From Hondaea fermentalgiana (taxonomy: Eukaryota > Sar > Bigyra > Thraustochytrida > Thraustochytriidae), in contig NPFB01000009.1 of the NCBI GenBank assembly GCA_014084085.1, positions 1 to 64,000 of the forward strand: a stretch of DNA of 64,000 nt. Direction: 5' to 3'. The notes beneath the pieces were generated by a model, which was not told the origin of the DNA, made no database searches, and saw only the letters and a list, made by a program, of their open reading frames with translations. The translations under genes were made by a program, and so were the position numbers. Of this stretch, positions 1 through 64,000 are shown piece by piece (within the stretch, counting starts at the first letter, position 1; each line of letters begins with the position of its first letter).

Positions 1-44
1 TTTCACTACGATTCTGTAAGTCTACAGCCTCGCATTTGTGCTCG

Positions 45-66
45 CGAGAGAGAGAGAGAGAGAGAG
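45..66. repeat. GA dinucleotide microsatellite in the 5' leader of the lipase gene
   Basis: An uninterrupted (GA)n tract opens a strongly purine-rich leader running to about position 180. It lies upstream of the ATG at 322, so it is probably in the promoter or 5' UTR of the lipase gene. The leader shows no other recognisable element. Confidence 0.8.
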
Positions 67-321
67 CGTGGCTGGCAGGGAGAGAGGAGAGAGAGAGCAG
101 AAAGGGGAGAAGGAGAGAAGGAAACCCGCGTCGAGGCAGAGGAAGGAGGAACGAGAGCGAGGCGAGGCGAAGAATTTGAATTCACTTTCGAAGCGATTCA
201 AAGCGAGGCAAAGCCCGTGGTGCGCGGGATCCGCGAGGCGCGAGGAGCGAGCCGCGAGGCGCGGACGGCGAGGCAAGAGCGCGCACGCTAGCCGGAGAGG
301 AGAGGAGAGGGGCGTGAGGCC

Positions 322-1587
322 ATGGGCAGGCGAGGCGTGCCACGATGGTGGAGGATTTCACGAGTACTTGCTCTCGCGCTTGCCCTCGCAGCGAGCGCGG
401 CCGCGAAGAGAACTCCGGTGCTGCTCATACCGGGCGACGGAGGCAATCAAATAGAATTCAAGCTCAACCGCAAGGAGCGGATACCTCACTGGTTCTGCTC
501 GCGAAACTCGCATGGATGGAAGACGCTCTGGCTGCAGGTCACGGATCTGCTGCCCGGCGAGATTGACTGCTGGAGCGAGAACGTGCGCCTGTATTATGAC
601 AAGAATTCGCAACAGTTCTCCAATGCCAAAGGCGTTGAAACCCGCATACCGGGGTTCAACGACACCTATTCTGTCGAGTATCTTGATCCGAATCTTCCTC
701 ACGAGTCAGAGTATATGGCCCGTCTGGTAGATGCTCTTGTGAGTCACGGCTATGAGCGCGGCGTGGACCTCGTCGCTGCCCCCTACGACTTCCGTCTGGC
801 TCCCATCTCCTCTTCAGCATCGATCGCGCAGACAATTCTGCTCATCGAAGACTTTTCGCGACGGAACCAGAATGCAAAGGTTGCCATTGCCTCGCATTCC
901 ATGGGGTCCATCGTCACTCTATTCCTCCTTCAAAATCAACCACAGTCCTGGAAAGACCGCTACATCAAGTTCTGGACGTCCTTTGCTGGCATTTTTGCCG
1001 GAGCAGCCGTCGAGTTCAAAGTCTTTGCCTCGGGCGATAACTTTGACATCAAGATCGTCTCAAGTAGGAGCGTCGTGACAGAGCAGCGGTCCTACGAGAG
1101 TAACTTCTGGATGCTGCCAGATCCAGCTGTCTGGCCAGACGACCTTGACATCCTGCTCACACCGGCGGGAAATTACACCGCGCGGGACGCAAAGATATTC
1201 TTCCGCGATATCGGGGACGACAACGGTCCAGCACTTGTCGCGCGCACGACAGGAATCACGCGGGTCGACGTGGCGCCCCAAGTACCTGTTCAAATGCTTA
1301 TAGGCTACGGGGTACCAACACCACTTCAATTCATGTACACCAAAGGCGACAAGACCTCATGGTTCAAGCACCAGCCCACTAAACTTGTCACTGGCGAAGG
1401 GGACGGGACCGTCAATCTGCTCAGCCTCACAGCCCCTCTCGATTCATGGCGGCGCCAGCAAAAACACGTGAACGTTCGTTATTTTGCCAACGTCTCACAT
1501 GCGGACATGATTCGCGACGAGGGCCCAATACTGGCATTTTTGCAGCACCTTGGACTTTTTGCTGCCTTCGAAAACCAAGAATCTTGA
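322..1587 (+). CDS. LCAT / lysosomal phospholipase A2 (PLA2G15)-like lipase, secreted or lumenal
   Basis: A 421-residue alpha/beta-hydrolase of the lecithin:cholesterol acyltransferase family, which moves or hydrolyses fatty acyl groups of phospholipids in the secretory/lysosomal lumen. Residues 1-28 are a signal peptide: basic start, then a long Leu/Ala run ending in AAA. The family lid/oxyanion segment P-G-x-G-G-N is at 37-42 (PGDGGN) and an aromatic Trp-rich strip is at 57-71. The nucleophile elbow is H-S-M-G-S with Ser193, the acid is Asp361 in EGDGTV, and the base is His393 in SHADM, so the triad is complete. Length matches PLA2G15/LCAT (about 400-440). The first in-frame ATG at 322 gives the signal peptide directly, which supports the start. 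No intron is needed. The exact substrate cannot be told from sequence; a plant-type PSAT/LCAT-like acyltransferase is the alternative. Confidence 0.9.
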   Translation: MGRRGVPRWWRISRVLALALALAASAAAKRTPVLLIPGDGGNQIEFKLNRKERIPHWFCSRNSHGWKTLWLQVTDLLPGEIDCWSENVRLYYDKNSQQFSNAKGVETRIPGFNDTYSVEYLDPNLPHESEYMARLVDALVSHGYERGVDLVAAPYDFRLAPISSSASIAQTILLIEDFSRRNQNAKVAIASHSMGSIVTLFLLQNQPQSWKDRYIKFWTSFAGIFAGAAVEFKVFASGDNFDIKIVSSRSVVTEQRSYESNFWMLPDPAVWPDDLDILLTPAGNYTARDAKIFFRDIGDDNGPALVARTTGITRVDVAPQVPVQMLIGYGVPTPLQFMYTKGDKTSWFKHQPTKLVTGEGDGTVNLLSLTAPLDSWRRQQKHVNVRYFANVSHADMIRDEGPILAFLQHLGLFAAFENQES

Positions 1588-2036
1588 AATGTTGAAGAAA
1601 AAGAAAGCGATTCAAAACGGGAAGTTTCCCCTGGCCTCATCGGCGCAGAAACTGCCTCAAAGTCCCGGTCTCTTCATGTTCCACACTGACAAATAGCTAG
1701 AAGACTAGTAGCACACAATTGACGTCATACCAAAGCAATTTGCGAAATAAACGCCAACCCCCAAATCCAAGACTAATAGACAAGTCGTTCGTCTCCTGAG
1801 TTCTCAAAGATGCCTTGGCCAAGGCCCTGCCTGCACTGCACTATTCTACGCTAGCTAGCAATGACACCATGCTCAATGACACAGAAGTTAGGGCCCATTC
1901 TCGCTACGTATATACCATCCACCCATCGCCAGCTCTCAGCTTGCAAGATCTTGCACACGAGGGAGGCTCGCCAATGATCTCGCAACGAATGAAATGAAAA
2001 TCAAGAACGAGAAGAAGAAAACAAAGAAAGAAATGG
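1588..2036. other. Intergenic: lipase 3' UTR and Kir-gene 5' region
   Basis: There is no supportable coding sequence here. A canonical AATAAA lies about 160 nt after the lipase stop. The right half is A-rich and ends at the possible Kir start codons. Confidence 0.6.
1746..1751 (+). terminator. Polyadenylation signal AATAAA of the lipase gene
   Basis: A perfect AATAAA hexamer on the coding strand, about 160 nt downstream of the lipase stop codon and followed by a C/A-rich stretch. Position and sequence fit a cleavage/polyadenylation signal; transcript evidence is absent. Confidence 0.5.
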
Positions 2037-4592
2037 ATGACAGACAATGCGGGACAAGCTCTCTCGCCTCTACAAGCAAACAAACTATTCATCGATCCCC
2101 GGGTGCGGGCGGAGCGCGGCCGGCGTGGCAGCGGCACGATGCGGGACGGCGGCGAGGCGCGCGGGGAGCGCCCCGGCGATGACGGCGGCCGGGGCGTGGA
2201 GCTCAGGAACCTCGAAGAGGCCGTAGAGGCCATGGCGGCCGCCAGCGAGACCGACGTCGCGGAGGCCTCCGGGACGCGCGGGAACAACTCGGCGACCCGG
2301 AGAATGTTTCGAAAGACGAGCTCGCACGCGTCCTCCGCGGTGGGGAACCCCGGCGGCGCGCCGTCCACGCCACCCGCGACAACAACGACGGCAGAGCGCG
2401 ACTTTATCGACTCGGACCCGGTGTACGGCGCAGGATACAGGCCCGACGACGAAACCAGCTCTTACGGGAGCTCGGGGTACGGGAGCGACGAGTTCTCGGA
2501 TCCGTACGGGGAGCTTGAAGATGCGGGCTGCTTCACGCGGCTGTGCTTTCGTCTCCATAGCGGCTTCACGCGCTTCCGCTGGAAGATTCGCAACGTGCGA
2601 CGTTCCTCCAGCCGACCTGGTAGGCTCCTTGACCGCGACAACGCGTTTCATCAAAGCTCCGGCAGGCTGCACATTAGTCAGGTCGCCACAGGTAGGACAG
2701 CAGCGGAAATCTTTGCACTCTACAGTGATGATTGGTTCCACGTCATGCTCAGTCTTGCAACTTGGCAACTCATGCTCCTCATGCTTCTCATTTATACGAC
2801 CAATCTACTTGTCTTTGCTGGCTTTTACATGGCCGTCGATCGTCCAGAGCAGTCATGCGGCCTCACTGCCACGGCTAGCCAGGCTGTTACCTTTCAAACG
2901 GCCTTCGCTTTCAGCCTCATCACCTCATCAACCATCGGATACGGCTTTCCATCGTCCTCGGACCCCTTCTTCCACGACTGCGTCTCGCTCGTCGTCGTTG
3001 TCTACCTCCAAGTCATCGTTTCTTTGGCCATCAATGCTCTCGTCGTCGGTCTTGTGCTGCAGCGTCTCGGCCGCGCCGACAGCCGTTCGCACCAGGTGGT
3101 CTTCAGCGATAAGGCGTGTATCCGCTGCATTCACGGCCACTTTTACTTCATGTTCCAGGTCTATGATCTCGATCGGAGGCATCCTGTTGTTGAGGCCCAT
3201 GTGCGCGTCTATGCTGTCTTCCACGAAACTGACGGTGCCGAGACCGTGCATTTTCAAACGCGCTACATGCGTCTGCAGAACCCCAACGATGAGCTCGGTG
3301 GCGTCCTTTTTCTCAGTGTTCCGTGCACCGTGGTGCACTGCATTGACCAATGGAGCCCGCTGATGCCTCCATCTCTCTCACGCCTCACTTGGGAAAATGA
3401 CAATGATGATTTCGTGCACAATTCCTCGAACAGGTACATTTTCCCGGGCCTCATCCTTCGCGAAGCCGACACCGAGACTGGCGACCGAGATGGAACTTCT
3501 TGTCCCGTGTGCGGCGAGACGTTCCCGACAGATCAACATCTTTTGCGCCACATTCGCTACCAGCAATGGGAAGAGAGGGCAAATGGTCTTGAACCCGTGC
3601 TGGATCGCAACCTCATGGACAAATTGTTCCCCGATGATGACAGTGACATTGAAATGGAAGGCGATGAGGACGAAGGCAATGACAATGATGAGAACGGAAA
3701 TGGCACAAGCGCCAGCGCGACGAATACTAGCGATGGTGCCGAGGGTGGAGATGCCCAAGCCGACGCCAATTCAGGAATTGCAAATGCGCATAGCAATGTC
3801 GAGGGAGAGACCGGTGCCCACCAAGACGAACCTCCCGTGCGCTCGCTTTCCGAGCCACGTCGCCGCATGTCAACCGTGGGCCGCTTGTCCACAGCCCCTA
3901 ATCGCCGAGAACACCGTCGCCGCGTCGTACATCACGGCAAGCGCGTCAAGGTCAGTCGCATTTTGCGCTTTTACGCAAATCTTGACATCCCAATTGGCCA
4001 CCAGGATGTCGACATGAACTTGTTACAGACAGAATACGAGCTCGTCCCAGATCGCGAAGATGCAACAGCCCCCAAGGCCCCCAACGACACCGATGTATTT
4101 GCCATGTTTGAGGAGATGGAGCGTTCCAGCAGAATGGCCTCCAGGGCAAGCTCTGGACCCGCTACACAGACGCCCAGCGAACAGCCTGCTCTGAGTCGCC
4201 AAGGTAGCAGGAAAAAGGCGAACATGGCAATGCAACGAGAGGATTTGGAAGAAACCCCCGCTGCCGAATTGCATCCAGCTGCTGCACTGAGTGACCGCAA
4301 GTTCCGTCGCAAGGCCAAGTCTGTCGAAGCCTTTCGCAAATACATTGAGGAGCATGTTAAATCCAGTGGTATTGAAATTATCGTCCTCGTCGAAGGTATC
4401 GAGGCGCGATCTTCCAACACCTTTCAAGCGCGCCACTCCTACACATCTGACAACATTGAGTTCAACAAATTCTTTACGCCTGCAATGAAGGTGTCCCCAT
4501 ACGGCCATGCCCAGGTAAATCTGAACTCTTTTCATCAGACAATCCCAGTTCCAAGCCATGTCGAAGAGATTATCGGTATGTCACACACCTGA
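2037..4592 (+). CDS. Inward-rectifier potassium channel (Kir family) with a large insert in the cytoplasmic domain
   Basis: An 851-residue two-span K+ channel subunit; Kir channels assemble as tetramers in membranes. After a low-complexity N-terminus, M1 is about 235-264, the pore helix and filter are TIGYG at 299-303, and M2 is about 314-341. Cys274 and Cys315 sit where Kir channels have their structural extracellular disulfide. The start of the cytoplasmic IRK domain is clear (VVFSDKACI near 354, VVEAHVRVY near 384, TVVHCIDQWSPL at 431-442). Its continuation (EIIVLVEGIEA, then ARHSYTSD and SFHQTIPVP) appears only at 779-839. The intervening 310 residues hold a C2H2-like motif (CPVC at 489-492), an acidic Asp/Asn stretch and Ser-rich regions. 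The M2 rectification position is Asn333 where strong rectifiers have Asp. The start is uncertain: ATG 2037 and ATG 2139 (residue 35) are both possible. A GTATGT at 4576 could be a splice donor giving a different last few residues. Confidence 0.88.
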   Translation: MTDNAGQALSPLQANKLFIDPRVRAERGRRGSGTMRDGGEARGERPGDDGGRGVELRNLEEAVEAMAAASETDVAEASGTRGNNSATRRMFRKTSSHASSAVGNPGGAPSTPPATTTTAERDFIDSDPVYGAGYRPDDETSSYGSSGYGSDEFSDPYGELEDAGCFTRLCFRLHSGFTRFRWKIRNVRRSSSRPGRLLDRDNAFHQSSGRLHISQVATGRTAAEIFALYSDDWFHVMLSLATWQLMLLMLLIYTTNLLVFAGFYMAVDRPEQSCGLTATASQAVTFQTAFAFSLITSSTIGYGFPSSSDPFFHDCVSLVVVVYLQVIVSLAINALVVGLVLQRLGRADSRSHQVVFSDKACIRCIHGHFYFMFQVYDLDRRHPVVEAHVRVYAVFHETDGAETVHFQTRYMRLQNPNDELGGVLFLSVPCTVVHCIDQWSPLMPPSLSRLTWENDNDDFVHNSSNRYIFPGLILREADTETGDRDGTSCPVCGETFPTDQHLLRHIRYQQWEERANGLEPVLDRNLMDKLFPDDDSDIEMEGDEDEGNDNDENGNGTSASATNTSDGAEGGDAQADANSGIANAHSNVEGETGAHQDEPPVRSLSEPRRRMSTVGRLSTAPNRREHRRRVVHHGKRVKVSRILRFYANLDIPIGHQDVDMNLLQTEYELVPDREDATAPKAPNDTDVFAMFEEMERSSRMASRASSGPATQTPSEQPALSRQGSRKKANMAMQREDLEETPAAELHPAAALSDRKFRRKAKSVEAFRKYIEEHVKSSGIEIIVLVEGIEARSSNTFQARHSYTSDNIEFNKFFTPAMKVSPYGHAQVNLNSFHQTIPVPSHVEEIIGMSHT

Positions 4593-4987
4593 AAACAATC
4601 TGCGGCAATGCACATCATCTGTCACGTCAAATGCTACTGCGTGCCCTCTCTTTTTGCAAAGGACGTTTTGCCATTCCCTTTTTATTTGGCCACACTCTGC
4701 CCGCAAGCTGATTTCTTCACGGAGATTCCGACGCCAATCCTTTTCTTCCTCTTCTTTTTCTCCGCAAGACCCATCGTCAGTAGGTATACACATAGTAATC
4801 TTTTTATCACTAAGTAAGAGCTTCAATTGACTCCAGATACATTAACATCATGCTTGGTGCTGCCATCACTTTGCCCGTTGCATACATCCTGGTCTTCTTT
4901 TCATTCATCAGATTCTCCAGCTGTGAACACGTGCTCAGCACTTCGCCAATAACCCAAATGGCTGCCGCCGGGGAGAAGACCAAGTCA
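4593..4987. other. Intergenic between the convergent Kir and VPS13 genes
   Basis: This is the tail-to-tail region between the Kir stop (4592) and the VPS13 stop (4988-4990). It is T/C-rich with pyrimidine tracts near 4735-4770 that could serve a Kir 3'-terminal intron or simply be UTR. TTTATT at 4681-4686 reads as AATAAA on the minus strand, a possible VPS13 polyA signal about 300 nt past its stop. No gene was recognised. Confidence 0.5.
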
Positions 4988-7900
4988 TTAAATGATGTTG
5001 CGAATGAAGAAAACGCAAGCCTTGGCCTGATTCTCCGTCCAACAATACACTGACACAGAGTCAGTCGGTGTTGAGACCTCCACGAGCCAATACCAGAGAA
5101 CCACACCTGGAGAAGACTCGGCGCCGCTCGTACTGCGATTGATTGTCAGGCCATCATCTCCCTCATCGTCCTCGATGGCGAGTTCGACCCTTCTCAAGTC
5201 CACATCCTTCACGGACCGCAGCGGGATTGCCCATGTGGACCGCTCTAGCTCCAACGATCGTTCCACATACAAGAGATGTTGGTGCGTCGCCACAAGGAAC
5301 ATGCGCTTCCACAAAGGCAGGCCTGGAAATGGGCGTTTGGCGTGAAAGGTGAAAAAGGAGAACAGGCGACTTGCGCGGCAGGCAGCATCAACCGCTCGCG
5401 CTTCGGCATCTTCGTCCGAGGTCGCGACACCGCCCCCAATCGTCTCAAAGGTACCTTCGTCCTGACCCACAAGGACTGCCGCCGGGCTCAGCACAGCGCC
5501 AGAAATAGAATCTGTTCGACGCACATCAATAAGCGAGGCATGCCAAGTCCTTCGAGTATCGAGCAGTGCAAGCCCGGCACCAGTGCCTATAATTGCGCTT
5601 GACTCTGCGCTCGGACCTGCACTCGGTGGAGACGAGCTGTCCTCCGCTGCTTCGTCCGTTGTCGCAGCGTCGCTGGAGCTGACCTCAGCTTCGACGCCAT
5701 CATCGTCCTCAGAAGCTTGACGCGAAGAGGTATCCACGGTGGCAGGTCCGTCAGCAGACATATTGCTATTTGCCAAGACTTCGTCTCGCTTAATGCCAAA
5801 AACTTCATCTCGCTTGAGACCGAGGTCGTCTGCTAGTAGAGGCTGTTCGAGCACCACATGAGCTAGGTGCCCTTCGTCGAGATAGACGCCATTGTCCACC
5901 ATCGCAATCACCTCCTCGCCCACGGCCTTGTGCAGGTCAAATGGGACCAAGAGTTTGTTGGCAGTATCAAGAGCCGGTGTGCTGTCGCCGGCCAGTCGGA
6001 CGAAGTAGCGCGGCGGACGGATACGATGCCTCCGGAACTTGACGGTTGGGTCGATCGTACTTTGAATCGCCACAGACACGTGCTTGACGAGTTTGAGGAG
6101 GCCAGCCAATGGCTTCACAAAAACGCCCGTGACACCATAGAAAAGGCCTTGTCCAAGCCCAAGAAAACCCTCGTCCTGGAAACCATTTACCGGAGCCACA
6201 ACAAGGCCTGCAAGACCCTGCGCCACGCCCTCCGCAAACGACCGAGGCTTGAATCCAGAGTATCTGTCATTCGACAATGTCTCGAACAGCGCTGAGGCGC
6301 CATTTGCAAACCCCGTGGCCGAAGTCGCCGCGCCGAGCACAGTACGTCGCAAGAGGCTCATCGTACCCTTGGCAAGACCTGCGCCAAAATCTTTGGGGCT
6401 TCGAACGAGACCCAAGGCCGGTTCGTAAAAGAAATCGAGGACACCTGCGCCCAAGTTCTGCACGAGACCCCGTGGGTCGCCCAAAAGGTCCACCGATCCG
6501 AGAATCAGGTATGCCTGTCGCAGAGCCTGAGAGCGGTAGTGCGCAAAGATGCGTCCGAGTATAGTCTCTGGTGTCGAGAGCGAGTTCTGCAAGACAAGCG
6601 CATTCAGCCGGAGAGGCGCATTGTCAACATTGGCCAAGGAGGCCCCCATTGCATTCAAGGCAAAGCGCAGCGGGTTCATCGTCCCCGACTCCGCCGCGCT
6701 CGCACCATACTGGCCAGCGAATCCTAGTCCAGGGTCTTGGTGCCCGTGAATTCGCATAGCGTTACTTCGGAAGCTAAAGCTCACGTGCATTTTAATGGGG
6801 TGAACCTGCAGCTCCTCAATGTAGAGCTTCCGCTGGCTCGCGGGCAGTGAGTCGGAAAGCGCGCCGCCTCGCACAGGACCGTGTTCCGACGAATCGCTGG
6901 AAGCCCTCAAAACACTGGACCCGACCTCAACAGGGGTTCCCGCTTGACGCTCGCGAGGGAGACTCGAATTCTCCATGGACCCAATCTTCACCACGCCCAC
7001 GTCTCGTCCGCCCACCTCGTGGGTGTTTCGAGCACCCCTTCCATCTGGAGAGGGTGACAACGACGATGCGGATGACATCGATGACAACGACGAGGTCGAT
7101 GAAGACGACGGAATGCGTCTCGCCCCTACTACACCTCTGTTTGCATTGGACGCCCTCATGGCTGCGTCTGGCGGTGCGGCCGCTCGAACCGCTGCGTTTC
7201 CAGCACCTGCTCCGTGTGGAGTGTTAGCGATCGTTGCGGTGACCGGGGGAGGCGGGAGTGTTTCTATCATGCTTTCCGAATTGCCCGCCCGCTGACGAGA
7301 CGACGTCTCTGGCCTACGTACGTCGTCAGCGTATGTATGGGTCTCCAGTCCCGATGTCAGCGGTGCGACCTGACGGCCTCCAGAAAGCACCACATCGCGA
7401 GCAACTATTCCGCCCGCTCCAGGGAATGCTTTTCCCGTGTCCTGATTTGACGCACTGAGCGAGTTGCTTCCCACAAAAGCCGCAGATAGAGCCTCGGCAC
7501 CATCTCCCTGCCAGCGGCTGACGCTGCGAAGACTCGTGCCGCATCGCGAGCTGAATGCAAGAAGTGCTGTGAGCACATCAGGCTCGAGCTTGAGATTCAT
7601 TGGCAGGATTCGCACATTCACGTGACGCACAAAGTCCAAACTTGGAAACTTGGTTGAACGCACAAGAGCAAATTCTGCAAATGGCTTGCGCTCGTCGTCT
7701 TCATCACTGCCAGCACCGGATCGCCCTCCGCTCGCGGGGGTGATTACGTTCCCTATTGCGTCCGCATCTGAACCTTCACTCAGCGCGGGGCTGCACGTTT
7801 GCTGTGCACGTGCTGCGCTTGTGTACAAGCTTGCAGGATCCGCCGATGAATCTTGGGTCACCATTGGCGCCGTCGATGGCGATCGCGATCGAGAAGTCTG

Positions 7901-8331
7901 GTCGTCAACGGATGCGTCCCCGAGTTGATCCAAGCGAAGAGCCGTCCGATTCCATGACCTTGGCGCAAACATAACCGGATAGAAAGCTCCGTAAAGCTGA
8001 TTGTCAGCTTGGATCCAGCCCACGCGAATTTGAAGTCGAGACAGATCCGCCACGGACTCCACTCTGCTGCGGATGTCCAGAACCGTCACATATAGGAGCT
8101 CTCGACGCGGCACAGACTCCACCACCGATAGACCTACACCTCGCAAAGACAGTTTGAGCTCCATCCACGAGGCCAAGAGATTGGCGCTGCCGCTCTCCAC
8201 AGCGGCAGCCTTTCTTCTCTGCGCTTGCTGATGACGTCGCCGTTGCGAGATTTCTTGTTGTGGCTGCGGGCGCAACTGCTGAATTTGCGACTGCGTTGTA
8301 CGAAGTACCGACTCATCACCTTGCTGCTGCA

Positions 8332-8367
<36 letters not shown>

Positions 8368-11300
8368 GCCGCCGCTCTCGGGCCTGCGTGCGCCGCGACA
8401 CCTTTTGTTGCGTTTCTCCCGTGGGCCCGCGCGCTCCACCAACATCGACTGCTTGATTCAAAGCCTGCTCCTGCCGCTCCGAGATTTCCGCCCCTGTGGC
8501 TTGTGACTCTCCCAGCGGCGGCGCAGACATGGCTGCCTTGAGGTGGGATTTGAGTGGTGTCGGCGGATGTCTTGCCGCGAGATCCTGGTGAGTTTCGGCG
8601 AGATCCGCGTTCGAGTTTTCATGGAGGCTTGAGAGTAACTTGTGTCGACTTGGCGCAAGAGAGAATCTTGACTCCTCGAAGGGTTCGTCTTCCACAATCG
8701 TGTCACTCGCAACGACCTCCGAGGCCGAACGATGGAGAAAGGCATCGACAGTCTCTTGCGTGCCCTGCCGAGGACGGCCTACGTTCGCGTTGAAGAAGTC
8801 TTGTGGACTCTGCAGACTCGCCTCTCCCACATAACTCATATCAAAACCCATGGAGCTCGTCTCTTCACGGTCACGAAGCGGCTCCGTGTCCAGGTCGCCC
8901 GTTGTAGGCGACGCAAGCTCGAAACTGAGTCCAGGCAAAGCCGATGTTCCACTGTTAGCCCCGACGCCGTCTTCACTCGCGGGATCGTCGCGAAAAAGGT
9001 CCTCAAGCTCTACGTCATCCACAGCTACGCGTTCGGGTGAGTTCTGCAACGAAGAGAAGACTGACCACCAGCTCTCGTCAAAAGCGCCGGCCGTCGAGCC
9101 ATCAAGGGCTTGCAGAGGTGAGGCCGTGTCACTCGGGCCTTTGTTGCGAGCATCCACAATTGACAGGACTCTTGTCGGTCCATCTGCATGCACACCGATG
9201 GTGATATGTGGAAGATCTGTGGAGGATGTTGCCAATTGCAGTCGATCGAGTTCGATATGTCCAAGCGTGACAGGTCTTGCTTCTGACGCCGAGGCTCCAG
9301 CACCTGTTTGATCCCAAAGCATATTCCAGATTCCATGCAGGAGACCCGACACCTTGCCTCGGATCGACGAGCTCGAAGCGTTGCGCCCTCCAACACTCGA
9401 GTTTGCACTGCTTGCCAAGGACTCCACGACAAGCATTCGCGACAGCGATAAGTCATCCCATGTGTAAGGACAACTGTGGTACGGAAGAAGGACCTGCTGC
9501 GTCTGTGGAGGAGCTCCGCGCTGTGAGCAAAAATCGAGCAACCACGGCAAACAGAAATAGCAGGGGACAAGCAACAGAAAGATACGTGTCAGTCACCGCG
9601 ATTCTCCTACCTTCTCGCTTCTCTGCCAATAAAATTGTTGCAGCCCAAGCTCACTTCCATTGAACCATTTCATCTCCCTTCCCCGCCAATGAGACAAAAC
9701 CTCTTCCTTGGCATTACCCCTCCTCGACACTCATCCCTCTCATATGGTAAGCAAGCGAGCAGATCTTGATGCTCGGCAACTCCTCTTCCTTGGGAGTCTT
9801 TTTTTTTCCTGGTTGAAATTTTGCAAACTTTGCAACGTACCTGATACAAACGTAGAGTTTGCAAAGAGAGATTGTCAATTCGGTATGGCGGCAGCGACGG
9901 GAGTTCGGGGCGAAAGGTGATGAAGATGGTCGAACTCCCACTCGTGTTTGCCCGGTCAAGGGCTACATCTACGCGAAGAATGTACACAGCATGCGTATGC
10001 TCATTGCGAAGACGCACGTAAAACTCTCCAATGTTGTCTATGCTAAAGCCTCCGCTCCAAATCCAGCCATACTCGTCGAAGCGCACGCAAATTTCCCGTG
10101 GAGCGCTGGCGTCCCTCCAATGGTAGGGAGTTCGTTCACCCGGACGAATACTGTCTGCTCGCTCTGACGCAGAGGTGAGCACCGATGTCGAGCCATAGAG
10201 ACGCTGTTGCGCGTCAACACTCTTGGCGCTAAAGAGTCGACTCACTACTCCGCCGAGACCAAACATTTCCGAACCTGAGCTCGTCGAGGTGCCATGGCCC
10301 AACGGCCGCTGCTTCACCTTGAGTGTGCGACCCAAGGCATTGATCAATACAAAGCGTGGCGTGAGTGTAATCACCTTTGTACGCCTAAATTGGCCTTCCG
10401 CGACAGCAATTGAAACCCCGAGCACAAAGAGCTGCCGCGGACTGTCACTCTTGACGTTCCACTGCTGTTTCAGCTCGATGAGACCGGCGGTGCCAGCCGA
10501 GTCAAGACCCATGGCCTGCGACCAGCCCGAGTCCGCGGCCTTGACGCAAATGCGACCCTTCTTGCGCCGCGTGTCTGTGTATGAGAACATGAGTGGGTCA
10601 CTTGTTCGCTTGCCGCCATGTAGTACCGTGTCATCGAGAATATCGAGCAAGCCGCCAGGAGCGCGGCGCTCACCCGTGACACCCCGCCGATTAAGGTATC
10701 TTTCACCAAGTTTTTGGCGCATGCGGAGCCTGCGCATGACGGCCATCGCATCATTCTGCCCGGCAGCAATGTGACCCCCAAAAGTCTCTGCAAGACTTGC
10801 AGACCGTGAGGCCGAGCGCACGAGCAGGTGAAGATCAGAGAGGTTCACGATCCAATACGGCACAAAGAGAACCAGCTTACGGATGCCTCCGGGAAGTACG
10901 GAAAGCTCGGCAGACACAGTCAACGTGCGACGATTGGAGTCCTTGAGTTGGATCGATTCTTGACGAAGAATACCGACGCGAGCACCATCTTGCAATGCCG
11001 ACCATCGCAAGTTGCCGTCACCGAGACCATCGGTACCCGCAATCACGCCTTCCTCTGTTTGCTTTTCGTCGCCAACCTTGCTTGCTTTGCCTTGGCTTGA
11101 GACACTCATGCTCGACGTGCTGTTGCTCTTGAGCAACGCCGCAGCACTCGAGGCCGCCGCAACTGCAGTGGGCGGGCCCACGCTCCCACGGCGGGGACGA
11201 ATAAAGGGGACTCCTTCGAGCTGCAGAACCGAGCTCCAGTCGAAACCAGAGAGTCGCACCGAAAGCGACAGGTCTGCTTCGGGGCGAATGCCCTGCCAGC

Positions 11301-14300
11301 GAAGGGAGTTCCCCACGGGAAGTTGTCCGTCCGCAGCAGCATGTGAAGCGCCATCGGCGCGGAGACGATATGTAATCGGAGATGCAAGCAAATTGGACAC
11401 CAGCAACGGGGCTTCGAAAGAGATGATGCGAAGCGAGGTTCCGGACTGGTGTGGTGAAGCATGCTCACCCAAACGACGCTTTGCCCAAGGCTTGCGCTTT
11501 GCATGCCGCCGCGTGTAGTCGCGGCCCCGAAGTGCATTCTGGTTCCCATTCAGAGCAGCTGCTGCCGCAGCAGCTGTGGACGCGAACGATGTCTTCTGCT
11601 GGCCAGAGCTCGAACCTCCGGACAAGGATGACACACGTCCATGATAGGCAGATGAGCTCCAAAGTCCATTCATGAACCGATCGCCCCCTCTGCCAACACC
11701 ATTCTGTCCTGTGCCACGACCATTGCTCGGTCCACCTCGACCGGGCATGTCGTTACCATTCTGACCCATGGCCACATTGCCTGCGACGGGGCCGCCCGGG
11801 CCAGGATGATTCGCCCCCCTGCGGCCGGCTTTGCCGCCCAACCCAGCTCCATTTCTGCTATCTTGATCCCAAGTTGAGCTTGAGAGCGCCTTGACGGCAT
11901 CGACACCCGAACGACAGTCCACGGCGCAATACGTCATGAGATGGTCATGCTCGTCCTCGCCAGGTCCTCCGGCAGCAAAATCGAGTGTTGTCCGCATTGA
12001 TGACGCCTCCGAGCAGTCGGACGAAAGATCCACCGGAAGCCCCACAGATTGAAAGTCATAAGGATCGCTGTATGCCGAAGGACGGACAGACACCTTGACA
12101 ACATGCGCGTTGATGAGCTCCGCGACGTGCACGGGTACAGGGATGACCTCGCCAGGTGCCAAGCGGTACTTGAAGAGAGTCTCCTTGGGCATGGCGCCTC
12201 GACTCGAATTGCCATGGTTGGTAGTTGGAACAACGACCTCCATTGGCCCCACGCAGTGATTCCGCAGCAAAAGGTTGGAGCGGACGCACACAACCTTGGC
12301 GGAGCCCACGGCGACAACGTCGCATGTCACCGTGATGGCGCGAACTTCGGGGTGTTTGGATGTAGCTCCGAGCCGAAACAAAAATGACCCTTCGCGGTCG
12401 AGCGGGATATCGCGCAGCGGCTGCCATGGCGACTCTTGCACACTCGCATCGGGCGAACGCATAATGAGGGAGACCTTGCGCCCATCCGCTTCGGGGTGGT
12501 CGCGCCTCCCTGTGGCGATGCCCAGACCGTCAAACTGGATCGGCATCTCAGAGCCAGACTGAAGGGGCCGCACCTCCCCATCCCGCGTCCAGAACGCAAT
12601 CGGGAGGCCTGTCTCATTGTAAATGCGAAAAAGACTAACGGAATCGCGCTGAAACTCGTTTCGACCAACGTGGGTCTTGTCGGGATTCCAAATTTGCGTC
12701 GCCCCCGAGACGCTTTCCACAAAAGCTTCGGTGAGGTTCACATTCAAGATTGATTGCGAATCAACACTTGCTGACATACGAAGACCCCGCAAGTGACCCC
12801 TTTCCGCCGTTGGGACGAGCGCGCGCACCTGCACCCGCCAGGGTTCAAGAAGTGGTTCCCATGCGCCGAGGCGGTGATTGTACGAGTCAGCTCCGATGGC
12901 AATACGAGTTCGAGCGAGAAGGCCATTCGGCCCAATGTCGATATCACTGTCTGAGCGACGGGCCACGAGCTCAACGACGGGAGAACTTTGCCCATGCATA
13001 TCATCCACGAGCAGAAAACGAGCCCCTGTGAAGTCGAGGCGGAAGTGGGCCCCGGCCACAGAGGCGCCCAAGGTCTTCTCTGCAAGCTCCCCTACCGCAG
13101 CCCTTGCCGCGGCGCTTTTGTCTTGAGTAGAATCTGGGTCGCCACGCGCTGAATTGCTTGCTGCGCGCAGCGCGCCCCCTCCCCGAGAGGCTTCCGCAGT
13201 CGCCTCGTTCTGCGGCGAACCTGCCCTTTCGGACGCTCTGAGCCCGCTTGCGCGGCCGGGGTTACGTGCCGCAGTCATCGAATCATTCGAAGGAGAGCTT
13301 GCATGGGTTTTGCGGTGGCCATTCGTATGGCCAGCCTCGACACTGCCCAACGACTCCCCCTGAACAGTATTTTCGAGGTCTGTGAGAAAGTGCGCCACGC
13401 GTTGTGCAATCTCAGCGACAGCGCGAATCTCATTGTAAGAGACTTGCGAGTCGATCTGGCCCACACCAGCGTCGAGTATATGAGTCGGCCGGTTTGAACC
13501 TTCGCGAGGGCCAACGCGATAACGAACAGAAGCTTGGAAGGGTTGCACGAGCACAGACAATTGCTGCGCTCGAGATGTAGCCTCGCGCGAGGCGTGTGAG
13601 CCCGCTGAGCCGGGACGCTGTAGCTGCCCACTGGACGGACGTCGCGTGCCAAGACGGAGGGAGCAAGCGTTAATGTCAAGCACCCACTCAGGTCTTTTGG
13701 TGACCATGATAGTTTTTCGCGGAATCGTAAATGAGCTGCGCATGACGAGATCTCGTTGTTCAATGCTTGACGAAAGCTTTGTTGCGAGTGAGAAGTCGAG
13801 ATGCGCTGACAATGCGCGCGAGTCCTTCTGTTTAGGATGCTCCATGACATGTATCTCGAGTCCAACCACGTTCACGTCCACATTTGTCACGGTCTCCCAC
13901 AGCATGGACTTCATTGGGAGCGTAGCTCGAACGCGCGACCGCCGGCCCTGCGGCGACGAAGTGATACGCTCAGAGGCATCATCTCCAGAGTCTGACGCCC
14001 ATGAAAATACCGGAGCAAGGGAGGCAGAGTCAAGCCCTGGAAACAGGCGACCACCTGGCATTGGGGAACGAAACGCTGGCTCCCCAGTACGCGAAGCGCC
14101 GCCACTTCGCCCCTGCGAAGGACGACTCACAACGCTCCCCGGTCCGCCGCTGTTCCGCGAAACGAGAGACCTGGCGCGCTCAAATAAGTGGGGCATTGTC
14201 GTCTTCTCTGTGACGGTGCTCCCAGCCCCCCCGGCTCGGCTCTGGCTCTCACTTGGAACTGCCGCACCTGCGTCTTGCGCCATATCGCCCGTAGAGACGC

Positions 14301-17300
14301 TCAAATCTGGGAAGCGTGGCGGCCAGAGGTTCTGCATTCGAGCGTGCTCCTCGGCCTCATTGGTCCACTTGGCTCCAGCTAGCACGAGTGCTTGCACGAG
14401 GCACAGCTCCGTGTTCGCAATATCGACCTTGATGGTCTCCTCTGTGACCTGATGCACAAAAGAGGCACGCTCGGGACGCCGTTTGGGTTTTTGAAGTTTC
14501 CGGGACCAGGTCGCGGACACAAAAGCTGTTTCTACTTCCTCTTCCACGAGCATCATACCTGGTCGAGGGAGTGAAGAAGACTTTGCAGCAGAAGGAGGCT
14601 CAGAAGATGTCGTCAATGACCCCGCCCCAAAGCCGCCAGCGTCAATCATGTTGTCGGATGCGTCCTGCAAATGCTTTGGACGCTGGTCCGAGAGGGATAG
14701 TTTTCCAATTTCCAGATTTCCAAAGCTCGAGCCCTGACGCGTCTGTGCAAAAGAGGCGAAAAACGGTCCCATTTCCAGTCGGCCGAGCGGTTCTGCATTG
14801 CTTCGCAATGACATAGTTCTCCGGCTGCCCGCGCGGCGCATATGCGCCAAACCAGCATTGGGGAAAGGAGGAACGGCAACGGGGAATGTATGGGCAGATC
14901 CTCCGAGTCCACCATGGCGAGATTCGTCTTTGCCAAGGCGGCTGGAAGTGCTGCTCCACAGTAGCGCCAGCGTCATGTTAGAAAGCTCAAAGTCTATATC
15001 CATAATGAGAGTGTCGCGCGTGCTTCGTGGATCCTCCCCTGAACACCTGCGCGCGATGTCGCCTTGTTCGCGCGCAGTGGTGACGGTGTCATCCTTCTTC
15101 TCCAGGTCATCGTCATGGTCTGGCGTAGGACACGAGCACAACGAAAGCTGAGAACCGTGATCCCCGTTCTCGTTGGCAGACAGAGGAAGTCCGCCATTCC
15201 GGCCGGTACCTTGAAGGCCTCCGCCATCTGCCGCTCCTGAAGGATCAATCTGTGCTTGCATATTGCGAAGCTTAACTGTGATATCTTGCGCATCGAGACC
15301 TGCAAGGTGGTCGAGAATACCGCTCAGCGTCGCCACGTGCAGCTCAGAGATACGAAGTGCAAAGTGAGAGACACTGAGCTTTGCTTTGATGGCTTGAGGT
15401 CCGGCATCTGCTTTGCGTGGACTCAAGCTCCACATCCAGTACTGCGACAGCTCTGATTGGGCAAAAGCTTCCTGGCAGAAAGGGTCGTGCTGTGCCCGAC
15501 ACACCCAAGCTGTACCGATGTGACGCACAACTTTGGCATGAATTGATGTATCCTGAATGATTTTGAATGAGGTGGTGTTTCCAGCGAACGCAGCCTCGGG
15601 TACCTGCATCGACAGATTTGATACGCGAAGAGAAATCGACTCGACGGCATGAAGCGCATGCGCTCCGTTGGGTTTGTCTCGAAGCAAGTCAGCCTGCTCT
15701 GCAGCGCTCGAATCACCTAGAAAGAATTGGTTGTGCAAGTCTGCTGCGCCCACGTGAATGATACCCATGGGAGAACCCTGCTGTGTGCTCGGGATTTCGA
15801 GCGCGCAGTCAAAGAGAAGTACTTGGACGCTGTTCAGGTCCACAAGGCGCTCGAGCTTTGGCTGATTCTTTGCGGATTGTGAAGGATGTCCATTGCTCTG
15901 CAACCGAGCGCTTACGCGTCGGTCTGGCCACTCGCTCTGACTTGAATTGCCGGTAACACTCTCGCTGGCGACGCCCCGATTGTCATCGTGGTTGGGCCCG
16001 CCATCGTCGTCATCATCATTTGCGCGTCGACCTCCCCTTTGGGTCCGCTCCAGCTTTTGGTCTTCGCGAATCACTGCATACTCCATGCTTTGAGAAAGAG
16101 ATCGCAAGAGGTCTCCCTCGTAAATGTAATCGATAGCAGCATGCAGAAAGTCGACATTGGCGCGGCAGAAAAAGGACCGTACCTGAAACTGCACATCCGC
16201 ATGCACCGGCAATGCTGGCACTGCCACGTCCGAAGCCTCTTCGAGATCTCTGGGCACTTTGCAAGACAGATCTTCAGCCTTTTCATGTTGATGTTGCAGG
16301 GCCTGCGTATTGCGGCAGCCTCGATGCCCGCAACCTTGCGTGGAAGCGAGCCGTTGCCTGCTATCCTGGCTGCAGGAGTCAGCCCTCGAAACCGCTGCCT
16401 GAGCTGCGTCCTTGGGTATCTTTTTTCGCGCTGAGGGCACCGCCGCGTCGAGTGTTGGGGGTCCTCCGGCATGCGGAGAAGTGGGCGGAGAGTCACGTAG
16501 ATAGGAATCCAAAACATCGTCGAGATCAAGGTGAGGCACACTGTCGCGCCCAGCGCTGCGCGGCTCCTTTTGTAGATCTTCGTCGACATTTTCCGATTTG
16601 CTCTCATTTGGGCCATCTTCCCGACTCTTCGTACGGGCAGCCGCACTTTGGTCTTCGCGTTGAGACGAGGCGAGGTCAAGCGCGGGGCCGTCGCCAGCCG
16701 TGTCGAGACCATCGTCGTCATCCTCCACTGGGAGTGGAGAGCCAACAACAAGCCGATTCTTTCTCCACTCTTCAGAGTAAAAGGTGCTCTGTAGTAAAAG
16801 CAAGGGTCGCTTATCATTTTCCCGCCGGCGACTGCCCATGACAAGAACGCCTGGAGCTTCGTCGTTTCCGAGAGAAAGCTCCTTTTCGGAGATGGTGAAT
16901 GTTGCATCTGCCAAATTGGTTCGACGGCGCTGTTCGAAAGCAGAGCCAATCCCGGTGAGACAGTCACGCAGAGCAAAGTTGCCCAGGCGCGCCGACACGG
17001 AAGACTGGCCGTCCTCGCGAGTTGCAGCACGCAGCTCAACTTCATGAACTTTCAGCTCTGCTAGTGCAACCTCGTGGGTTCCGTTGCCGGCTCGAGGAGG
17101 TTTGGATACTCGGACAGAGGTGCGAGGCTCTGCAGCATTAGCTGTATTCTCTCTGCGACTCGAGCGTGATTGACGGACCGAGCGCTGCTTGGGATGCGCG
17201 CCGACAAAAGCAATGGTGAGCTGTTTAAGCGTCGCTTGAACTTGGGCTTGGATCGCGTCAGTCCCTGTCGAGGCAATCGGGGGCGATGGCTGCGATGATG

Positions 17301-20300
17301 CTTGCCGCTCGAGGCGATCTTGAGGTCCCGCGTTGACATTGTTGGGCGACGTCGAACAAGCACCGACATCTCCTGAGCCTGAGAGGATCGCTGCGCTTCC
17401 AAAGGCATCCAAGAGAGCACTAAGCACAGACTGAGAAAACGTAACATCAATAGCTCCACCGCTGATCCGAAGGTCCGCGCCGACCCCACCGTAGAGCGGC
17501 GAATCCTTGGCGAGGGCCTGCAATCCAACTGCAAAAAAGGACCCTTCGTTCTCGACCTCGGAATGAAGCCGAGGTCTGTCGATGCGACGTTCAAGAAGGC
17601 GAGTATTCGAGCGTGAGCGCATGGGCGTCTGTGTTGTGGCGCGCTTCACGAGCTGAGGGAACTCGGCCAGACGGTCCGCAATGCCAGGGCTCAGTCGAAC
17701 TTCTGTAAGGTCTTGGCCGACGACATCGTGTACTGTGACGGAGCGCATGGAGAAGTCAACGGAGGTTTCCATGGTGCGAAGAGACGCCTGAAAAGAAATG
17801 TTCTCGACCAGAACGAGAACGATTCCCTCGTACTCTTCGTAAACGACTTCTCGGGCCATTGTGTCATCACCTTCACCGGCCGCAACGCTGGGATCTTCTT
17901 CGTCGTCGCTCGTTCTGGCACCACTTTTGCCTAGATTCTCGTTTTCCGCGCGGTCGCCCGTGCCCTCTTCGTCGTCGCTCTCGCCTGCAAGAACTTCCTC
18001 GAGGGCTTCGTCGATGAGGGACGATGAAAAGCGCTTCATTTTGTCACTCACGGCGCTTCGGGAGCCAGCGTTGGCGCTTTGCTTAACGGTGGCGTCCAAG
18101 GACTTGGTGGGTGTCTTTGTTTTTCGCGAGTAATGAAACAGGGACGGAGAGCCCTCTCGCCGCTCGAGTTCATTGATTTCATCGAGCCAATCCCGGACGT
18201 GAGGCTTGATGACAGGCTTTTGTCGCGGAGATCCAAGCTCGCGACTCATGTCGGAGGTGCTCGCGGTCGCGCCTTCTCGCTCGCTGACACTCTGACTGTT
18301 GGCGGATGTATAACGAGACGGGCCAGAGAGACCATTCGACCCTCGCCGGATCGGTGCATCGTCATCGATGGAGTCCAGTCCAAATGACCGTCGTCTCGCG
18401 CGAGCAGCATTCTTCGCTGTAGCTTGCGTGGTGTTGGCTGCGGCACCCGGGACGATCTTTGGCCGGCTCACGCTCAGCATAATAAACTCGATGCTCATTG
18501 AACATTGAAGATAGGACACGTTTGTCCGTGCTCTGGGTGTTTCATCGGCACTCGCAGAGTCTGGCTGGAGACCACCCTCGCCCAGTTCGTCGCCCTGAAG
18601 CGCCGAAACAAAGCTCGAGACGCTTTCGCTTTCAGACAATTGCTGACGACGAAATGAAGTGTGGGTCACGGAACCCACCGTGGTGTAAAAGTCATTATCA
18701 AAGTCGTCAATATCATCGACGCCTCCTCCGCCGCCGCCGCCATCTTCGAGAGACGGTACCACAAGGTCTTCGTCTGCAGTCCGGAGCGTCTCGTGAAGAG
18801 AGGCCGCAATGGATGCTGACTCCCAGTCCGAGGAATCGAGTCGGCGCGCCGCAGGCCCACGCGGTGAAGCTGGGGCGCTCGGACCCGAGGAGGATGCTGT
18901 CGTGCCCATGAAACTCTTTGAACGCCGGGGCGAAAGCTCTTCAGGGGTTGGGCCGCCTGCTGCCGTCGTGGACGCACTCGAGGCAGCCAGCGAAGTCACG
19001 GAGGGGAGACGGTGAAAGCGATCCTGGCGCAAGTTTGCATGGCCTCCGACGCTGCTTGAAACAGACTCTGCGCTACTGTTCAAATGCAGACTTGGCATGC
19101 GGCTTTCGAGTGGGGCGAGACCCTCGATACCTGAGAGGCCGGCAAGAGGCGAGCTCACGCTCCGATGAAAGGGCGAGGTAATGTCCGAAACGGAAGCAAA
19201 GCGGGGACTCGCCTCCCCCGGGGCACGCGATGGGAACCCTTGTGCATTTCCTTGCGCTTGTACGCCGCTGTCGCCGCCTCCACCGATGACGAGCTCTCCA
19301 GCATCAAAGCCGCGATAGTTGGATTCCTGGGTTGAAGTAGCCGACTGTAGCGAGTTGGCAACTTGCGCCATGGCTTCGTACTTTTCTGGAGTAAGGTGAA
19401 TATGTAACGATGGAAGGTTGGCGGAAAACTTGTACTGAGGTAACGTCCGATCGTACTGAAGGATGCTGACGCACAAGATGACGTTGAACGTGAAACGATC
19501 AATGACGTGCATGTGACGACGATGTTGTTCTGCGCCTGACCGCCAGTTTGTGTCCATACTGGTTGCAAGGACCTGCACGTTGGAGCAAGAGATTTTGTAC
19601 TCGTCGAAAAAGCGCGACATTTCACTCGTCGATAGCGTGCTCTCCACGAGACTTCCTGTCGTTCCACGCACACGCAAGCGCGGGGGCTCCAGCGATGACG
19701 AAGGCGAGTTGGTGGGGTCAACCAGAGGCGATCCATAGACCTTGGCTGTTTTGCTGCCAGACTCACCAACTGCTGCCGAGCGATCTCGCGAAGAACGCTT
19801 TGTAGGCAGATGCGATGGCGAAGCATCTCGAGAGGAACGAGCCTCACGTTTGACAGGCGACAACGCTTTGTCGCGAATGGTCATACGCCCAAAATCAACC
19901 AGCACGAGCTTGATGTCCTCTTCTGCAGTACCTGCGGGAACCTGTTGAGGGAGAATGAGCAGCGGCGCCTGCATATCAACGTCCATCGACACGGAAAAGT
20001 GATTCTGGTAAGCATACTCGACCTTGGCCCGATTCCGCGACTGCACGTTGGAAAAGTCATTGATGGAGGCTAGTTGTGCCTCTCGGTAGGTGAATACAGA
20101 GTCCGGAATTTGAAAGGCTGCCGATACGCGGTCGACGCACGATGGGCTATAGATCAGCTCAAGAGGGCGAAGACGTAATCGAAGCGACATGTCCGCACCG
20201 GTCTCTGGACAGTGCGAGTCAACCTCAAGGGAGAAGACAGCCGTGCCCCGAGGACGCGAAGCGCGCATACCACGACCGCGCGACGAGCGAACACCCCACA

Positions 20301-23300
20301 GCTCGCTGTTCGAGTCTCCTGCCACATGCCGGGCCCTCAGCATGCGATGCGCCGATGATCCGTCCTCACTCAGACCTTCAGGATACGATGTTGTTTCGTC
20401 AATGTCTCCGATGCCTGCAGCCCCAATCCCTGCGCCAGGGCCTCCGCCGCGACGACTGCCTTCAAAATCGGAAAAGGAAGGCAAGAGAGGTTCGGGCACA
20501 GGCAGACCATCGTCTCCTTCCATTAAACTTGCACTTCCTGGAATGTCAAAGCCAGCGAGCGTTGCTGCCCACGCGGCAGAGCTCACGGATGTTGAATGAC
20601 GACGACGCTGCTCCGTCTGACGCGCGCTTCGCTGAAGCATCTGACGCTCCATGGCTTTGCGCTTTCGGTAATTAAATTCCATGCGCTCAGCAGCCCCGCT
20701 CCAAGCGGGCGGTGTCACATGCGATGCGCGATCGAGATCCGAAAAGGCAGAAACGCCCGACGAAAAGGTATCGGCAAGGCCAAGCCCGGGGCCAGCCGTC
20801 ATCTCTTTCAGTGCAACAATGCGTGTAAAGCGCTCGTCGCTGGAGCACCAGTCAAAGACTTCAAGATTCTCCAAAGACAGAAGCGCTCGGTCCGTTCCAT
20901 TTTCGCGTTTGGACACACGTACACTTGTACCCCAAAAGTGCACATCCACGAGCAAATCAGGGGTCGCAAGGGCGTCAGCGGGATTTGCATTGTCCCAAAG
21001 CTGCAGTCGACACTCCTCCATCCGAAAACGCATGACGGACTTGAAGCGCGCAGCACGTGGCCCGGATCCGTTTGCTGCCCCATTCGTGGACTTTGATCCG
21101 GCACCACCACTCTTGCCCGCTGCTCCACCTTTTCCATTTGCTCCGAGTTTGCCGGCCGCCCCATTCCCGCTTTGCCCTGCAGACCGAGATTTCGACCCAG
21201 CGTGCTTGCCTCGGGCCGGATCATTTCCATTGGGATCCGAGACGAGAATCTCCGTTGGGTCAAAGCTAAGCATTTCAAAGAGTCGCGCCTGCTCTTCACG
21301 CGTCATGAGCGGTCTTTCGTGATGAAAGGCCGCCGCAGAAGCAGAGGATGAGGTGGCAGGCCGCTGCTGTTGCGCATGGCTCGCGCCAGAGCTGCCGCCC
21401 AGACCCACGGCCCAGCCTGCCCAGCCAAAGACGGCTCCGGCCCAACTTGGAGTATCCTCGGCTGCCCCCGTCGGACCGCTGGCTGGAAGACCCGATGCAC
21501 GACGTTCTAGCTCGACGAGGCGAAGGTGAGCGCGCTCGAGTCGAAGCTGGTGTTCCGCGAGAGATCGAAAGTACATGACATCCTGAACGTCGTAGCGATC
21601 TTCGAGATCCTCAAGAATTGAGCGCTCGTGGGCGTTGAGTTCAAGATAGTCGGTGACAACGATTGTTGTGCTTGCATCGCCATCTCGGGCAGTCTCATCC
21701 TCATCGAGCAGAGTTCCGCCCGAATTCTCCTCGTTGCCTCGCGAGGACGGACTTGCGTTGCCCTGGCCTTGACTTGCGCTTTCATAAGCTGAGTCAGCGC
21801 GTCGCTCCTTCAAACGCTTTTCTGCGGCCGAACGCGGGGTACCCTGTATCTCGGCGATCCGCCGCCCACGGCGGATCATGTCCCTGCGAAGCTGCAACGG
21901 GGAGTCGACGGCGGCTTGGGCCACGGATGACTGTGGGCGCTGACCCTTGCGAGAGGGCGTTCCCGCAGAGGCGGCTACTTCGCTCCGAGGTCGGCCGGCT
22001 AAACTGCGTTTCCAAAGTTCAATGTACAGGAGTCGGTCTTGGCGACGATCAGTGATATACTCGGGGGAAAACCTCCTGCGGCGCTCTTGAACATTTTCAA
22101 GTGTGGCTCGAATGGCGAACTGCCACCAAATTCTCGGTGCGTCACGCACAGTAACGCCCTGCGGGCGAAATTGGGCATAGGGGTACGACTTTTCGGCGGC
22201 GTCGAAAGCAGCAAGCATTTCCCATGCATCGAGATACTGAAATCGCTCCAGAACTAGCGTCACCGTGGCAATGTCCAAGTCAACAACCGTGTCAGGGCTC
22301 TCAGGGAAGCGAGGGTCACGGTTGGACTGCATTTTTAGCGTAAGACTGACGGGCTCGAGAACAAAGCAATGCTGGGCGCCGGTACCGAGGCGCGCGCGCG
22401 TCTTTTGATGACTTGCCGACGCCGCGGCCGCCGCGGCCGCCGCAGCGCTTCGTATTCGCTCAGAGTCCTCGAGTGGGCGATCCGAGGCGGACCCGCGGCC
22501 ATCGGTGAGCTCCTCGGCGCTGCCATGTTTGCTCCCTGCGCCGGCAAGGCCGCCCGCGGCCCCACTCCCAGCAGGGGAAGCCTGGGCGCGCGCGCGCCGC
22601 GTCTCGCGCTCGACAAGCCTATAATCTTCTTCTTCTTGCTGCTGTCGCTTGGGAATCATTCGCTCAAAAATTGCTGCCATCTCGGCAAAGGTGCACGTGC
22701 TGTAATCGAGGTCGGCGCCATTCGTGCTCGTTCCAGGAAAGGGGTCCCAGTAGATTGCAAAGTGGTCCAGCCGAAAGAGCTTGTAAGCCAGCAGCTTTTC
22801 CAAGTACTTGCCGGACTCGTCGAGCCGACGCTTGATTTCAGAGACCAAATCCACAAAGCATGGCGTCCAATGCCGATCCGTGGATTGCATCTTGAGGGAC
22901 TCCCACGTGGCGCCAACCGAAAAGGCGTGCTTTGGATTCGTGACCCGGTCCTCGTAGCGCACGTGCACATTACGAACATTGAGTTCGATATTGTCCACGA
23001 TTTTGTTCATGAGCCTGGCGGTGAATCCAACCTTGGCCATTTCTTCGGCCTCGCTCATGTGGGCCCTGCTGATGGCGTCTGTATCGTCAGCGTCTCCTGC
23101 AGGATTCGTCATGCCAGAGGACTTGCGCAATTCTGCCCGTGCAAGATCAGCCTTTTTGCGAGCTTTGACTTTGCGCTGATAGTCCCGCTCATTGTATTCC
23201 AGAGAAGGCTCGAGGATGAGAAAGACGCGGTCGATGGAAATCTCTACGGGTTGACTGCCAAGATGAGTCCATGGAATCTTGACGTCTACCTGGCCAATAA

Positions 23301-23484
23301 ATCCGCGTCGTAGTTTAATAGGGACCCCTACCGTGTCAAAAGCGTCCTTGCGCACTTCGAGTTCGGAAAGAACCATATGGCCGCCGTAGATGCTTGTGCT
23401 CACCTTGTCTGGGCGAAAGCATCCATCTTCTACGTATGCACCAAGAACGCGATTGAGCAAGTTGGCAACCCAGCCCTCGAACAT
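4988..23484 (-). CDS. VPS13: VPS13-family bridge-like lipid transfer protein, two exons, about 6058 residues
   Basis: VPS13 proteins form a long hydrophobic groove that moves phospholipids between membranes at contact sites. Exon 1 (23484-9841) begins with the chorein domain (MFEGWVANLLNRVLG, IPWTHLGSQPVEI) and the family N-HVRYEDRVTNP motif near residue 190. The VPS13 adaptor-binding (VAB) repeats run from about 3615 to 4565 as variants of a hydrophobic-strand/Asn motif (RIYNETGLPI, YWIVNLSDL, FVLINALGR, YRIDNLSLQ). Exon 2 (9520-4988) completes the last VAB unit (PYTWDD), then carries the ATG2/VPS13 C-terminal helical region (about 5555-5680: GDPRGLVQNLGAG, FYEP) and a PH-like domain (about 5940-6058). 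The splice CAG|GTACGT...CACAG|CGC is phase 0. The protein is much longer than animal or yeast VPS13 (about 3100-4400) because of low-complexity inserts: poly-Ala near 22430, Ser-rich runs, and poly-Gln near 8340. ATG 23484 precedes the canonical N-terminus. Confidence 0.93.
8321..8367. repeat. CTG/CAG trinucleotide tract encoding poly-Gln in VPS13
   Basis: A near-perfect (CTG)n tract on the plus strand reads as CAG codons on the VPS13 strand. It encodes about a dozen glutamines broken by one Leu, in the linker between VAB and the C-terminal domains. The tract keeps frame, so it is a coding microsatellite likely to vary in length between strains. Confidence 0.85.
9521..9840 (-). other. Spliceosomal intron of the VPS13 gene (320 nt, phase 0)
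   Basis: On the minus strand the donor is CAG|GTACGT (exon end at 9841) and the acceptor is TGCTCACAG|CGC (exon start at 9520), preceded by a T-rich tract. A CTGAC branch-like motif lies near 9590. Joining restores a single continuous VAB repeat: ...SLQTLRLYQ from exon 1 runs into RGAPPQTQQVLLP from exon 2. Reading through instead gives a nonsense tail ending near 9670. This is the only intron in the window supported by both splice signals and protein continuity. Confidence 0.88.
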
Positions 23485-23849
23485 CTTCTTTGGCGCCCGA
23501 TGGGGCCTTTGCTGCGCAGAGGAAAGGGCGTCACTGTCTGGAGTGAGCTCGCGCTTGACGACCTCCTCCTCCTCCTCCTCCTCCTTCTCCTCGGTTGTGG
23601 ATGCAAAGCAAAACCAATGGCGAGCGAAGCCGAGCGGCTCTGCTTTCCGCCACTACACTCTTTGTGAAAAGTCTGGGGGGGCTTTTCCGCTTTGCCCGCC
23701 CGTCCGACGTGCAGCCTGCCTGGGCACCCGCCCACCAAGCCCGCCGCCTCGCCGCGCCGCACTGCACGTGCGCGCGACTCGCGGTTCCTTCCCGCCACTC
23801 GCGGATCGAGCTTTGGCGACGACGACGAATCCGAGAGCAGCTATTTGCA

Positions 23850-23881
23850 CTAGGCCTAGCTGGGCCTAGGCCTAGGCCTAG
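23850..23881. repeat. Cluster of CCTAGG palindromes
   Basis: Overlapping CTAGGCCTAG units repeat three to four times, broken once by CTGG. A further GGCCTAGCTAG is at 24072-24082. Each unit is self-complementary. The cluster lies between the VPS13 5' end and the VOC 3' end. Its role is unknown. Confidence 0.75.
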
Positions 23882-23883
23882 TT

Positions 23884-24066
23884 TTATTCATGAAAGTCAT
23901 TCTTTGGACGATAAGCCCAGTTGCTCTTCGCCAAGGCCTTCACGCTGTTGAGCGAGATGGGAGGGATGCGACGCATCAGACCGAGGCAAAAAAGGAAGGC
24001 CTTTGGGCCCTCCGCTAGCCTTTGGTGTTTTCTTCGCTTTGCAAACATGCAGTGAAAGTAGTTCAT
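23884..24066 (-). CDS. Small unrecognised ORF (60 residues) in the VOC 3' region
   Basis: An ATG-initiated 60-codon frame 161 bp downstream of the VOC stop, on the same strand. The product is basic and not low-complexity: an N-terminal MNYFHCMFAKRRKH patch and a C-terminal KSNWAYRPKNDFHE. Its TAA stop overlaps an AATAAA. It matches nothing I recognise. It could be a short gene, a downstream frame in the VOC 3' UTR, or chance. Confidence 0.2.
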   Translation of the reverse strand: MNYFHCMFAKRRKHQRLAEGPKAFLFCLGLMRRIPPISLNSVKALAKSNWAYRPKNDFHE

Positions 24067-24227
24067 TGCAGGCCTAGCTAGAAAACCAAGAAAGAAACGA
24101 GATTTCTACATCGTGGGAACGTGCCGCGACACCGCTGATGCGCGAGCCGTCGACACCAGCGTAAAGAAAGAGCATTTCACGAGAGAACAAGGCAGGCAAG
24201 CGCACATTGAGAAAGAATGGGAAATCT

Positions 24228-25184
24228 TTACAAGCGAGACGCAAAGAGTGGGTTGGCCTTGTGCTTGGGGCTACGGACTTCGTGCTCGAGCTGGAACGCC
24301 TTCGATGCCTCGGAGTTTGTGCTCGGAACATCGCGCAACCGAAACTGCAGGCTCTTGCGCACATCCGCTTCGCTACTGCTCGAAGCAAATTCAATGGGCC
24401 CGCCTTGAAAGCGTGGGTTCACATATACAAGGTCATCGGCCGCCGCGCGATGATATGCGTTGAGTAAACGTTCCTCTGAGCTGACATAGAGGGCCACATG
24501 GAAACGCTGCGACTCCATGAGATCATATGCATTTGCGGGCGGCGCTTCGTCGGATTCCACAAACTCCAGGACCTGATTCTTCGAAAAGAGCACTTCGCAA
24601 GACGACGCGGATCGCCGGGTTTGACACGCAAGGTACTTGCTGTAAAAGTCTGCAATTGCTTTGGAACTTTGCCGTGGGCAAAAGAGAACCACGCGACGAA
24701 GGGCCAGCATCATGTCCGAGCCACAAGGATGCGACCCCTCAGCCTCGATTTGTGCGCACTCTGCCTGCGAGAGCTGCGCGATCCGGAAGTGGTTTCCGAA
24801 TGGACCACGGACGTGAAGGACATCCTGACCGGCGAGAGGCTCAACCTTGATCTTGCCGCGAAGAGTGTCGAGATTCTCCAGTCGATGCGCGAGAGATTCT
24901 AGGCTCTCCTTGGTGCCAAAGTCGATGAATCCATGGACAACCTGGCCTTCGAGCACGGGCTTTCGCTCCTCGACCTTGATGCCAATTTTGTGCGGCAGGT
25001 GCATTTGACTCAAGCCGAGGTTAACGTGAAGGAGTCGCGTCCTATCCTGTTTCACGTTTTCCTTGCATCGCAAGCCGCTCACGTAGAACTCGCGTGCGAG
25101 ATCTACGTCTGGGATGTTCAGGTTCAGGTGTTCGAGCAAGAGGAGGGGCGCTTGAGCTTCGTTGTGGTGCTCTTGGCTCGTCAT
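24228..25184 (-). CDS. Two-module VOC (glyoxalase/bleomycin-resistance fold) protein with a -SRL C-terminus
   Basis: A 318-residue protein with two vicinal-oxygen-chelate modules. Module 1 (about 15-138) has the typical first strand/helix (EHLNLNIPDVDLAREFY, with His19 a likely metal ligand) and the closing GPFGNHFRI at 127-135. Module 2 (about 160-300) has VVLFCP...IADFYSKYLACQ, RFHVALYV and finally FQLEHEVRSPKHKANPL. VOC enzymes use a divalent metal for glyoxalase, dioxygenase or related chemistry; the reaction here cannot be assigned. The last three residues are SRL, an accepted variant of the peroxisomal PTS1 signal, preceded by FA. The ATG at 25184 is the only Met ahead of module 1. It is divergent from the amidotransferase-WD40 gene, with 281 bp between starts. 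Whether the metal site is complete needs a structure-based alignment. Confidence 0.75.
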   Translation of the reverse strand: MTSQEHHNEAQAPLLLLEHLNLNIPDVDLAREFYVSGLRCKENVKQDRTRLLHVNLGLSQMHLPHKIGIKVEERKPVLEGQVVHGFIDFGTKESLESLAHRLENLDTLRGKIKVEPLAGQDVLHVRGPFGNHFRIAQLSQAECAQIEAEGSHPCGSDMMLALRRVVLFCPRQSSKAIADFYSKYLACQTRRSASSCEVLFSKNQVLEFVESDEAPPANAYDLMESQRFHVALYVSSEERLLNAYHRAAADDLVYVNPRFQGGPIEFASSSSEADVRKSLQFRLRDVPSTNSEASKAFQLEHEVRSPKHKANPLFASRL

Positions 25185-25465
25185 CGCTTTGTCGTCTCAC
25201 GAAGCAGCTTCAGACTCTTCTGCTGTGCTGTGTTGTGTTGTGCGTATACTACGAGTAGCCTGCTGTATACCCTGTCGGAGGTTTGCTCTCCGCCCGCGTC
25301 TTTTGCTCGCTGCCGCTGCCGCTACAGACGCTCCTTTTCGGCTCTGCTTTGCTCTGCTTTGCTCTGCTTTGCTCTGCTTTGCGAGGCCGCCGACAACAAC
25401 CAAATCTTGTTGATAGCTCAGCTCGACTCAGCTCAAGAGAGTCGTCAGACCACACGCAAGCGATC
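25185..25465. promoter_or_regulatory. Divergent promoter region between the VOC and amidotransferase-WD40 genes
   Basis: The 281 bp between the two opposite start codons must hold both promoters. It contains four exact head-to-tail copies of a 10-bp unit, then CTCAGCTCGACTCAGCTC. No TATA box or other core element is convincing. The location is inferred from the gene arrangement only. Confidence 0.45.
25341..25380. repeat. Four exact tandem copies of GCTCTGCTTT
   Basis: A 10-bp unit is repeated four times without mismatch, about 85-125 bp upstream of the amidotransferase-WD40 ATG. A 10-bp period puts each copy on the same helical face. It is also pyrimidine-rich, so it could be UTR or promoter. 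Confidence 0.85.
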
Positions 25466-27919
25466 ATGAGCGTGCTTCGCGCGGCGGTGCTGGTCTGCGA
25501 GGACAAGGAGGTCTGGAGCGACCTCGGGCCGATCTGGGCGCGGGCCCTCTTTGGCGCCGAGGGCGAGGAAGGCGACAGCGGCGCCCAGGAGGTGCTCGTG
25601 CGCCATGCCGGCGACGACGAGGAGCACCTCCAGCAAGAAGGAGAAGCTGCTGGGCGTCTTGCAGCTGGCCCGAGGCAAGAAGTCGTCTTCTTTAACGTGG
25701 TGAAGCGCGAACTCCCTCGCAAGGATCTCCTCTTTCGCTCCGGCCAGGACGGCGGCATCGATTTGATCGTGCTCACCGGGTCGAGGCACTCGGTGAACGA
25801 TCCGGATCAGGCCGAATGGCTTGGGCCTCTGGAGGATCTTGTACGCCTCGTGGTGCGAGAGCGTCCTGCTGGTTTTGAGGAACGAACGCTCGTTCGTCCG
25901 CGAGTCATTGCTGGTTGCTTTGGCGCTCAGGTCGTGGCAAAGGCGCTCGGGGGCCAAGTCGCCAAGAATCCTGACTCTCGTTTTGTCTTTGGAGCCGAAC
26001 GTATCGAGCCAACGCCAGCTCTCGGACTCATGAGATGGGCGCCGCTCGGTGCAGGGCCGATGCGGGTTCTCGAGTCCCATGGCGAATGCGTCGAGACGCT
26101 GCCCCCGGGAAGCGTACATTTGGCTTCTTCCCCGAGCTGCCGCAACGAAATGTTTTTCATCCCGGTTCTGGCGCCTAATGTGGAACCCAACGCACCCGGT
26201 GGTGTTCTTGCCCTGCAAAGTCACCCCGAGTTTGAAATCGAGCACATGCTAGACCGCATTCTTCCCTCAATTGACGCGGCTGGCCTCGTTGATGCGCGCC
26301 AGGCCTCCCAAGGTGTGGCCTCCATGGACGAAGGACCTCTCAATGACTCTCGTTTGCTCGCCATGCTTCGTTCCTTTGCTTGGGGTGAAACGGTTTCCGC
26401 ACGGGTTGCACTTGATAATTCTATCAACAGCGAGCATGGAAATGACAGCAATCAGGAAAGACTTGAGCACCTCGTCAATGGCTTGCGGGAGGCCTTTCAT
26501 GCAGAGTGTCGACGTCTGGCGAGCTCATACGAAGAGGCCCTGGCCGCATATCGTGCCAAGGATCCCTCCACAGCAGCGGGTGAAGCTGACGCCAATTACG
26601 CCACTTACTCGAGCGAGAGCGATAAACAGCGCGTTGCGTGCGCCGAGGCGCTCTTGCGCGGGGAGGCAGGTCTTCCGGATCTCCTGTCTGGCGATTTCCC
26701 GCAAGGCCATGGCGATCGCGCAACGGTGATTGACTCGTCCAAAAATCTTGAAAGGCTTCCGTTCTCTGACGCAAATCGTGAGCGGTTCGCCATGCGTGGC
26801 ATGCATACGATGAACATTCTCTGCGTCGCGGCCACAAGAGTCGGAGCTCTTGGTCGCCCACTCGTGTTCAGCGGCGGGGCAGACAAGCTTTTCTGTGCAA
26901 CCGATCCTGCAACGGGGCGCCAGGCCTTTGGGCCTTTTCGCTGCACGGCGCCCGTGGTAGGCATCAAGTTCCGCCCCAAGACAACGATGACGACAACGAC
27001 AACGACGACGAAGAATTGCGAGCAGCCGGAGGCCCTGGTCATTTGCATGGACGGCAAAGTAAACTTGCTGCGCACCAAGGCTTCTCTCGCCGATCTGGTA
27101 AGCCAAGAAGGTGCAAGCACGTTATCTGAGACGGGCATGGAGCTCGTTCCAGGATCGGAGATCATTAAGGGGCACACGAAGATGGCCACAGCGCTTGCCT
27201 GGTCCGAGGACGGAGCATGGTTTGCATCTGCGGGGCGCGACCATACCGTGCATGTCTATCAAGTAGGCTCTCAAGTCGGAGATGATGCCAACGCTGGCGC
27301 GAGCGATCGTCCAATTCAGCATGCGAGAACTTTGCAGTGCGCAGACTGCCCCGATGCACTCGCTTTTGTCGAGTGCTTGGGCAGCCTGTGTCTGGTGGTG
27401 GCCGTCAGGGGGGACTATCGTCTCCAATATCTGTGCGTAGAACGGCGCGAAGATTCTGCGACGCTGCCAGTGGGGAGCGTTCTCAAGGTGAATATGAATG
27501 CGAAGGGCGACGATTTTGTCTCCTTTTCCGTCCTCGATATGGCCTGCGCACCGGGTGGTCTGCCCATCCTTGCCGTAGCAACCGACAAGAGTCGAATCAT
27601 TCTCTTCAAGGCCGGTTCGACGCAGCAGTTTCGCAATCTGTATGGCCACACCTGTTCCGAATTTTCAAGATCAAGAATTGCGTGGGACCCTACAGGTCGC
27701 TATGTGGTCTCCAACTCGGAGACTCCTGTCGGGATTGTTGTCTGGGATGTAGCCACCGGTGAAAAGGTGCAGGAGCTACAAGGCCATGCACAGTCTATTC
27801 GCGATGTTGCAGTGCTCGACGAGGACTGTGCACCGTTTGCGGGCCACGTGCTGACCTGTTCCTTTGACCGTAGCGTCCAGCTTTTCCCTCCTGCTTTAGA
27901 ATCGTCTAAGAAAGGCTGA
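25466..27919 (+). CDS. Class I glutamine-amidotransferase domain fused to a WD40 propeller
   Basis: An 817-residue fusion. The N-terminal GATase1 domain (about 4-275) opens with AAVLVCEDKEVWSDLG, as in stand-alone YLR126C-like amidotransferases. The oxyanion Gly is in VLTGSRHS (102-109), the nucleophile elbow is AGCFGAQ with Cys151, and the His-Glu pair is in QSHPEFE (His253, Glu255), so the triad is intact and gamma-glutamyl hydrolysis is plausible. A linker (about 280-440) is helical and charged. The C-terminal half (about 445-810) gives about seven WD-like blades, the clearest being GHTKMATALAWSEDGAW (569-585), HVYQV, GHTCSEF...GIVVWDVATG and LQGHAQSIRDVAV...CSFDRSVQLF, enough for one propeller. 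A short Thr run at 507-515 comes from an ACG/ACA microsatellite. Start: ATG 25466; the frame continues upstream but without an ATG. WD40 suggests docking on a partner; the amidated product is unknown. Confidence 0.85.
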   Translation: MSVLRAAVLVCEDKEVWSDLGPIWARALFGAEGEEGDSGAQEVLVRHAGDDEEHLQQEGEAAGRLAAGPRQEVVFFNVVKRELPRKDLLFRSGQDGGIDLIVLTGSRHSVNDPDQAEWLGPLEDLVRLVVRERPAGFEERTLVRPRVIAGCFGAQVVAKALGGQVAKNPDSRFVFGAERIEPTPALGLMRWAPLGAGPMRVLESHGECVETLPPGSVHLASSPSCRNEMFFIPVLAPNVEPNAPGGVLALQSHPEFEIEHMLDRILPSIDAAGLVDARQASQGVASMDEGPLNDSRLLAMLRSFAWGETVSARVALDNSINSEHGNDSNQERLEHLVNGLREAFHAECRRLASSYEEALAAYRAKDPSTAAGEADANYATYSSESDKQRVACAEALLRGEAGLPDLLSGDFPQGHGDRATVIDSSKNLERLPFSDANRERFAMRGMHTMNILCVAATRVGALGRPLVFSGGADKLFCATDPATGRQAFGPFRCTAPVVGIKFRPKTTMTTTTTTTKNCEQPEALVICMDGKVNLLRTKASLADLVSQEGASTLSETGMELVPGSEIIKGHTKMATALAWSEDGAWFASAGRDHTVHVYQVGSQVGDDANAGASDRPIQHARTLQCADCPDALAFVECLGSLCLVVAVRGDYRLQYLCVERREDSATLPVGSVLKVNMNAKGDDFVSFSVLDMACAPGGLPILAVATDKSRIILFKAGSTQQFRNLYGHTCSEFSRSRIAWDPTGRYVVSNSETPVGIVVWDVATGEKVQELQGHAQSIRDVAVLDEDCAPFAGHVLTCSFDRSVQLFPPALESSKKG

Positions 27920-28217
27920 AAACATAAGAGTTTAAACGAAACCTGCAGGCGCAGAACATCTAGAAAAAAGAAAAAAGGAACAAAAAAGAAGAGCAAGGGA
28001 CTTGCCATATCTTTCCCCACATGCTTTGGAAGCGTCGATGCCGGAAAGACAGGATTTGCAATTAAGCTTGCGCGCACAAAATATCAAAAAAGAAAGAAAG
28101 AAAATGAGTAAAGAACTTGCCACCAGAATTTGAGTTACATGTCGCTCCTTTTCATATTTCTTTACCTCCTTGAGGTGGAAGCCTGTTGGGAAAATGACTT
28201 CATGTGTGCCGTAGAAA
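27920..28217. other. Intergenic between the convergent amidotransferase-WD40 and CaaX-protein genes
   Basis: A+T-rich sequence with AAAAGAAAAAA-type purine runs near 27965-28000 and 28085-28105. It holds both 3' UTRs. No canonical AATAAA was found on the plus strand and no further gene was recognised. Confidence 0.5.
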
Positions 28218-28724
28218 CTATAGAATTGTACAACAGAGACAGTTGGGGTCCTTGGCGAGGTCCTTCAGAGGTTGACTATCCTTCAAAAGACTGCTTGAGC
28301 TCATTATGCGTAAAAGTTCTTGCGCGGCATCCTGGGGCGACTCAATCGACGCCACCTTCACCTTGCTATTCTTTCGCTCCAAGTCGTAAAAGGTTTGAGC
28401 GGGAGACGAGCGTCGGTTTTTTGGTCGTGCTCGCTTGTTATCTTTGGCGAATCGGTTTTTCAGCTTGCTCTTCAGCGCGGCAAGAAGCGGATCTTGGTCC
28501 TTTTCTTCTTCTTCCTCATCATCCTCGCTTTCGCTTCCAGACTCTTCGCAAGAAATGAACTCCTCGTCGAGGTCGTCTCCCGCGCGAAAGATGCCCACGC
28601 CGTCAGACACGAGCAAATGCTGATCCACCTCATCTAGGTCCAGGTCTCGGCGGTACCCATGAGCAAGGTTCTTCTGCTCCTCGAGGCCCAGCCCCTCGTA
28701 GTCCTCGTCCCAGGCGAGCGCCAT
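28218..28724 (-). CDS. Small acidic protein with a C-terminal CaaX prenylation box
   Basis: A 168-residue protein of no family I recognise. It starts MALAWDEDYEGLGLEEQKN. It has a Ser/Glu/Asp-rich acidic middle (about 62-80), a basic stretch (KSKLKNRFAKDNKRARPK, about 87-104), an amphipathic segment, and ends NCLCCTIL. The last four residues C-T-I-L form a CaaX box whose Leu favours geranylgeranylation, and two nearby Cys could be palmitoylated, so peripheral membrane attachment is likely. The frame extends upstream to 28826 but only with a GTG. The first ATG at 28724 directly follows a possible 3' splice site (CTCAAG), with a GTAAGT donor at 28830, so the 5' UTR may be spliced. It is divergent from the LRR gene. 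Confidence 0.6.
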   Translation of the reverse strand: MALAWDEDYEGLGLEEQKNLAHGYRRDLDLDEVDQHLLVSDGVGIFRAGDDLDEEFISCEESGSESEDDEEEEEKDQDPLLAALKSKLKNRFAKDNKRARPKNRRSSPAQTFYDLERKNSKVKVASIESPQDAAQELLRIMSSSSLLKDSQPLKDLAKDPNCLCCTIL

Positions 28725-28830
28725 CTTGAGCAGTTTAGCGCAGCGCCGTGTGCCACGCGCGTGAACCCCAGACGGGTAGTAGTACGGTCGGTCCTTCGAG
28801 GCGGAACTGCTTGATCTGCCTCCCACTTAC
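28725..28830 (-). other. Possible short intron just upstream of the CaaX-protein start codon
   Basis: On the minus strand a consensus donor GTAAGT begins at 28830. A CTAAAC branch-like motif lies near 28733-28738, and CAAG ends at 28725, directly before the ATG. The 106-nt length is plausible. In the compatible upstream frame splicing would add only a short peptide (MHTASGW) or just 5' UTR. RNA evidence is needed, so this stays tentative. Confidence 0.35.
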
Positions 28831-29135
28831 CCAGCCACTCGCTGTATGCATACTCTCGTCGACCAGAGCGCGAGGCGGCCAGCCGCCACATAGCGCGCGA
28901 GGGATCCATTTTTAGGGAGTCTGATGGGCAGCGCAGGGCTCGCGCACGGGATGTGTCCCGGGTGGGAACCATCTCCTGCAATACACACCTCTAGTCGGGA
29001 GACAAAAGTTCTAGAGAATCGAGTGCACAACCCATTTTGAATGAACGGATATACCCTTGAGATTGTGAGCTCCGCGTCTTTTCCCCCCAAAGGACGCTCA
29101 GCCTTGTGGAAAGAAAGATCAATCAGCGAGGTGCG
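28831..29135. promoter_or_regulatory. Divergent upstream region of the CaaX-protein and LRR genes
   Basis: About 300 bp between the candidate first exon of the CaaX gene and the LRR ATG. It has no repeat or conserved motif I can name. Both promoters must lie here or overlap it. Confidence 0.35.
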
Positions 29136-29795
29136 ATGGACGGAGGAATCGTGCACAGCGGCGACCAAGACGCCACCAACGCGCGCATTGCCGAATGCGC
29201 TCAGACAGGAAAAGATGAGCTCAACCTGGCGAGTCTCCGGCTCGAGATTTTTCCCGGCGATGTCTTTGGCGTCACGTTTGTGCGCACGCTCAACCTGAGA
29301 GGAAATGCACTGGAGTACTTGCCAAAAACTATGGATTTATTGAGCAGCTTGGAAATTCTAAATCTATCTGAGAATAAGCTTCGCGCTCTGCCTGATAGCC
29401 TCGGAAGCTGCGCAAGTCTCCGTAAGTTGCAACTCCAACACAACAAGCTCACCCAGCTACCTGACTCCATCGGACAGCTCTCCAACTTACGCGAGCTCTA
29501 CATTGGAAACAATCGTTTGACCTCTTTGTGCGATGGCATTGTTGATCTCGTACAGCTCGAGTCCATTGACGCCCGTCACAATGCAATCGAGCGCATGCCC
29601 GAAGGACTCAATACCAAGTCATTACCAAACCTGCACATTGTCAATTTCCAGCACAACCCAATCCAGGAGCTTCCATGGTCTATTCAATGTCTGCAAGACA
29701 TGTTTCCGGTTCTAACGAATGCGGAAGAACGTCGTCGCCTTGTCAAACGGAGCCTTCGGACACGGAAAAAGGTTGCCGAACGATTGCTCGTTTAA
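29136..29795 (+). CDS. Leucine-rich-repeat protein (219 residues)
   Basis: Consists almost entirely of LRRs. After about 25 residues, six repeats of the 23-residue LxxLPxxL-xLxxLxxLxLxxN type run from about 48 to 190 (LNLRGNALEYLPKTM, LNLSENKLRALPDSL, LQLQHNKLTQLPDSI, LYIGNNRLTSL and two more). A basic tail rich in Arg/Lys follows (EERRRLVKRSLRTRKK). There is no signal peptide or membrane span, so it is a cytoplasmic scaffold resembling small LRRC proteins or the LRR part of plant PIRLs. Partner and role are unknown. The first ATG is at 29136; the frame extends 30 bp further upstream only with a GTG. No catalytic domain is attached. Confidence 0.8.
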   Translation: MDGGIVHSGDQDATNARIAECAQTGKDELNLASLRLEIFPGDVFGVTFVRTLNLRGNALEYLPKTMDLLSSLEILNLSENKLRALPDSLGSCASLRKLQLQHNKLTQLPDSIGQLSNLRELYIGNNRLTSLCDGIVDLVQLESIDARHNAIERMPEGLNTKSLPNLHIVNFQHNPIQELPWSIQCLQDMFPVLTNAEERRRLVKRSLRTRKKVAERLLV

Positions 29796-30253
29796 GGAAA
29801 AAGTAAATGCAGCTGGACTGGCCGTCATTGATAGCTCGGTAGTAAGTTGCATCACGTGATAAGCTTGCTTGGCGACGGCGCAGTAATAATTGGAGAAAAA
29901 AATCTTGTAGCTCCCTATTGGATTCGGGATCTCTGTTGGTCACGAGATGTGAGTAGTCGCTCAGCTCGGCACGACTCAGCTCGGCACAGTTCGGCTCGGT
30001 TCAGCTCGACTCGGCTTGGCTCGACTCGACTCGGCTCAGCCCAGCCCAGCCCAGCCCGGCCCGGCCCGGCCCGGCCCAACCCAGCCTAGCCCTTGCAAAT
30101 CATCAGCCAAAGGCGTTTGTCATTGGTAAAAAGATCCAAGCGGAAAAGTTCTACCTTGCATGAGTCATTAAGGGCAGTAATCTAATCTACAAATCCTGAA
30201 TATCTTCGCTGCCCTAATTTGTTGGTTTCCCTCTTCTAGTTTTGCAGGCACTC
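29796..30253. other. Intergenic between the LRR gene and the IQ/dynein-MTBD-like gene
   Basis: Holds the 3' ends of both convergent genes. The middle is occupied by a GCTCG-type degenerate repeat listed separately. No gene was seen. Confidence 0.5.
29955..30093. repeat. Degenerate pentanucleotide repeat (GCTCG/GCCCA/GCCCG)
   Basis: Tandem five-base units change along the array: first CAGCTCGGCACGACT-like units, then GGCTCGACTC, then CCAGCCCAGCCC, finally CCCGGCCCGGCCC and CCAACCCAGCC. The steady drift in unit sequence looks like successive local duplications. It overlaps no supportable gene. Confidence 0.75.
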
Positions 30254-33200
30254 CTAATCCGCCTTTTCTTCGACGTTTTGAGGCACGTTCGCACTAGCAT
30301 CGACAGCGCTTGCTTTAACGATGACTTTCATATGCGCTTGTACCCCGTCAAACTCGATCTCTGCGGATTCGAGCACGGCCGCCGCAAATGTCTTGAGGGG
30401 CTCTTCGCCTTGCTCTGCCTGATGCCTTTCCATTTCGACAGATGTCGAGGCTTGCTGCGAGACTGTTGGGCAGTAAGCACGCACATGAACGCCACGGACA
30501 TTGGTTTCGTCATCCTTGTCGACCAGAGCGTGCGCGGTGAGCACCGTGTACATGCCAGAGAGTTTGCCAACGCGCTTGGCAAGAAGTGATCCACTGACAA
30601 CACTCGGCAACAGATAAAGCTTGTCGCTGCTGGTGGCGCCATCCGGTGAGACGGGCTCCGGCATAGGATGATGCTCGCCGGCGACATCCTCGACGGACAC
30701 ACCAACGCCAACTTCAGACATCATCTTCAAGTGCGCTTCAGCCTCCTCGGGCGTCTCCACGCCGTCAAGGTTTGCGACAAGCGCTGTTTGGCCGTCCGCT
30801 TCATCGTGTAGATGCTGTAAGCGCAGGCGAGCACGCAGGAGCTCGACAACAAGTTGGCGCGTGAGCCCCGCCTGCTTTACGCCACCCCGAGCAGCATGCA
30901 GGATTGCCCGTGTCTCGTCAATTTCTGGCACTCGTACAAAGGCCTTGAGTCCTCGTGCGGGCTCATAGACCTGAAGCCAGAGCGTTGCCGCAGGACCGTG
31001 CCCGTCGGCCATAGTCAGTTCAGCAGAAGATCCCATGGCGGATACGAGCTGCGCAGTAATGATGACGGAAACGCCACTCGAAGTGAACATGCCCGTGGAA
31101 AAGAGCTTGAGACCCTCTTGCGCCGTCGCAGCTTTGATCTTGCTTCCCTTGGTGGGTGGCGGCGCCGCGAAGAGACGCTCCCGGCGAAGTTTTGCCCACG
31201 GCAAGAGGAGCACATCTGGTACGGACGGGTCGAGGCTCCGGCGAATTCGCAAAAGCGGGACGAGCTGACGAACCATTTCTTGACGTCGGTGCGCAGCCAA
31301 CATCAGGCGATCACCCTCGAGCGCCTCGATGAGGTCCGGACCTTGCAGGAAGAGGACAATATTGGTTTGACGCTGCGGATTGTATGCATAGATGCGAAGT
31401 CGTGGTGCGCGGCCGCCGCCCTGCTCCTTGTACAGCTCGTCCATGCCGTCCTCGAAAAAGGTGAGAACGTTGACCTCGGCAAGGCCCGAGGTCGTCTCGT
31501 GCTGCAAGGGTACCGAGTGACCCACGCTGAGAATCTTAAATCCACGCTCTTGCGTCTCTGCGTGAGTGTGTGTGGGAAGAACGAGAATGGCGCCATCTTC
31601 GCCGCTGCCTCCTCGCGAGTCCTGTGAGCTGTTCCATGTCGCGTCGACAAACATGTTCTTTTGAACGGGTGTGACCTTGTCGACCGAATAGAGACGCGAC
31701 TGAGCGACACAAAGCGAGAGCGCGTTCGCATCCGGGTCCAAATAGAGACGTTCCTGGAGAAGGAAAGCGATAAGCGCTCCCTCCCTGTCTGCAGCGAGGA
31801 GGTCTTGGCGACCTCCGACAGCAGCCCGCAGACTATCGGCTGTGTCGAGCACAATCGCTGCGCGGTGCTCGGTCGCCGGCTCGTATGCCTCGAGACGGTA
31901 GGCATGGAGAGGAGACACTGGGTGATTGAATCGGTTACCCGCTGCATCCTGGGCGCTATCAATACTGTTCTGACGCCAGACTTCAAAGATGACATATCGC
32001 CCCTCCGCCTGGCCAATCTTGTGACCGTGACGGTACACGAGCAGGCCCGATGGCTTGCTGCTTCTCTCGCCGACTGGAATTGATCGGGTGGCATCAAGGT
32101 TCTCGACGAGAACTTCGGCAGAGATGACTTCCGGTAAACTTGGCATTTGCGCCGCAGCGGACGGCGAATCCGCAGCGGCCGTTGGGTCGCGTGCAGATTC
32201 TTGCGCACTTGGCTTTTCGCGTTCGGGAAGCTTTGTCTCGGCACTTCGCACGATCGTGCCCGAGGCTTCATGAATTGCAACGAGGAGAGAGGGATCGTCG
32301 GCGCCACCCTCGGACGCACCAGCCTTGGACTTGGACTTGACCCACTGTGAAACCTTTCCGACCACATTTTTCTTACGCCGATCGTTGATCGTGGTCACAT
32401 CTGAGTCCTTGGGGTCCTGCAGACGCAGCGTTGCCGCAAGTGCTGCAAACGAGGCCTCGGAGCCGTCAAAAGACTCGCTGGTACCGAGAAGCTGATCCAT
32501 TTGCTCGTCAGAGAGCCCGAGTCTATATCGCGCGCCAGAGACCTTGTCATAAGCCATGATGTCGAGCACTTCGGTCGGCTCTGCGCCCTCGCGAAAGTTG
32601 GCAAGAATACTGTCGTCCTGGAGATCGTCCTCATAGAAGCGGTCATCATCTTGTCCTTGGATTCGCACCTGCGTTGGCGAGATGCAAAACTCAAGAACAA
32701 GAAGAGCACCTCTGGGTTTCGCTGGATCATGGTCGAGGTCAAGGCGTTGTACGCGGTGGGTAAGCTTGTGGATTGACTTGTCGAGAACAGCAACTCGTTC
32801 GTCCGTTTCAGAGACTTCGGAAGATCCGCTCATTGTGCGACCAAAGTTCGAGATGCTTCCTGGTTTGTGAAGATGAAGGCGCGCAAAGAGCTTTTCAAGC
32901 CAGCGATTTCGGTCACCTTCGTTCAAGGAACCCAACAGCTGTAGACGCGCGCGCGCAGAAAGTAAAAACTCGGCACGATAGCTGGTCGGAGGATAATAGG
33001 TAACCACGCGAAGCGCCTTGGTGGCTGTCGCGACATGGACAGAGACAACGTGCTTCTTGCTCGAAAGCACCACGCTACCTTCAAAGATTTTACGGCCAGG
33101 AATCACACCATGATGCACGATGAGTTCAGCGGGTCGTCGCGTTGTGGCACGACGAATGGAAAGGCGATCCACAAGATGCAAAACCATACGATTGCCCCGC

Positions 33201-36200
33201 TTGGATAGAAGATCTTTGCGTTCCCGATTTGAGGAAGTAGCCTTGCAGATACGCTCGACGGCTTCCTGGTCAACACGGACGCTAAGGGCGCGCGAGGTGG
33301 CAGCTTCGTAGGCATCGAGCAAGAGCTCGCCGGGCGCGAGCTCGGAGGCGGTAATTGTGGCCATTGTTGCATCGAGCTTACGTGCCGTACGGAGGAGGCG
33401 TTGTCGCTTGCGGCGAAGCCGAAGCTCGTAAGGGTGTGGGGGCGCACCAAAAACGCGCTGGCGTGGTCGCTCAAGCGCCAAGAGCTCGAGGAGTCGCCGG
33501 TACAGCTGCACATCGTCTCGCGGAGGGCGGCGCGGATCCCGCATCTCCACCGAGTTCGGTCCGAGCAGCTTGTTGATGTCCTTGACAGGAACCACAGCTG
33601 TATAGTTGGCACTGTCTCGCGGCACATAAGCTAAAAAGAAGAAAGCTTCTGTGATGGGATCCCGGTGGATCGATACAACGAGACGGACGCGCGTGACAGC
33701 TTCCATGGCAGCCTTTTTCGCCTGTGGGGCAAGGTGCGTGGTCGGCGACTCGTATGCGGGGACCGTAATTGAGGCGCTGTAGACTTTGACATCTCGGAGC
33801 GTCACGGACATGAGACTGATGAGGGCGCGTTTCCAACCGTCGCTCTGCATGGCCAAATCTCCGTTGCACTGGGTCGGCCAATGATCCTGCCGAGGCTCGT
33901 AGCCGGATGGGAACTTTTGAATTCCGTCGCGGACGATGACAACCGAGGAGAAGACGGGACTCGATGATTTGGAAATAACTTGCGGAGGCCCACCTTCTTC
34001 GTCGAGCAAGCGAGCGAAACCGGCGACAGACCGGACCCACCATAAGAGCGTACCGGCAATTGGGTAGCTTACGATGGCTTCGTGGGGCGCGCCGCCCTCC
34101 TTGGGAAAGCCATCGTGGGCAAAGTACTCGAAGATGGCGTTGACGTTGTCAACAGGAATATTGTGCACATCCACTGCTGCCATGCGTTCGGAGAGATCGC
34201 CTGTGCTTAGGTCGAGCAGAGGTAGAGCCTGTTCCCAGGAAACTGCCCCGACACGGTTTTCGGGACCGGAAAAGGTTTGGTGAGGCGTAAGCAGGATGAT
34301 GACCGTTTCGAGGATCATGACGAGGGCCGGTGGTGGGTTTTTTGCCTTGGAAAGCTCGATCAGCTGGCGCTTACTGGACGGCGAGGCAAAAAGGAACTCT
34401 GCCGAGCATCTGTCCTCCAAATACAGCTTCAGGCGCGTGTTCACAGTCTCTGGGTCGTTGTGCGAGGACGACGAAGAGGTAGTCTTCACAAGCGCTGAGG
34501 CATCTTTGCGGCGCAAAAGGCCATCAGCACTGTCGAGATCTCTACCTTTATCGCCGTCGTCGTCGTCGTCGTCGTCATTATCATCATCATCATCATAGTC
34601 GTTGTGATCGTTGTAATCCTCATCGTTGTCGAGGAGTGAAGCCGTTCCGAGTCGGGAGCTTGTGGACAGCACGGCTCTGGCGACCGAGTCGACGCCTGTG
34701 TATCGCTCCTCCTCGGCGAGAATGGACGGCGGCCAATTCCTACTCTCAGCATTGCGAGCACCTTGATTGAGCTCGCGGGGCCCGCGATTTCGATCGCAGC
34801 CCTTGACGAGAACAAACATAGGCCGCGGCTCGAGGGTTGACCGTGCAACGGCAAAGCGACGATTGAAAGCATTTCGTTGACGCGCGCCCATGCCAACTGT
34901 CACGTCGAGGATGATAGAGTGTCCTCCATCGAGAATTTCTTGGAGAATATCGACCTCAAACTTGTCGTGCGCGACGTGCACAAAGGTTCCCGGCAGCGTC
35001 CGTTTGAGCTGCTCGCAAATTTCGGCGCGTGCGCCGCAGGGAACATCATCCGCAATGGCGATGAGAAGAGGTCGCGGCCGCGTTATTCGGCAGCGAGTAA
35101 TTTCTTCTGGGACGTAATTATCCGGATCAATAACGTCACTGTCGTAATCCGTATCTGCTGGCTCCCATACTTCGAGCCCCTCCGGGTCCTCTGCGGCAAT
35201 GACGGCCTTCCACTCGGACCACTCGTATGCGCCGGGCTCAATGAACTCGGGAACGATTTCCTGGCAAATGACAATGTCTTGAAGCCATTGAAGGAGGAAC
35301 TGCGCGGCGCGCGAGCCGCGTTTAAGAAAAGCCATTCGCTTGACCGTAAGGTTTGGATCATGCATGTGACGACGCACGGCCGTAATACGATCTTCATGGA
35401 GGTAAAGACAACCCGCGCGAGCGGCAATGGCGAGAGCTCGTACCTTGTCGAGGAAGTAGGGCCGGCGAAGGCCGCGCTTGCAGGCTTTCCAGTTGATGAG
35501 ACGCTCCACGTGGGGTTCTGGCGCGCACGTCCCGCGTGCTGTGAGCAAAAGACAGCACTTGACAAGCGTCAGAGCCTCGGGCTCGATCTCGTCGGCTTTG
35601 GCTGCAGCCAACTCTAAAAGGTCGCTTTGGAAAAAGGAGTTTGTGAGCGCGATCGCTGCAAGGCCATATTCTTGAAGGCGACGCTTGTTGGCGGCACGTC
35701 TGCGTCCGCGTAGACCACGGTAGAGCTTTTCGATCTGGATTGCGGCCTCTTGACGTCGCTTGGCGGTGCGGATCTCCCAGACCCGCTTGCGCGCTACGCA
35801 GCCACGCCAAAGGCTTTCAATGAGTACGCTTGCATCACGGCGCGTGCGCACGAGCTTGGCACGGAGGCGGCCCTGATGACCTCGCCAGACGGACTGCATC
35901 GAAAGGGCGCAGCGCGAGTGGAGAGCATGAACGCGGGCGAAGCGAAGTCGGCCGAGGCGGCCACGAACGACACGCTCAATCTGTATTGCGGCGGCATCTT
36001 CGACGCGAACGAGAGGGCGCACTGGTGCCTCTTCTTCGAGGTTTAGATCGGCTTCGTCCACGGGTTCTCCGAATTCGTGCTCGGGAACTTCACCGTCGGG
36101 AATGTCGACGGCTGCCGCAAATGCGTCGCCTTGTCGCTGTTTTCGTTCGATCGTTTCCTTGCGCATGCGAAGTTGGTCTTGAAGCTGACGTTCATGGAAC

Positions 36201-38139
36201 TGACGTTGAACGGCTTCTTTACGTTCGAGGAGTTTTGCACGATGCTCGAGATCAATGCGTCGACGCTCTACCTCGATCTCTGTTTTCGAGACAAAGGAAG
36301 CCTTGACGAGAGCATCGCGTTGGCGGCGGGCGAGATCCTGAGATTCATCGAGACCGCCAACATTTTGCACTTCATCCTGGGTTGTTTCTGCTTCGAGAGT
36401 GGCGAGGTCAGCCCGCGCACGTTCGAGGATTGTCTCCATGGCATGAAGGTCCTTTTCGAGAGATTCGTTCTCGGCTCTTGCACGCCGAATGTCGAGATCG
36501 AGTTGGGCGCCACGGCTACGACGTTTGGGAAGACTTTTGCGGCCCCGGGCGTGGTGCCTGTGCAACGGGCTCGTTTCGCCGCCTTGCTTGGCCTTCTCCA
36601 TCATGTAGGTTCCATTTGGCCAGTGTCTACGGTCGCGAGCAGGGACCTCACTACCCTCATCGTCTGCTGATGAGGCGTGCTGCTCGCGAACTTTGAGCGT
36701 ATGACGCCCGTGAGTGTTTGCCTCGTCCTTTCCCAGTGCGGCCGGGACGACCTGGCCGATGGAATTTCGGGTGAAGACTCCATGCATTTCCTCTTCTTGC
36801 AAAATTATGCGTTCTGCCTCAAGAACGCGAATCATGTCGACCTTTTCGCGTGGTGCTGTGATCGCAAAGGTCGGGGACGGAGACATTCCATCAGCAGAAG
36901 CGAGGCCGTCTTGATTCTTGTCATGTCGCTGTTGCCGCTGCGGCGTGGAGGGAGCTGGCGCAAGTTGCATGTCTGGGTCATTCACGACCGGGGTCGAGTA
37001 TGGGTTTTTCGCAGCAGACCTCGACCCGTCTGGGGCCCCGCGCGGTCTTTTGCGCGAAGAACTAGCCTTTTTCGTGGGTGAATTAGGTTTGCGCACGCGG
37101 CCAGGTACGAGCGGTTCGTTGGCGGCCGGACTTTCGTCCAATGTACGCGTCACCATGAAAGGGTTACGTACCGCGGATGCGCCGAGCCAGGCGGTAATGG
37201 TGTTGCTTTTTTGGAGGAAGTCGAGATCGGAAGGTATGCGAAGGAGATAATTCGTTCCATTCCATACAAACTGAGAGCCCGCGGGGGCACCGCGCTTCCA
37301 CTTTGCAATATTGTCGATGACGTCGACTGTGACACTTCGAAGGAGATCTGCCAGGTCGACGAATTCATGCTGCTTTTCAGCAAGGGCCGCGCCAGAGAGA
37401 CCACGTATGCGTTCAATGTAATTCTCGCGGAGCACGATACACTTGAGAACTTCGACCTCTCTTTGCGGGTCGCTTCCGCTCGGGCGCTGAAAGGTGACGC
37501 CTCCGCTTTGGGTTGACGTCGATCGTTGCACGAGGGCGTCCACCGCGTTTGCGTGGTTCTTCCCTTTTCTGTTTTTTGGACTTTTGGCGCCTGCACTTTC
37601 GGCGACGCGCGCGCGCTTGGCCTCGCGTTCGACGGCGACCAGTCGCTTCTGCACGTGCTTGCGTCTTGCCACCTGGCAGTGCGGGTCGCGGAGCGCATCG
37701 TACGCGCCGCCGTCCGAGGTCGCCGTCGGCATCCTCTCTCCTCCTTCTGCGTCCTGCGCTGTCCGCGGCCCTGGCGCTTGAGGGCGCGCGCGCCTCGCCC
37801 CGCCGCCGCCGCCGCCGAGGTCGCCTCGCGGCNNNNNNNNNNNNNNNNNNNNNNNNNNNNNNNNNNNNNNNNNNNNNNNNNNNNNNNNNNNNNNNNNNNN
37901 NNNNNNNNNNNNNNNNNNNNNNNNNNNNNNNNAGGGGCGCCGCGGCCTGCTGGCGCGGCGGCGGCGGCGCCGAGCCAGCGGTGCCAGACCGCGCAGACGC
38001 GCAGGAGGTCGTCCTGGTACGCGACGACGCGGTCGCAGTTCTTCTGGAGACGCTCGACCTCGCCCTCGAGCGTCATGACGGCGGCTTGCAGGTCGCGGAT
38101 GCCGTCCAGGACCTCGTTGCTCGCAGCGAGCTCGCTCAT
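30254..38139 (-). CDS. Large IQ-motif protein with two dynein-stalk/MTBD-like modules and A-Y-x-P repeats (interrupted by an assembly gap)
   Basis: Order from N to C. A short coiled coil (MSELAASNEVLDGIRDLQ...) before the gap. A basic and Ser-rich region, then a long coiled coil (about 36060-36520). Three to four IQ motifs (35690-36005: AAIQIERVVRGRLGRL, AAIQIEKLYRGLRGR) that should bind calmodulin. A dynein-heavy-chain stalk/MTBD-like module (35250-35600: NWKACKRGLRRPYFLDKV, then DPNLTVKRM...SRAAQFLLQWL). A P-loop-like segment lacking the Walker Lys (34790-35085). A poly-Asp run (34540-34640). A second MTBD-like module (34005-34365: NPPPALVMILETVIILL, VSWEQALPLL, TLLWWVRSV). Then eight copies of an unnamed repeat around A-Y-x-P to the C-terminus. 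The reading frame is open throughout apart from the 100-N gap at 37833-37932, so the length is undefined there. Start at 38139 is chosen because the coiled coil begins there; an in-frame ATG at 38400 is possible. It probably links calmodulin to microtubules or axonemes. Confidence 0.75.
37833..37932. other. Assembly gap of exactly 100 N
   Basis: A placeholder run of N inside the 5' part of the IQ/dynein-MTBD-like gene. Flanks are extremely G+C-rich (GCC repeats both sides), which explains the sequencing break. True gap length and reading frame across it are unknown. Confidence 0.98.
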
Positions 38140-38613
38140 GGCGCCGGAAGGCAAGCCCCTTCCTTCTCTTGGCGCTTTCCTCGCCGCGCCTTCTTGCGGT
38201 GGGGAGACGGGGTAAAGTGAAGGGAGGCCTCGCTTCACGCCGCAGCGCAGGCGGTCTTGCAGCACCGCTTCGCGCTGTTGCTGCACGTGTCGAGGCTCGC
38301 CGTGGGCTCGTCCGTGCGATTGATTGATGAATTGACTGTGATTGAACGATAGATTTAGGATCAGATCGCCTCTGGGGTGCATTGGCGGAGTTCCGCTCAT
38401 AGAGAACGGCGTGTGCGATTATAGCACGACTCGAAGAGGGCGTGACAGCAAGGCTGGCTTGCTTGCTTGCTTGCTTGCTTGCTCGCTGGCTAAAGGGCAC
38501 GATGACTTTGATGAATCGCAGGCACGCAGAAGCGCAGAAACGCAGAAACGTAGAAGCGCGAGCTCGAAAGGTAAAGGGAGTCGCAAAGGCTGCACGCCGT
38601 AGTCGATGGATGG
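38140..38613. promoter_or_regulatory. Shared upstream region of two divergent IQ-motif genes
   Basis: 474 bp separate the start codons of the IQ/dynein-MTBD-like gene (-) and the ankyrin-IQ-FHA gene (+). It contains a (GCTT)n tract at 38457-38484 and a run of AGAAGCGCAGAAACGCAG-like units at 38525-38560. A head-to-head pair of functionally similar genes suggests a bidirectional promoter. No core promoter element is identifiable. Confidence 0.4.
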
Positions 38614-41600
38614 ATGAAGACAGCGCTGTGGCGCGCGCTCCGAGGTGACACAGCGCAGTCGTCTTTGCGCGAGTCGTCCTCGTCTTTGTCCTCCTCCTCG
38701 TCTTCTTCATCTGCTTCGTGGACGGATGAGGACGATGATGGCAGCGAGGATGAGGATGCCAAGTCGATCCTTCCGCATGATGCGCATCCACGAGCACGCC
38801 GAATGTTTGAGGCGATCCAGCGCCTCGACTTAGAAGGCGCGATCGATGTGATCGAGGAGGACGAACTGGATGTCTGCGCGCGGAATGGAGTAGCGCCTCC
38901 ACGAGGCATGCGGAAAGTAGAGCAGCGTTCTGAGCTCATCAACTTTGAAGACGCATACGGAATGACACCTCTATTGCTAGCGTGCCGTATTGGCGCAGGG
39001 AGAGTCGTAATGGGTCTCCTCTTGCGCGGCGCTGACGCCAACAAAGAAAACAAATTAGGTGTGACGCCACTCATTGCATGCGCAAAGTACGGTAACGTTA
39101 ACGCAGCCAATGCTCTTCTGAAAAAAGGCGTCGGCTACGACGTGGCCCAGGTATTGCGTGAAAACAAGCGGGGTGAGACTGCCTTTGACCACATTCTCGC
39201 AAGTGCGAAAAGCAAGCTTGAACCCGCATTCGATGCCGCAGCGGCGCTTGAGGAGGACGGAAACAAGACCTTGCTCAGTTTCAAGCGCATCAGGAAGGAC
39301 CAAAGCATACGTAAAAGGCAAGTTGCGGTACTGGTCAGCAAGCTTGTGGGGGGAATTCGAAATGCGCACAACACGGGTACCGCGCGTTCGAAGCAGATTC
39401 TCTCACGGAACGATGCGGCGAGGGTGATCCAGCGCCGGGTGCGCAAAATTCTGGCCAAGCGAAGGCTGCGCGAAGCAATGTGGCGCGTTGCCGCCCTCAA
39501 GAAGCGAGAGCGCATGATCGAAGCCTGCGCTGTCAAAATACAGCGGAGTTTCAGACAGAGACTTGCACGTCGCGCTGCGCACGAAGAAATAAAGCTCCAT
39601 CGAGCTGCAGTGCAAATCCAAAAGATATTCCGCGGGCGTGTGGAGCGGCGCGCGCGTGCCTTGGTCCTTGCGGCACAACGTGAGGGACAAGATATTGCTG
39701 CCATGTGGCAGCGCCACCGGGGATGGATGGCACGATACTATCTCTGCGCCGTCGATGTAGCATGGGAACACAAAGTCGAGCGCGCTGTGGGTGTTATTGC
39801 TCGAACCGTGCGAGCGTGGCTGGCAAAAAGGCGCGTGGCGGGTCTACGACGGCGTCGGGACGCTGCGATTGTTCTCCAACGGCACGGACGAGGACATCTC
39901 GAGCGAACACCTCGTCGACAGAGGGAAAGACGCTTTCGTAAGCGGAGTCGGGACGCTAGGGAGGAGATTCGTGCAGCACTTGCGTCTGCCAAGGATATGT
40001 TGCCAATCCTGCAAAGCAAACGACAATTTGTCGCAGCGCGAAGCATCTGTCGCGCGCTCAAGCCCGCGGCTGTCGAGGCAGTTGCAAGAAGGACGCTCTG
40101 TCGCAAAGTTGCCGCGGCTGTGCGTCTGCAGGCTTTTGTCCGTGGTGTCCTGGGTCGACGTCGCGCATACATGCTTTTCGCACGGCATGAAGCGCGACTC
40201 GAGGCACTACGAGGATGCCTTGTTGTCAGTGGTTTGCATCCTGTCGCGGGGGCGAAGCAAAAGAAAGGTTTGTGCGGAAAGTGCTTGAAATGCGAGTGCG
40301 AGCGTTATGGAGAAGCAGATCTCGGCTCGGGCATGTCTCGCGACATTTGCACTCATTGTGGGCATCATGAATCTATTCATGAGCGTCTCAATCATGGAGG
40401 ACCTCATGGTGCAGTGGAGAATCGACGCGAGTTACAAGATATTTTCCAGTTTCAAGTAGGGCCTGCTGGGCGCAACGATGGGAGCATCTTTAAGCAGCGT
40501 AAACTGAAGCGAGAAGCAGAGCGTGAGTTACGCAAGGCGGTTCGGGCTCGCGTCGAGCGGCAGTGGGCCCGCGCTTCGGCGCAACGACGGGATAACTCTG
40601 TATATGCGGCTCAGTATCTGCTTGAACTTCAGCAAAAGTCGAATTTGCGGGATGAAGATGCTCGAAAACACATCGAAGGAAAGCTTGACTGCTCGCGATT
40701 GGGAGTGTCCCAGACTTTGCTTCCAGGTCTGGCTAAAGTGCAAAAGATGCAACGAAGTCTGCGCGACCAACTTGAAGAGCAAAGGTTGCGACTTGCGCAA
40801 ATTGAGCACCTGGCGAGGCATTCCCCGCCGCCAAGACCTTTGCAGTCGTCAAAAGCTCGAGATAAGGTGCTTTTCGATATTCATGGGATGGAGCACAGAC
40901 GTAAGGAGAAAGCAAAACGTCTCAAGTCCATTCGAAGAGGCTGCGAAGTTACGAAAAAGAGTCTCCCCCCTTTGGCGCGCAAGACCAAGTCGAGTAAGCG
41001 AAGCGTGAACTCGATGCGTCCGGCGGCCGTGGCGTCGATTCAGAGAGGCGTCGTCTCTGACCCTTTTGCTGCAGAATACGCTGTCGCGTCATCGAAGAAG
41101 AAGGAGAATGCGGTTACCTCGAAGCCCTCCGATGCTGTAGAGTGTGCTTGCCAGACAGATGGCGGGGTCGAAGTTCAAGTGTTTACGGCAATTGCACGCC
41201 TGGAAGCTCGAATTGTGCGGCGGCAATTGTCAGAGGTTGCGCACGCCAAAGCGTCTGACGCGCGTGCACAGGAAGAAGCGGCAGCGGGTGCTGAGCATTC
41301 CAAGTTGAACAGGGAAGGGGCGAGAGCACAGTGCGAGCTTGCGTCGATCTCGGGTCGAGTGTTTCCGCTTCGCTGTACGCCCGTCATCGTTGGCCGCAGT
41401 TCGCCGAGCGACATTCTTGTCGGTGCTGATGATGATGACGAGGCCGAGAAGTCGCGTCCAAGATTGGTTTCGAAGCGGCATTTGATCTTGCACCTTGACA
41501 GTCTCGGCGCAGAGCTCGTTGATTTGAGCACGAATGGCACCTACATTAATGGACATCGAGTGGATCGTTCCGAGCCGAGGAGGCTCGCGCACGGGGACGT

Positions 41601-41700
41601 CTTGGCGCTCGGGGCGCGAGACGGCCCAAGATTTACCTTTTACGTCAAGAACAGATCTACCAGCGCCACCGATGGTGTACGTACCTCCAAAAACTTGTAA
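38614..41700 (+). CDS. Ankyrin - multi-IQ - Cys-rich - FHA scaffold protein
   Basis: A 1028-residue protein. Residues 1-50 are a Ser-rich then acidic leader. Two to three ankyrin repeats are at about 112-175 (DAYGMTPLLLACRIGAGRVV, GVTPLIACAKYGNVNAANAL). At least five IQ-type motifs lie between 265 and 520 (ARVIQRRVRKILAKRR, AVKIQRSFRQRLARR, AVQIQKIFRGRVERR, AIVLQRHGRGHL, AVRLQAFVRGVLGRR), implying several calmodulin/EF-hand light chains. A Cys/His cluster at 554-589 (CGKCLKCECERYG...CTHCGHHESIHE) looks like a zinc site. Basic coiled coil follows. A C-terminal FHA domain at about 915-1012 has GRSSPSD, SKRHLIL, DLSTNGTYINGHRV and GDVLALG, complete for phosphothreonine binding. No introns are needed. 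Start ATG 38614 is the first in frame. The combination fits a scaffold of a cytoskeletal or flagellar structure, which is inference. Confidence 0.85.
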   Translation: MKTALWRALRGDTAQSSLRESSSSLSSSSSSSSASWTDEDDDGSEDEDAKSILPHDAHPRARRMFEAIQRLDLEGAIDVIEEDELDVCARNGVAPPRGMRKVEQRSELINFEDAYGMTPLLLACRIGAGRVVMGLLLRGADANKENKLGVTPLIACAKYGNVNAANALLKKGVGYDVAQVLRENKRGETAFDHILASAKSKLEPAFDAAAALEEDGNKTLLSFKRIRKDQSIRKRQVAVLVSKLVGGIRNAHNTGTARSKQILSRNDAARVIQRRVRKILAKRRLREAMWRVAALKKRERMIEACAVKIQRSFRQRLARRAAHEEIKLHRAAVQIQKIFRGRVERRARALVLAAQREGQDIAAMWQRHRGWMARYYLCAVDVAWEHKVERAVGVIARTVRAWLAKRRVAGLRRRRDAAIVLQRHGRGHLERTPRRQRERRFRKRSRDAREEIRAALASAKDMLPILQSKRQFVAARSICRALKPAAVEAVARRTLCRKVAAAVRLQAFVRGVLGRRRAYMLFARHEARLEALRGCLVVSGLHPVAGAKQKKGLCGKCLKCECERYGEADLGSGMSRDICTHCGHHESIHERLNHGGPHGAVENRRELQDIFQFQVGPAGRNDGSIFKQRKLKREAERELRKAVRARVERQWARASAQRRDNSVYAAQYLLELQQKSNLRDEDARKHIEGKLDCSRLGVSQTLLPGLAKVQKMQRSLRDQLEEQRLRLAQIEHLARHSPPPRPLQSSKARDKVLFDIHGMEHRRKEKAKRLKSIRRGCEVTKKSLPPLARKTKSSKRSVNSMRPAAVASIQRGVVSDPFAAEYAVASSKKKENAVTSKPSDAVECACQTDGGVEVQVFTAIARLEARIVRRQLSEVAHAKASDARAQEEAAAGAEHSKLNREGARAQCELASISGRVFPLRCTPVIVGRSSPSDILVGADDDDEAEKSRPRLVSKRHLILHLDSLGAELVDLSTNGTYINGHRVDRSEPRRLAHGDVLALGARDGPRFTFYVKNRSTSATDGVRTSKNL

Positions 41701-42257
41701 GATAGGCGAGGAGGCAACCCACTGCCACTGCAAGCAAAGAACCAAGGAAGCAAAAAAGTGAAAGCAAGCAAAAAGGAAATCTCGGCGGCTTCGTGCGGCT
41801 TGCAGCTGCAGCTGCAGCTGCACGTGCCGCGGCCCTGACGCTGGTTTCAAACAGAGAGCCGGCCGATCAAGTAACAAGAGCATTTTTTACGAAAGCTTTT
41901 ACGTTTACTGGGCGAAGCAGCTGCAGATTGATTTGCACAGGAAACTTTTCTTGCTGCGATCGGTCGACGAGAGGTTTGTGCTGCGACACGTAGGCCTTTA
42001 CCGCGGTCGTGTGCGCGCACAAGACACTCACTCCGCCTGTACAGCCACCTCGCCCGCCGCTGCAGCTGCTGGCGACTGCGATGAGCGCAAACGCTTTTCC
42101 CGTCTTTCATTCACTCATTCATTCCTTCATTGCCGATGAGATGAATCTTGAGTGCCCAAGCCGGATAAAGACAACAGCTCCTGGTAATAACAACGAGTTC
42201 AAGTTCCTTCCGGGGACGGAGGCACGGGCTCGGCCGCGGACGCCCTGGCCCGCCGCG

Positions 42258-42297
<40 letters not shown>

Positions 42298-42298
42298 A
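42258..42298. repeat. CTG trinucleotide microsatellite
   Basis: About thirteen CTG units with one TTG near the start, in apparently non-coding DNA. It is comparable in length to the coding CTG tract in VPS13. Confidence 0.9.
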
Positions 42299-43287
42299 GA
42301 CTGCCCGCAGCCCGCCCTGAGGTTGGCGGGGTCCTCTGCTCTGCGTCGCGGCGACGTGGATTCTGGTAGCGCCGGAGCAGGCTAGCGAGGCCAAGCAGAG
42401 TAGAGCAGTGCAGTGCAGTCCTTCTAGTAGCCTGGCCTCGCTGCGCACACTGCCTTCCTTCCCCTCCCATCTCCTCCCTGTGCAGCTGCTGCTGCATTTT
42501 CTCCTTTCTCTCGGTGCGTAAAAGGGCGTGCAGCCTTGCACGCGCCCGCACCGCCGCCAAGAGGTGCAGCCTGCCTCAGCCTACGCACCTCCGGCAGCGA
42601 CAGCCATTCCTGCCTGCCTCTGCCTGCAGTGGCCGCCATTTGCAGTGCAGCGCGCACTGGCAAGAGTCGTGGGATGATCAGGGTCCAAGGCTGTGTTTGC
42701 CTGGTTGGCTTTACTCGCAGACGATGTTGTTTTCGTGGCAAGTGATCGCGATGACGTGCTTTTGCTTTTTCACTTATTTTGCAAGTGCCAGTGGTGGTGT
42801 GTGCTGCTGCACCTGGCTATACCCGCTTTGTGGAAAATTACGACTTGCTTATGGAGGTGCCAATGGCAAATGCAGCCTCCGTTGCGCGTGGCATGGCCTC
42901 CCTCGGCCCCGTGTGGATCCTTCGTCCAGCGTAGACAGACACTGGACGAAAGCGGGCTCTTGGTCGAAACCACAACGAGCGCTGTTTTCTTTTTGGCTGT
43001 TTTCGTTTCCAGCCAACTAACTATTCATTCACCACTGTCAAGTTGTTTTTTACCCTTATGCCCTCCTGAAGGCTGCAGCTGTTGTGGCCGCCTGGCCGAT
43101 GACGAGCACTTTCCCTGCCTAGCTGCCGAGATGTCGCTTTGGCACCGTGACTGCCAGCCTATCCAGCGCAGCCTTGCGCCGCTACGGCCGGATCTGCACC
43201 ACCACTGCACTGCACAGTCTCCGCATCGCAAGTATTTTTAGCCGTCAGTGGCGCGGGATTTTAGCAGCAGTAACCAGCGTCCTCTCG

Positions 43288-43360
43288 TACGTATACGTAC
43301 GTACCCTGGCTGATTCATCGCCCGTCGCAGTTGATCAATCGATCGATCGATCGATCGAAA
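43288..43360. repeat. Perfect palindrome GTACGTATACGTAC followed by an (ATCG)n tract
   Basis: A 14-bp perfect palindrome at 43288-43301, then about 30 bp later a run of six ATCG units that is itself self-complementary. Both can extrude as hairpins. No adjacent gene explains them. Confidence 0.8.
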
Positions 43361-43740
43361 TCACCCTGCGGCGAGCTCGTACACCAAATTTTCATAAGCT
43401 TTTTCTTTTACCAATCTCGCCTTGGCCACACCCAGCCTGGGCAGGCAGGCGCTGGCAAGCAGGGCGGGGCGCTTCTCCGGGGTGCGGGCGCGCGCGTGTA
43501 TCCAGGCTCCTCCCCCTTTCCTTCCCTCCGTCGTGCACCCGGCACCGGCCTCGAGTCGCCGGAGCATGTGTTCGTGCGCGTAGGGCGGGCGCCTCCTCCC
43601 TCCATTTTAAAATTTTTGGAGATAAAAAAGGAAAATGTGAAAGAAGCAGGCTTTCCTCGGCGCGGCTCGGTGCCGTAGAAGCGAGCTAACTAGCTAGCGC
43701 GCAGCGGCGGCGGGGCGGAGCGAAGCCGGCCGTTCACCTG

Positions 43741-43835
43741 GCTGGATGCCTGTGCTGGATGCCTGTGCTCGCTGGCTGGCTGGCTGGCTTGCTGGCGGGC
43801 TGACTGGCGGGCGGGCGGGCGGGCTCGGAGGCGCT
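43741..43835. repeat. GGCT / GGCG tetranucleotide array with a 15-bp duplication
   Basis: Begins with a direct duplication of GGATGCCTGTGCT, then GGCT units, then GGCG units. The sequence drifts along the array in the same way as the pentamer repeat at 29955. Confidence 0.8.
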
Positions 43836-45236
43836 CGAATCGAGCTCGGAGGGGCGGGCCACGCTTGAAAGCCAATTCGGCGCGAGCGACTGCGAACGAG
43901 CGAGCTGTGCTCCTCGCCAGCCAGTAGTTGATGCGATGCGATGCAGACCCCGCTCTGCCCTGCCACCGATGCGAGCCGGGGTCCCGGAACTCGACCTGGT
44001 ACTATACTCTCCTGTTGCCGCGAAGCGATGGCATTGTTGAATGAAAAAAAAATGAAAAACAGAAAGAGGGAGGCCTGTGCAGGTCCTGCTGCTGGCTGTG
44101 GCTGCAGGAGTCACTCATTCTCAGACCGCCTGTGTTGCCGCTTGCATTACTACTGTCCGTCCTAGGCTTCGTTGCGGCCGCCGAGAATGGGGGTAAACCA
44201 CTTGACCGTGCGGCCTCGCGGTCGACCGCCGCCGCGCCGCTGCGCTTCCCGCCCTGACGTGTGCCTTTGCCGCACGCACGCTCGCGATCGCTCTCGATCT
44301 CTTGCGATCAACCAGCAGCTGCTGCAGCAAAGGCAGGCAGGGCAAGAAGGATTTTCGATTTGGTTATTCAAACTACCAACAAGTGGTGAGGTTTTACGCC
44401 GCGTCGCCACGGGAGCTGTGGGAAGAGGATGAGCCGGCGCGACTCAATCGCGAGGGTGCGGATCGGAACAGCAGCCTGTGCCGCGGCTTGGCCATGTTAA
44501 TATTTGCTATAGATACATACTAGTCCTGAAGCGCCGCGCCGGTGGTGGCGGCAGGGCGGCGCGGCTTCCAGTCCCGCAGCAACCGGGATGTGGGCGCTTT
44601 GTGGGTGTGTGCCGCGGCGAAGCTGGAAAAAAGAAAGCCTGTGCCCGCAGAACTGCTGCAAAGGCCGCCATGGAGAGAGACAAAATGAAGGAAAGGAAAA
44701 TAAAGGCAAGGCGAGGCGAGGCAAGGCAAGGCGAGGCCGCGGGCGCAGGGCCGCGCCGCTGCGGCCGTGGCCGCTGGCGAGGGCGGAGGCGGCGACGGCC
44801 CCGGCCTAGCAAGCCTCCGCGGCGCAGGACGTCGAGATATCGGAAGGATTGATCGATCGATCACAGGGCCAGGCGACCAGGCCACACCACGCTTGCGCCG
44901 CGCGCGCACTCTGCTGCTGCTGCTGCAGCTGGCTGGTCGACGCAGCTGGCTGCTGTATCTGCACTCAGGTCCCGAGATTTGAGACGGACCGGACCCTGCT
45001 GCCGGCGCTCCGTGCCGTGGCAATCAATCAGCCAGACACGAGCAGCAGCAGGGAAGGTCGCGCGGAGGCCTGGATGCTTCAAAACAGCCGCACGCAGTTG
45101 GCCAGCGGCCAGCGGGCATGTGGCTGCCGCCGTAAACGCAGTCGTAAACAGAACGCACGTGGCGTGTGTAGCAGGGCAGGGGCCGCGCCGTGCGTGCGCG
45201 CGTGCTTGCTTGCTTGCGTGCGGCCACGGCCACGGC

Positions 45237-45262
45237 TGGCAGGCAGGCAGGCAGGCAGGCAA
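45237..45262. repeat. GGCA tetranucleotide microsatellite
   Basis: About six uninterrupted GGCA units. The complementary TGCC units appear at 45575-45592. Confidence 0.85.
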
Positions 45263-45889
45263 GCATGCCGCATGCTTCCTCCGCCGCGTTCTCATTCATT
45301 CTCCGGCTCCTCGCCCCGAGCACCGCACCGCACGGCACCGCACTGCTGCGCGACGTGCATTGCTTGGTCTGCGGTTGGTCGGTAGAATAGAAGTAAAAGT
45401 TAGTTGCCAATGCAGTGCAGTGGTCGCTGTCGGTCGGATGTGGTGCACGCGCGCGAGCGGCACAGCAGGCGCGCGTGCCGACCCGCTGCCGCTGCCGCCA
45501 CCGCTGCAGGCAATGCAAGCAGCGCAGAGCGCAGTGCAGCTCGCGCCGCGCCTGGCAGTGGCAGTGTGGCTTGCTTGCCTGCCTGCCTGCCTACTTTGGC
45601 CATTGGGTTGCAAGCGATTACGGCTGACGCGACTCACATGTCAGTCAGACAGACTGTCGACTGGCTGAGGATGGATCGACGGTGCGGCCGCGCGATAGCG
45701 ACAGCCATAGCCTCTTGCGGCGAGCCGTCGCGGCAAGCCGTCGCAGCAGGGCCGAAGCCTGCAGCCGTAGCGGTGCTGCTCGGCGCCAGCGCCCTGCCCG
45801 GCCGGGCTGACGCAGCCGGCGCCAAGCCAACCAAGCCAAGCCAAGACAGACTCCGCGGTCGACAAGACCGAGACCCGCGCGTGCACACG

Positions 45890-45963
45890 CAGACAGACAC
45901 ACCACGCGCGCACACACCACGCGCGCGCGAGGTGTGTGTGCGCGTGCTCGCGCTGTCTGTCTG
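45890..45963. repeat. Long imperfect inverted repeat of alternating purine-pyrimidine sequence
   Basis: Left arm CAGACAGACA (45890-45899) pairs with TGTCTGTCTG (45954-45963). CGCGCACACACC pairs with GGTGTGTGTGCGCG (45931-45944). The centre is a CG run. Nearly all steps are CG, CA or TG, the pattern that favours Z-DNA, and the arms can form a cruciform. It lies about 870 bp upstream of the receptor ATG. Confidence 0.8.
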
Positions 45964-46831
45964 TTCCTCTTGCCTCTGTGTCTGGCTCTGTCTCCCTCTC
46001 GTCATCGCGCCCTCCTTTCCCGCAGACACCCGCAGCCTCCCTCTGCGCTTCCACTGCGGAGCGGCCCCAGCCAGCACCGCGCGCGGGGCAGCAAGCGGGG
46101 CGATGCTAGGAGCAGGCTAGGCTCTGGCTATGGTGGCGCGAGCGCGGAAGGAAAAAAAAAAAGACTCGGAGGCAAAAAATTAAAGAAAAAGAAATCGCCA
46201 TCCATCCATGCCACGCCATGCCAGGCCATGTCATGCCATGCCAAGCATGCGACACGACACCAAGCATCGATCGAAAACATGTGGCGCGCGGAAGGAGATA
46301 CAGAGAGTGACCGAGAGAGCGACACAGAGAGAGCGACAGAGAAAGAAGATCGAAGAAGGCGCGGAGAAATGGGAAGGGTGGTAGTAAAAGGAAAGAGGAA
46401 AGAATAAAGAAATGAAAGGGAATCAGGAAGAAATGGAGGAAGGAAGGAAAACCTTGGACACTCCTTCCTTTGCCTTTTGCTTTGTCTTGTCTTGGCCTTG
46501 CTTCCCGACGAGCTCCCCTCCGAGCGAGGCAGGGGACGAAAGCACGACTCCAAGCAAATCGCCAACTCGGTCAGGAGCGCAGTTGTGCTCGCGGCGCTTG
46601 TGCAGGTGGCCGTGCGAGGCCCCCTGCCCTGCCCTGTGCATCGCCTGTCGAGCGCGCCAACGAGCGCGTGCGGCAGCCACGAGCAGACAAACAGGCAGAC
46701 AGACAAAGAAACACAGTGACTTCTTTCTGCTCGCTCTAGGACGGCAGAGCAGCCACGGGGAGGAGAGTGGCCAGCTGCTCCGTCCGTGCCACCAGATCGA
46801 ACAGAACCCAGAAAAAGCACAACCAGGGAAG

Positions 46832-49800
46832 ATGGGCGCCCAAAAGCTTCTTGCAGCAGTCTTGCTCGCGCTCCTGGGTGCCAACACGCACGCCCAGATC
46901 TCACCTACAAATTGCGACCTCGGATCACTCTATGATGGACGATGCTACGCTACCTCTGGCAATTATGCCGCAACCTGGAGCGATGCAAGAAGCATTTGTG
47001 AAGCGAATGATATGGTGCTCGCCTCCCTATATACCGTCGAGGAAAACGATTGGGCCTACCAGAATATGGGCTGCAGGAATAATGGCTACGGTTCCAATCG
47101 CCCCCGAGGCGTGTGCTGGATCGGTCTTTACCAGACGCAGGGCGAGACCGCGGCATGGCGTTGGGTCGAAGGCATTGACGCGACGTGGACGCATTGGGCC
47201 ACAGGCGAGCCGAACAACGTCGACCAAGATTCCGATGGCGGCGAGGATTGTGGTCAGATCTGGCGGTACATTCCCCGGAACAGCGGCGACGAGGTGGGTC
47301 GGTGGAACGACGAGCCATGCGGCTGGTACTATCCATTCTTTTGCACCGCCTATGCAAAATGCGATGCTGGTTACTACCTGAGCCAGGCATATGAGCGCTG
47401 GACCGACACATCCCTTCTCCCCGAGTGCTCTCAGTGCCCTGGTGGCACCTATCGTGAAAACATCGGCGCAACAGCCTTGAGTGACTGCCTCGAGTGCCCC
47501 GCCGGCACGATTGGCTCGCCTGGACGCGCAAGCATTTGCTCGGATGCATGCCCTCAAGGTTACTATTGCCCCGCGGGGACCAACGCCGATGCAGAAGTTA
47601 ACTCCGAGAACGGCATGCAGGCCTGCCCACCAGGAACCTACGGACCAAGCACGGGACTCACCAAGGTCAGTCAGTGCAAGGCCTGCGATCCAGGTTACTA
47701 CTGCGAAAACGAGGCCAACACCGTACCCAACCCAGCTCCCTGCGACGAGGGTCGTTGCGGCTTTGTTGCGCAGACAGCCAACACGTGCACGCAGGCCTGC
47801 CCTGCTGGCTATCGGTGCACGGCCGGATCGGCTTGCCCTGGCGCCACCAAATGGGACAACTCTTCCGTGTCCAACACAGCCGCGGACTGTGGTGGCTCGA
47901 GCGTCTATTGCCCGGCTGGTTCCGTCGAGGCGACCCCGGTTGACGCAGGCTACTACAGCACGGGAACCCCCGAGGAGCGCAGTACCGGCCAGACCCAGTG
48001 CGAGGCCGGATACTACTGCTTAGCTGGTGTCCGCATCAACTGTCCGGGAGGCACATACCGTGCCGAAAAGGGCGCAGCCAGTGAGGCCGAGTGCTCCGCG
48101 TGCCAGGCAGGATACATTTGCCCTACCACGCGCACGAACACCAGTCCGCAGTCCGTTAACTGCCACGATGATTCCTTTAACACCTCGCTCACGGCCTATG
48201 ACCCGGCCGAGGTGTACTGCCCCGCCGGGTCCACGTGGCCTCTCATCGCCGATGACGGCTATTACACGACTCCAGAGACCGAACAGACACTTTACAACCG
48301 CCGGGCCCAGGTTGCCTGCGATGTCGATGAGTTCTGTGAAGATGGGCTTCGCACGCCCAAGCTCGTGTGGAGCACAAGCACGGCCTGTGGGACTGCAAGC
48401 TCTGCCACTACGGAGGTCTCTGAGATGTCTGCCCAAGGAACTTCGTTGGGAACCTTTGCAGCGCAGATCAATGGTGATAGTTCCGGTTTCGACCTCGAGT
48501 ACGATATTGGAACCGTCACCTACATTGACTCCTCACTTACGAGCTGCGAGCCCACGACGCAGGCCAAGAATCTCGATATCTTCCAGGTCAGCAGTTCGTC
48601 TGGAGAAATGACGCTCACTCGCGATGATCTCCAGTTTGAAACCTGTCTGCCGACCTTGGATATTCGCTACACCGTTCCTGTAATTGCTACCATCTACGAG
48701 ACGGGCACCACCAACGTCGTCTCTTCAATCCAGTGCGACGTCGTTGTCGAGGTGGAAGATGCAAACGATGACCCCCTTTTCGTTGGCTACAATGCTGGTG
48801 ACGGATCGAGCGTCTCGGAAACTATTTACTACCGCCAGATTGATGAGCGTGTACAGAAGAATGTCCCTGTCGCCGTTTGCGACACGACTGGCTACGCGGC
48901 GGGGTGCCCGGCCATTGGTTCCGGCGCGGCTGAGCTCCTCACCACCGATGAAGATGATGGCTCTGTTCTTCAGTACGCGATTGTCAGTGGTGACGACGGT
49001 GCCGCCTCTGATGATGTACGTCCGTTCAAGATCGATCCTTGTACCGGCCTCGTATCGGCGCGTACTTCCGACCAAATCAGATACAATGACCAGCAGGTCT
49101 ACACGTACGTCATCTCCATTACCGATGATGGTAACGGGGGCCGCTTCGATACAAAGACTGCATCGGCGACGCTCATCATTTACGTCATCGATGTCAACGA
49201 CGACCCCGTCCTCACCTATGACGCAAGCACGAACCCAATGTACATTCTCGAAAACCAACCCGAGAGCACGGCTGTGACGGGAACAAGTCTTACTGATCTT
49301 GCTACCGACGAGGATGGCGATGAGCTCACATTTCAGATTGTTACCAACGACGGTGATGCCTTTAAAATAGTTGATAACGTCATCATGACCACCCGTGTCG
49401 GCGCCGAGACCATCAACTACGAGTCGTCCAAGAAGCGGTACTTCCTCGATATCGAAGTGCAGGATAACCGCGGTGGCTTCGCACAGGGCACGATCCAGAT
49501 TGTCGTCCAAGACAGCAATGATGCGCCCAACATGGATGACAGCGTCAAGTCCTTTTACGTTTACGAGGGCGACAGCGATGCGGTCGTCTGCGCAGCTCCC
49601 GAGGCTACTTGCGACGAAAGTACGGATCCAGGCCATGTGACCGCCACCGACGAGGATGAAGCAGACGATATCACCTTTGCGCTTACAGGCAACCACACTG
49701 ACAAATTTTCGATTGATGCCACGACTGGTGTCATTCGGACGACGGCCGCTCTCGACTTTGAGGATCAGTCAATCTCTCTGCTTGGTGGCTCGGGCCGTGG

Positions 49801-52800
49801 CTACACTCTCACGGTGGAGGCCACTTCGGCAGGCGATGCTGGCACCGCAGACGATGCAGTTTCGACTGCAGCTGTCATCGTCTACGTTGTTGACGACAAC
49901 GAGGCGCCGTACTTTTCAGAGCCGAGTCTGACCATCGAAATTCCCGAAACCTGGCCTGTTGGTGCCGAGCTTCCCGTTTCTATTGAGGCCGTTGACCCCG
50001 ACAACGCTGATACGGTGCTTCTCGGCAAGGCGGCGCCCCAGCAAACGCTCGCTTTCTCCAACAGCGGCACCAACGCGTACTTTGCTATCTCCACGAACGC
50101 CGATGGCACGGGCACGATCAAGGTCAGCTCCTCGCTTCTCGGACTCGGAGGCACCACGGAGACACTTGCTGTGCGTGTGCAGGACAATGGTGGCCCCGTG
50201 CGCCAAGAAGCGACAAACTCCTTTACTGTCACCATTCTTGACGTGAACGAGGCTCCGTACTTTTCGTCTTCTACGGTATCCTTCTCTGCCGATGAAAATG
50301 CCGAATTCACGTCTTCTGGTGTCTACGCATCGGACAATGACGTGAGCCAGCAGCTCACCTACTCGATCACTGGTGGCAACGGTCGCAGCTTTTTTACCAT
50401 CGCCGATGCTTCATCGGGAGCCTTGAACCCTGGATTCGTGGTGGAGAAGCTGCCGAGCGCTACTTTGAACTACGAGCTCTCGTCCAAGGAATGGACTCTC
50501 AACGTTCAAGTTGCCGACGAAGGACCCTCCGCCCTCATTGGTGAGTTCTGCGAAGAGTCTGTCGCATCTTCTTGCGGCGACGCTGGAGCCTACTGTCTCT
50601 CCGGCCGCTGTGCAGAGACCTGCTACGATACCTCGGACGGGACCCAAGCCAGCGTGTACCAGGCCAACGTAGGACCCGATAGCTTTTACCGCTGCGAGTA
50701 TGGAGGCGCTACCAAGGTAGCCTCCATTAACGGTGAAAGTATTGCCTTGTATGTGGAGACTGCCGACGTGTCGGTGGTCATCTCCATTGTTGACCAGAAC
50801 GATCCTCCCAAGTTCACCAATTGCTCCTCGCTCGTGTATCAAGTCGTCGAAGACCAAAAGACGGTGGATCAGCAAATCGCCAAGGCAAGTGTCCTCAACA
50901 GTCAGACGTATGACGAGGACGCTGAAAACTCTGGGTCAAGCTATTCTCGCTCGTGGGGTTTCGAGATCATTAATGACAGTGGTGCCGATTACTTTGAAAT
51001 TGAAAGTGGCGCTCTCTGGTACCGCGGTGGAAGTTATGCAGACGTCGTTGTGGGCGCCGTCTTTACCCCGACTTTGCGCGTCGTCGATAGTGTCGACAAC
51101 TCGTTTTATACAGACTGCGAGATTACCGTCGAGGTAATTGAGCAGAATACGGCTCCCTCTATGGCCGATGTAACGGCCGACGAACTTTCGGAAGGCCTTG
51201 TGATCGCTGACGACTCCGAGTATGTCATTCTTGAGGACATGCTGGACCTCGTCACCGACCCCGATGACGACGAGGTGTTTACTTTTACCACTTCTGCGAA
51301 TGGCTTCTTCGATCTCGACGCATCAACGGGTCGCCTTACGGTCGGCGGCTCGGTTGTCAGTTATGAAGACTATGTACCTCACGTCTATGAGCTCATCGTC
51401 CGTGTGCGTGACTCGAAGGGCGCCGAAGATGTGGCTACGGTTACCATTCCCATCGGGGACGTCAACGAGGCTCCTACTTTCTCTCAGAGTCTTACGACGC
51501 TGAGCGTTGCTGAGGACACTTCGACGGGCACCGTTGTTCTGGACGCGTCGCAAATGAGTTCGGTAGTGTCCGATCCTGATGTCTACTCCTCCGATACCGC
51601 CTGGCATACGCTCTCGTTCACTCTCGAGTCGTGCACGACTTCACCGTGCCCCTTTGAAGTCGACGCGACCGAAGGTTTCATCACGCTCACCTCCGAGCTC
51701 GACTTTGAGGGTGATACCAACCAATACACGCTTGTGATCCGTGCCACGGATGGCGGCGGTCTCTACAGCGAGGGCAATTTCATCGTGCAGGTGACTAACG
51801 TCAACGAGGCGCCAGTGTTCACCGCATCACTGAGCGTCACCGTCCCAGAAGGTACTGACACATCCGGCAGCGCACTTTTTAACATGAAGACGGTCGTGGA
51901 GGACCCTGATGCGGGCGATGAGCCTGAGAACCTCATTTACGAGATTCTCACGACGGACTCGCCGTTTATTATCGAAGATGGCGTGCTCACGGGCAGCAAC
52001 AACTTCCGCCTCGACTATGAGGCCGAGCAGTCGTATGTGGTCGAAATCCAGGCTTCTGATGATGAAGGTCTCTCGGCGACCGCAGAGGTGACGGTGATTG
52101 TGAGCAACCTGAACGATGTGCGGATCACCTCGGTCACGGCTTCGGGCACGCTCAGCTGCGATGGCGGATCGCAGGTGACCATTTCTGGTTCGAACTTTGG
52201 ACTCACGGACAATACCGTCGCCCCGGCTACATTGGATGTGCGATACACCAACACTCGCACGGGAACCGAATACACGTGCGCATCGCCGACTCGCTCTGAC
52301 AGCGACAACACCCAGATCACTTGCTCTGCTCCTGCTGGCATCGGTTCGGGTTTCACCTGGACTGTTTCCGTAACAGTTGACGGTACTGCCATCAATGGCG
52401 ACACCTCGTCGAGCTACTCGACGCCGAGCTTGTCGTACGCTACCCCTACCGTGACACAGGTCAACAATGCGACCGCACTGCCCACTCGTGGTGGTCAGCG
52501 CTTCGAGGTCGTGGGAACGTGCATGGGCTCGGCTGCTGACTACGCAGCTGCGGGCGGCTTTGCTTCGACCCCGGATACATCCGTCCAATATTGCTCGGAT
52601 GCGAGTGTCTGCATCACGCCCACGGACTGTGCCATGGACTCCGAAGGCCGCATTGCCTGCACGAGTCTCCCCGGTCTTGGCGGTAACCTGCGCTGGGTTG
52701 TCAAGATTGCGGGCACCACAAGCGGCAGCTTTTCCTCCGGCTCGTATGCCCCGCCTTCGATTACGGGTGTCAACCGTACGGACTTTCCCTCGGATGGCGA

Positions 52801-55800
52801 CGCGCCTCTTCTTATTTCTGGCGACAACTTTGGCGCCTTGGGCAGTGAGCCCGATGACGCATTTGCTCTTCTCACCTTTGGCTCTGCCACTGCACAATAC
52901 GGTCTTCTCGACTGCGTTGTAACAACTTCATATGAAGAGATCACCTGCTCCGGTATCGAGCCCGGTATGGGCGCAGGAATGTCCCTTTACGTCGAGGTTG
53001 GCGGCCAGTTGAACGCGGACAGCGCCTTTGACATCAGCTTTGCCGCGCCCGTCGTTACCAACTTCAAGGGCGAGGCCGTTTCTGGTGGCTCAGCTGTGGG
53101 TGGCCAGCAGATCGTTGTTGAGGGATCTGGTTTTGGCCCTGCATGCGGAACCGCTGCCACCAACGATGCGGACAGCGTCAAGTGCGATATTCTTTCTGCG
53201 GAGTATTCGCGCGGCTCCGTCCGAGCTTATGGAGCGAACGCAGGTACGGTCATTACGTACTCGCCCGACTGTGTGATTGTCACGGACTCGCGTGCCGTTT
53301 GCAGTACAACGGCAGGCACCGGCGCTGGCCACGTGTGGACCTTCAACTTTGGTGGGCACACGGGCATCCAACCGCCTGACGGTGTGACGACCTCATACGC
53401 AGTGCCAACTGTGGGCGCGTATGAGGGCGTGGGCGCCGAGGATGCACTCACCTCGGGCTCACAGGAAGTGCTTATTCGTGGATCAAACTTTGGTCCTGCC
53501 AATGGTGCGGCAATTGTTGCCTACTACGGTCCAGAGGATGATCCGGACGAGTTTGGCGGTAGCTCGGGCATCTTGTGCGAGATCCATACGGTCAACGAGG
53601 TGATCCGCTGCGAGACCGTTGAAGGTGCCGGTGACGAGCTCTCGTGGACGGTCTTTGTCGACGGCCAGGAGTCCAAGGCCGAGACGACGAGCTACGGTGA
53701 CCCTGAGATTGCCGAGATCGATGTGCAAGAGTTCGACGTGGATGGTGGCGACATCGTGACCATTTCTGGTCTCAACTTTGGTCCTCAAGGTCGCCAAGAG
53801 TATTTGGAGGCCGTCTACTTTGGCCCTCTCGCGAACACCGAGGCCTACTCGCCGACTTGCACTATCCGGAGCCACACCGAGCTGCGATGCGAGACCCCGC
53901 CTGGCATCGGTGAGGACATGTTCTGGACTGTTGTTGTCAAGGGCCAGTCGTCTACGTTGAGTGCCATTACGACCTCGTACACGCCGTTGTCGCTCTTGAG
54001 CACCGCACCCTCTTCGTATGGAACTGAGGGAGGCTACCTTATGCGTGTCTACGTGGATGGTCTGCCCATTTGCGACACGCAGTCGATTATCTCTGTCGTT
54101 TTTGGTTCGCAGACGCTGTCGGCGTCCTATTACTATGACGACCTTGTCGGCTCGAACCCGCTGAGTGATGTCACAAGCTACTGTGCCTCCTCGGATGAAC
54201 GTGGCCGCCGCAGCGTTAGCTTCTATGTGCCCGAGCTCGCTACCTCGGAGCGTGCACCTGGCGTGGGCGTGTCTGTATCGTCGAGGCGTTTCGACGGTGC
54301 CTATGAGACGGCCCTGGGTAGTTTCGAGTACGCAAGCCCGATCCTTGACTCCGTTTACGCGGAGCCGACGAGCGGAACATCTGGTAACCTGCGCGTGGTC
54401 TTGCGCGGATCGAACTTTTGCCGCAACACACAGTGTTGCCAAACCCTGGTCAATGGTAACGTTGTCGATGAGGTCTCTCATGCACACACGATCATCGAGC
54501 TCAGCGCCTCGGTCGACGGCGCCACCGTTCAGATTCGCTGTGGCACCCGGTACTCGGAGGTGCGCTATATTTCCACCAGCAATCCGTTCACGTATGCTGC
54601 CGTCACTTCGGCTGGTACCGCGGTCAGTCAGGTGACCTTCCCGACGGACCTCGAGGATGGAACCGAGACGATTTCTCTGTACGGTCTCAACTATGGATCC
54701 TCCACGCCCACCGTTTATGTGGGTGACTATGAGGCTACGGTCATTGCCCACGAAGCGGTGAGCTGCACGGATACTTCTGCTCCATCACTTGGTTCCGAAG
54801 GTGAGTGCTACCGGACGGACATTACTGTTCCGAGTGGCCAAGGAAGCTCGAATGGTATCGTGGTCGTGGTGGCTTCTGGCGCACGATCGACTCCGGACGC
54901 CCTCTTTGAGTTCGTGGCATACGAGCCGCCTCGGATTACGAGCACGAGCATCGTTGGTGCCACCTCGACCGTTCCGACGGCTGGTGGGCGCCAGCTCCGC
55001 ATCGACGGAACTAACTTTGGTGTCAATGGCACGGTTTACCTGTACCAGTACCGCGCTTACTCGAATGGCGACTTCGACTTTGAGACCAACCCTGTTCGCG
55101 TTGGTGTGCTGTCGTGCTCGCCTTGGGACCACTCTTCGCTTCTCTGTGATATTCCCCCTGGTGAGGGCGTCGACCTCGAAATTCGCGTCGTTGCAGGCGA
55201 CCAGGACTCGCGCATCGACAGCGTCGACCCGCAGTTTAGGCTCTCGTACGAGGCGCCTATTGTAACGGGAACCTCATTCAACGGTGGAACCATCGAGGCT
55301 GCACGAACAATTGGCGGTGATTTGATCACAATCGAAGGAAGCAACTTTGGCCGCCCATACGAGCAAGGTGCTGTGTGCGCAGATCTTTTTCAGGAAGATT
55401 GCACAATGATCAAGCCGCGCGTGGCCCTGGGCGGTCTGACCTGCAACCTGGTGAGCAACACGCACACCGAGATCGTGTGCGAAGTCCCTGCGGGCCAAGG
55501 CGTTGGTCTTAGTATCGATGTCACCGTGCGCTCGCAGACCACGGTCTCGGGTGTCGTTTTCGACTATCTTCCGCCAACGATTACCTCCTTCACGCCGCTG
55601 ACCGCGCCGACTTCGGGCCGAAGCAACGGCAATGCTATTATGATGGAGATTAACGGCGACAACTTTGGTATCGATGAGCTAGTGGTCCAGTTTATTTCTA
55701 CGGATCAGAGTCTCGAGCTGCTCGTTGTCGAAAGTGGTACCGACATCGACTCGTCGATTTACTCGCAGTTCGAGTACAACCACACTTTTATTACCTTCGA

Positions 55801-58800
55801 GGTTCCGGAATATTATGGCAAGAACCTGCAAGTGGTCGTCACTGTGGCCGGGCAGCAGGGCATTGCCACGGAACTCTTCTCTTACAATAAGCCGTCCGTG
55901 GGCGGTGTCGCCATTATGGACCCTGACGACCCGACCGTCTACACGGACGTGTCCGCGGGCGCGACAGGAGCTATCGAGGTGAACTTTTTGCCCTCGAGCT
56001 ACGTGCCAGGTACGAGCTTGGAGTCGAATCGCCGTCGCTTCCTCACGAGCGAGGCGGGCAGCCGCTTCTTTATTGAGGGAGGTCGCAAGCTCGCCGACGT
56101 GGAGCTTCGCGCCCCGGACTCTACCGTGTGTGATGTTGCGTCAATGTACCGCGGCTACTCGTGGGTGGCGCGCGTCAACACCGTTCTCGATGACGGTGTG
56201 TTCTTCCGTGAGCTTGACGTGTACACCAACGAATACTGTTCCGGTGCTGTCGCGGTAACCATCGCGATTCGAGGTGGCATGTGGACCGACAGCAACAATT
56301 CGCGCAGCGATGCCGGTTGCGCGACGCCGTACACCATGCTTGTGGAACGTGTGGAGATGACGCCGCAGACCATGGACGGTGTTGGCTTCCTTGCCAACGC
56401 GAGCTGCTGCGGCGATGGCAGCTTCTGGTCCGTCGGTGAGACCCAGGAGTGCGCATGCTCGGCACTCTCGGCGAACCGCGCGCTTCTCGTGACTGGCGAG
56501 GCGTACGGTGGATTCATTGTCGACGACCTCACGGATCTCTACTTTTCGGAGCCGGCGGCGTCACTCGAAGAATACTTGAACCAGACTGCCTTCAACTTCC
56601 CTCGCTGGGGCCCGACGTACGTGTCTGTTGACGAACGCTCACTGGATGAGACCCCTTCGGGACCTACTTCTGGCTGCTGGGAGTTCGAAGCGTACGAGGA
56701 TTACAGTGAACGCCGCGACGAGGCCATCCTTCTCTATGGCTCTGCTCTCAATGTGTACCGCAAGTGTGAGAATAAGGCTCTCATGGAGCTCACGGGTGAC
56801 AACTTTTCGACGCAGATTCTCAATTCGTCGAACTCGAACGAGCTCGAGGTGGTCTTTGTAGACGAGGAACTGGGCGTGGAGTACCGCGCTGCGACGACTT
56901 CGTCTGCAGGCGACCACAACGAGCCCTGCCTTGCGACCGATAACGACGGCAACGGCTGCGTGCATACGCACGAGAAGATTATCTTCCAGATCCCTCCCGG
57001 CTCGGGCCTCAACCTTTTGGTCTTGATTCGTGTGGGTAACCAGGAGACCTATGCGGAAGTGGCGAATGCGAACTCCACGGACCCGTACGTGCGCTTCAAC
57101 TATCTGACCCCCTCGGTATCCCGTGCGTCGCCGGGTACCATCAAGGGCGACTCGTACGAGTTTGCTGATGCGGTTGGCGACGAGACCGTCAATTTGCGTG
57201 GCGATAATTTTGGCGGCACCCTTGCCAACACCACGATCTACATGGACGGTCGCATCTGCCCCGACTCCCGCTGGCGCAGTCCGGATGAGGACCTGACCAG
57301 CGGTCTTCCCTTTCTCTCGTGCAACCCGGAGAACGACGCCGTGGGTCCGCGCACTCTGTTTGTCTGCGTGTCGAACCAGGCAACGCGTGTCCCGGCAAGC
57401 CAGCTGGATCCTGAGCTTCTGCTCGAAGCGGACCGGATCCGTCTTGCTTCGACCACGAGCCAGCTGTCGGATGAGGATCAGACGACGGTCGACACCTTTC
57501 ATTCTGTGGTGAGCTCGCTGTACAATGCGCGCTGCAAGTCGATTTCCGAGCGCTCCGGCAACATTCTTGGCCAATACGGTGGCCTCGGCCAGCTTTGCGT
57601 GACGTGCCCGAGCGGCGCCGTCTGCGAGAAGGGCGATGCTCCGTTCACGGACCCGAATGCGGCAGAGGGATACTATCGCCTCGACGTGACCATCTTTGAA
57701 GACGATGGCACCTCCATCACGGATCGAGCCCAGTCTCGTTGCCCCGCAGAGCGTTGGGACAGCGATGTCGTTGCGGCTTACCCTGCCGTGGCGATTGATG
57801 AGACATGCTCGGACTATGTGGCTTGCCAGCCGGCCGAGGCCTGCACGGGTGCCAACGAGTGCAGCGAAGGCTACCAGTACGCCTACAACAAGTGTAACGA
57901 GGTGCGCGGTGCGTCTGGCTACAACAACTCGTGCGGAGTGTACAAGGATCCGTTTACGGGGGCATACCGCGGCGTGGATTCGGACTGCAACCCTGACCCG
58001 ACGAGCGAGTGTTCTTCGGACGAACCGGAAAATTGCGCCAAGTGCGTCGTTTCCTTTGATGGCGTGGTGTCGAGCGAGGTGCCTACGGGTACGTGCGAGT
58101 GCTCCATGCCGCAGCGTTGCGCTCTTTGCACGCTTAACACGCACTACCGCCTCAACAACCGTTGCCAGGAGTGCCCTGACAACGTTTGGGTAATTGCTTT
58201 GGGCTTTGCTTTGATGGTCCTGATTGCCATTGCCGCTGGCTACTACTTCAACAAGTACAACCTGAACCTGGCGCTTTTGGCCATCGGCATTGATTTTGCC
58301 CAAGTGCTTTCGGTGTTTAGCGCAGTGAACCTCACGTGGCCGCCGGCCTTTGAGAAGTTCCTGAGCTTTTTCAGCTTCCTTTCACTCAACATTGACATTG
58401 TCGGTATTGAGTGCCTCGTGCCCAACTTTGAGTACGAGACCAAGTGGTGGCTGAGCCAATCGCTTCCCTTGGTTGTGCTTGCGATCCTTATCATTTTGCA
58501 CCTTTGCTACTCGGCGTACAAGGTGTGCAGGCATTCGAAGCGTGTGAGGCTCATGTCGCACGTGGGCCGTCTTGTTGCGATCTACCTTGTGGTGTGCTAC
58601 GTGTTGTACATTGCTGTAACGCGCAAGTCGCTCGAGATTTTCGACTGCACGGAGCTTCCCGAGTCGGATGGATACCTTTACACGAGCTTCACGTCGCTCA
58701 GTTGCGATGGCGGCTCGCTGTGCCGCTGTGGCGAGGAAGGCGGTATTCAGCAGCGTCTTGCACCGCTGGCAGTTGTCTTTTTGCTCGTGTACACGGTGGG

Positions 58801-59905
58801 CTTCCCTCTGTTTGTCTTTCTCTCGATCCTTCGGCATCGTGCTGTGGTAGAGGAGGATCAGTACCTGCGTGCGCACGGCGTGGGCGACACGCGCGAGTCG
58901 GGCCCGCGTACGTATGACTTCCGCAAGTCGTTTTCGACGCTTTACGTGTCCTTCAAGCCGAGCCGCCAGACGTGGGTGGTGCTTGTCATCATGCGCAAGG
59001 CCTTCATCGCCATGTGCGCTCTGCTTCTCCGAACCAATGTGACGGCTGTGCTGGCCATGGTGCTTCTCATCCTCTTTGCTTCTTTTGTCCTGACCTCGCT
59101 GTACCGCCCGTACATGAGCAATGGTGAGCGTAGCGCGGTTCTCAAGGAGCTCGATGAGCTGGCGACCAAGGGTCTCGATGACCCCAAGTTCAACAAGTAC
59201 ACGGTGCTTTCGCGCCGCGTGCAAGAGGCTGTCAAGGTCCATCGCACCATGCTTGAGCGCCAGACGCATCACCAGCAAGGCGCGCGCCGCTTCAACTTTG
59301 ACGAATCGGATAAGACGACCTCGCGTATTGCACGTCGCAACCAGCGCCGCCGCAATGCTGCAGCCTTCTTCTTCGACTACAACAGTGTGGAACTTGCCCT
59401 CCTCGGCAGCGCTATTCTCATTTGCCTGGGCGGTATCCTGCTTGAGTCGATGGAGAACGATTCGAACCTGCACGAGCAGCGCAACTCGCTGAGCGCACTG
59501 CTCATTGTGCTCATTGTGCTCTCCATGGTCTACTACGTCATTGCGGTCCTCTCGGAGGTCTTCCCTACCTTTTTCTCGTCGTACACCAAGTTCCTGCAAC
59601 GCCGTAAGCCGGACGATCACCAGATCGAGGACCTCGATGAGGATCTCAACCTTTCGACGAACCCGATCTTTCTCCCTGGCTTTCAGCAGACGCAGCGTGA
59701 GAACCCTTCGATGCGCAAGGAGCTCGAGGAGAACCAGGCTGAGCTCGAGCGCATCGCTGAGCAGAACCGCAACCTGCGGAGCGAATTGCGTCGTCAGAAA
59801 CAGGAAGACCAGGTCAACAATGACGGCACGGACGGCGACAACCTCTCGAGGCCTAAGCCGACGCGCAAGCAATTCTCATTTCGCAACTTCCGTTCCGGGG
59901 AGTAG
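46832..59905 (+). CDS. Giant receptor-like protein: C-type lectin, Cys-rich GCC2/3, cadherin and IPT repeats, multi-span membrane domain
   Basis: A 4357-residue single-exon membrane protein. Signal peptide 1-20 (KLLAAVLLALLGANTHA). A C-type lectin domain at about 22-174 has both Ca2+-sugar motifs, EPN at 126-128 (mannose type) and WND at 158-160. GCC2/GCC3 ephrin-receptor-like Cys repeats are at about 177-500. About ten cadherin-type repeats (about 547-1760) are marked by D-x-N-D/E linkers such as DVNDDP and DVNEAP. About fourteen IPT/TIG repeats (about 1764-3434) have G-x-N-F-G cores. A Cys-rich membrane-proximal segment (to 3780) follows. Then come nine to ten hydrophobic spans (about 3783-4250), a cytoplasmic coiled coil (about 4289-4323) and a basic Phe-rich tail. 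The ectodomain suggests Ca2+-dependent adhesion or carbohydrate sensing; the membrane part resembles the TRP/polycystin-like C-termini of other protist giants, though channel function is unproven. Start at 46832 gives the signal peptide; the frame is open 420 bp further upstream. Confidence 0.85.
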   Translation: MGAQKLLAAVLLALLGANTHAQISPTNCDLGSLYDGRCYATSGNYAATWSDARSICEANDMVLASLYTVEENDWAYQNMGCRNNGYGSNRPRGVCWIGLYQTQGETAAWRWVEGIDATWTHWATGEPNNVDQDSDGGEDCGQIWRYIPRNSGDEVGRWNDEPCGWYYPFFCTAYAKCDAGYYLSQAYERWTDTSLLPECSQCPGGTYRENIGATALSDCLECPAGTIGSPGRASICSDACPQGYYCPAGTNADAEVNSENGMQACPPGTYGPSTGLTKVSQCKACDPGYYCENEANTVPNPAPCDEGRCGFVAQTANTCTQACPAGYRCTAGSACPGATKWDNSSVSNTAADCGGSSVYCPAGSVEATPVDAGYYSTGTPEERSTGQTQCEAGYYCLAGVRINCPGGTYRAEKGAASEAECSACQAGYICPTTRTNTSPQSVNCHDDSFNTSLTAYDPAEVYCPAGSTWPLIADDGYYTTPETEQTLYNRRAQVACDVDEFCEDGLRTPKLVWSTSTACGTASSATTEVSEMSAQGTSLGTFAAQINGDSSGFDLEYDIGTVTYIDSSLTSCEPTTQAKNLDIFQVSSSSGEMTLTRDDLQFETCLPTLDIRYTVPVIATIYETGTTNVVSSIQCDVVVEVEDANDDPLFVGYNAGDGSSVSETIYYRQIDERVQKNVPVAVCDTTGYAAGCPAIGSGAAELLTTDEDDGSVLQYAIVSGDDGAASDDVRPFKIDPCTGLVSARTSDQIRYNDQQVYTYVISITDDGNGGRFDTKTASATLIIYVIDVNDDPVLTYDASTNPMYILENQPESTAVTGTSLTDLATDEDGDELTFQIVTNDGDAFKIVDNVIMTTRVGAETINYESSKKRYFLDIEVQDNRGGFAQGTIQIVVQDSNDAPNMDDSVKSFYVYEGDSDAVVCAAPEATCDESTDPGHVTATDEDEADDITFALTGNHTDKFSIDATTGVIRTTAALDFEDQSISLLGGSGRGYTLTVEATSAGDAGTADDAVSTAAVIVYVVDDNEAPYFSEPSLTIEIPETWPVGAELPVSIEAVDPDNADTVLLGKAAPQQTLAFSNSGTNAYFAISTNADGTGTIKVSSSLLGLGGTTETLAVRVQDNGGPVRQEATNSFTVTILDVNEAPYFSSSTVSFSADENAEFTSSGVYASDNDVSQQLTYSITGGNGRSFFTIADASSGALNPGFVVEKLPSATLNYELSSKEWTLNVQVADEGPSALIGEFCEESVASSCGDAGAYCLSGRCAETCYDTSDGTQASVYQANVGPDSFYRCEYGGATKVASINGESIALYVETADVSVVISIVDQNDPPKFTNCSSLVYQVVEDQKTVDQQIAKASVLNSQTYDEDAENSGSSYSRSWGFEIINDSGADYFEIESGALWYRGGSYADVVVGAVFTPTLRVVDSVDNSFYTDCEITVEVIEQNTAPSMADVTADELSEGLVIADDSEYVILEDMLDLVTDPDDDEVFTFTTSANGFFDLDASTGRLTVGGSVVSYEDYVPHVYELIVRVRDSKGAEDVATVTIPIGDVNEAPTFSQSLTTLSVAEDTSTGTVVLDASQMSSVVSDPDVYSSDTAWHTLSFTLESCTTSPCPFEVDATEGFITLTSELDFEGDTNQYTLVIRATDGGGLYSEGNFIVQVTNVNEAPVFTASLSVTVPEGTDTSGSALFNMKTVVEDPDAGDEPENLIYEILTTDSPFIIEDGVLTGSNNFRLDYEAEQSYVVEIQASDDEGLSATAEVTVIVSNLNDVRITSVTASGTLSCDGGSQVTISGSNFGLTDNTVAPATLDVRYTNTRTGTEYTCASPTRSDSDNTQITCSAPAGIGSGFTWTVSVTVDGTAINGDTSSSYSTPSLSYATPTVTQVNNATALPTRGGQRFEVVGTCMGSAADYAAAGGFASTPDTSVQYCSDASVCITPTDCAMDSEGRIACTSLPGLGGNLRWVVKIAGTTSGSFSSGSYAPPSITGVNRTDFPSDGDAPLLISGDNFGALGSEPDDAFALLTFGSATAQYGLLDCVVTTSYEEITCSGIEPGMGAGMSLYVEVGGQLNADSAFDISFAAPVVTNFKGEAVSGGSAVGGQQIVVEGSGFGPACGTAATNDADSVKCDILSAEYSRGSVRAYGANAGTVITYSPDCVIVTDSRAVCSTTAGTGAGHVWTFNFGGHTGIQPPDGVTTSYAVPTVGAYEGVGAEDALTSGSQEVLIRGSNFGPANGAAIVAYYGPEDDPDEFGGSSGILCEIHTVNEVIRCETVEGAGDELSWTVFVDGQESKAETTSYGDPEIAEIDVQEFDVDGGDIVTISGLNFGPQGRQEYLEAVYFGPLANTEAYSPTCTIRSHTELRCETPPGIGEDMFWTVVVKGQSSTLSAITTSYTPLSLLSTAPSSYGTEGGYLMRVYVDGLPICDTQSIISVVFGSQTLSASYYYDDLVGSNPLSDVTSYCASSDERGRRSVSFYVPELATSERAPGVGVSVSSRRFDGAYETALGSFEYASPILDSVYAEPTSGTSGNLRVVLRGSNFCRNTQCCQTLVNGNVVDEVSHAHTIIELSASVDGATVQIRCGTRYSEVRYISTSNPFTYAAVTSAGTAVSQVTFPTDLEDGTETISLYGLNYGSSTPTVYVGDYEATVIAHEAVSCTDTSAPSLGSEGECYRTDITVPSGQGSSNGIVVVVASGARSTPDALFEFVAYEPPRITSTSIVGATSTVPTAGGRQLRIDGTNFGVNGTVYLYQYRAYSNGDFDFETNPVRVGVLSCSPWDHSSLLCDIPPGEGVDLEIRVVAGDQDSRIDSVDPQFRLSYEAPIVTGTSFNGGTIEAARTIGGDLITIEGSNFGRPYEQGAVCADLFQEDCTMIKPRVALGGLTCNLVSNTHTEIVCEVPAGQGVGLSIDVTVRSQTTVSGVVFDYLPPTITSFTPLTAPTSGRSNGNAIMMEINGDNFGIDELVVQFISTDQSLELLVVESGTDIDSSIYSQFEYNHTFITFEVPEYYGKNLQVVVTVAGQQGIATELFSYNKPSVGGVAIMDPDDPTVYTDVSAGATGAIEVNFLPSSYVPGTSLESNRRRFLTSEAGSRFFIEGGRKLADVELRAPDSTVCDVASMYRGYSWVARVNTVLDDGVFFRELDVYTNEYCSGAVAVTIAIRGGMWTDSNNSRSDAGCATPYTMLVERVEMTPQTMDGVGFLANASCCGDGSFWSVGETQECACSALSANRALLVTGEAYGGFIVDDLTDLYFSEPAASLEEYLNQTAFNFPRWGPTYVSVDERSLDETPSGPTSGCWEFEAYEDYSERRDEAILLYGSALNVYRKCENKALMELTGDNFSTQILNSSNSNELEVVFVDEELGVEYRAATTSSAGDHNEPCLATDNDGNGCVHTHEKIIFQIPPGSGLNLLVLIRVGNQETYAEVANANSTDPYVRFNYLTPSVSRASPGTIKGDSYEFADAVGDETVNLRGDNFGGTLANTTIYMDGRICPDSRWRSPDEDLTSGLPFLSCNPENDAVGPRTLFVCVSNQATRVPASQLDPELLLEADRIRLASTTSQLSDEDQTTVDTFHSVVSSLYNARCKSISERSGNILGQYGGLGQLCVTCPSGAVCEKGDAPFTDPNAAEGYYRLDVTIFEDDGTSITDRAQSRCPAERWDSDVVAAYPAVAIDETCSDYVACQPAEACTGANECSEGYQYAYNKCNEVRGASGYNNSCGVYKDPFTGAYRGVDSDCNPDPTSECSSDEPENCAKCVVSFDGVVSSEVPTGTCECSMPQRCALCTLNTHYRLNNRCQECPDNVWVIALGFALMVLIAIAAGYYFNKYNLNLALLAIGIDFAQVLSVFSAVNLTWPPAFEKFLSFFSFLSLNIDIVGIECLVPNFEYETKWWLSQSLPLVVLAILIILHLCYSAYKVCRHSKRVRLMSHVGRLVAIYLVVCYVLYIAVTRKSLEIFDCTELPESDGYLYTSFTSLSCDGGSLCRCGEEGGIQQRLAPLAVVFLLVYTVGFPLFVFLSILRHRAVVEEDQYLRAHGVGDTRESGPRTYDFRKSFSTLYVSFKPSRQTWVVLVIMRKAFIAMCALLLRTNVTAVLAMVLLILFASFVLTSLYRPYMSNGERSAVLKELDELATKGLDDPKFNKYTVLSRRVQEAVKVHRTMLERQTHHQQGARRFNFDESDKTTSRIARRNQRRRNAAAFFFDYNSVELALLGSAILICLGGILLESMENDSNLHEQRNSLSALLIVLIVLSMVYYVIAVLSEVFPTFFSSYTKFLQRRKPDDHQIEDLDEDLNLSTNPIFLPGFQQTQRENPSMRKELEENQAELERIAEQNRNLRSELRRQKQEDQVNNDGTDGDNLSRPKPTRKQFSFRNFRSGE

Positions 59906-60003
59906 TTGACTGGAGAAAGAAAACTTATCTCCCAAAAATTAATCATCGATGTTTTTTGTTTTTCCTTCTCTTCATCTTTTGCCAATCGATTGCCGCTTGG
60001 GAA

Positions 60004-60009
60004 TAAAAA
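60004..60009 (+). terminator. Polyadenylation signal AATAAA of the receptor gene
   Basis: A perfect AATAAA about 100 nt after the receptor stop, within an A/T-rich stretch and just before the minisatellite begins. The spacing suits a 3' UTR end. Confidence 0.55.
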
Positions 60010-60043
60010 ATCAACGACCCTCTGTTCGTAGAAGATGCGTTGC

Positions 60044-60735
60044 GAGCGATTTGCCGAGCATCGCTGCGTGTGTGCGATAGCTGTCACGATGAGAAGCCTT
60101 TCGCCTGAATTCGTCCATCTCAATTATGGACCATGTGACCCAAGACGCTTGGAGAGCGATTTGTCGAGCATCGACGAAAGGATTTCCATCGTGACGACCA
60201 TCGCACAGCTGAGTTTGTGCGATAGCTGTCACGATGAGAAGCCTTTCGTCTAAACTTGGCTATCTCAATTCTGAGCGAGTAATGCAAGACGCATGCATGG
60301 GAGAGCGATTTACCGAGCATCGACGAAAGGATTTCCATCGTGACGACCATCGCACAGCTGAATTTGTGCGATAGCTGTCACGATGAGAAGCCTTTCGTCT
60401 AAACTTGGCTATCTCAATTCTGAGCGAGTAATGCAAGACGCATGCATGGGAGAGCGATTTACCGAGCATCGACGAAAGGATTTCCATCGTGATAACCATC
60501 GCGCAGCTGAGTTTGTGCGACGGTCGTCACGATGCAAAGCCTTTCGTCTGATCTTGACTATCTCAATTATGGACCATGTAATCCAAGACGCATGCATGGG
60601 AGAGCGATTTACCGAGCATTGATGAAAGGCTTTCCATCGTGACGACCATACCACAAACTCAGCTGTGCGACGGTCGTCACGATGCAAAGCCTTTCGTCTG
60701 AACTTGACCATCTCTATTCTGAGCGATGCGACGCA
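60044..60735. repeat. Minisatellite of about 149-bp units, each with a long hairpin
   Basis: The anchor GAGAGCGATTT recurs at 60152, 60301, 60450 and 60600 (periods 149, 149, 150). A shorter, more diverged unit starts at 60044. Each full unit contains, in order, an A/GCATCGACGAAAGG segment, a roughly 50-nt inverted repeat beginning CATCGTGAC and ending GTCACGATG, a CTTTCGTCT segment and a CTATCTCAATT segment. The hairpin in the unit at 60187-60236 has 9-bp and 8-bp stems. In the last unit (60635-60684) the outer stem is 13 bp and perfect. Short frames in it are repeats of the same meaningless peptide. Confidence 0.9.
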
Positions 60736-61668
60736 GCGCGAGCATCTCTGCTTCGACCTGTCTGGTCCTTCGTTCAAGATAGTCAGGTTTCTCTAATTAG
60801 CTTGCCTCATTGTAAAATTGTTGGGACGACGAGGACGGCCAAGAGAAACACAAGATGGACTGTGCTGTATTCTTTGCGTGTTGAAGTCGCAAGATAGGTT
60901 TGTGAGACTTGCACCGACCGAACTGAGCGGAGGGCTTGAGCCGAGCCGAGAGCTTGGGTCGACTTAAGAAGCGTCGAGTTGAGTTCTGCAAAACTTTGCT
61001 GTCGCCCAGCCCTGCAGCTGACACCATTACCCAAGTCTGCCATGCAGCGCAACCTTTCTTTGACTTGATTGTCTTTCAGCGCAGCTCTGTTGCTTGCGTG
61101 GGAGGGACATTTGAAGCCGCGTGTGGGTTTATATGTCGCCATCTGCAGCTGCCTGCCTGCCTTGGGAGCGGCTCAGCTCCTTCGCGGCCTGCGATGGGAA
61201 CGCCCCGGACCTCATTCTCACTTCACCATTCTTTCCCCGGTGGGCTTGGCTTGGCTTCACTGGCGATGGATGGACGGGTAGGGCCGGACCCCTTCGTGTC
61301 CGCACCGCTGGCATCGCCCGCGCCCCCGATCTGGCCTCGTCGCGCTGTAGCCCGGGAGGAGCCGCAGCCGCGGGATGTCGAGCGGCGGGCTCGCCTGCTC
61401 TCCCTCCCTCCCTCCCTCCCTCCCTCCCTCCCTCCCTCTCTCTCCCTCTCTCTCTCTCTCTTCCCCTTGCGCGCGCACGTGCCGCCGGCGCAGCGCGTGC
61501 ACAGCGTTCGCTCCGCTACTTGCCCGCTACGCGGCTGCTACTACCTCCCTCGTGTTCACACTGCCACTTCCGCCGCGGAAAGTCTATCGGCAGCCGCCGC
61601 GGCACTTGCGTTGTCGCAAGGGCGGTGCACGCGAGGGCGCGGCGGGCAGAGGCAGGCGCGGCGAGCTC
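60736..61668. other. Upstream region of the TPR/FHA gene, with a pyrimidine microsatellite
   Basis: No start codon leads into a convincing protein before the gap. The frame continuous with the TPR/FHA gene translates here to Pro/Leu/Ser low-complexity sequence. The region therefore probably holds promoter and 5' UTR, and possibly the first codons next to the gap. Confidence 0.45.
61400..61462. repeat. CCCT / CT polypyrimidine microsatellite
   Basis: About nine TCCC units pass into CTCTCT without interruption, giving a 60-nt pure pyrimidine strand. Such mirror-type tracts can form triplex DNA. It lies about 200 bp before the assembly gap. Confidence 0.9.
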
Positions 61669-61768
61669 NNNNNNNNNNNNNNNNNNNNNNNNNNNNNNNN
61701 NNNNNNNNNNNNNNNNNNNNNNNNNNNNNNNNNNNNNNNNNNNNNNNNNNNNNNNNNNNNNNNNNNNN
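61669..61768. other. Assembly gap of exactly 100 N
   Basis: A placeholder gap immediately upstream of the first recognisable codons of the TPR/FHA protein, following G+C-rich and microsatellite sequence. The N-terminus of that protein is probably lost in it. Confidence 0.98.
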
Positions 61769-61769
61769 A

Positions 61770-63923
61770 CCGAACAGGCGACCTGAGCGCGCTCGAGTCG
61801 TTCTCGCTGGCCACATTGGCGAGCTGCAGAAGGCCGAGAGCGCCCTGCAGAGGGCCGCGGAGCTGCGCACAGAGCAGCTCGAGGCGTACGAGGAGGGCAG
61901 CGCAGACCTGCAAGCATGCGCGACGCCCATGCTCCAGCTCGCCGCGACGCTCCACGCGCTCGGGACCTGCATCCGCGTGCAGGTCGCCAAGCCCGGCGTC
62001 GTGTACCGCGAGGCGGACCGCATCCGCAGGAAGGCTGACAAGTACACCGCGGAGAACTTTGTGCTCTATAACGGCGCCGAGGTGCAGGACAACATCAAAT
62101 CCTTGCTCGGGGCTCGCGTCGCGCGAGCAGAGGACATGCTGGTGCGCGCGCTCACTCTGCGAAGAGCCGTGCTGCAGACTGCGCTCGAGACACACCACCT
62201 GGCGACGGAAACAACGTATTCGCAGGATCCTGAAATCCTCGGTCTCAAGGAGCTCGTGGCCCAATCCCTGAGCAGTCTGGCCATTCTGCAGGAAGCCTAT
62301 GGCCTGCCCACGGCCCAGGAAACCCACGAAGAAGCGCTCTCCATCTACGCATCCAAACTCTATGTTGACGCGCGGGAAGGGGTTGAGTTTGACGCCGTGC
62401 GGGGGGACTGGGTGCATCGACGTCACATGCCCAAGCAGTTCTCCTCAAATCGCGTTCTTCGTTTGGCGAAGCGCGGCAGCAGTGGTAGCGGGAGTAGCGC
62501 CCGCCGCCGTACGGACATGAATCACCTTCATTCACCTTTGTCAGCGTCAGGACAAGTGCCGGGGTCCATGCATCGTGTCTCGCCGCTGGCGCTTGCGCAG
62601 CCAGGAAGCACCCATGAGTACTCTGAGGTGGCAATCACCGCTGACGAAGATGATGACGACCATGAAGCTTCTTCTGCCGTGGTCCCAGGGACGAGCTCGA
62701 CGTACCGCCGTGTTGCACGCACGGTTGGGTGTATGTTTGGTCGCAGCGCCCGTGCCTCACGATCGCCCCCCCACCCATCAGACGCAACAAGCTCTTTCAT
62801 GCGATCCTTACCCGACGCCGCGCACAAGGGAGCAGAGGCGCTGATGCAGAAACGCCCGAGCTTTGAGTCGATGGGGGACGAAGCCTCGTCTGTGGAACAT
62901 GGAATGGTGGGATACTATTTTGGCGCGGGCCCGAGGTCGGCCGTGTCATACGTAGGTCGAGGTGAGACGTGGCGTCTGGTGTTGGCAGAGCGCACATTTT
63001 CAGACTGGTATGCAAGGCAAGAAACTCGTGCGCAGAGCCGTTTAGCAACCTTGAATGTCTCCTCAGAGGTTATACTGGATGCTCGCCGTGCGCACGAGAT
63101 CCAATTGGGGTCTGGAGTGTCAAATCCCGCGCAAGGTGTAAATAGTGAGGGACTCGAGAAGCTCGCTCTCGCGCACAAATCGCCCTTTCTTGAACGCGCA
63201 CACGCCTCCTTGCGCTTTGATGAGCAAGTTGGCCGCTGGCGAATTCACGATGCCTCTGGCCGCAAGGGTGGCATTCTTGTCAATGGTGTTCGCGTGAGGG
63301 ATGTTTTTCTCGAAGAGGGTGACTCTGTTTCTTTTGGGGGTCTAGCGACCTCCGTGAAACACGGTGAAACAGTGCGGTCCTCTCTTCTCGGCTCAGATGA
63401 GGGCGGGGCCTCTCCGACGCCACTGGTGTTTCGTTGTGAAAGGGTATGGCAAAGTAGTCGTCGCCACAAGCGTGATGGTCGGAAGCGGGGTGTCCCCGCG
63501 CTCTCCATCGTTGATGATGCCAGCGCTGACGAGGCGAGTTACTCTCAAGGTGAAGATGACCTCGATGATGACGAGTCGGATTTTTACGACGGCGGCGTCA
63601 CGCCCAATGCCGTCATTCCCAAGCTCGCGCCCCCAGGAATCTTTGTTGACGCAAGGGGGGACCCAGCGTTTATGCATTTTTATGCTCTCGTCGTGTGCGA
63701 GTATTTGCGCCAGAGTTGCAAGATTTCGTCTGCTTCACCTCGTTCCTTGCTTGGCGTCGGCGTCTCGGTACGGGAGGGGCGCGCCATGTACAAAGAGCTG
63801 CTTCGGCAAGGAATTCCGATTCACTATTGGGCCGTGTGGGTCGAAGCACGCATCAAGTTTGATCTTATGGACGAGTTCATGCATTTTCATCGTCGCCGAG
63901 AGTTTAATTATTTTGGCGTGTGA
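61770..63923 (+). CDS. TPR-like / FHA-domain protein, 5' end missing in the gap
   Basis: The visible part is about 717 residues. The first 200 residues are alpha-helical with TPR-like pairs (LQKAESALQRAAELRTEQ, ARVARAEDMLVRALTLRRAV, SLAILQEAYGL...THEEALSIYASKL). A Ser-rich acidic linker follows. At about 63170-63350 an FHA-like fold shows ERAHASLRF, WRIHDASG, GGILVNGVRV and GDSVSFGG. The usual Ser before the conserved His is replaced by Ala (RAH), so phosphothreonine binding may be altered. After another acidic stretch the C-terminus is a conserved-looking segment (DPAFMHFYALVVCEYLRQS...IHYWAVWVEARIKFDLMDEF) that I do not recognise. It is the second FHA protein in the window. The true start is not visible. 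Confidence 0.65.
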   Translation, partial: PNRRPERARVVLAGHIGELQKAESALQRAAELRTEQLEAYEEGSADLQACATPMLQLAATLHALGTCIRVQVAKPGVVYREADRIRRKADKYTAENFVLYNGAEVQDNIKSLLGARVARAEDMLVRALTLRRAVLQTALETHHLATETTYSQDPEILGLKELVAQSLSSLAILQEAYGLPTAQETHEEALSIYASKLYVDAREGVEFDAVRGDWVHRRHMPKQFSSNRVLRLAKRGSSGSGSSARRRTDMNHLHSPLSASGQVPGSMHRVSPLALAQPGSTHEYSEVAITADEDDDDHEASSAVVPGTSSTYRRVARTVGCMFGRSARASRSPPHPSDATSSFMRSLPDAAHKGAEALMQKRPSFESMGDEASSVEHGMVGYYFGAGPRSAVSYVGRGETWRLVLAERTFSDWYARQETRAQSRLATLNVSSEVILDARRAHEIQLGSGVSNPAQGVNSEGLEKLALAHKSPFLERAHASLRFDEQVGRWRIHDASGRKGGILVNGVRVRDVFLEEGDSVSFGGLATSVKHGETVRSSLLGSDEGGASPTPLVFRCERVWQSSRRHKRDGRKRGVPALSIVDDASADEASYSQGEDDLDDDESDFYDGGVTPNAVIPKLAPPGIFVDARGDPAFMHFYALVVCEYLRQSCKISSASPRSLLGVGVSVREGRAMYKELLRQGIPIHYWAVWVEARIKFDLMDEFMHFHRRREFNYFGV

Positions 63924-64000
63924 AATCGCACGACTTTCAGATGCTGACTGACAATAATAATTTACAAAAGACATGAGCTTGACTGAGATCGATTTTTTTT

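Follow-up and report, generated by a model that had tools for sequence, protein, structure and literature searches.

Eight AYxP units and two dynein-type microtubule-binding domains in one gene of the thraustochytrid Hondaea fermentalgiana

What kind of protein carries the A-Y-x-P segments that recur between positions 30254 and 33880 of the window (the whole analysed stretch of 64,000 nucleotides from Hondaea fermentalgiana), and what kind of domain do these segments mark?

The repeat array and its gene

The segments lie in FCC1311_010482, a gene of this thraustochytrid; its deposited model runs from 38139 to 30254. The deposited protein has 2468 residues and is 100% identical to the window protein across the array; its record is titled 'Hypothetical Protein', and its UniRef label, 'Calmodulin', is misleading. 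The interval 30254..33880, to which an earlier note had assigned the repeat, does hold it but represents only the C-terminal half of the gene. All eight segments share a single minus-strand open frame, with tyrosine codons starting at 33628, 33310, 32998, 32551, 31885, 31384, 30967 and 30475 (U1 to U8). The segments described in the earlier note were all found, although their tyrosine codons begin 13 to 22 bases above the positions it gave, and the spacing of neighbouring tyrosines, put there at 105-225 residues, measures 104-222. Missed in that note was that the array is preceded by IQ motifs and two dynein-type microtubule-binding domains (MTBDs). From N- to C-terminus the predicted order is a conserved N-terminal domain, a coiled coil, a long helix that bears four IQ motifs and leads into MTBD1, a P-loop-like domain into which MTBD2 is inserted, and the eight AYxP units:

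30254..38139, minus strand: gene FCC1311_010482 in full, from model start to stop codon, with the exons predicted in the deposited model
35648..36028, minus strand: long helix with four IQ-like motifs (P0002 residues 561, 588, 614 and 643)
35195..35647, minus strand: MTBD1, first dynein-type microtubule-binding domain
34781..35089, minus strand: P-loop-like alpha/beta domain, first part
33941..34429, minus strand: MTBD2, second dynein-type microtubule-binding domain
33761..33955, minus strand: P-loop-like domain, second part, following the MTBD2 insertion (from the model alignment, residues about 317..751)
33431..33709, minus strand: unit U1 (AYVPRDSANY); the modelled first strand may precede this range
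33131..33409, minus strand: unit U2 (AYEAATSRAL)
Tyrosine codon at 32998, minus strand: unit U3
32405..32725, minus strand: unit U4 (AYDKVSGARY), a divergent copy
31691..32053, minus strand: unit U5 (AYEPATEHRA)
31166..31591, minus strand: unit U6 (AYNPQRQTNI), the copy matching SAS-6 heads in structure comparison
30731..31123, minus strand: unit U7 (VYEPARGLKA)
30305..30628, minus strand: unit U8 (AYCPTVSQQA)

Neither GKS nor GKT is seen in the first loop of the P-loop-like domain (34781..35089). The window contains two runs of exactly 100 N, at 37833-37932 and 61669-61768, which are probably assembly gaps; the former lies within the repeat gene, in its 5' part. An in-frame minus-strand stretch at 36929-37171, beginning VRNPFMV, is left out of the deposited model and is present in the homologue P0003. 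Its RNPF core is nearly invariant across the family alignments, and the omission is probably an annotation error that introduced a false intron.

Other frames in the window encode an LCAT domain (322-1587, plus strand), inward-rectifier potassium channel domains (2037-4592, plus), a VPS13-like protein of 4604 residues (9670-23484, minus), ankyrin, IQ and FHA domains together, next to the repeat gene on the opposite strand (38614-41700, plus), and a protein of 4497 residues with cadherin, TIG and C-type lectin domains (46412-59905, plus).

Homology and fold of the units

Homology between the units was assessed at two depths of alignment. With two-sequence profiles, in which the window protein was paired with a single homologue of 63% identity, the hhalign scores of unit pairs were not clearly above background and too weak to decide. 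A leave-one-out HMM placed six of the eight left-out units in register, while only U2 beat all 197 background tiles, which is suggestive and again too weak to decide. A set of 27 proteins, including that of Hondaea, was collected by word-based searches among the matches listed, and gave alignments of 22-27 homologue rows per unit. With these richer profiles hhalign joined all 28 unit pairs at probabilities of 47-97% (E 2e-4 to 2e-11), against a maximum of 7.6% in 80 control comparisons of units with N-terminal tiles; the eight comparisons of an 11th tile, which overlaps U1, were left out of the controls (5-99%). The tyrosine was aligned on the tyrosine in every one of the 28 free local alignments, and stepwise merging of the unit profiles proceeded at 94.8-98.5%. 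Among 203 unit cores from the 27 proteins, the tyrosine is retained in 175 and an aromatic residue or histidine occupies its site in 192, with proline at +2 in 140. The consensus reads roughly rGrllfr-(x)-kIxG-(x2)-vvVtVfe-(loop)-LrfxaYdPxxS-(x2)-hxlxlxxxelxxLlg-(x)-LlxrLrl.

Among 54 shuffled or reversed controls the unit HMM found no unit at iE <1; its matches in the 27 real proteins are not independent, because these proteins are its training set. The HMM trained on the homologues only also matches two other Hondaea genes, at iE 1.2e-7, 2e-6 and 3.3e-5, compared with a best iE of 1.2 among 69 controls (60 shuffled, three reversed and six window proteins). These matches constitute an independent test, because both genes had been fetched by a dynein-domain match and not by the unit. 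A plain protein sequence search of the array against its own genome returned no paralogue; besides the array it gave a single row, at E 0.87.

The order of the units is conserved among the homologues. In a comparison with the 22 or fewer proteins other than the five most similar ones, the P0002 unit was most like its same-numbered counterpart in 22/22 cases for U1, 19/22 for U2, 16/22 for U3, 6/20 for U4, 7/22 for U5, 12/19 for U6, 3/18 for U7 and 7/18 for U8. By these computations the eight units share a common origin, and the array is ancient. The count of at least eight copies in the earlier note is upheld. The view that the AYxP segments are a chance resemblance of ordinary beta-hairpins draws on the weak two-sequence and single-HMM results, but it is refuted by the 28 pairs with tyrosine on tyrosine against 80 clean controls and by the independent matches in the two paralogues, and retains practically no probability.

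The units match no named family. Pfam yields no family for the 1208-residue array at E up to 10, and for 19 unit cores, scanned at E up to 1, only four single weak matches (best E 0.031), none of them credible, in agreement with the earlier note; a 19-row unit profile searched against PDB sequences gave nothing below E 0.44. The AlphaFold2 model of the 1166-residue array (21 rows) has a mean pLDDT of 67.6, with values of roughly 70-90 in strands and helices and below 50 for 292 residues, mostly in loops; its pTM is 0.39, and therefore it does not give the placement of the units relative to one another. In this model U3, U5, U6, U7 and U8 consist of four strands, two main helices and one or two short strands. 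Units U1, U2 and U4 follow the pattern roughly: U2 has one more helix, and U1 and U4 have their first strand ahead of the limits assigned to them. The beta-sandwich that had been proposed finds no support in that form, since the units are modelled with helices too and are not purely beta.

A Foldseek comparison of the array with the PDB gave no row at E up to 0.001, and the list was led by large beta-rich proteins (SF3B, DDB1). Against BFVD, two rows reached that level, an uncharacterised Erwinia phage protein (4.8e-6) and a phage peptidase S74 protein (7.8e-4), with TM-scores of 0.05-0.08 in a list headed by phage tail and fibre proteins; these rows were taken as noise of long repetitive beta proteins. 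With no match in Pfam or among PDB sequences and no significant Foldseek match in the PDB, the units may represent an independent alpha+beta fold, without kinship to SAS-6, that serves generic protein-protein docking, a reading with not quite an even chance of being right.

The closest solved fold found is the head domain of SAS-6/XRCC4, although the Z-score proves nothing by itself. If the units were true members of the XRCC4 superfamily, the protein would carry eight SAS-6/XRCC4-like heads in one chain, which would contact each other or SAS-6-like partners head-to-head. No sequence similarity to SAS-6 was detected: comparison of the units with a profile of four SAS-6 sequences, two of them from Hondaea, gave non-significant probabilities of 0.04-0.57%, and the merged unit profile gave 0.17%. 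XRCC4, XLF, PAXX and CCDC61 were compared with the units by sequence through Pfam only; the XRCC4 family PF06632 matched neither the Hondaea genome nor the controls and is hence uninformative. Membership in the superfamily is doubtful. The two SAS-6-family genes of Hondaea are close to the Toxoplasma conoid SAS-6 N-domain protein (L011:1303-2157, minus strand; 9y9z_20, E 7.5e-72) and closest to Chlamydomonas-type SAS-6 chains (L012:1372-1950, plus strand; 6zz8_A, E 5.6e-30), respectively.

A C2-like or PUR-like identity of the units, with membrane or nucleic acid as the ligand, is very improbable. Foldseek does list PURA repeats I-II (E 0.019, probability 0.84); no C2 family appears in Pfam for the array at E up to 10 or for the 19 cores at E up to 1, and no C2 fold occurs among the rows listed in the structure comparisons.

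Dynein-type domains and their distribution

Both a sequence profile and the predicted structure point to dynein stalk-tip microtubule-binding domains upstream of the array. Pfam PF12777 itself fails to reach the domain in the window gene. MTBD2 matches the dynein profile at 97.8%, a value that is partly circular because the three dynein sequences came from MTBD2's own matches; tile 590-699, which overlaps the start of MTBD1, reached 10.5%, and the other 13 controls and units at most 0.43%. No AAA or DHC family was found by Pfam in P0001 (E up to 1) or in P0002 and five homologues (E up to 0.1). The structure model contains one P-loop-like domain, the 100-N gap at 37833-37932 being unread. As judged from profiles and models, two dynein-type microtubule-binding domains are present, and Pfam detects no dynein motor. 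The IQ family PF00612 was found in 10 of 14 proteins scanned (best E 8.3e-11); in the window protein it reaches E 1.3 only, below cut-off, and the four IQ-like motifs are seen there by pattern. A PDB profile search matched the IQ helix to the neck of myosin Va (E 1.2e-9).

Among the matches listed, the carriers of this protein are a thraustochytrid, an oomycete and several ochrophyte algae. The sources named for six of the 27 proteins (Hondaea, Aureococcus, Chrysophaeum, Aureoumbra, Scytosiphon and Aphanomyces) are all stramenopiles. One of six homologues, P0006 from Aureococcus, has a Pfam COX6B match (PF02297, 1.3e-9), which is probably a gene-model fusion with a neighbour.

PF12777 has 22 matches in the Hondaea genome, 18 of them in frames of 4181-5065 residues, which were taken as dyneins, and four in shorter frames on contigs C62, C183, C25 and C17. 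Two of the latter are the paralogues with AYxP units:

L022:2229-6674, plus strand: paralogue on contig C25
L023:2788-9501, plus strand: paralogue on contig C17

Both share the N-terminal domain of the window gene (iE 1.2e-14 and 5.6e-15) and its AYxP units, of which one is significant in L022 and two in L023, with one dynein-type match each. These dynein matches are borderline, at 24.5 and 23.5 bits and, in a second scan, 22.2 and 19.1 bits with a cut-off of 24; the MTBD2 profile does not separate either gene from shuffles, and the P-loop-like profile has no match for them among the matches listed. L023 additionally carries a WW domain, and its p25-alpha match narrowly misses the cut-off. The main claims are unaffected by these weak domains because they rest on the window gene and its homologues.

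The frame on C62 (L021:1357-9366, minus strand; 2669 residues), with a dynein microtubule-binding match at 3.6e-15 and IQ, SAM and ankyrin domains, was likewise fetched by its dynein domain and contains no AYxP unit by the unit HMM; it is apparently another non-dynein user of the dynein tip. The N-terminal domain, of the FLWNG-NYLL-SDLDFL type, occurs in four further frames (L029:1599-5006, minus; L030:1562-5143, minus; L031:1487-3670, plus; L032:2649-6467, plus) at iE 1.8e-17 to 2.3e-9, with a best shuffle of 1.5, and may be an unnamed family of its own. With the profiles used here, neither a unit nor a microtubule-binding domain reaches significance in any of the four. EF-hand matches fall short of the cut-off in L029 and L030, and L032 carries IQ motifs.

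Proposed role and relation to known proteins

Most plausibly, at a probability of about 60%, the array makes up the C-terminal half of a very large, non-motor microtubule-associated protein, found only in stramenopiles among the matches listed, that looks like an undescribed scaffold attached to microtubules. By analogy with dynein, MTBD1 and MTBD2 would bind tubulin, and the protein would serve as a static cross-linker or anchor. The IQ helix, which in the model is continuous with MTBD1 in the manner of a dynein stalk, could carry calmodulin that tunes this binding with calcium. Its repetition suggests that the array may act as a rod-like series of docking modules fixing partners or neighbouring microtubules, and the flagellar or basal-body apparatus is a guess at the site.

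A more elaborate version, more doubtful still than XRCC4 kinship of the units by itself, would make the protein a covalent counterpart of the head-to-head protofilaments of SAS-6/CCDC61: eight SAS-6/XRCC4-like heads in one chain, with two captured dynein stalk tips as the microtubule anchor and calmodulin as the switch, in the microtubule/basal-body apparatus of stramenopiles. Were the SAS-6-like fold true, a single chain would combine the components for which centriole scaffolds otherwise need separate molecules.

No description of FCC1311_010482, or of a non-dynein protein with dynein MTBDs, was recognised in the titles and abstract openings of the literature searched. The locus defines a repeat family without a Pfam match and joins its unit to a dynein microtubule-binding tip in a gene where no motor is detectable; the same pairing recurs in two more Hondaea genes, with a weaker tip match. 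Candidates for microtubule organisation in stramenopiles are thereby provided.

The protein resembles dynein heavy chain in its stalk tip (PF12777), by sequence profile and by a predicted fold common to MTBD1 and MTBD2, and in the way MTBD1 extends a long helix, just as the dynein MTBD extends its stalk. Unlike dynein heavy chain, it has no AAA+ ring or tail by Pfam, two copies of the MTBD, IQ motifs on the helix and eight AYxP units after the MTBDs. Four IQ-like motifs in one long helix are shared with IQ-motif proteins such as the myosin V neck, SPATA17 and FAP305; here the helix leads into a dynein-type domain and not into a myosin motor. The XRCC4 superfamily heads (SAS-6, CCDC61, XRCC4, XLF and PAXX), seven-stranded barrels with a helix-turn-helix between strands 4 and 5, supply the best structural rows for the units and are like the modelled units in strand order and helix pair. 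Members of that superfamily have one N-terminal head followed by a coiled coil, whereas the window protein has eight tandem copies at its C-terminus.
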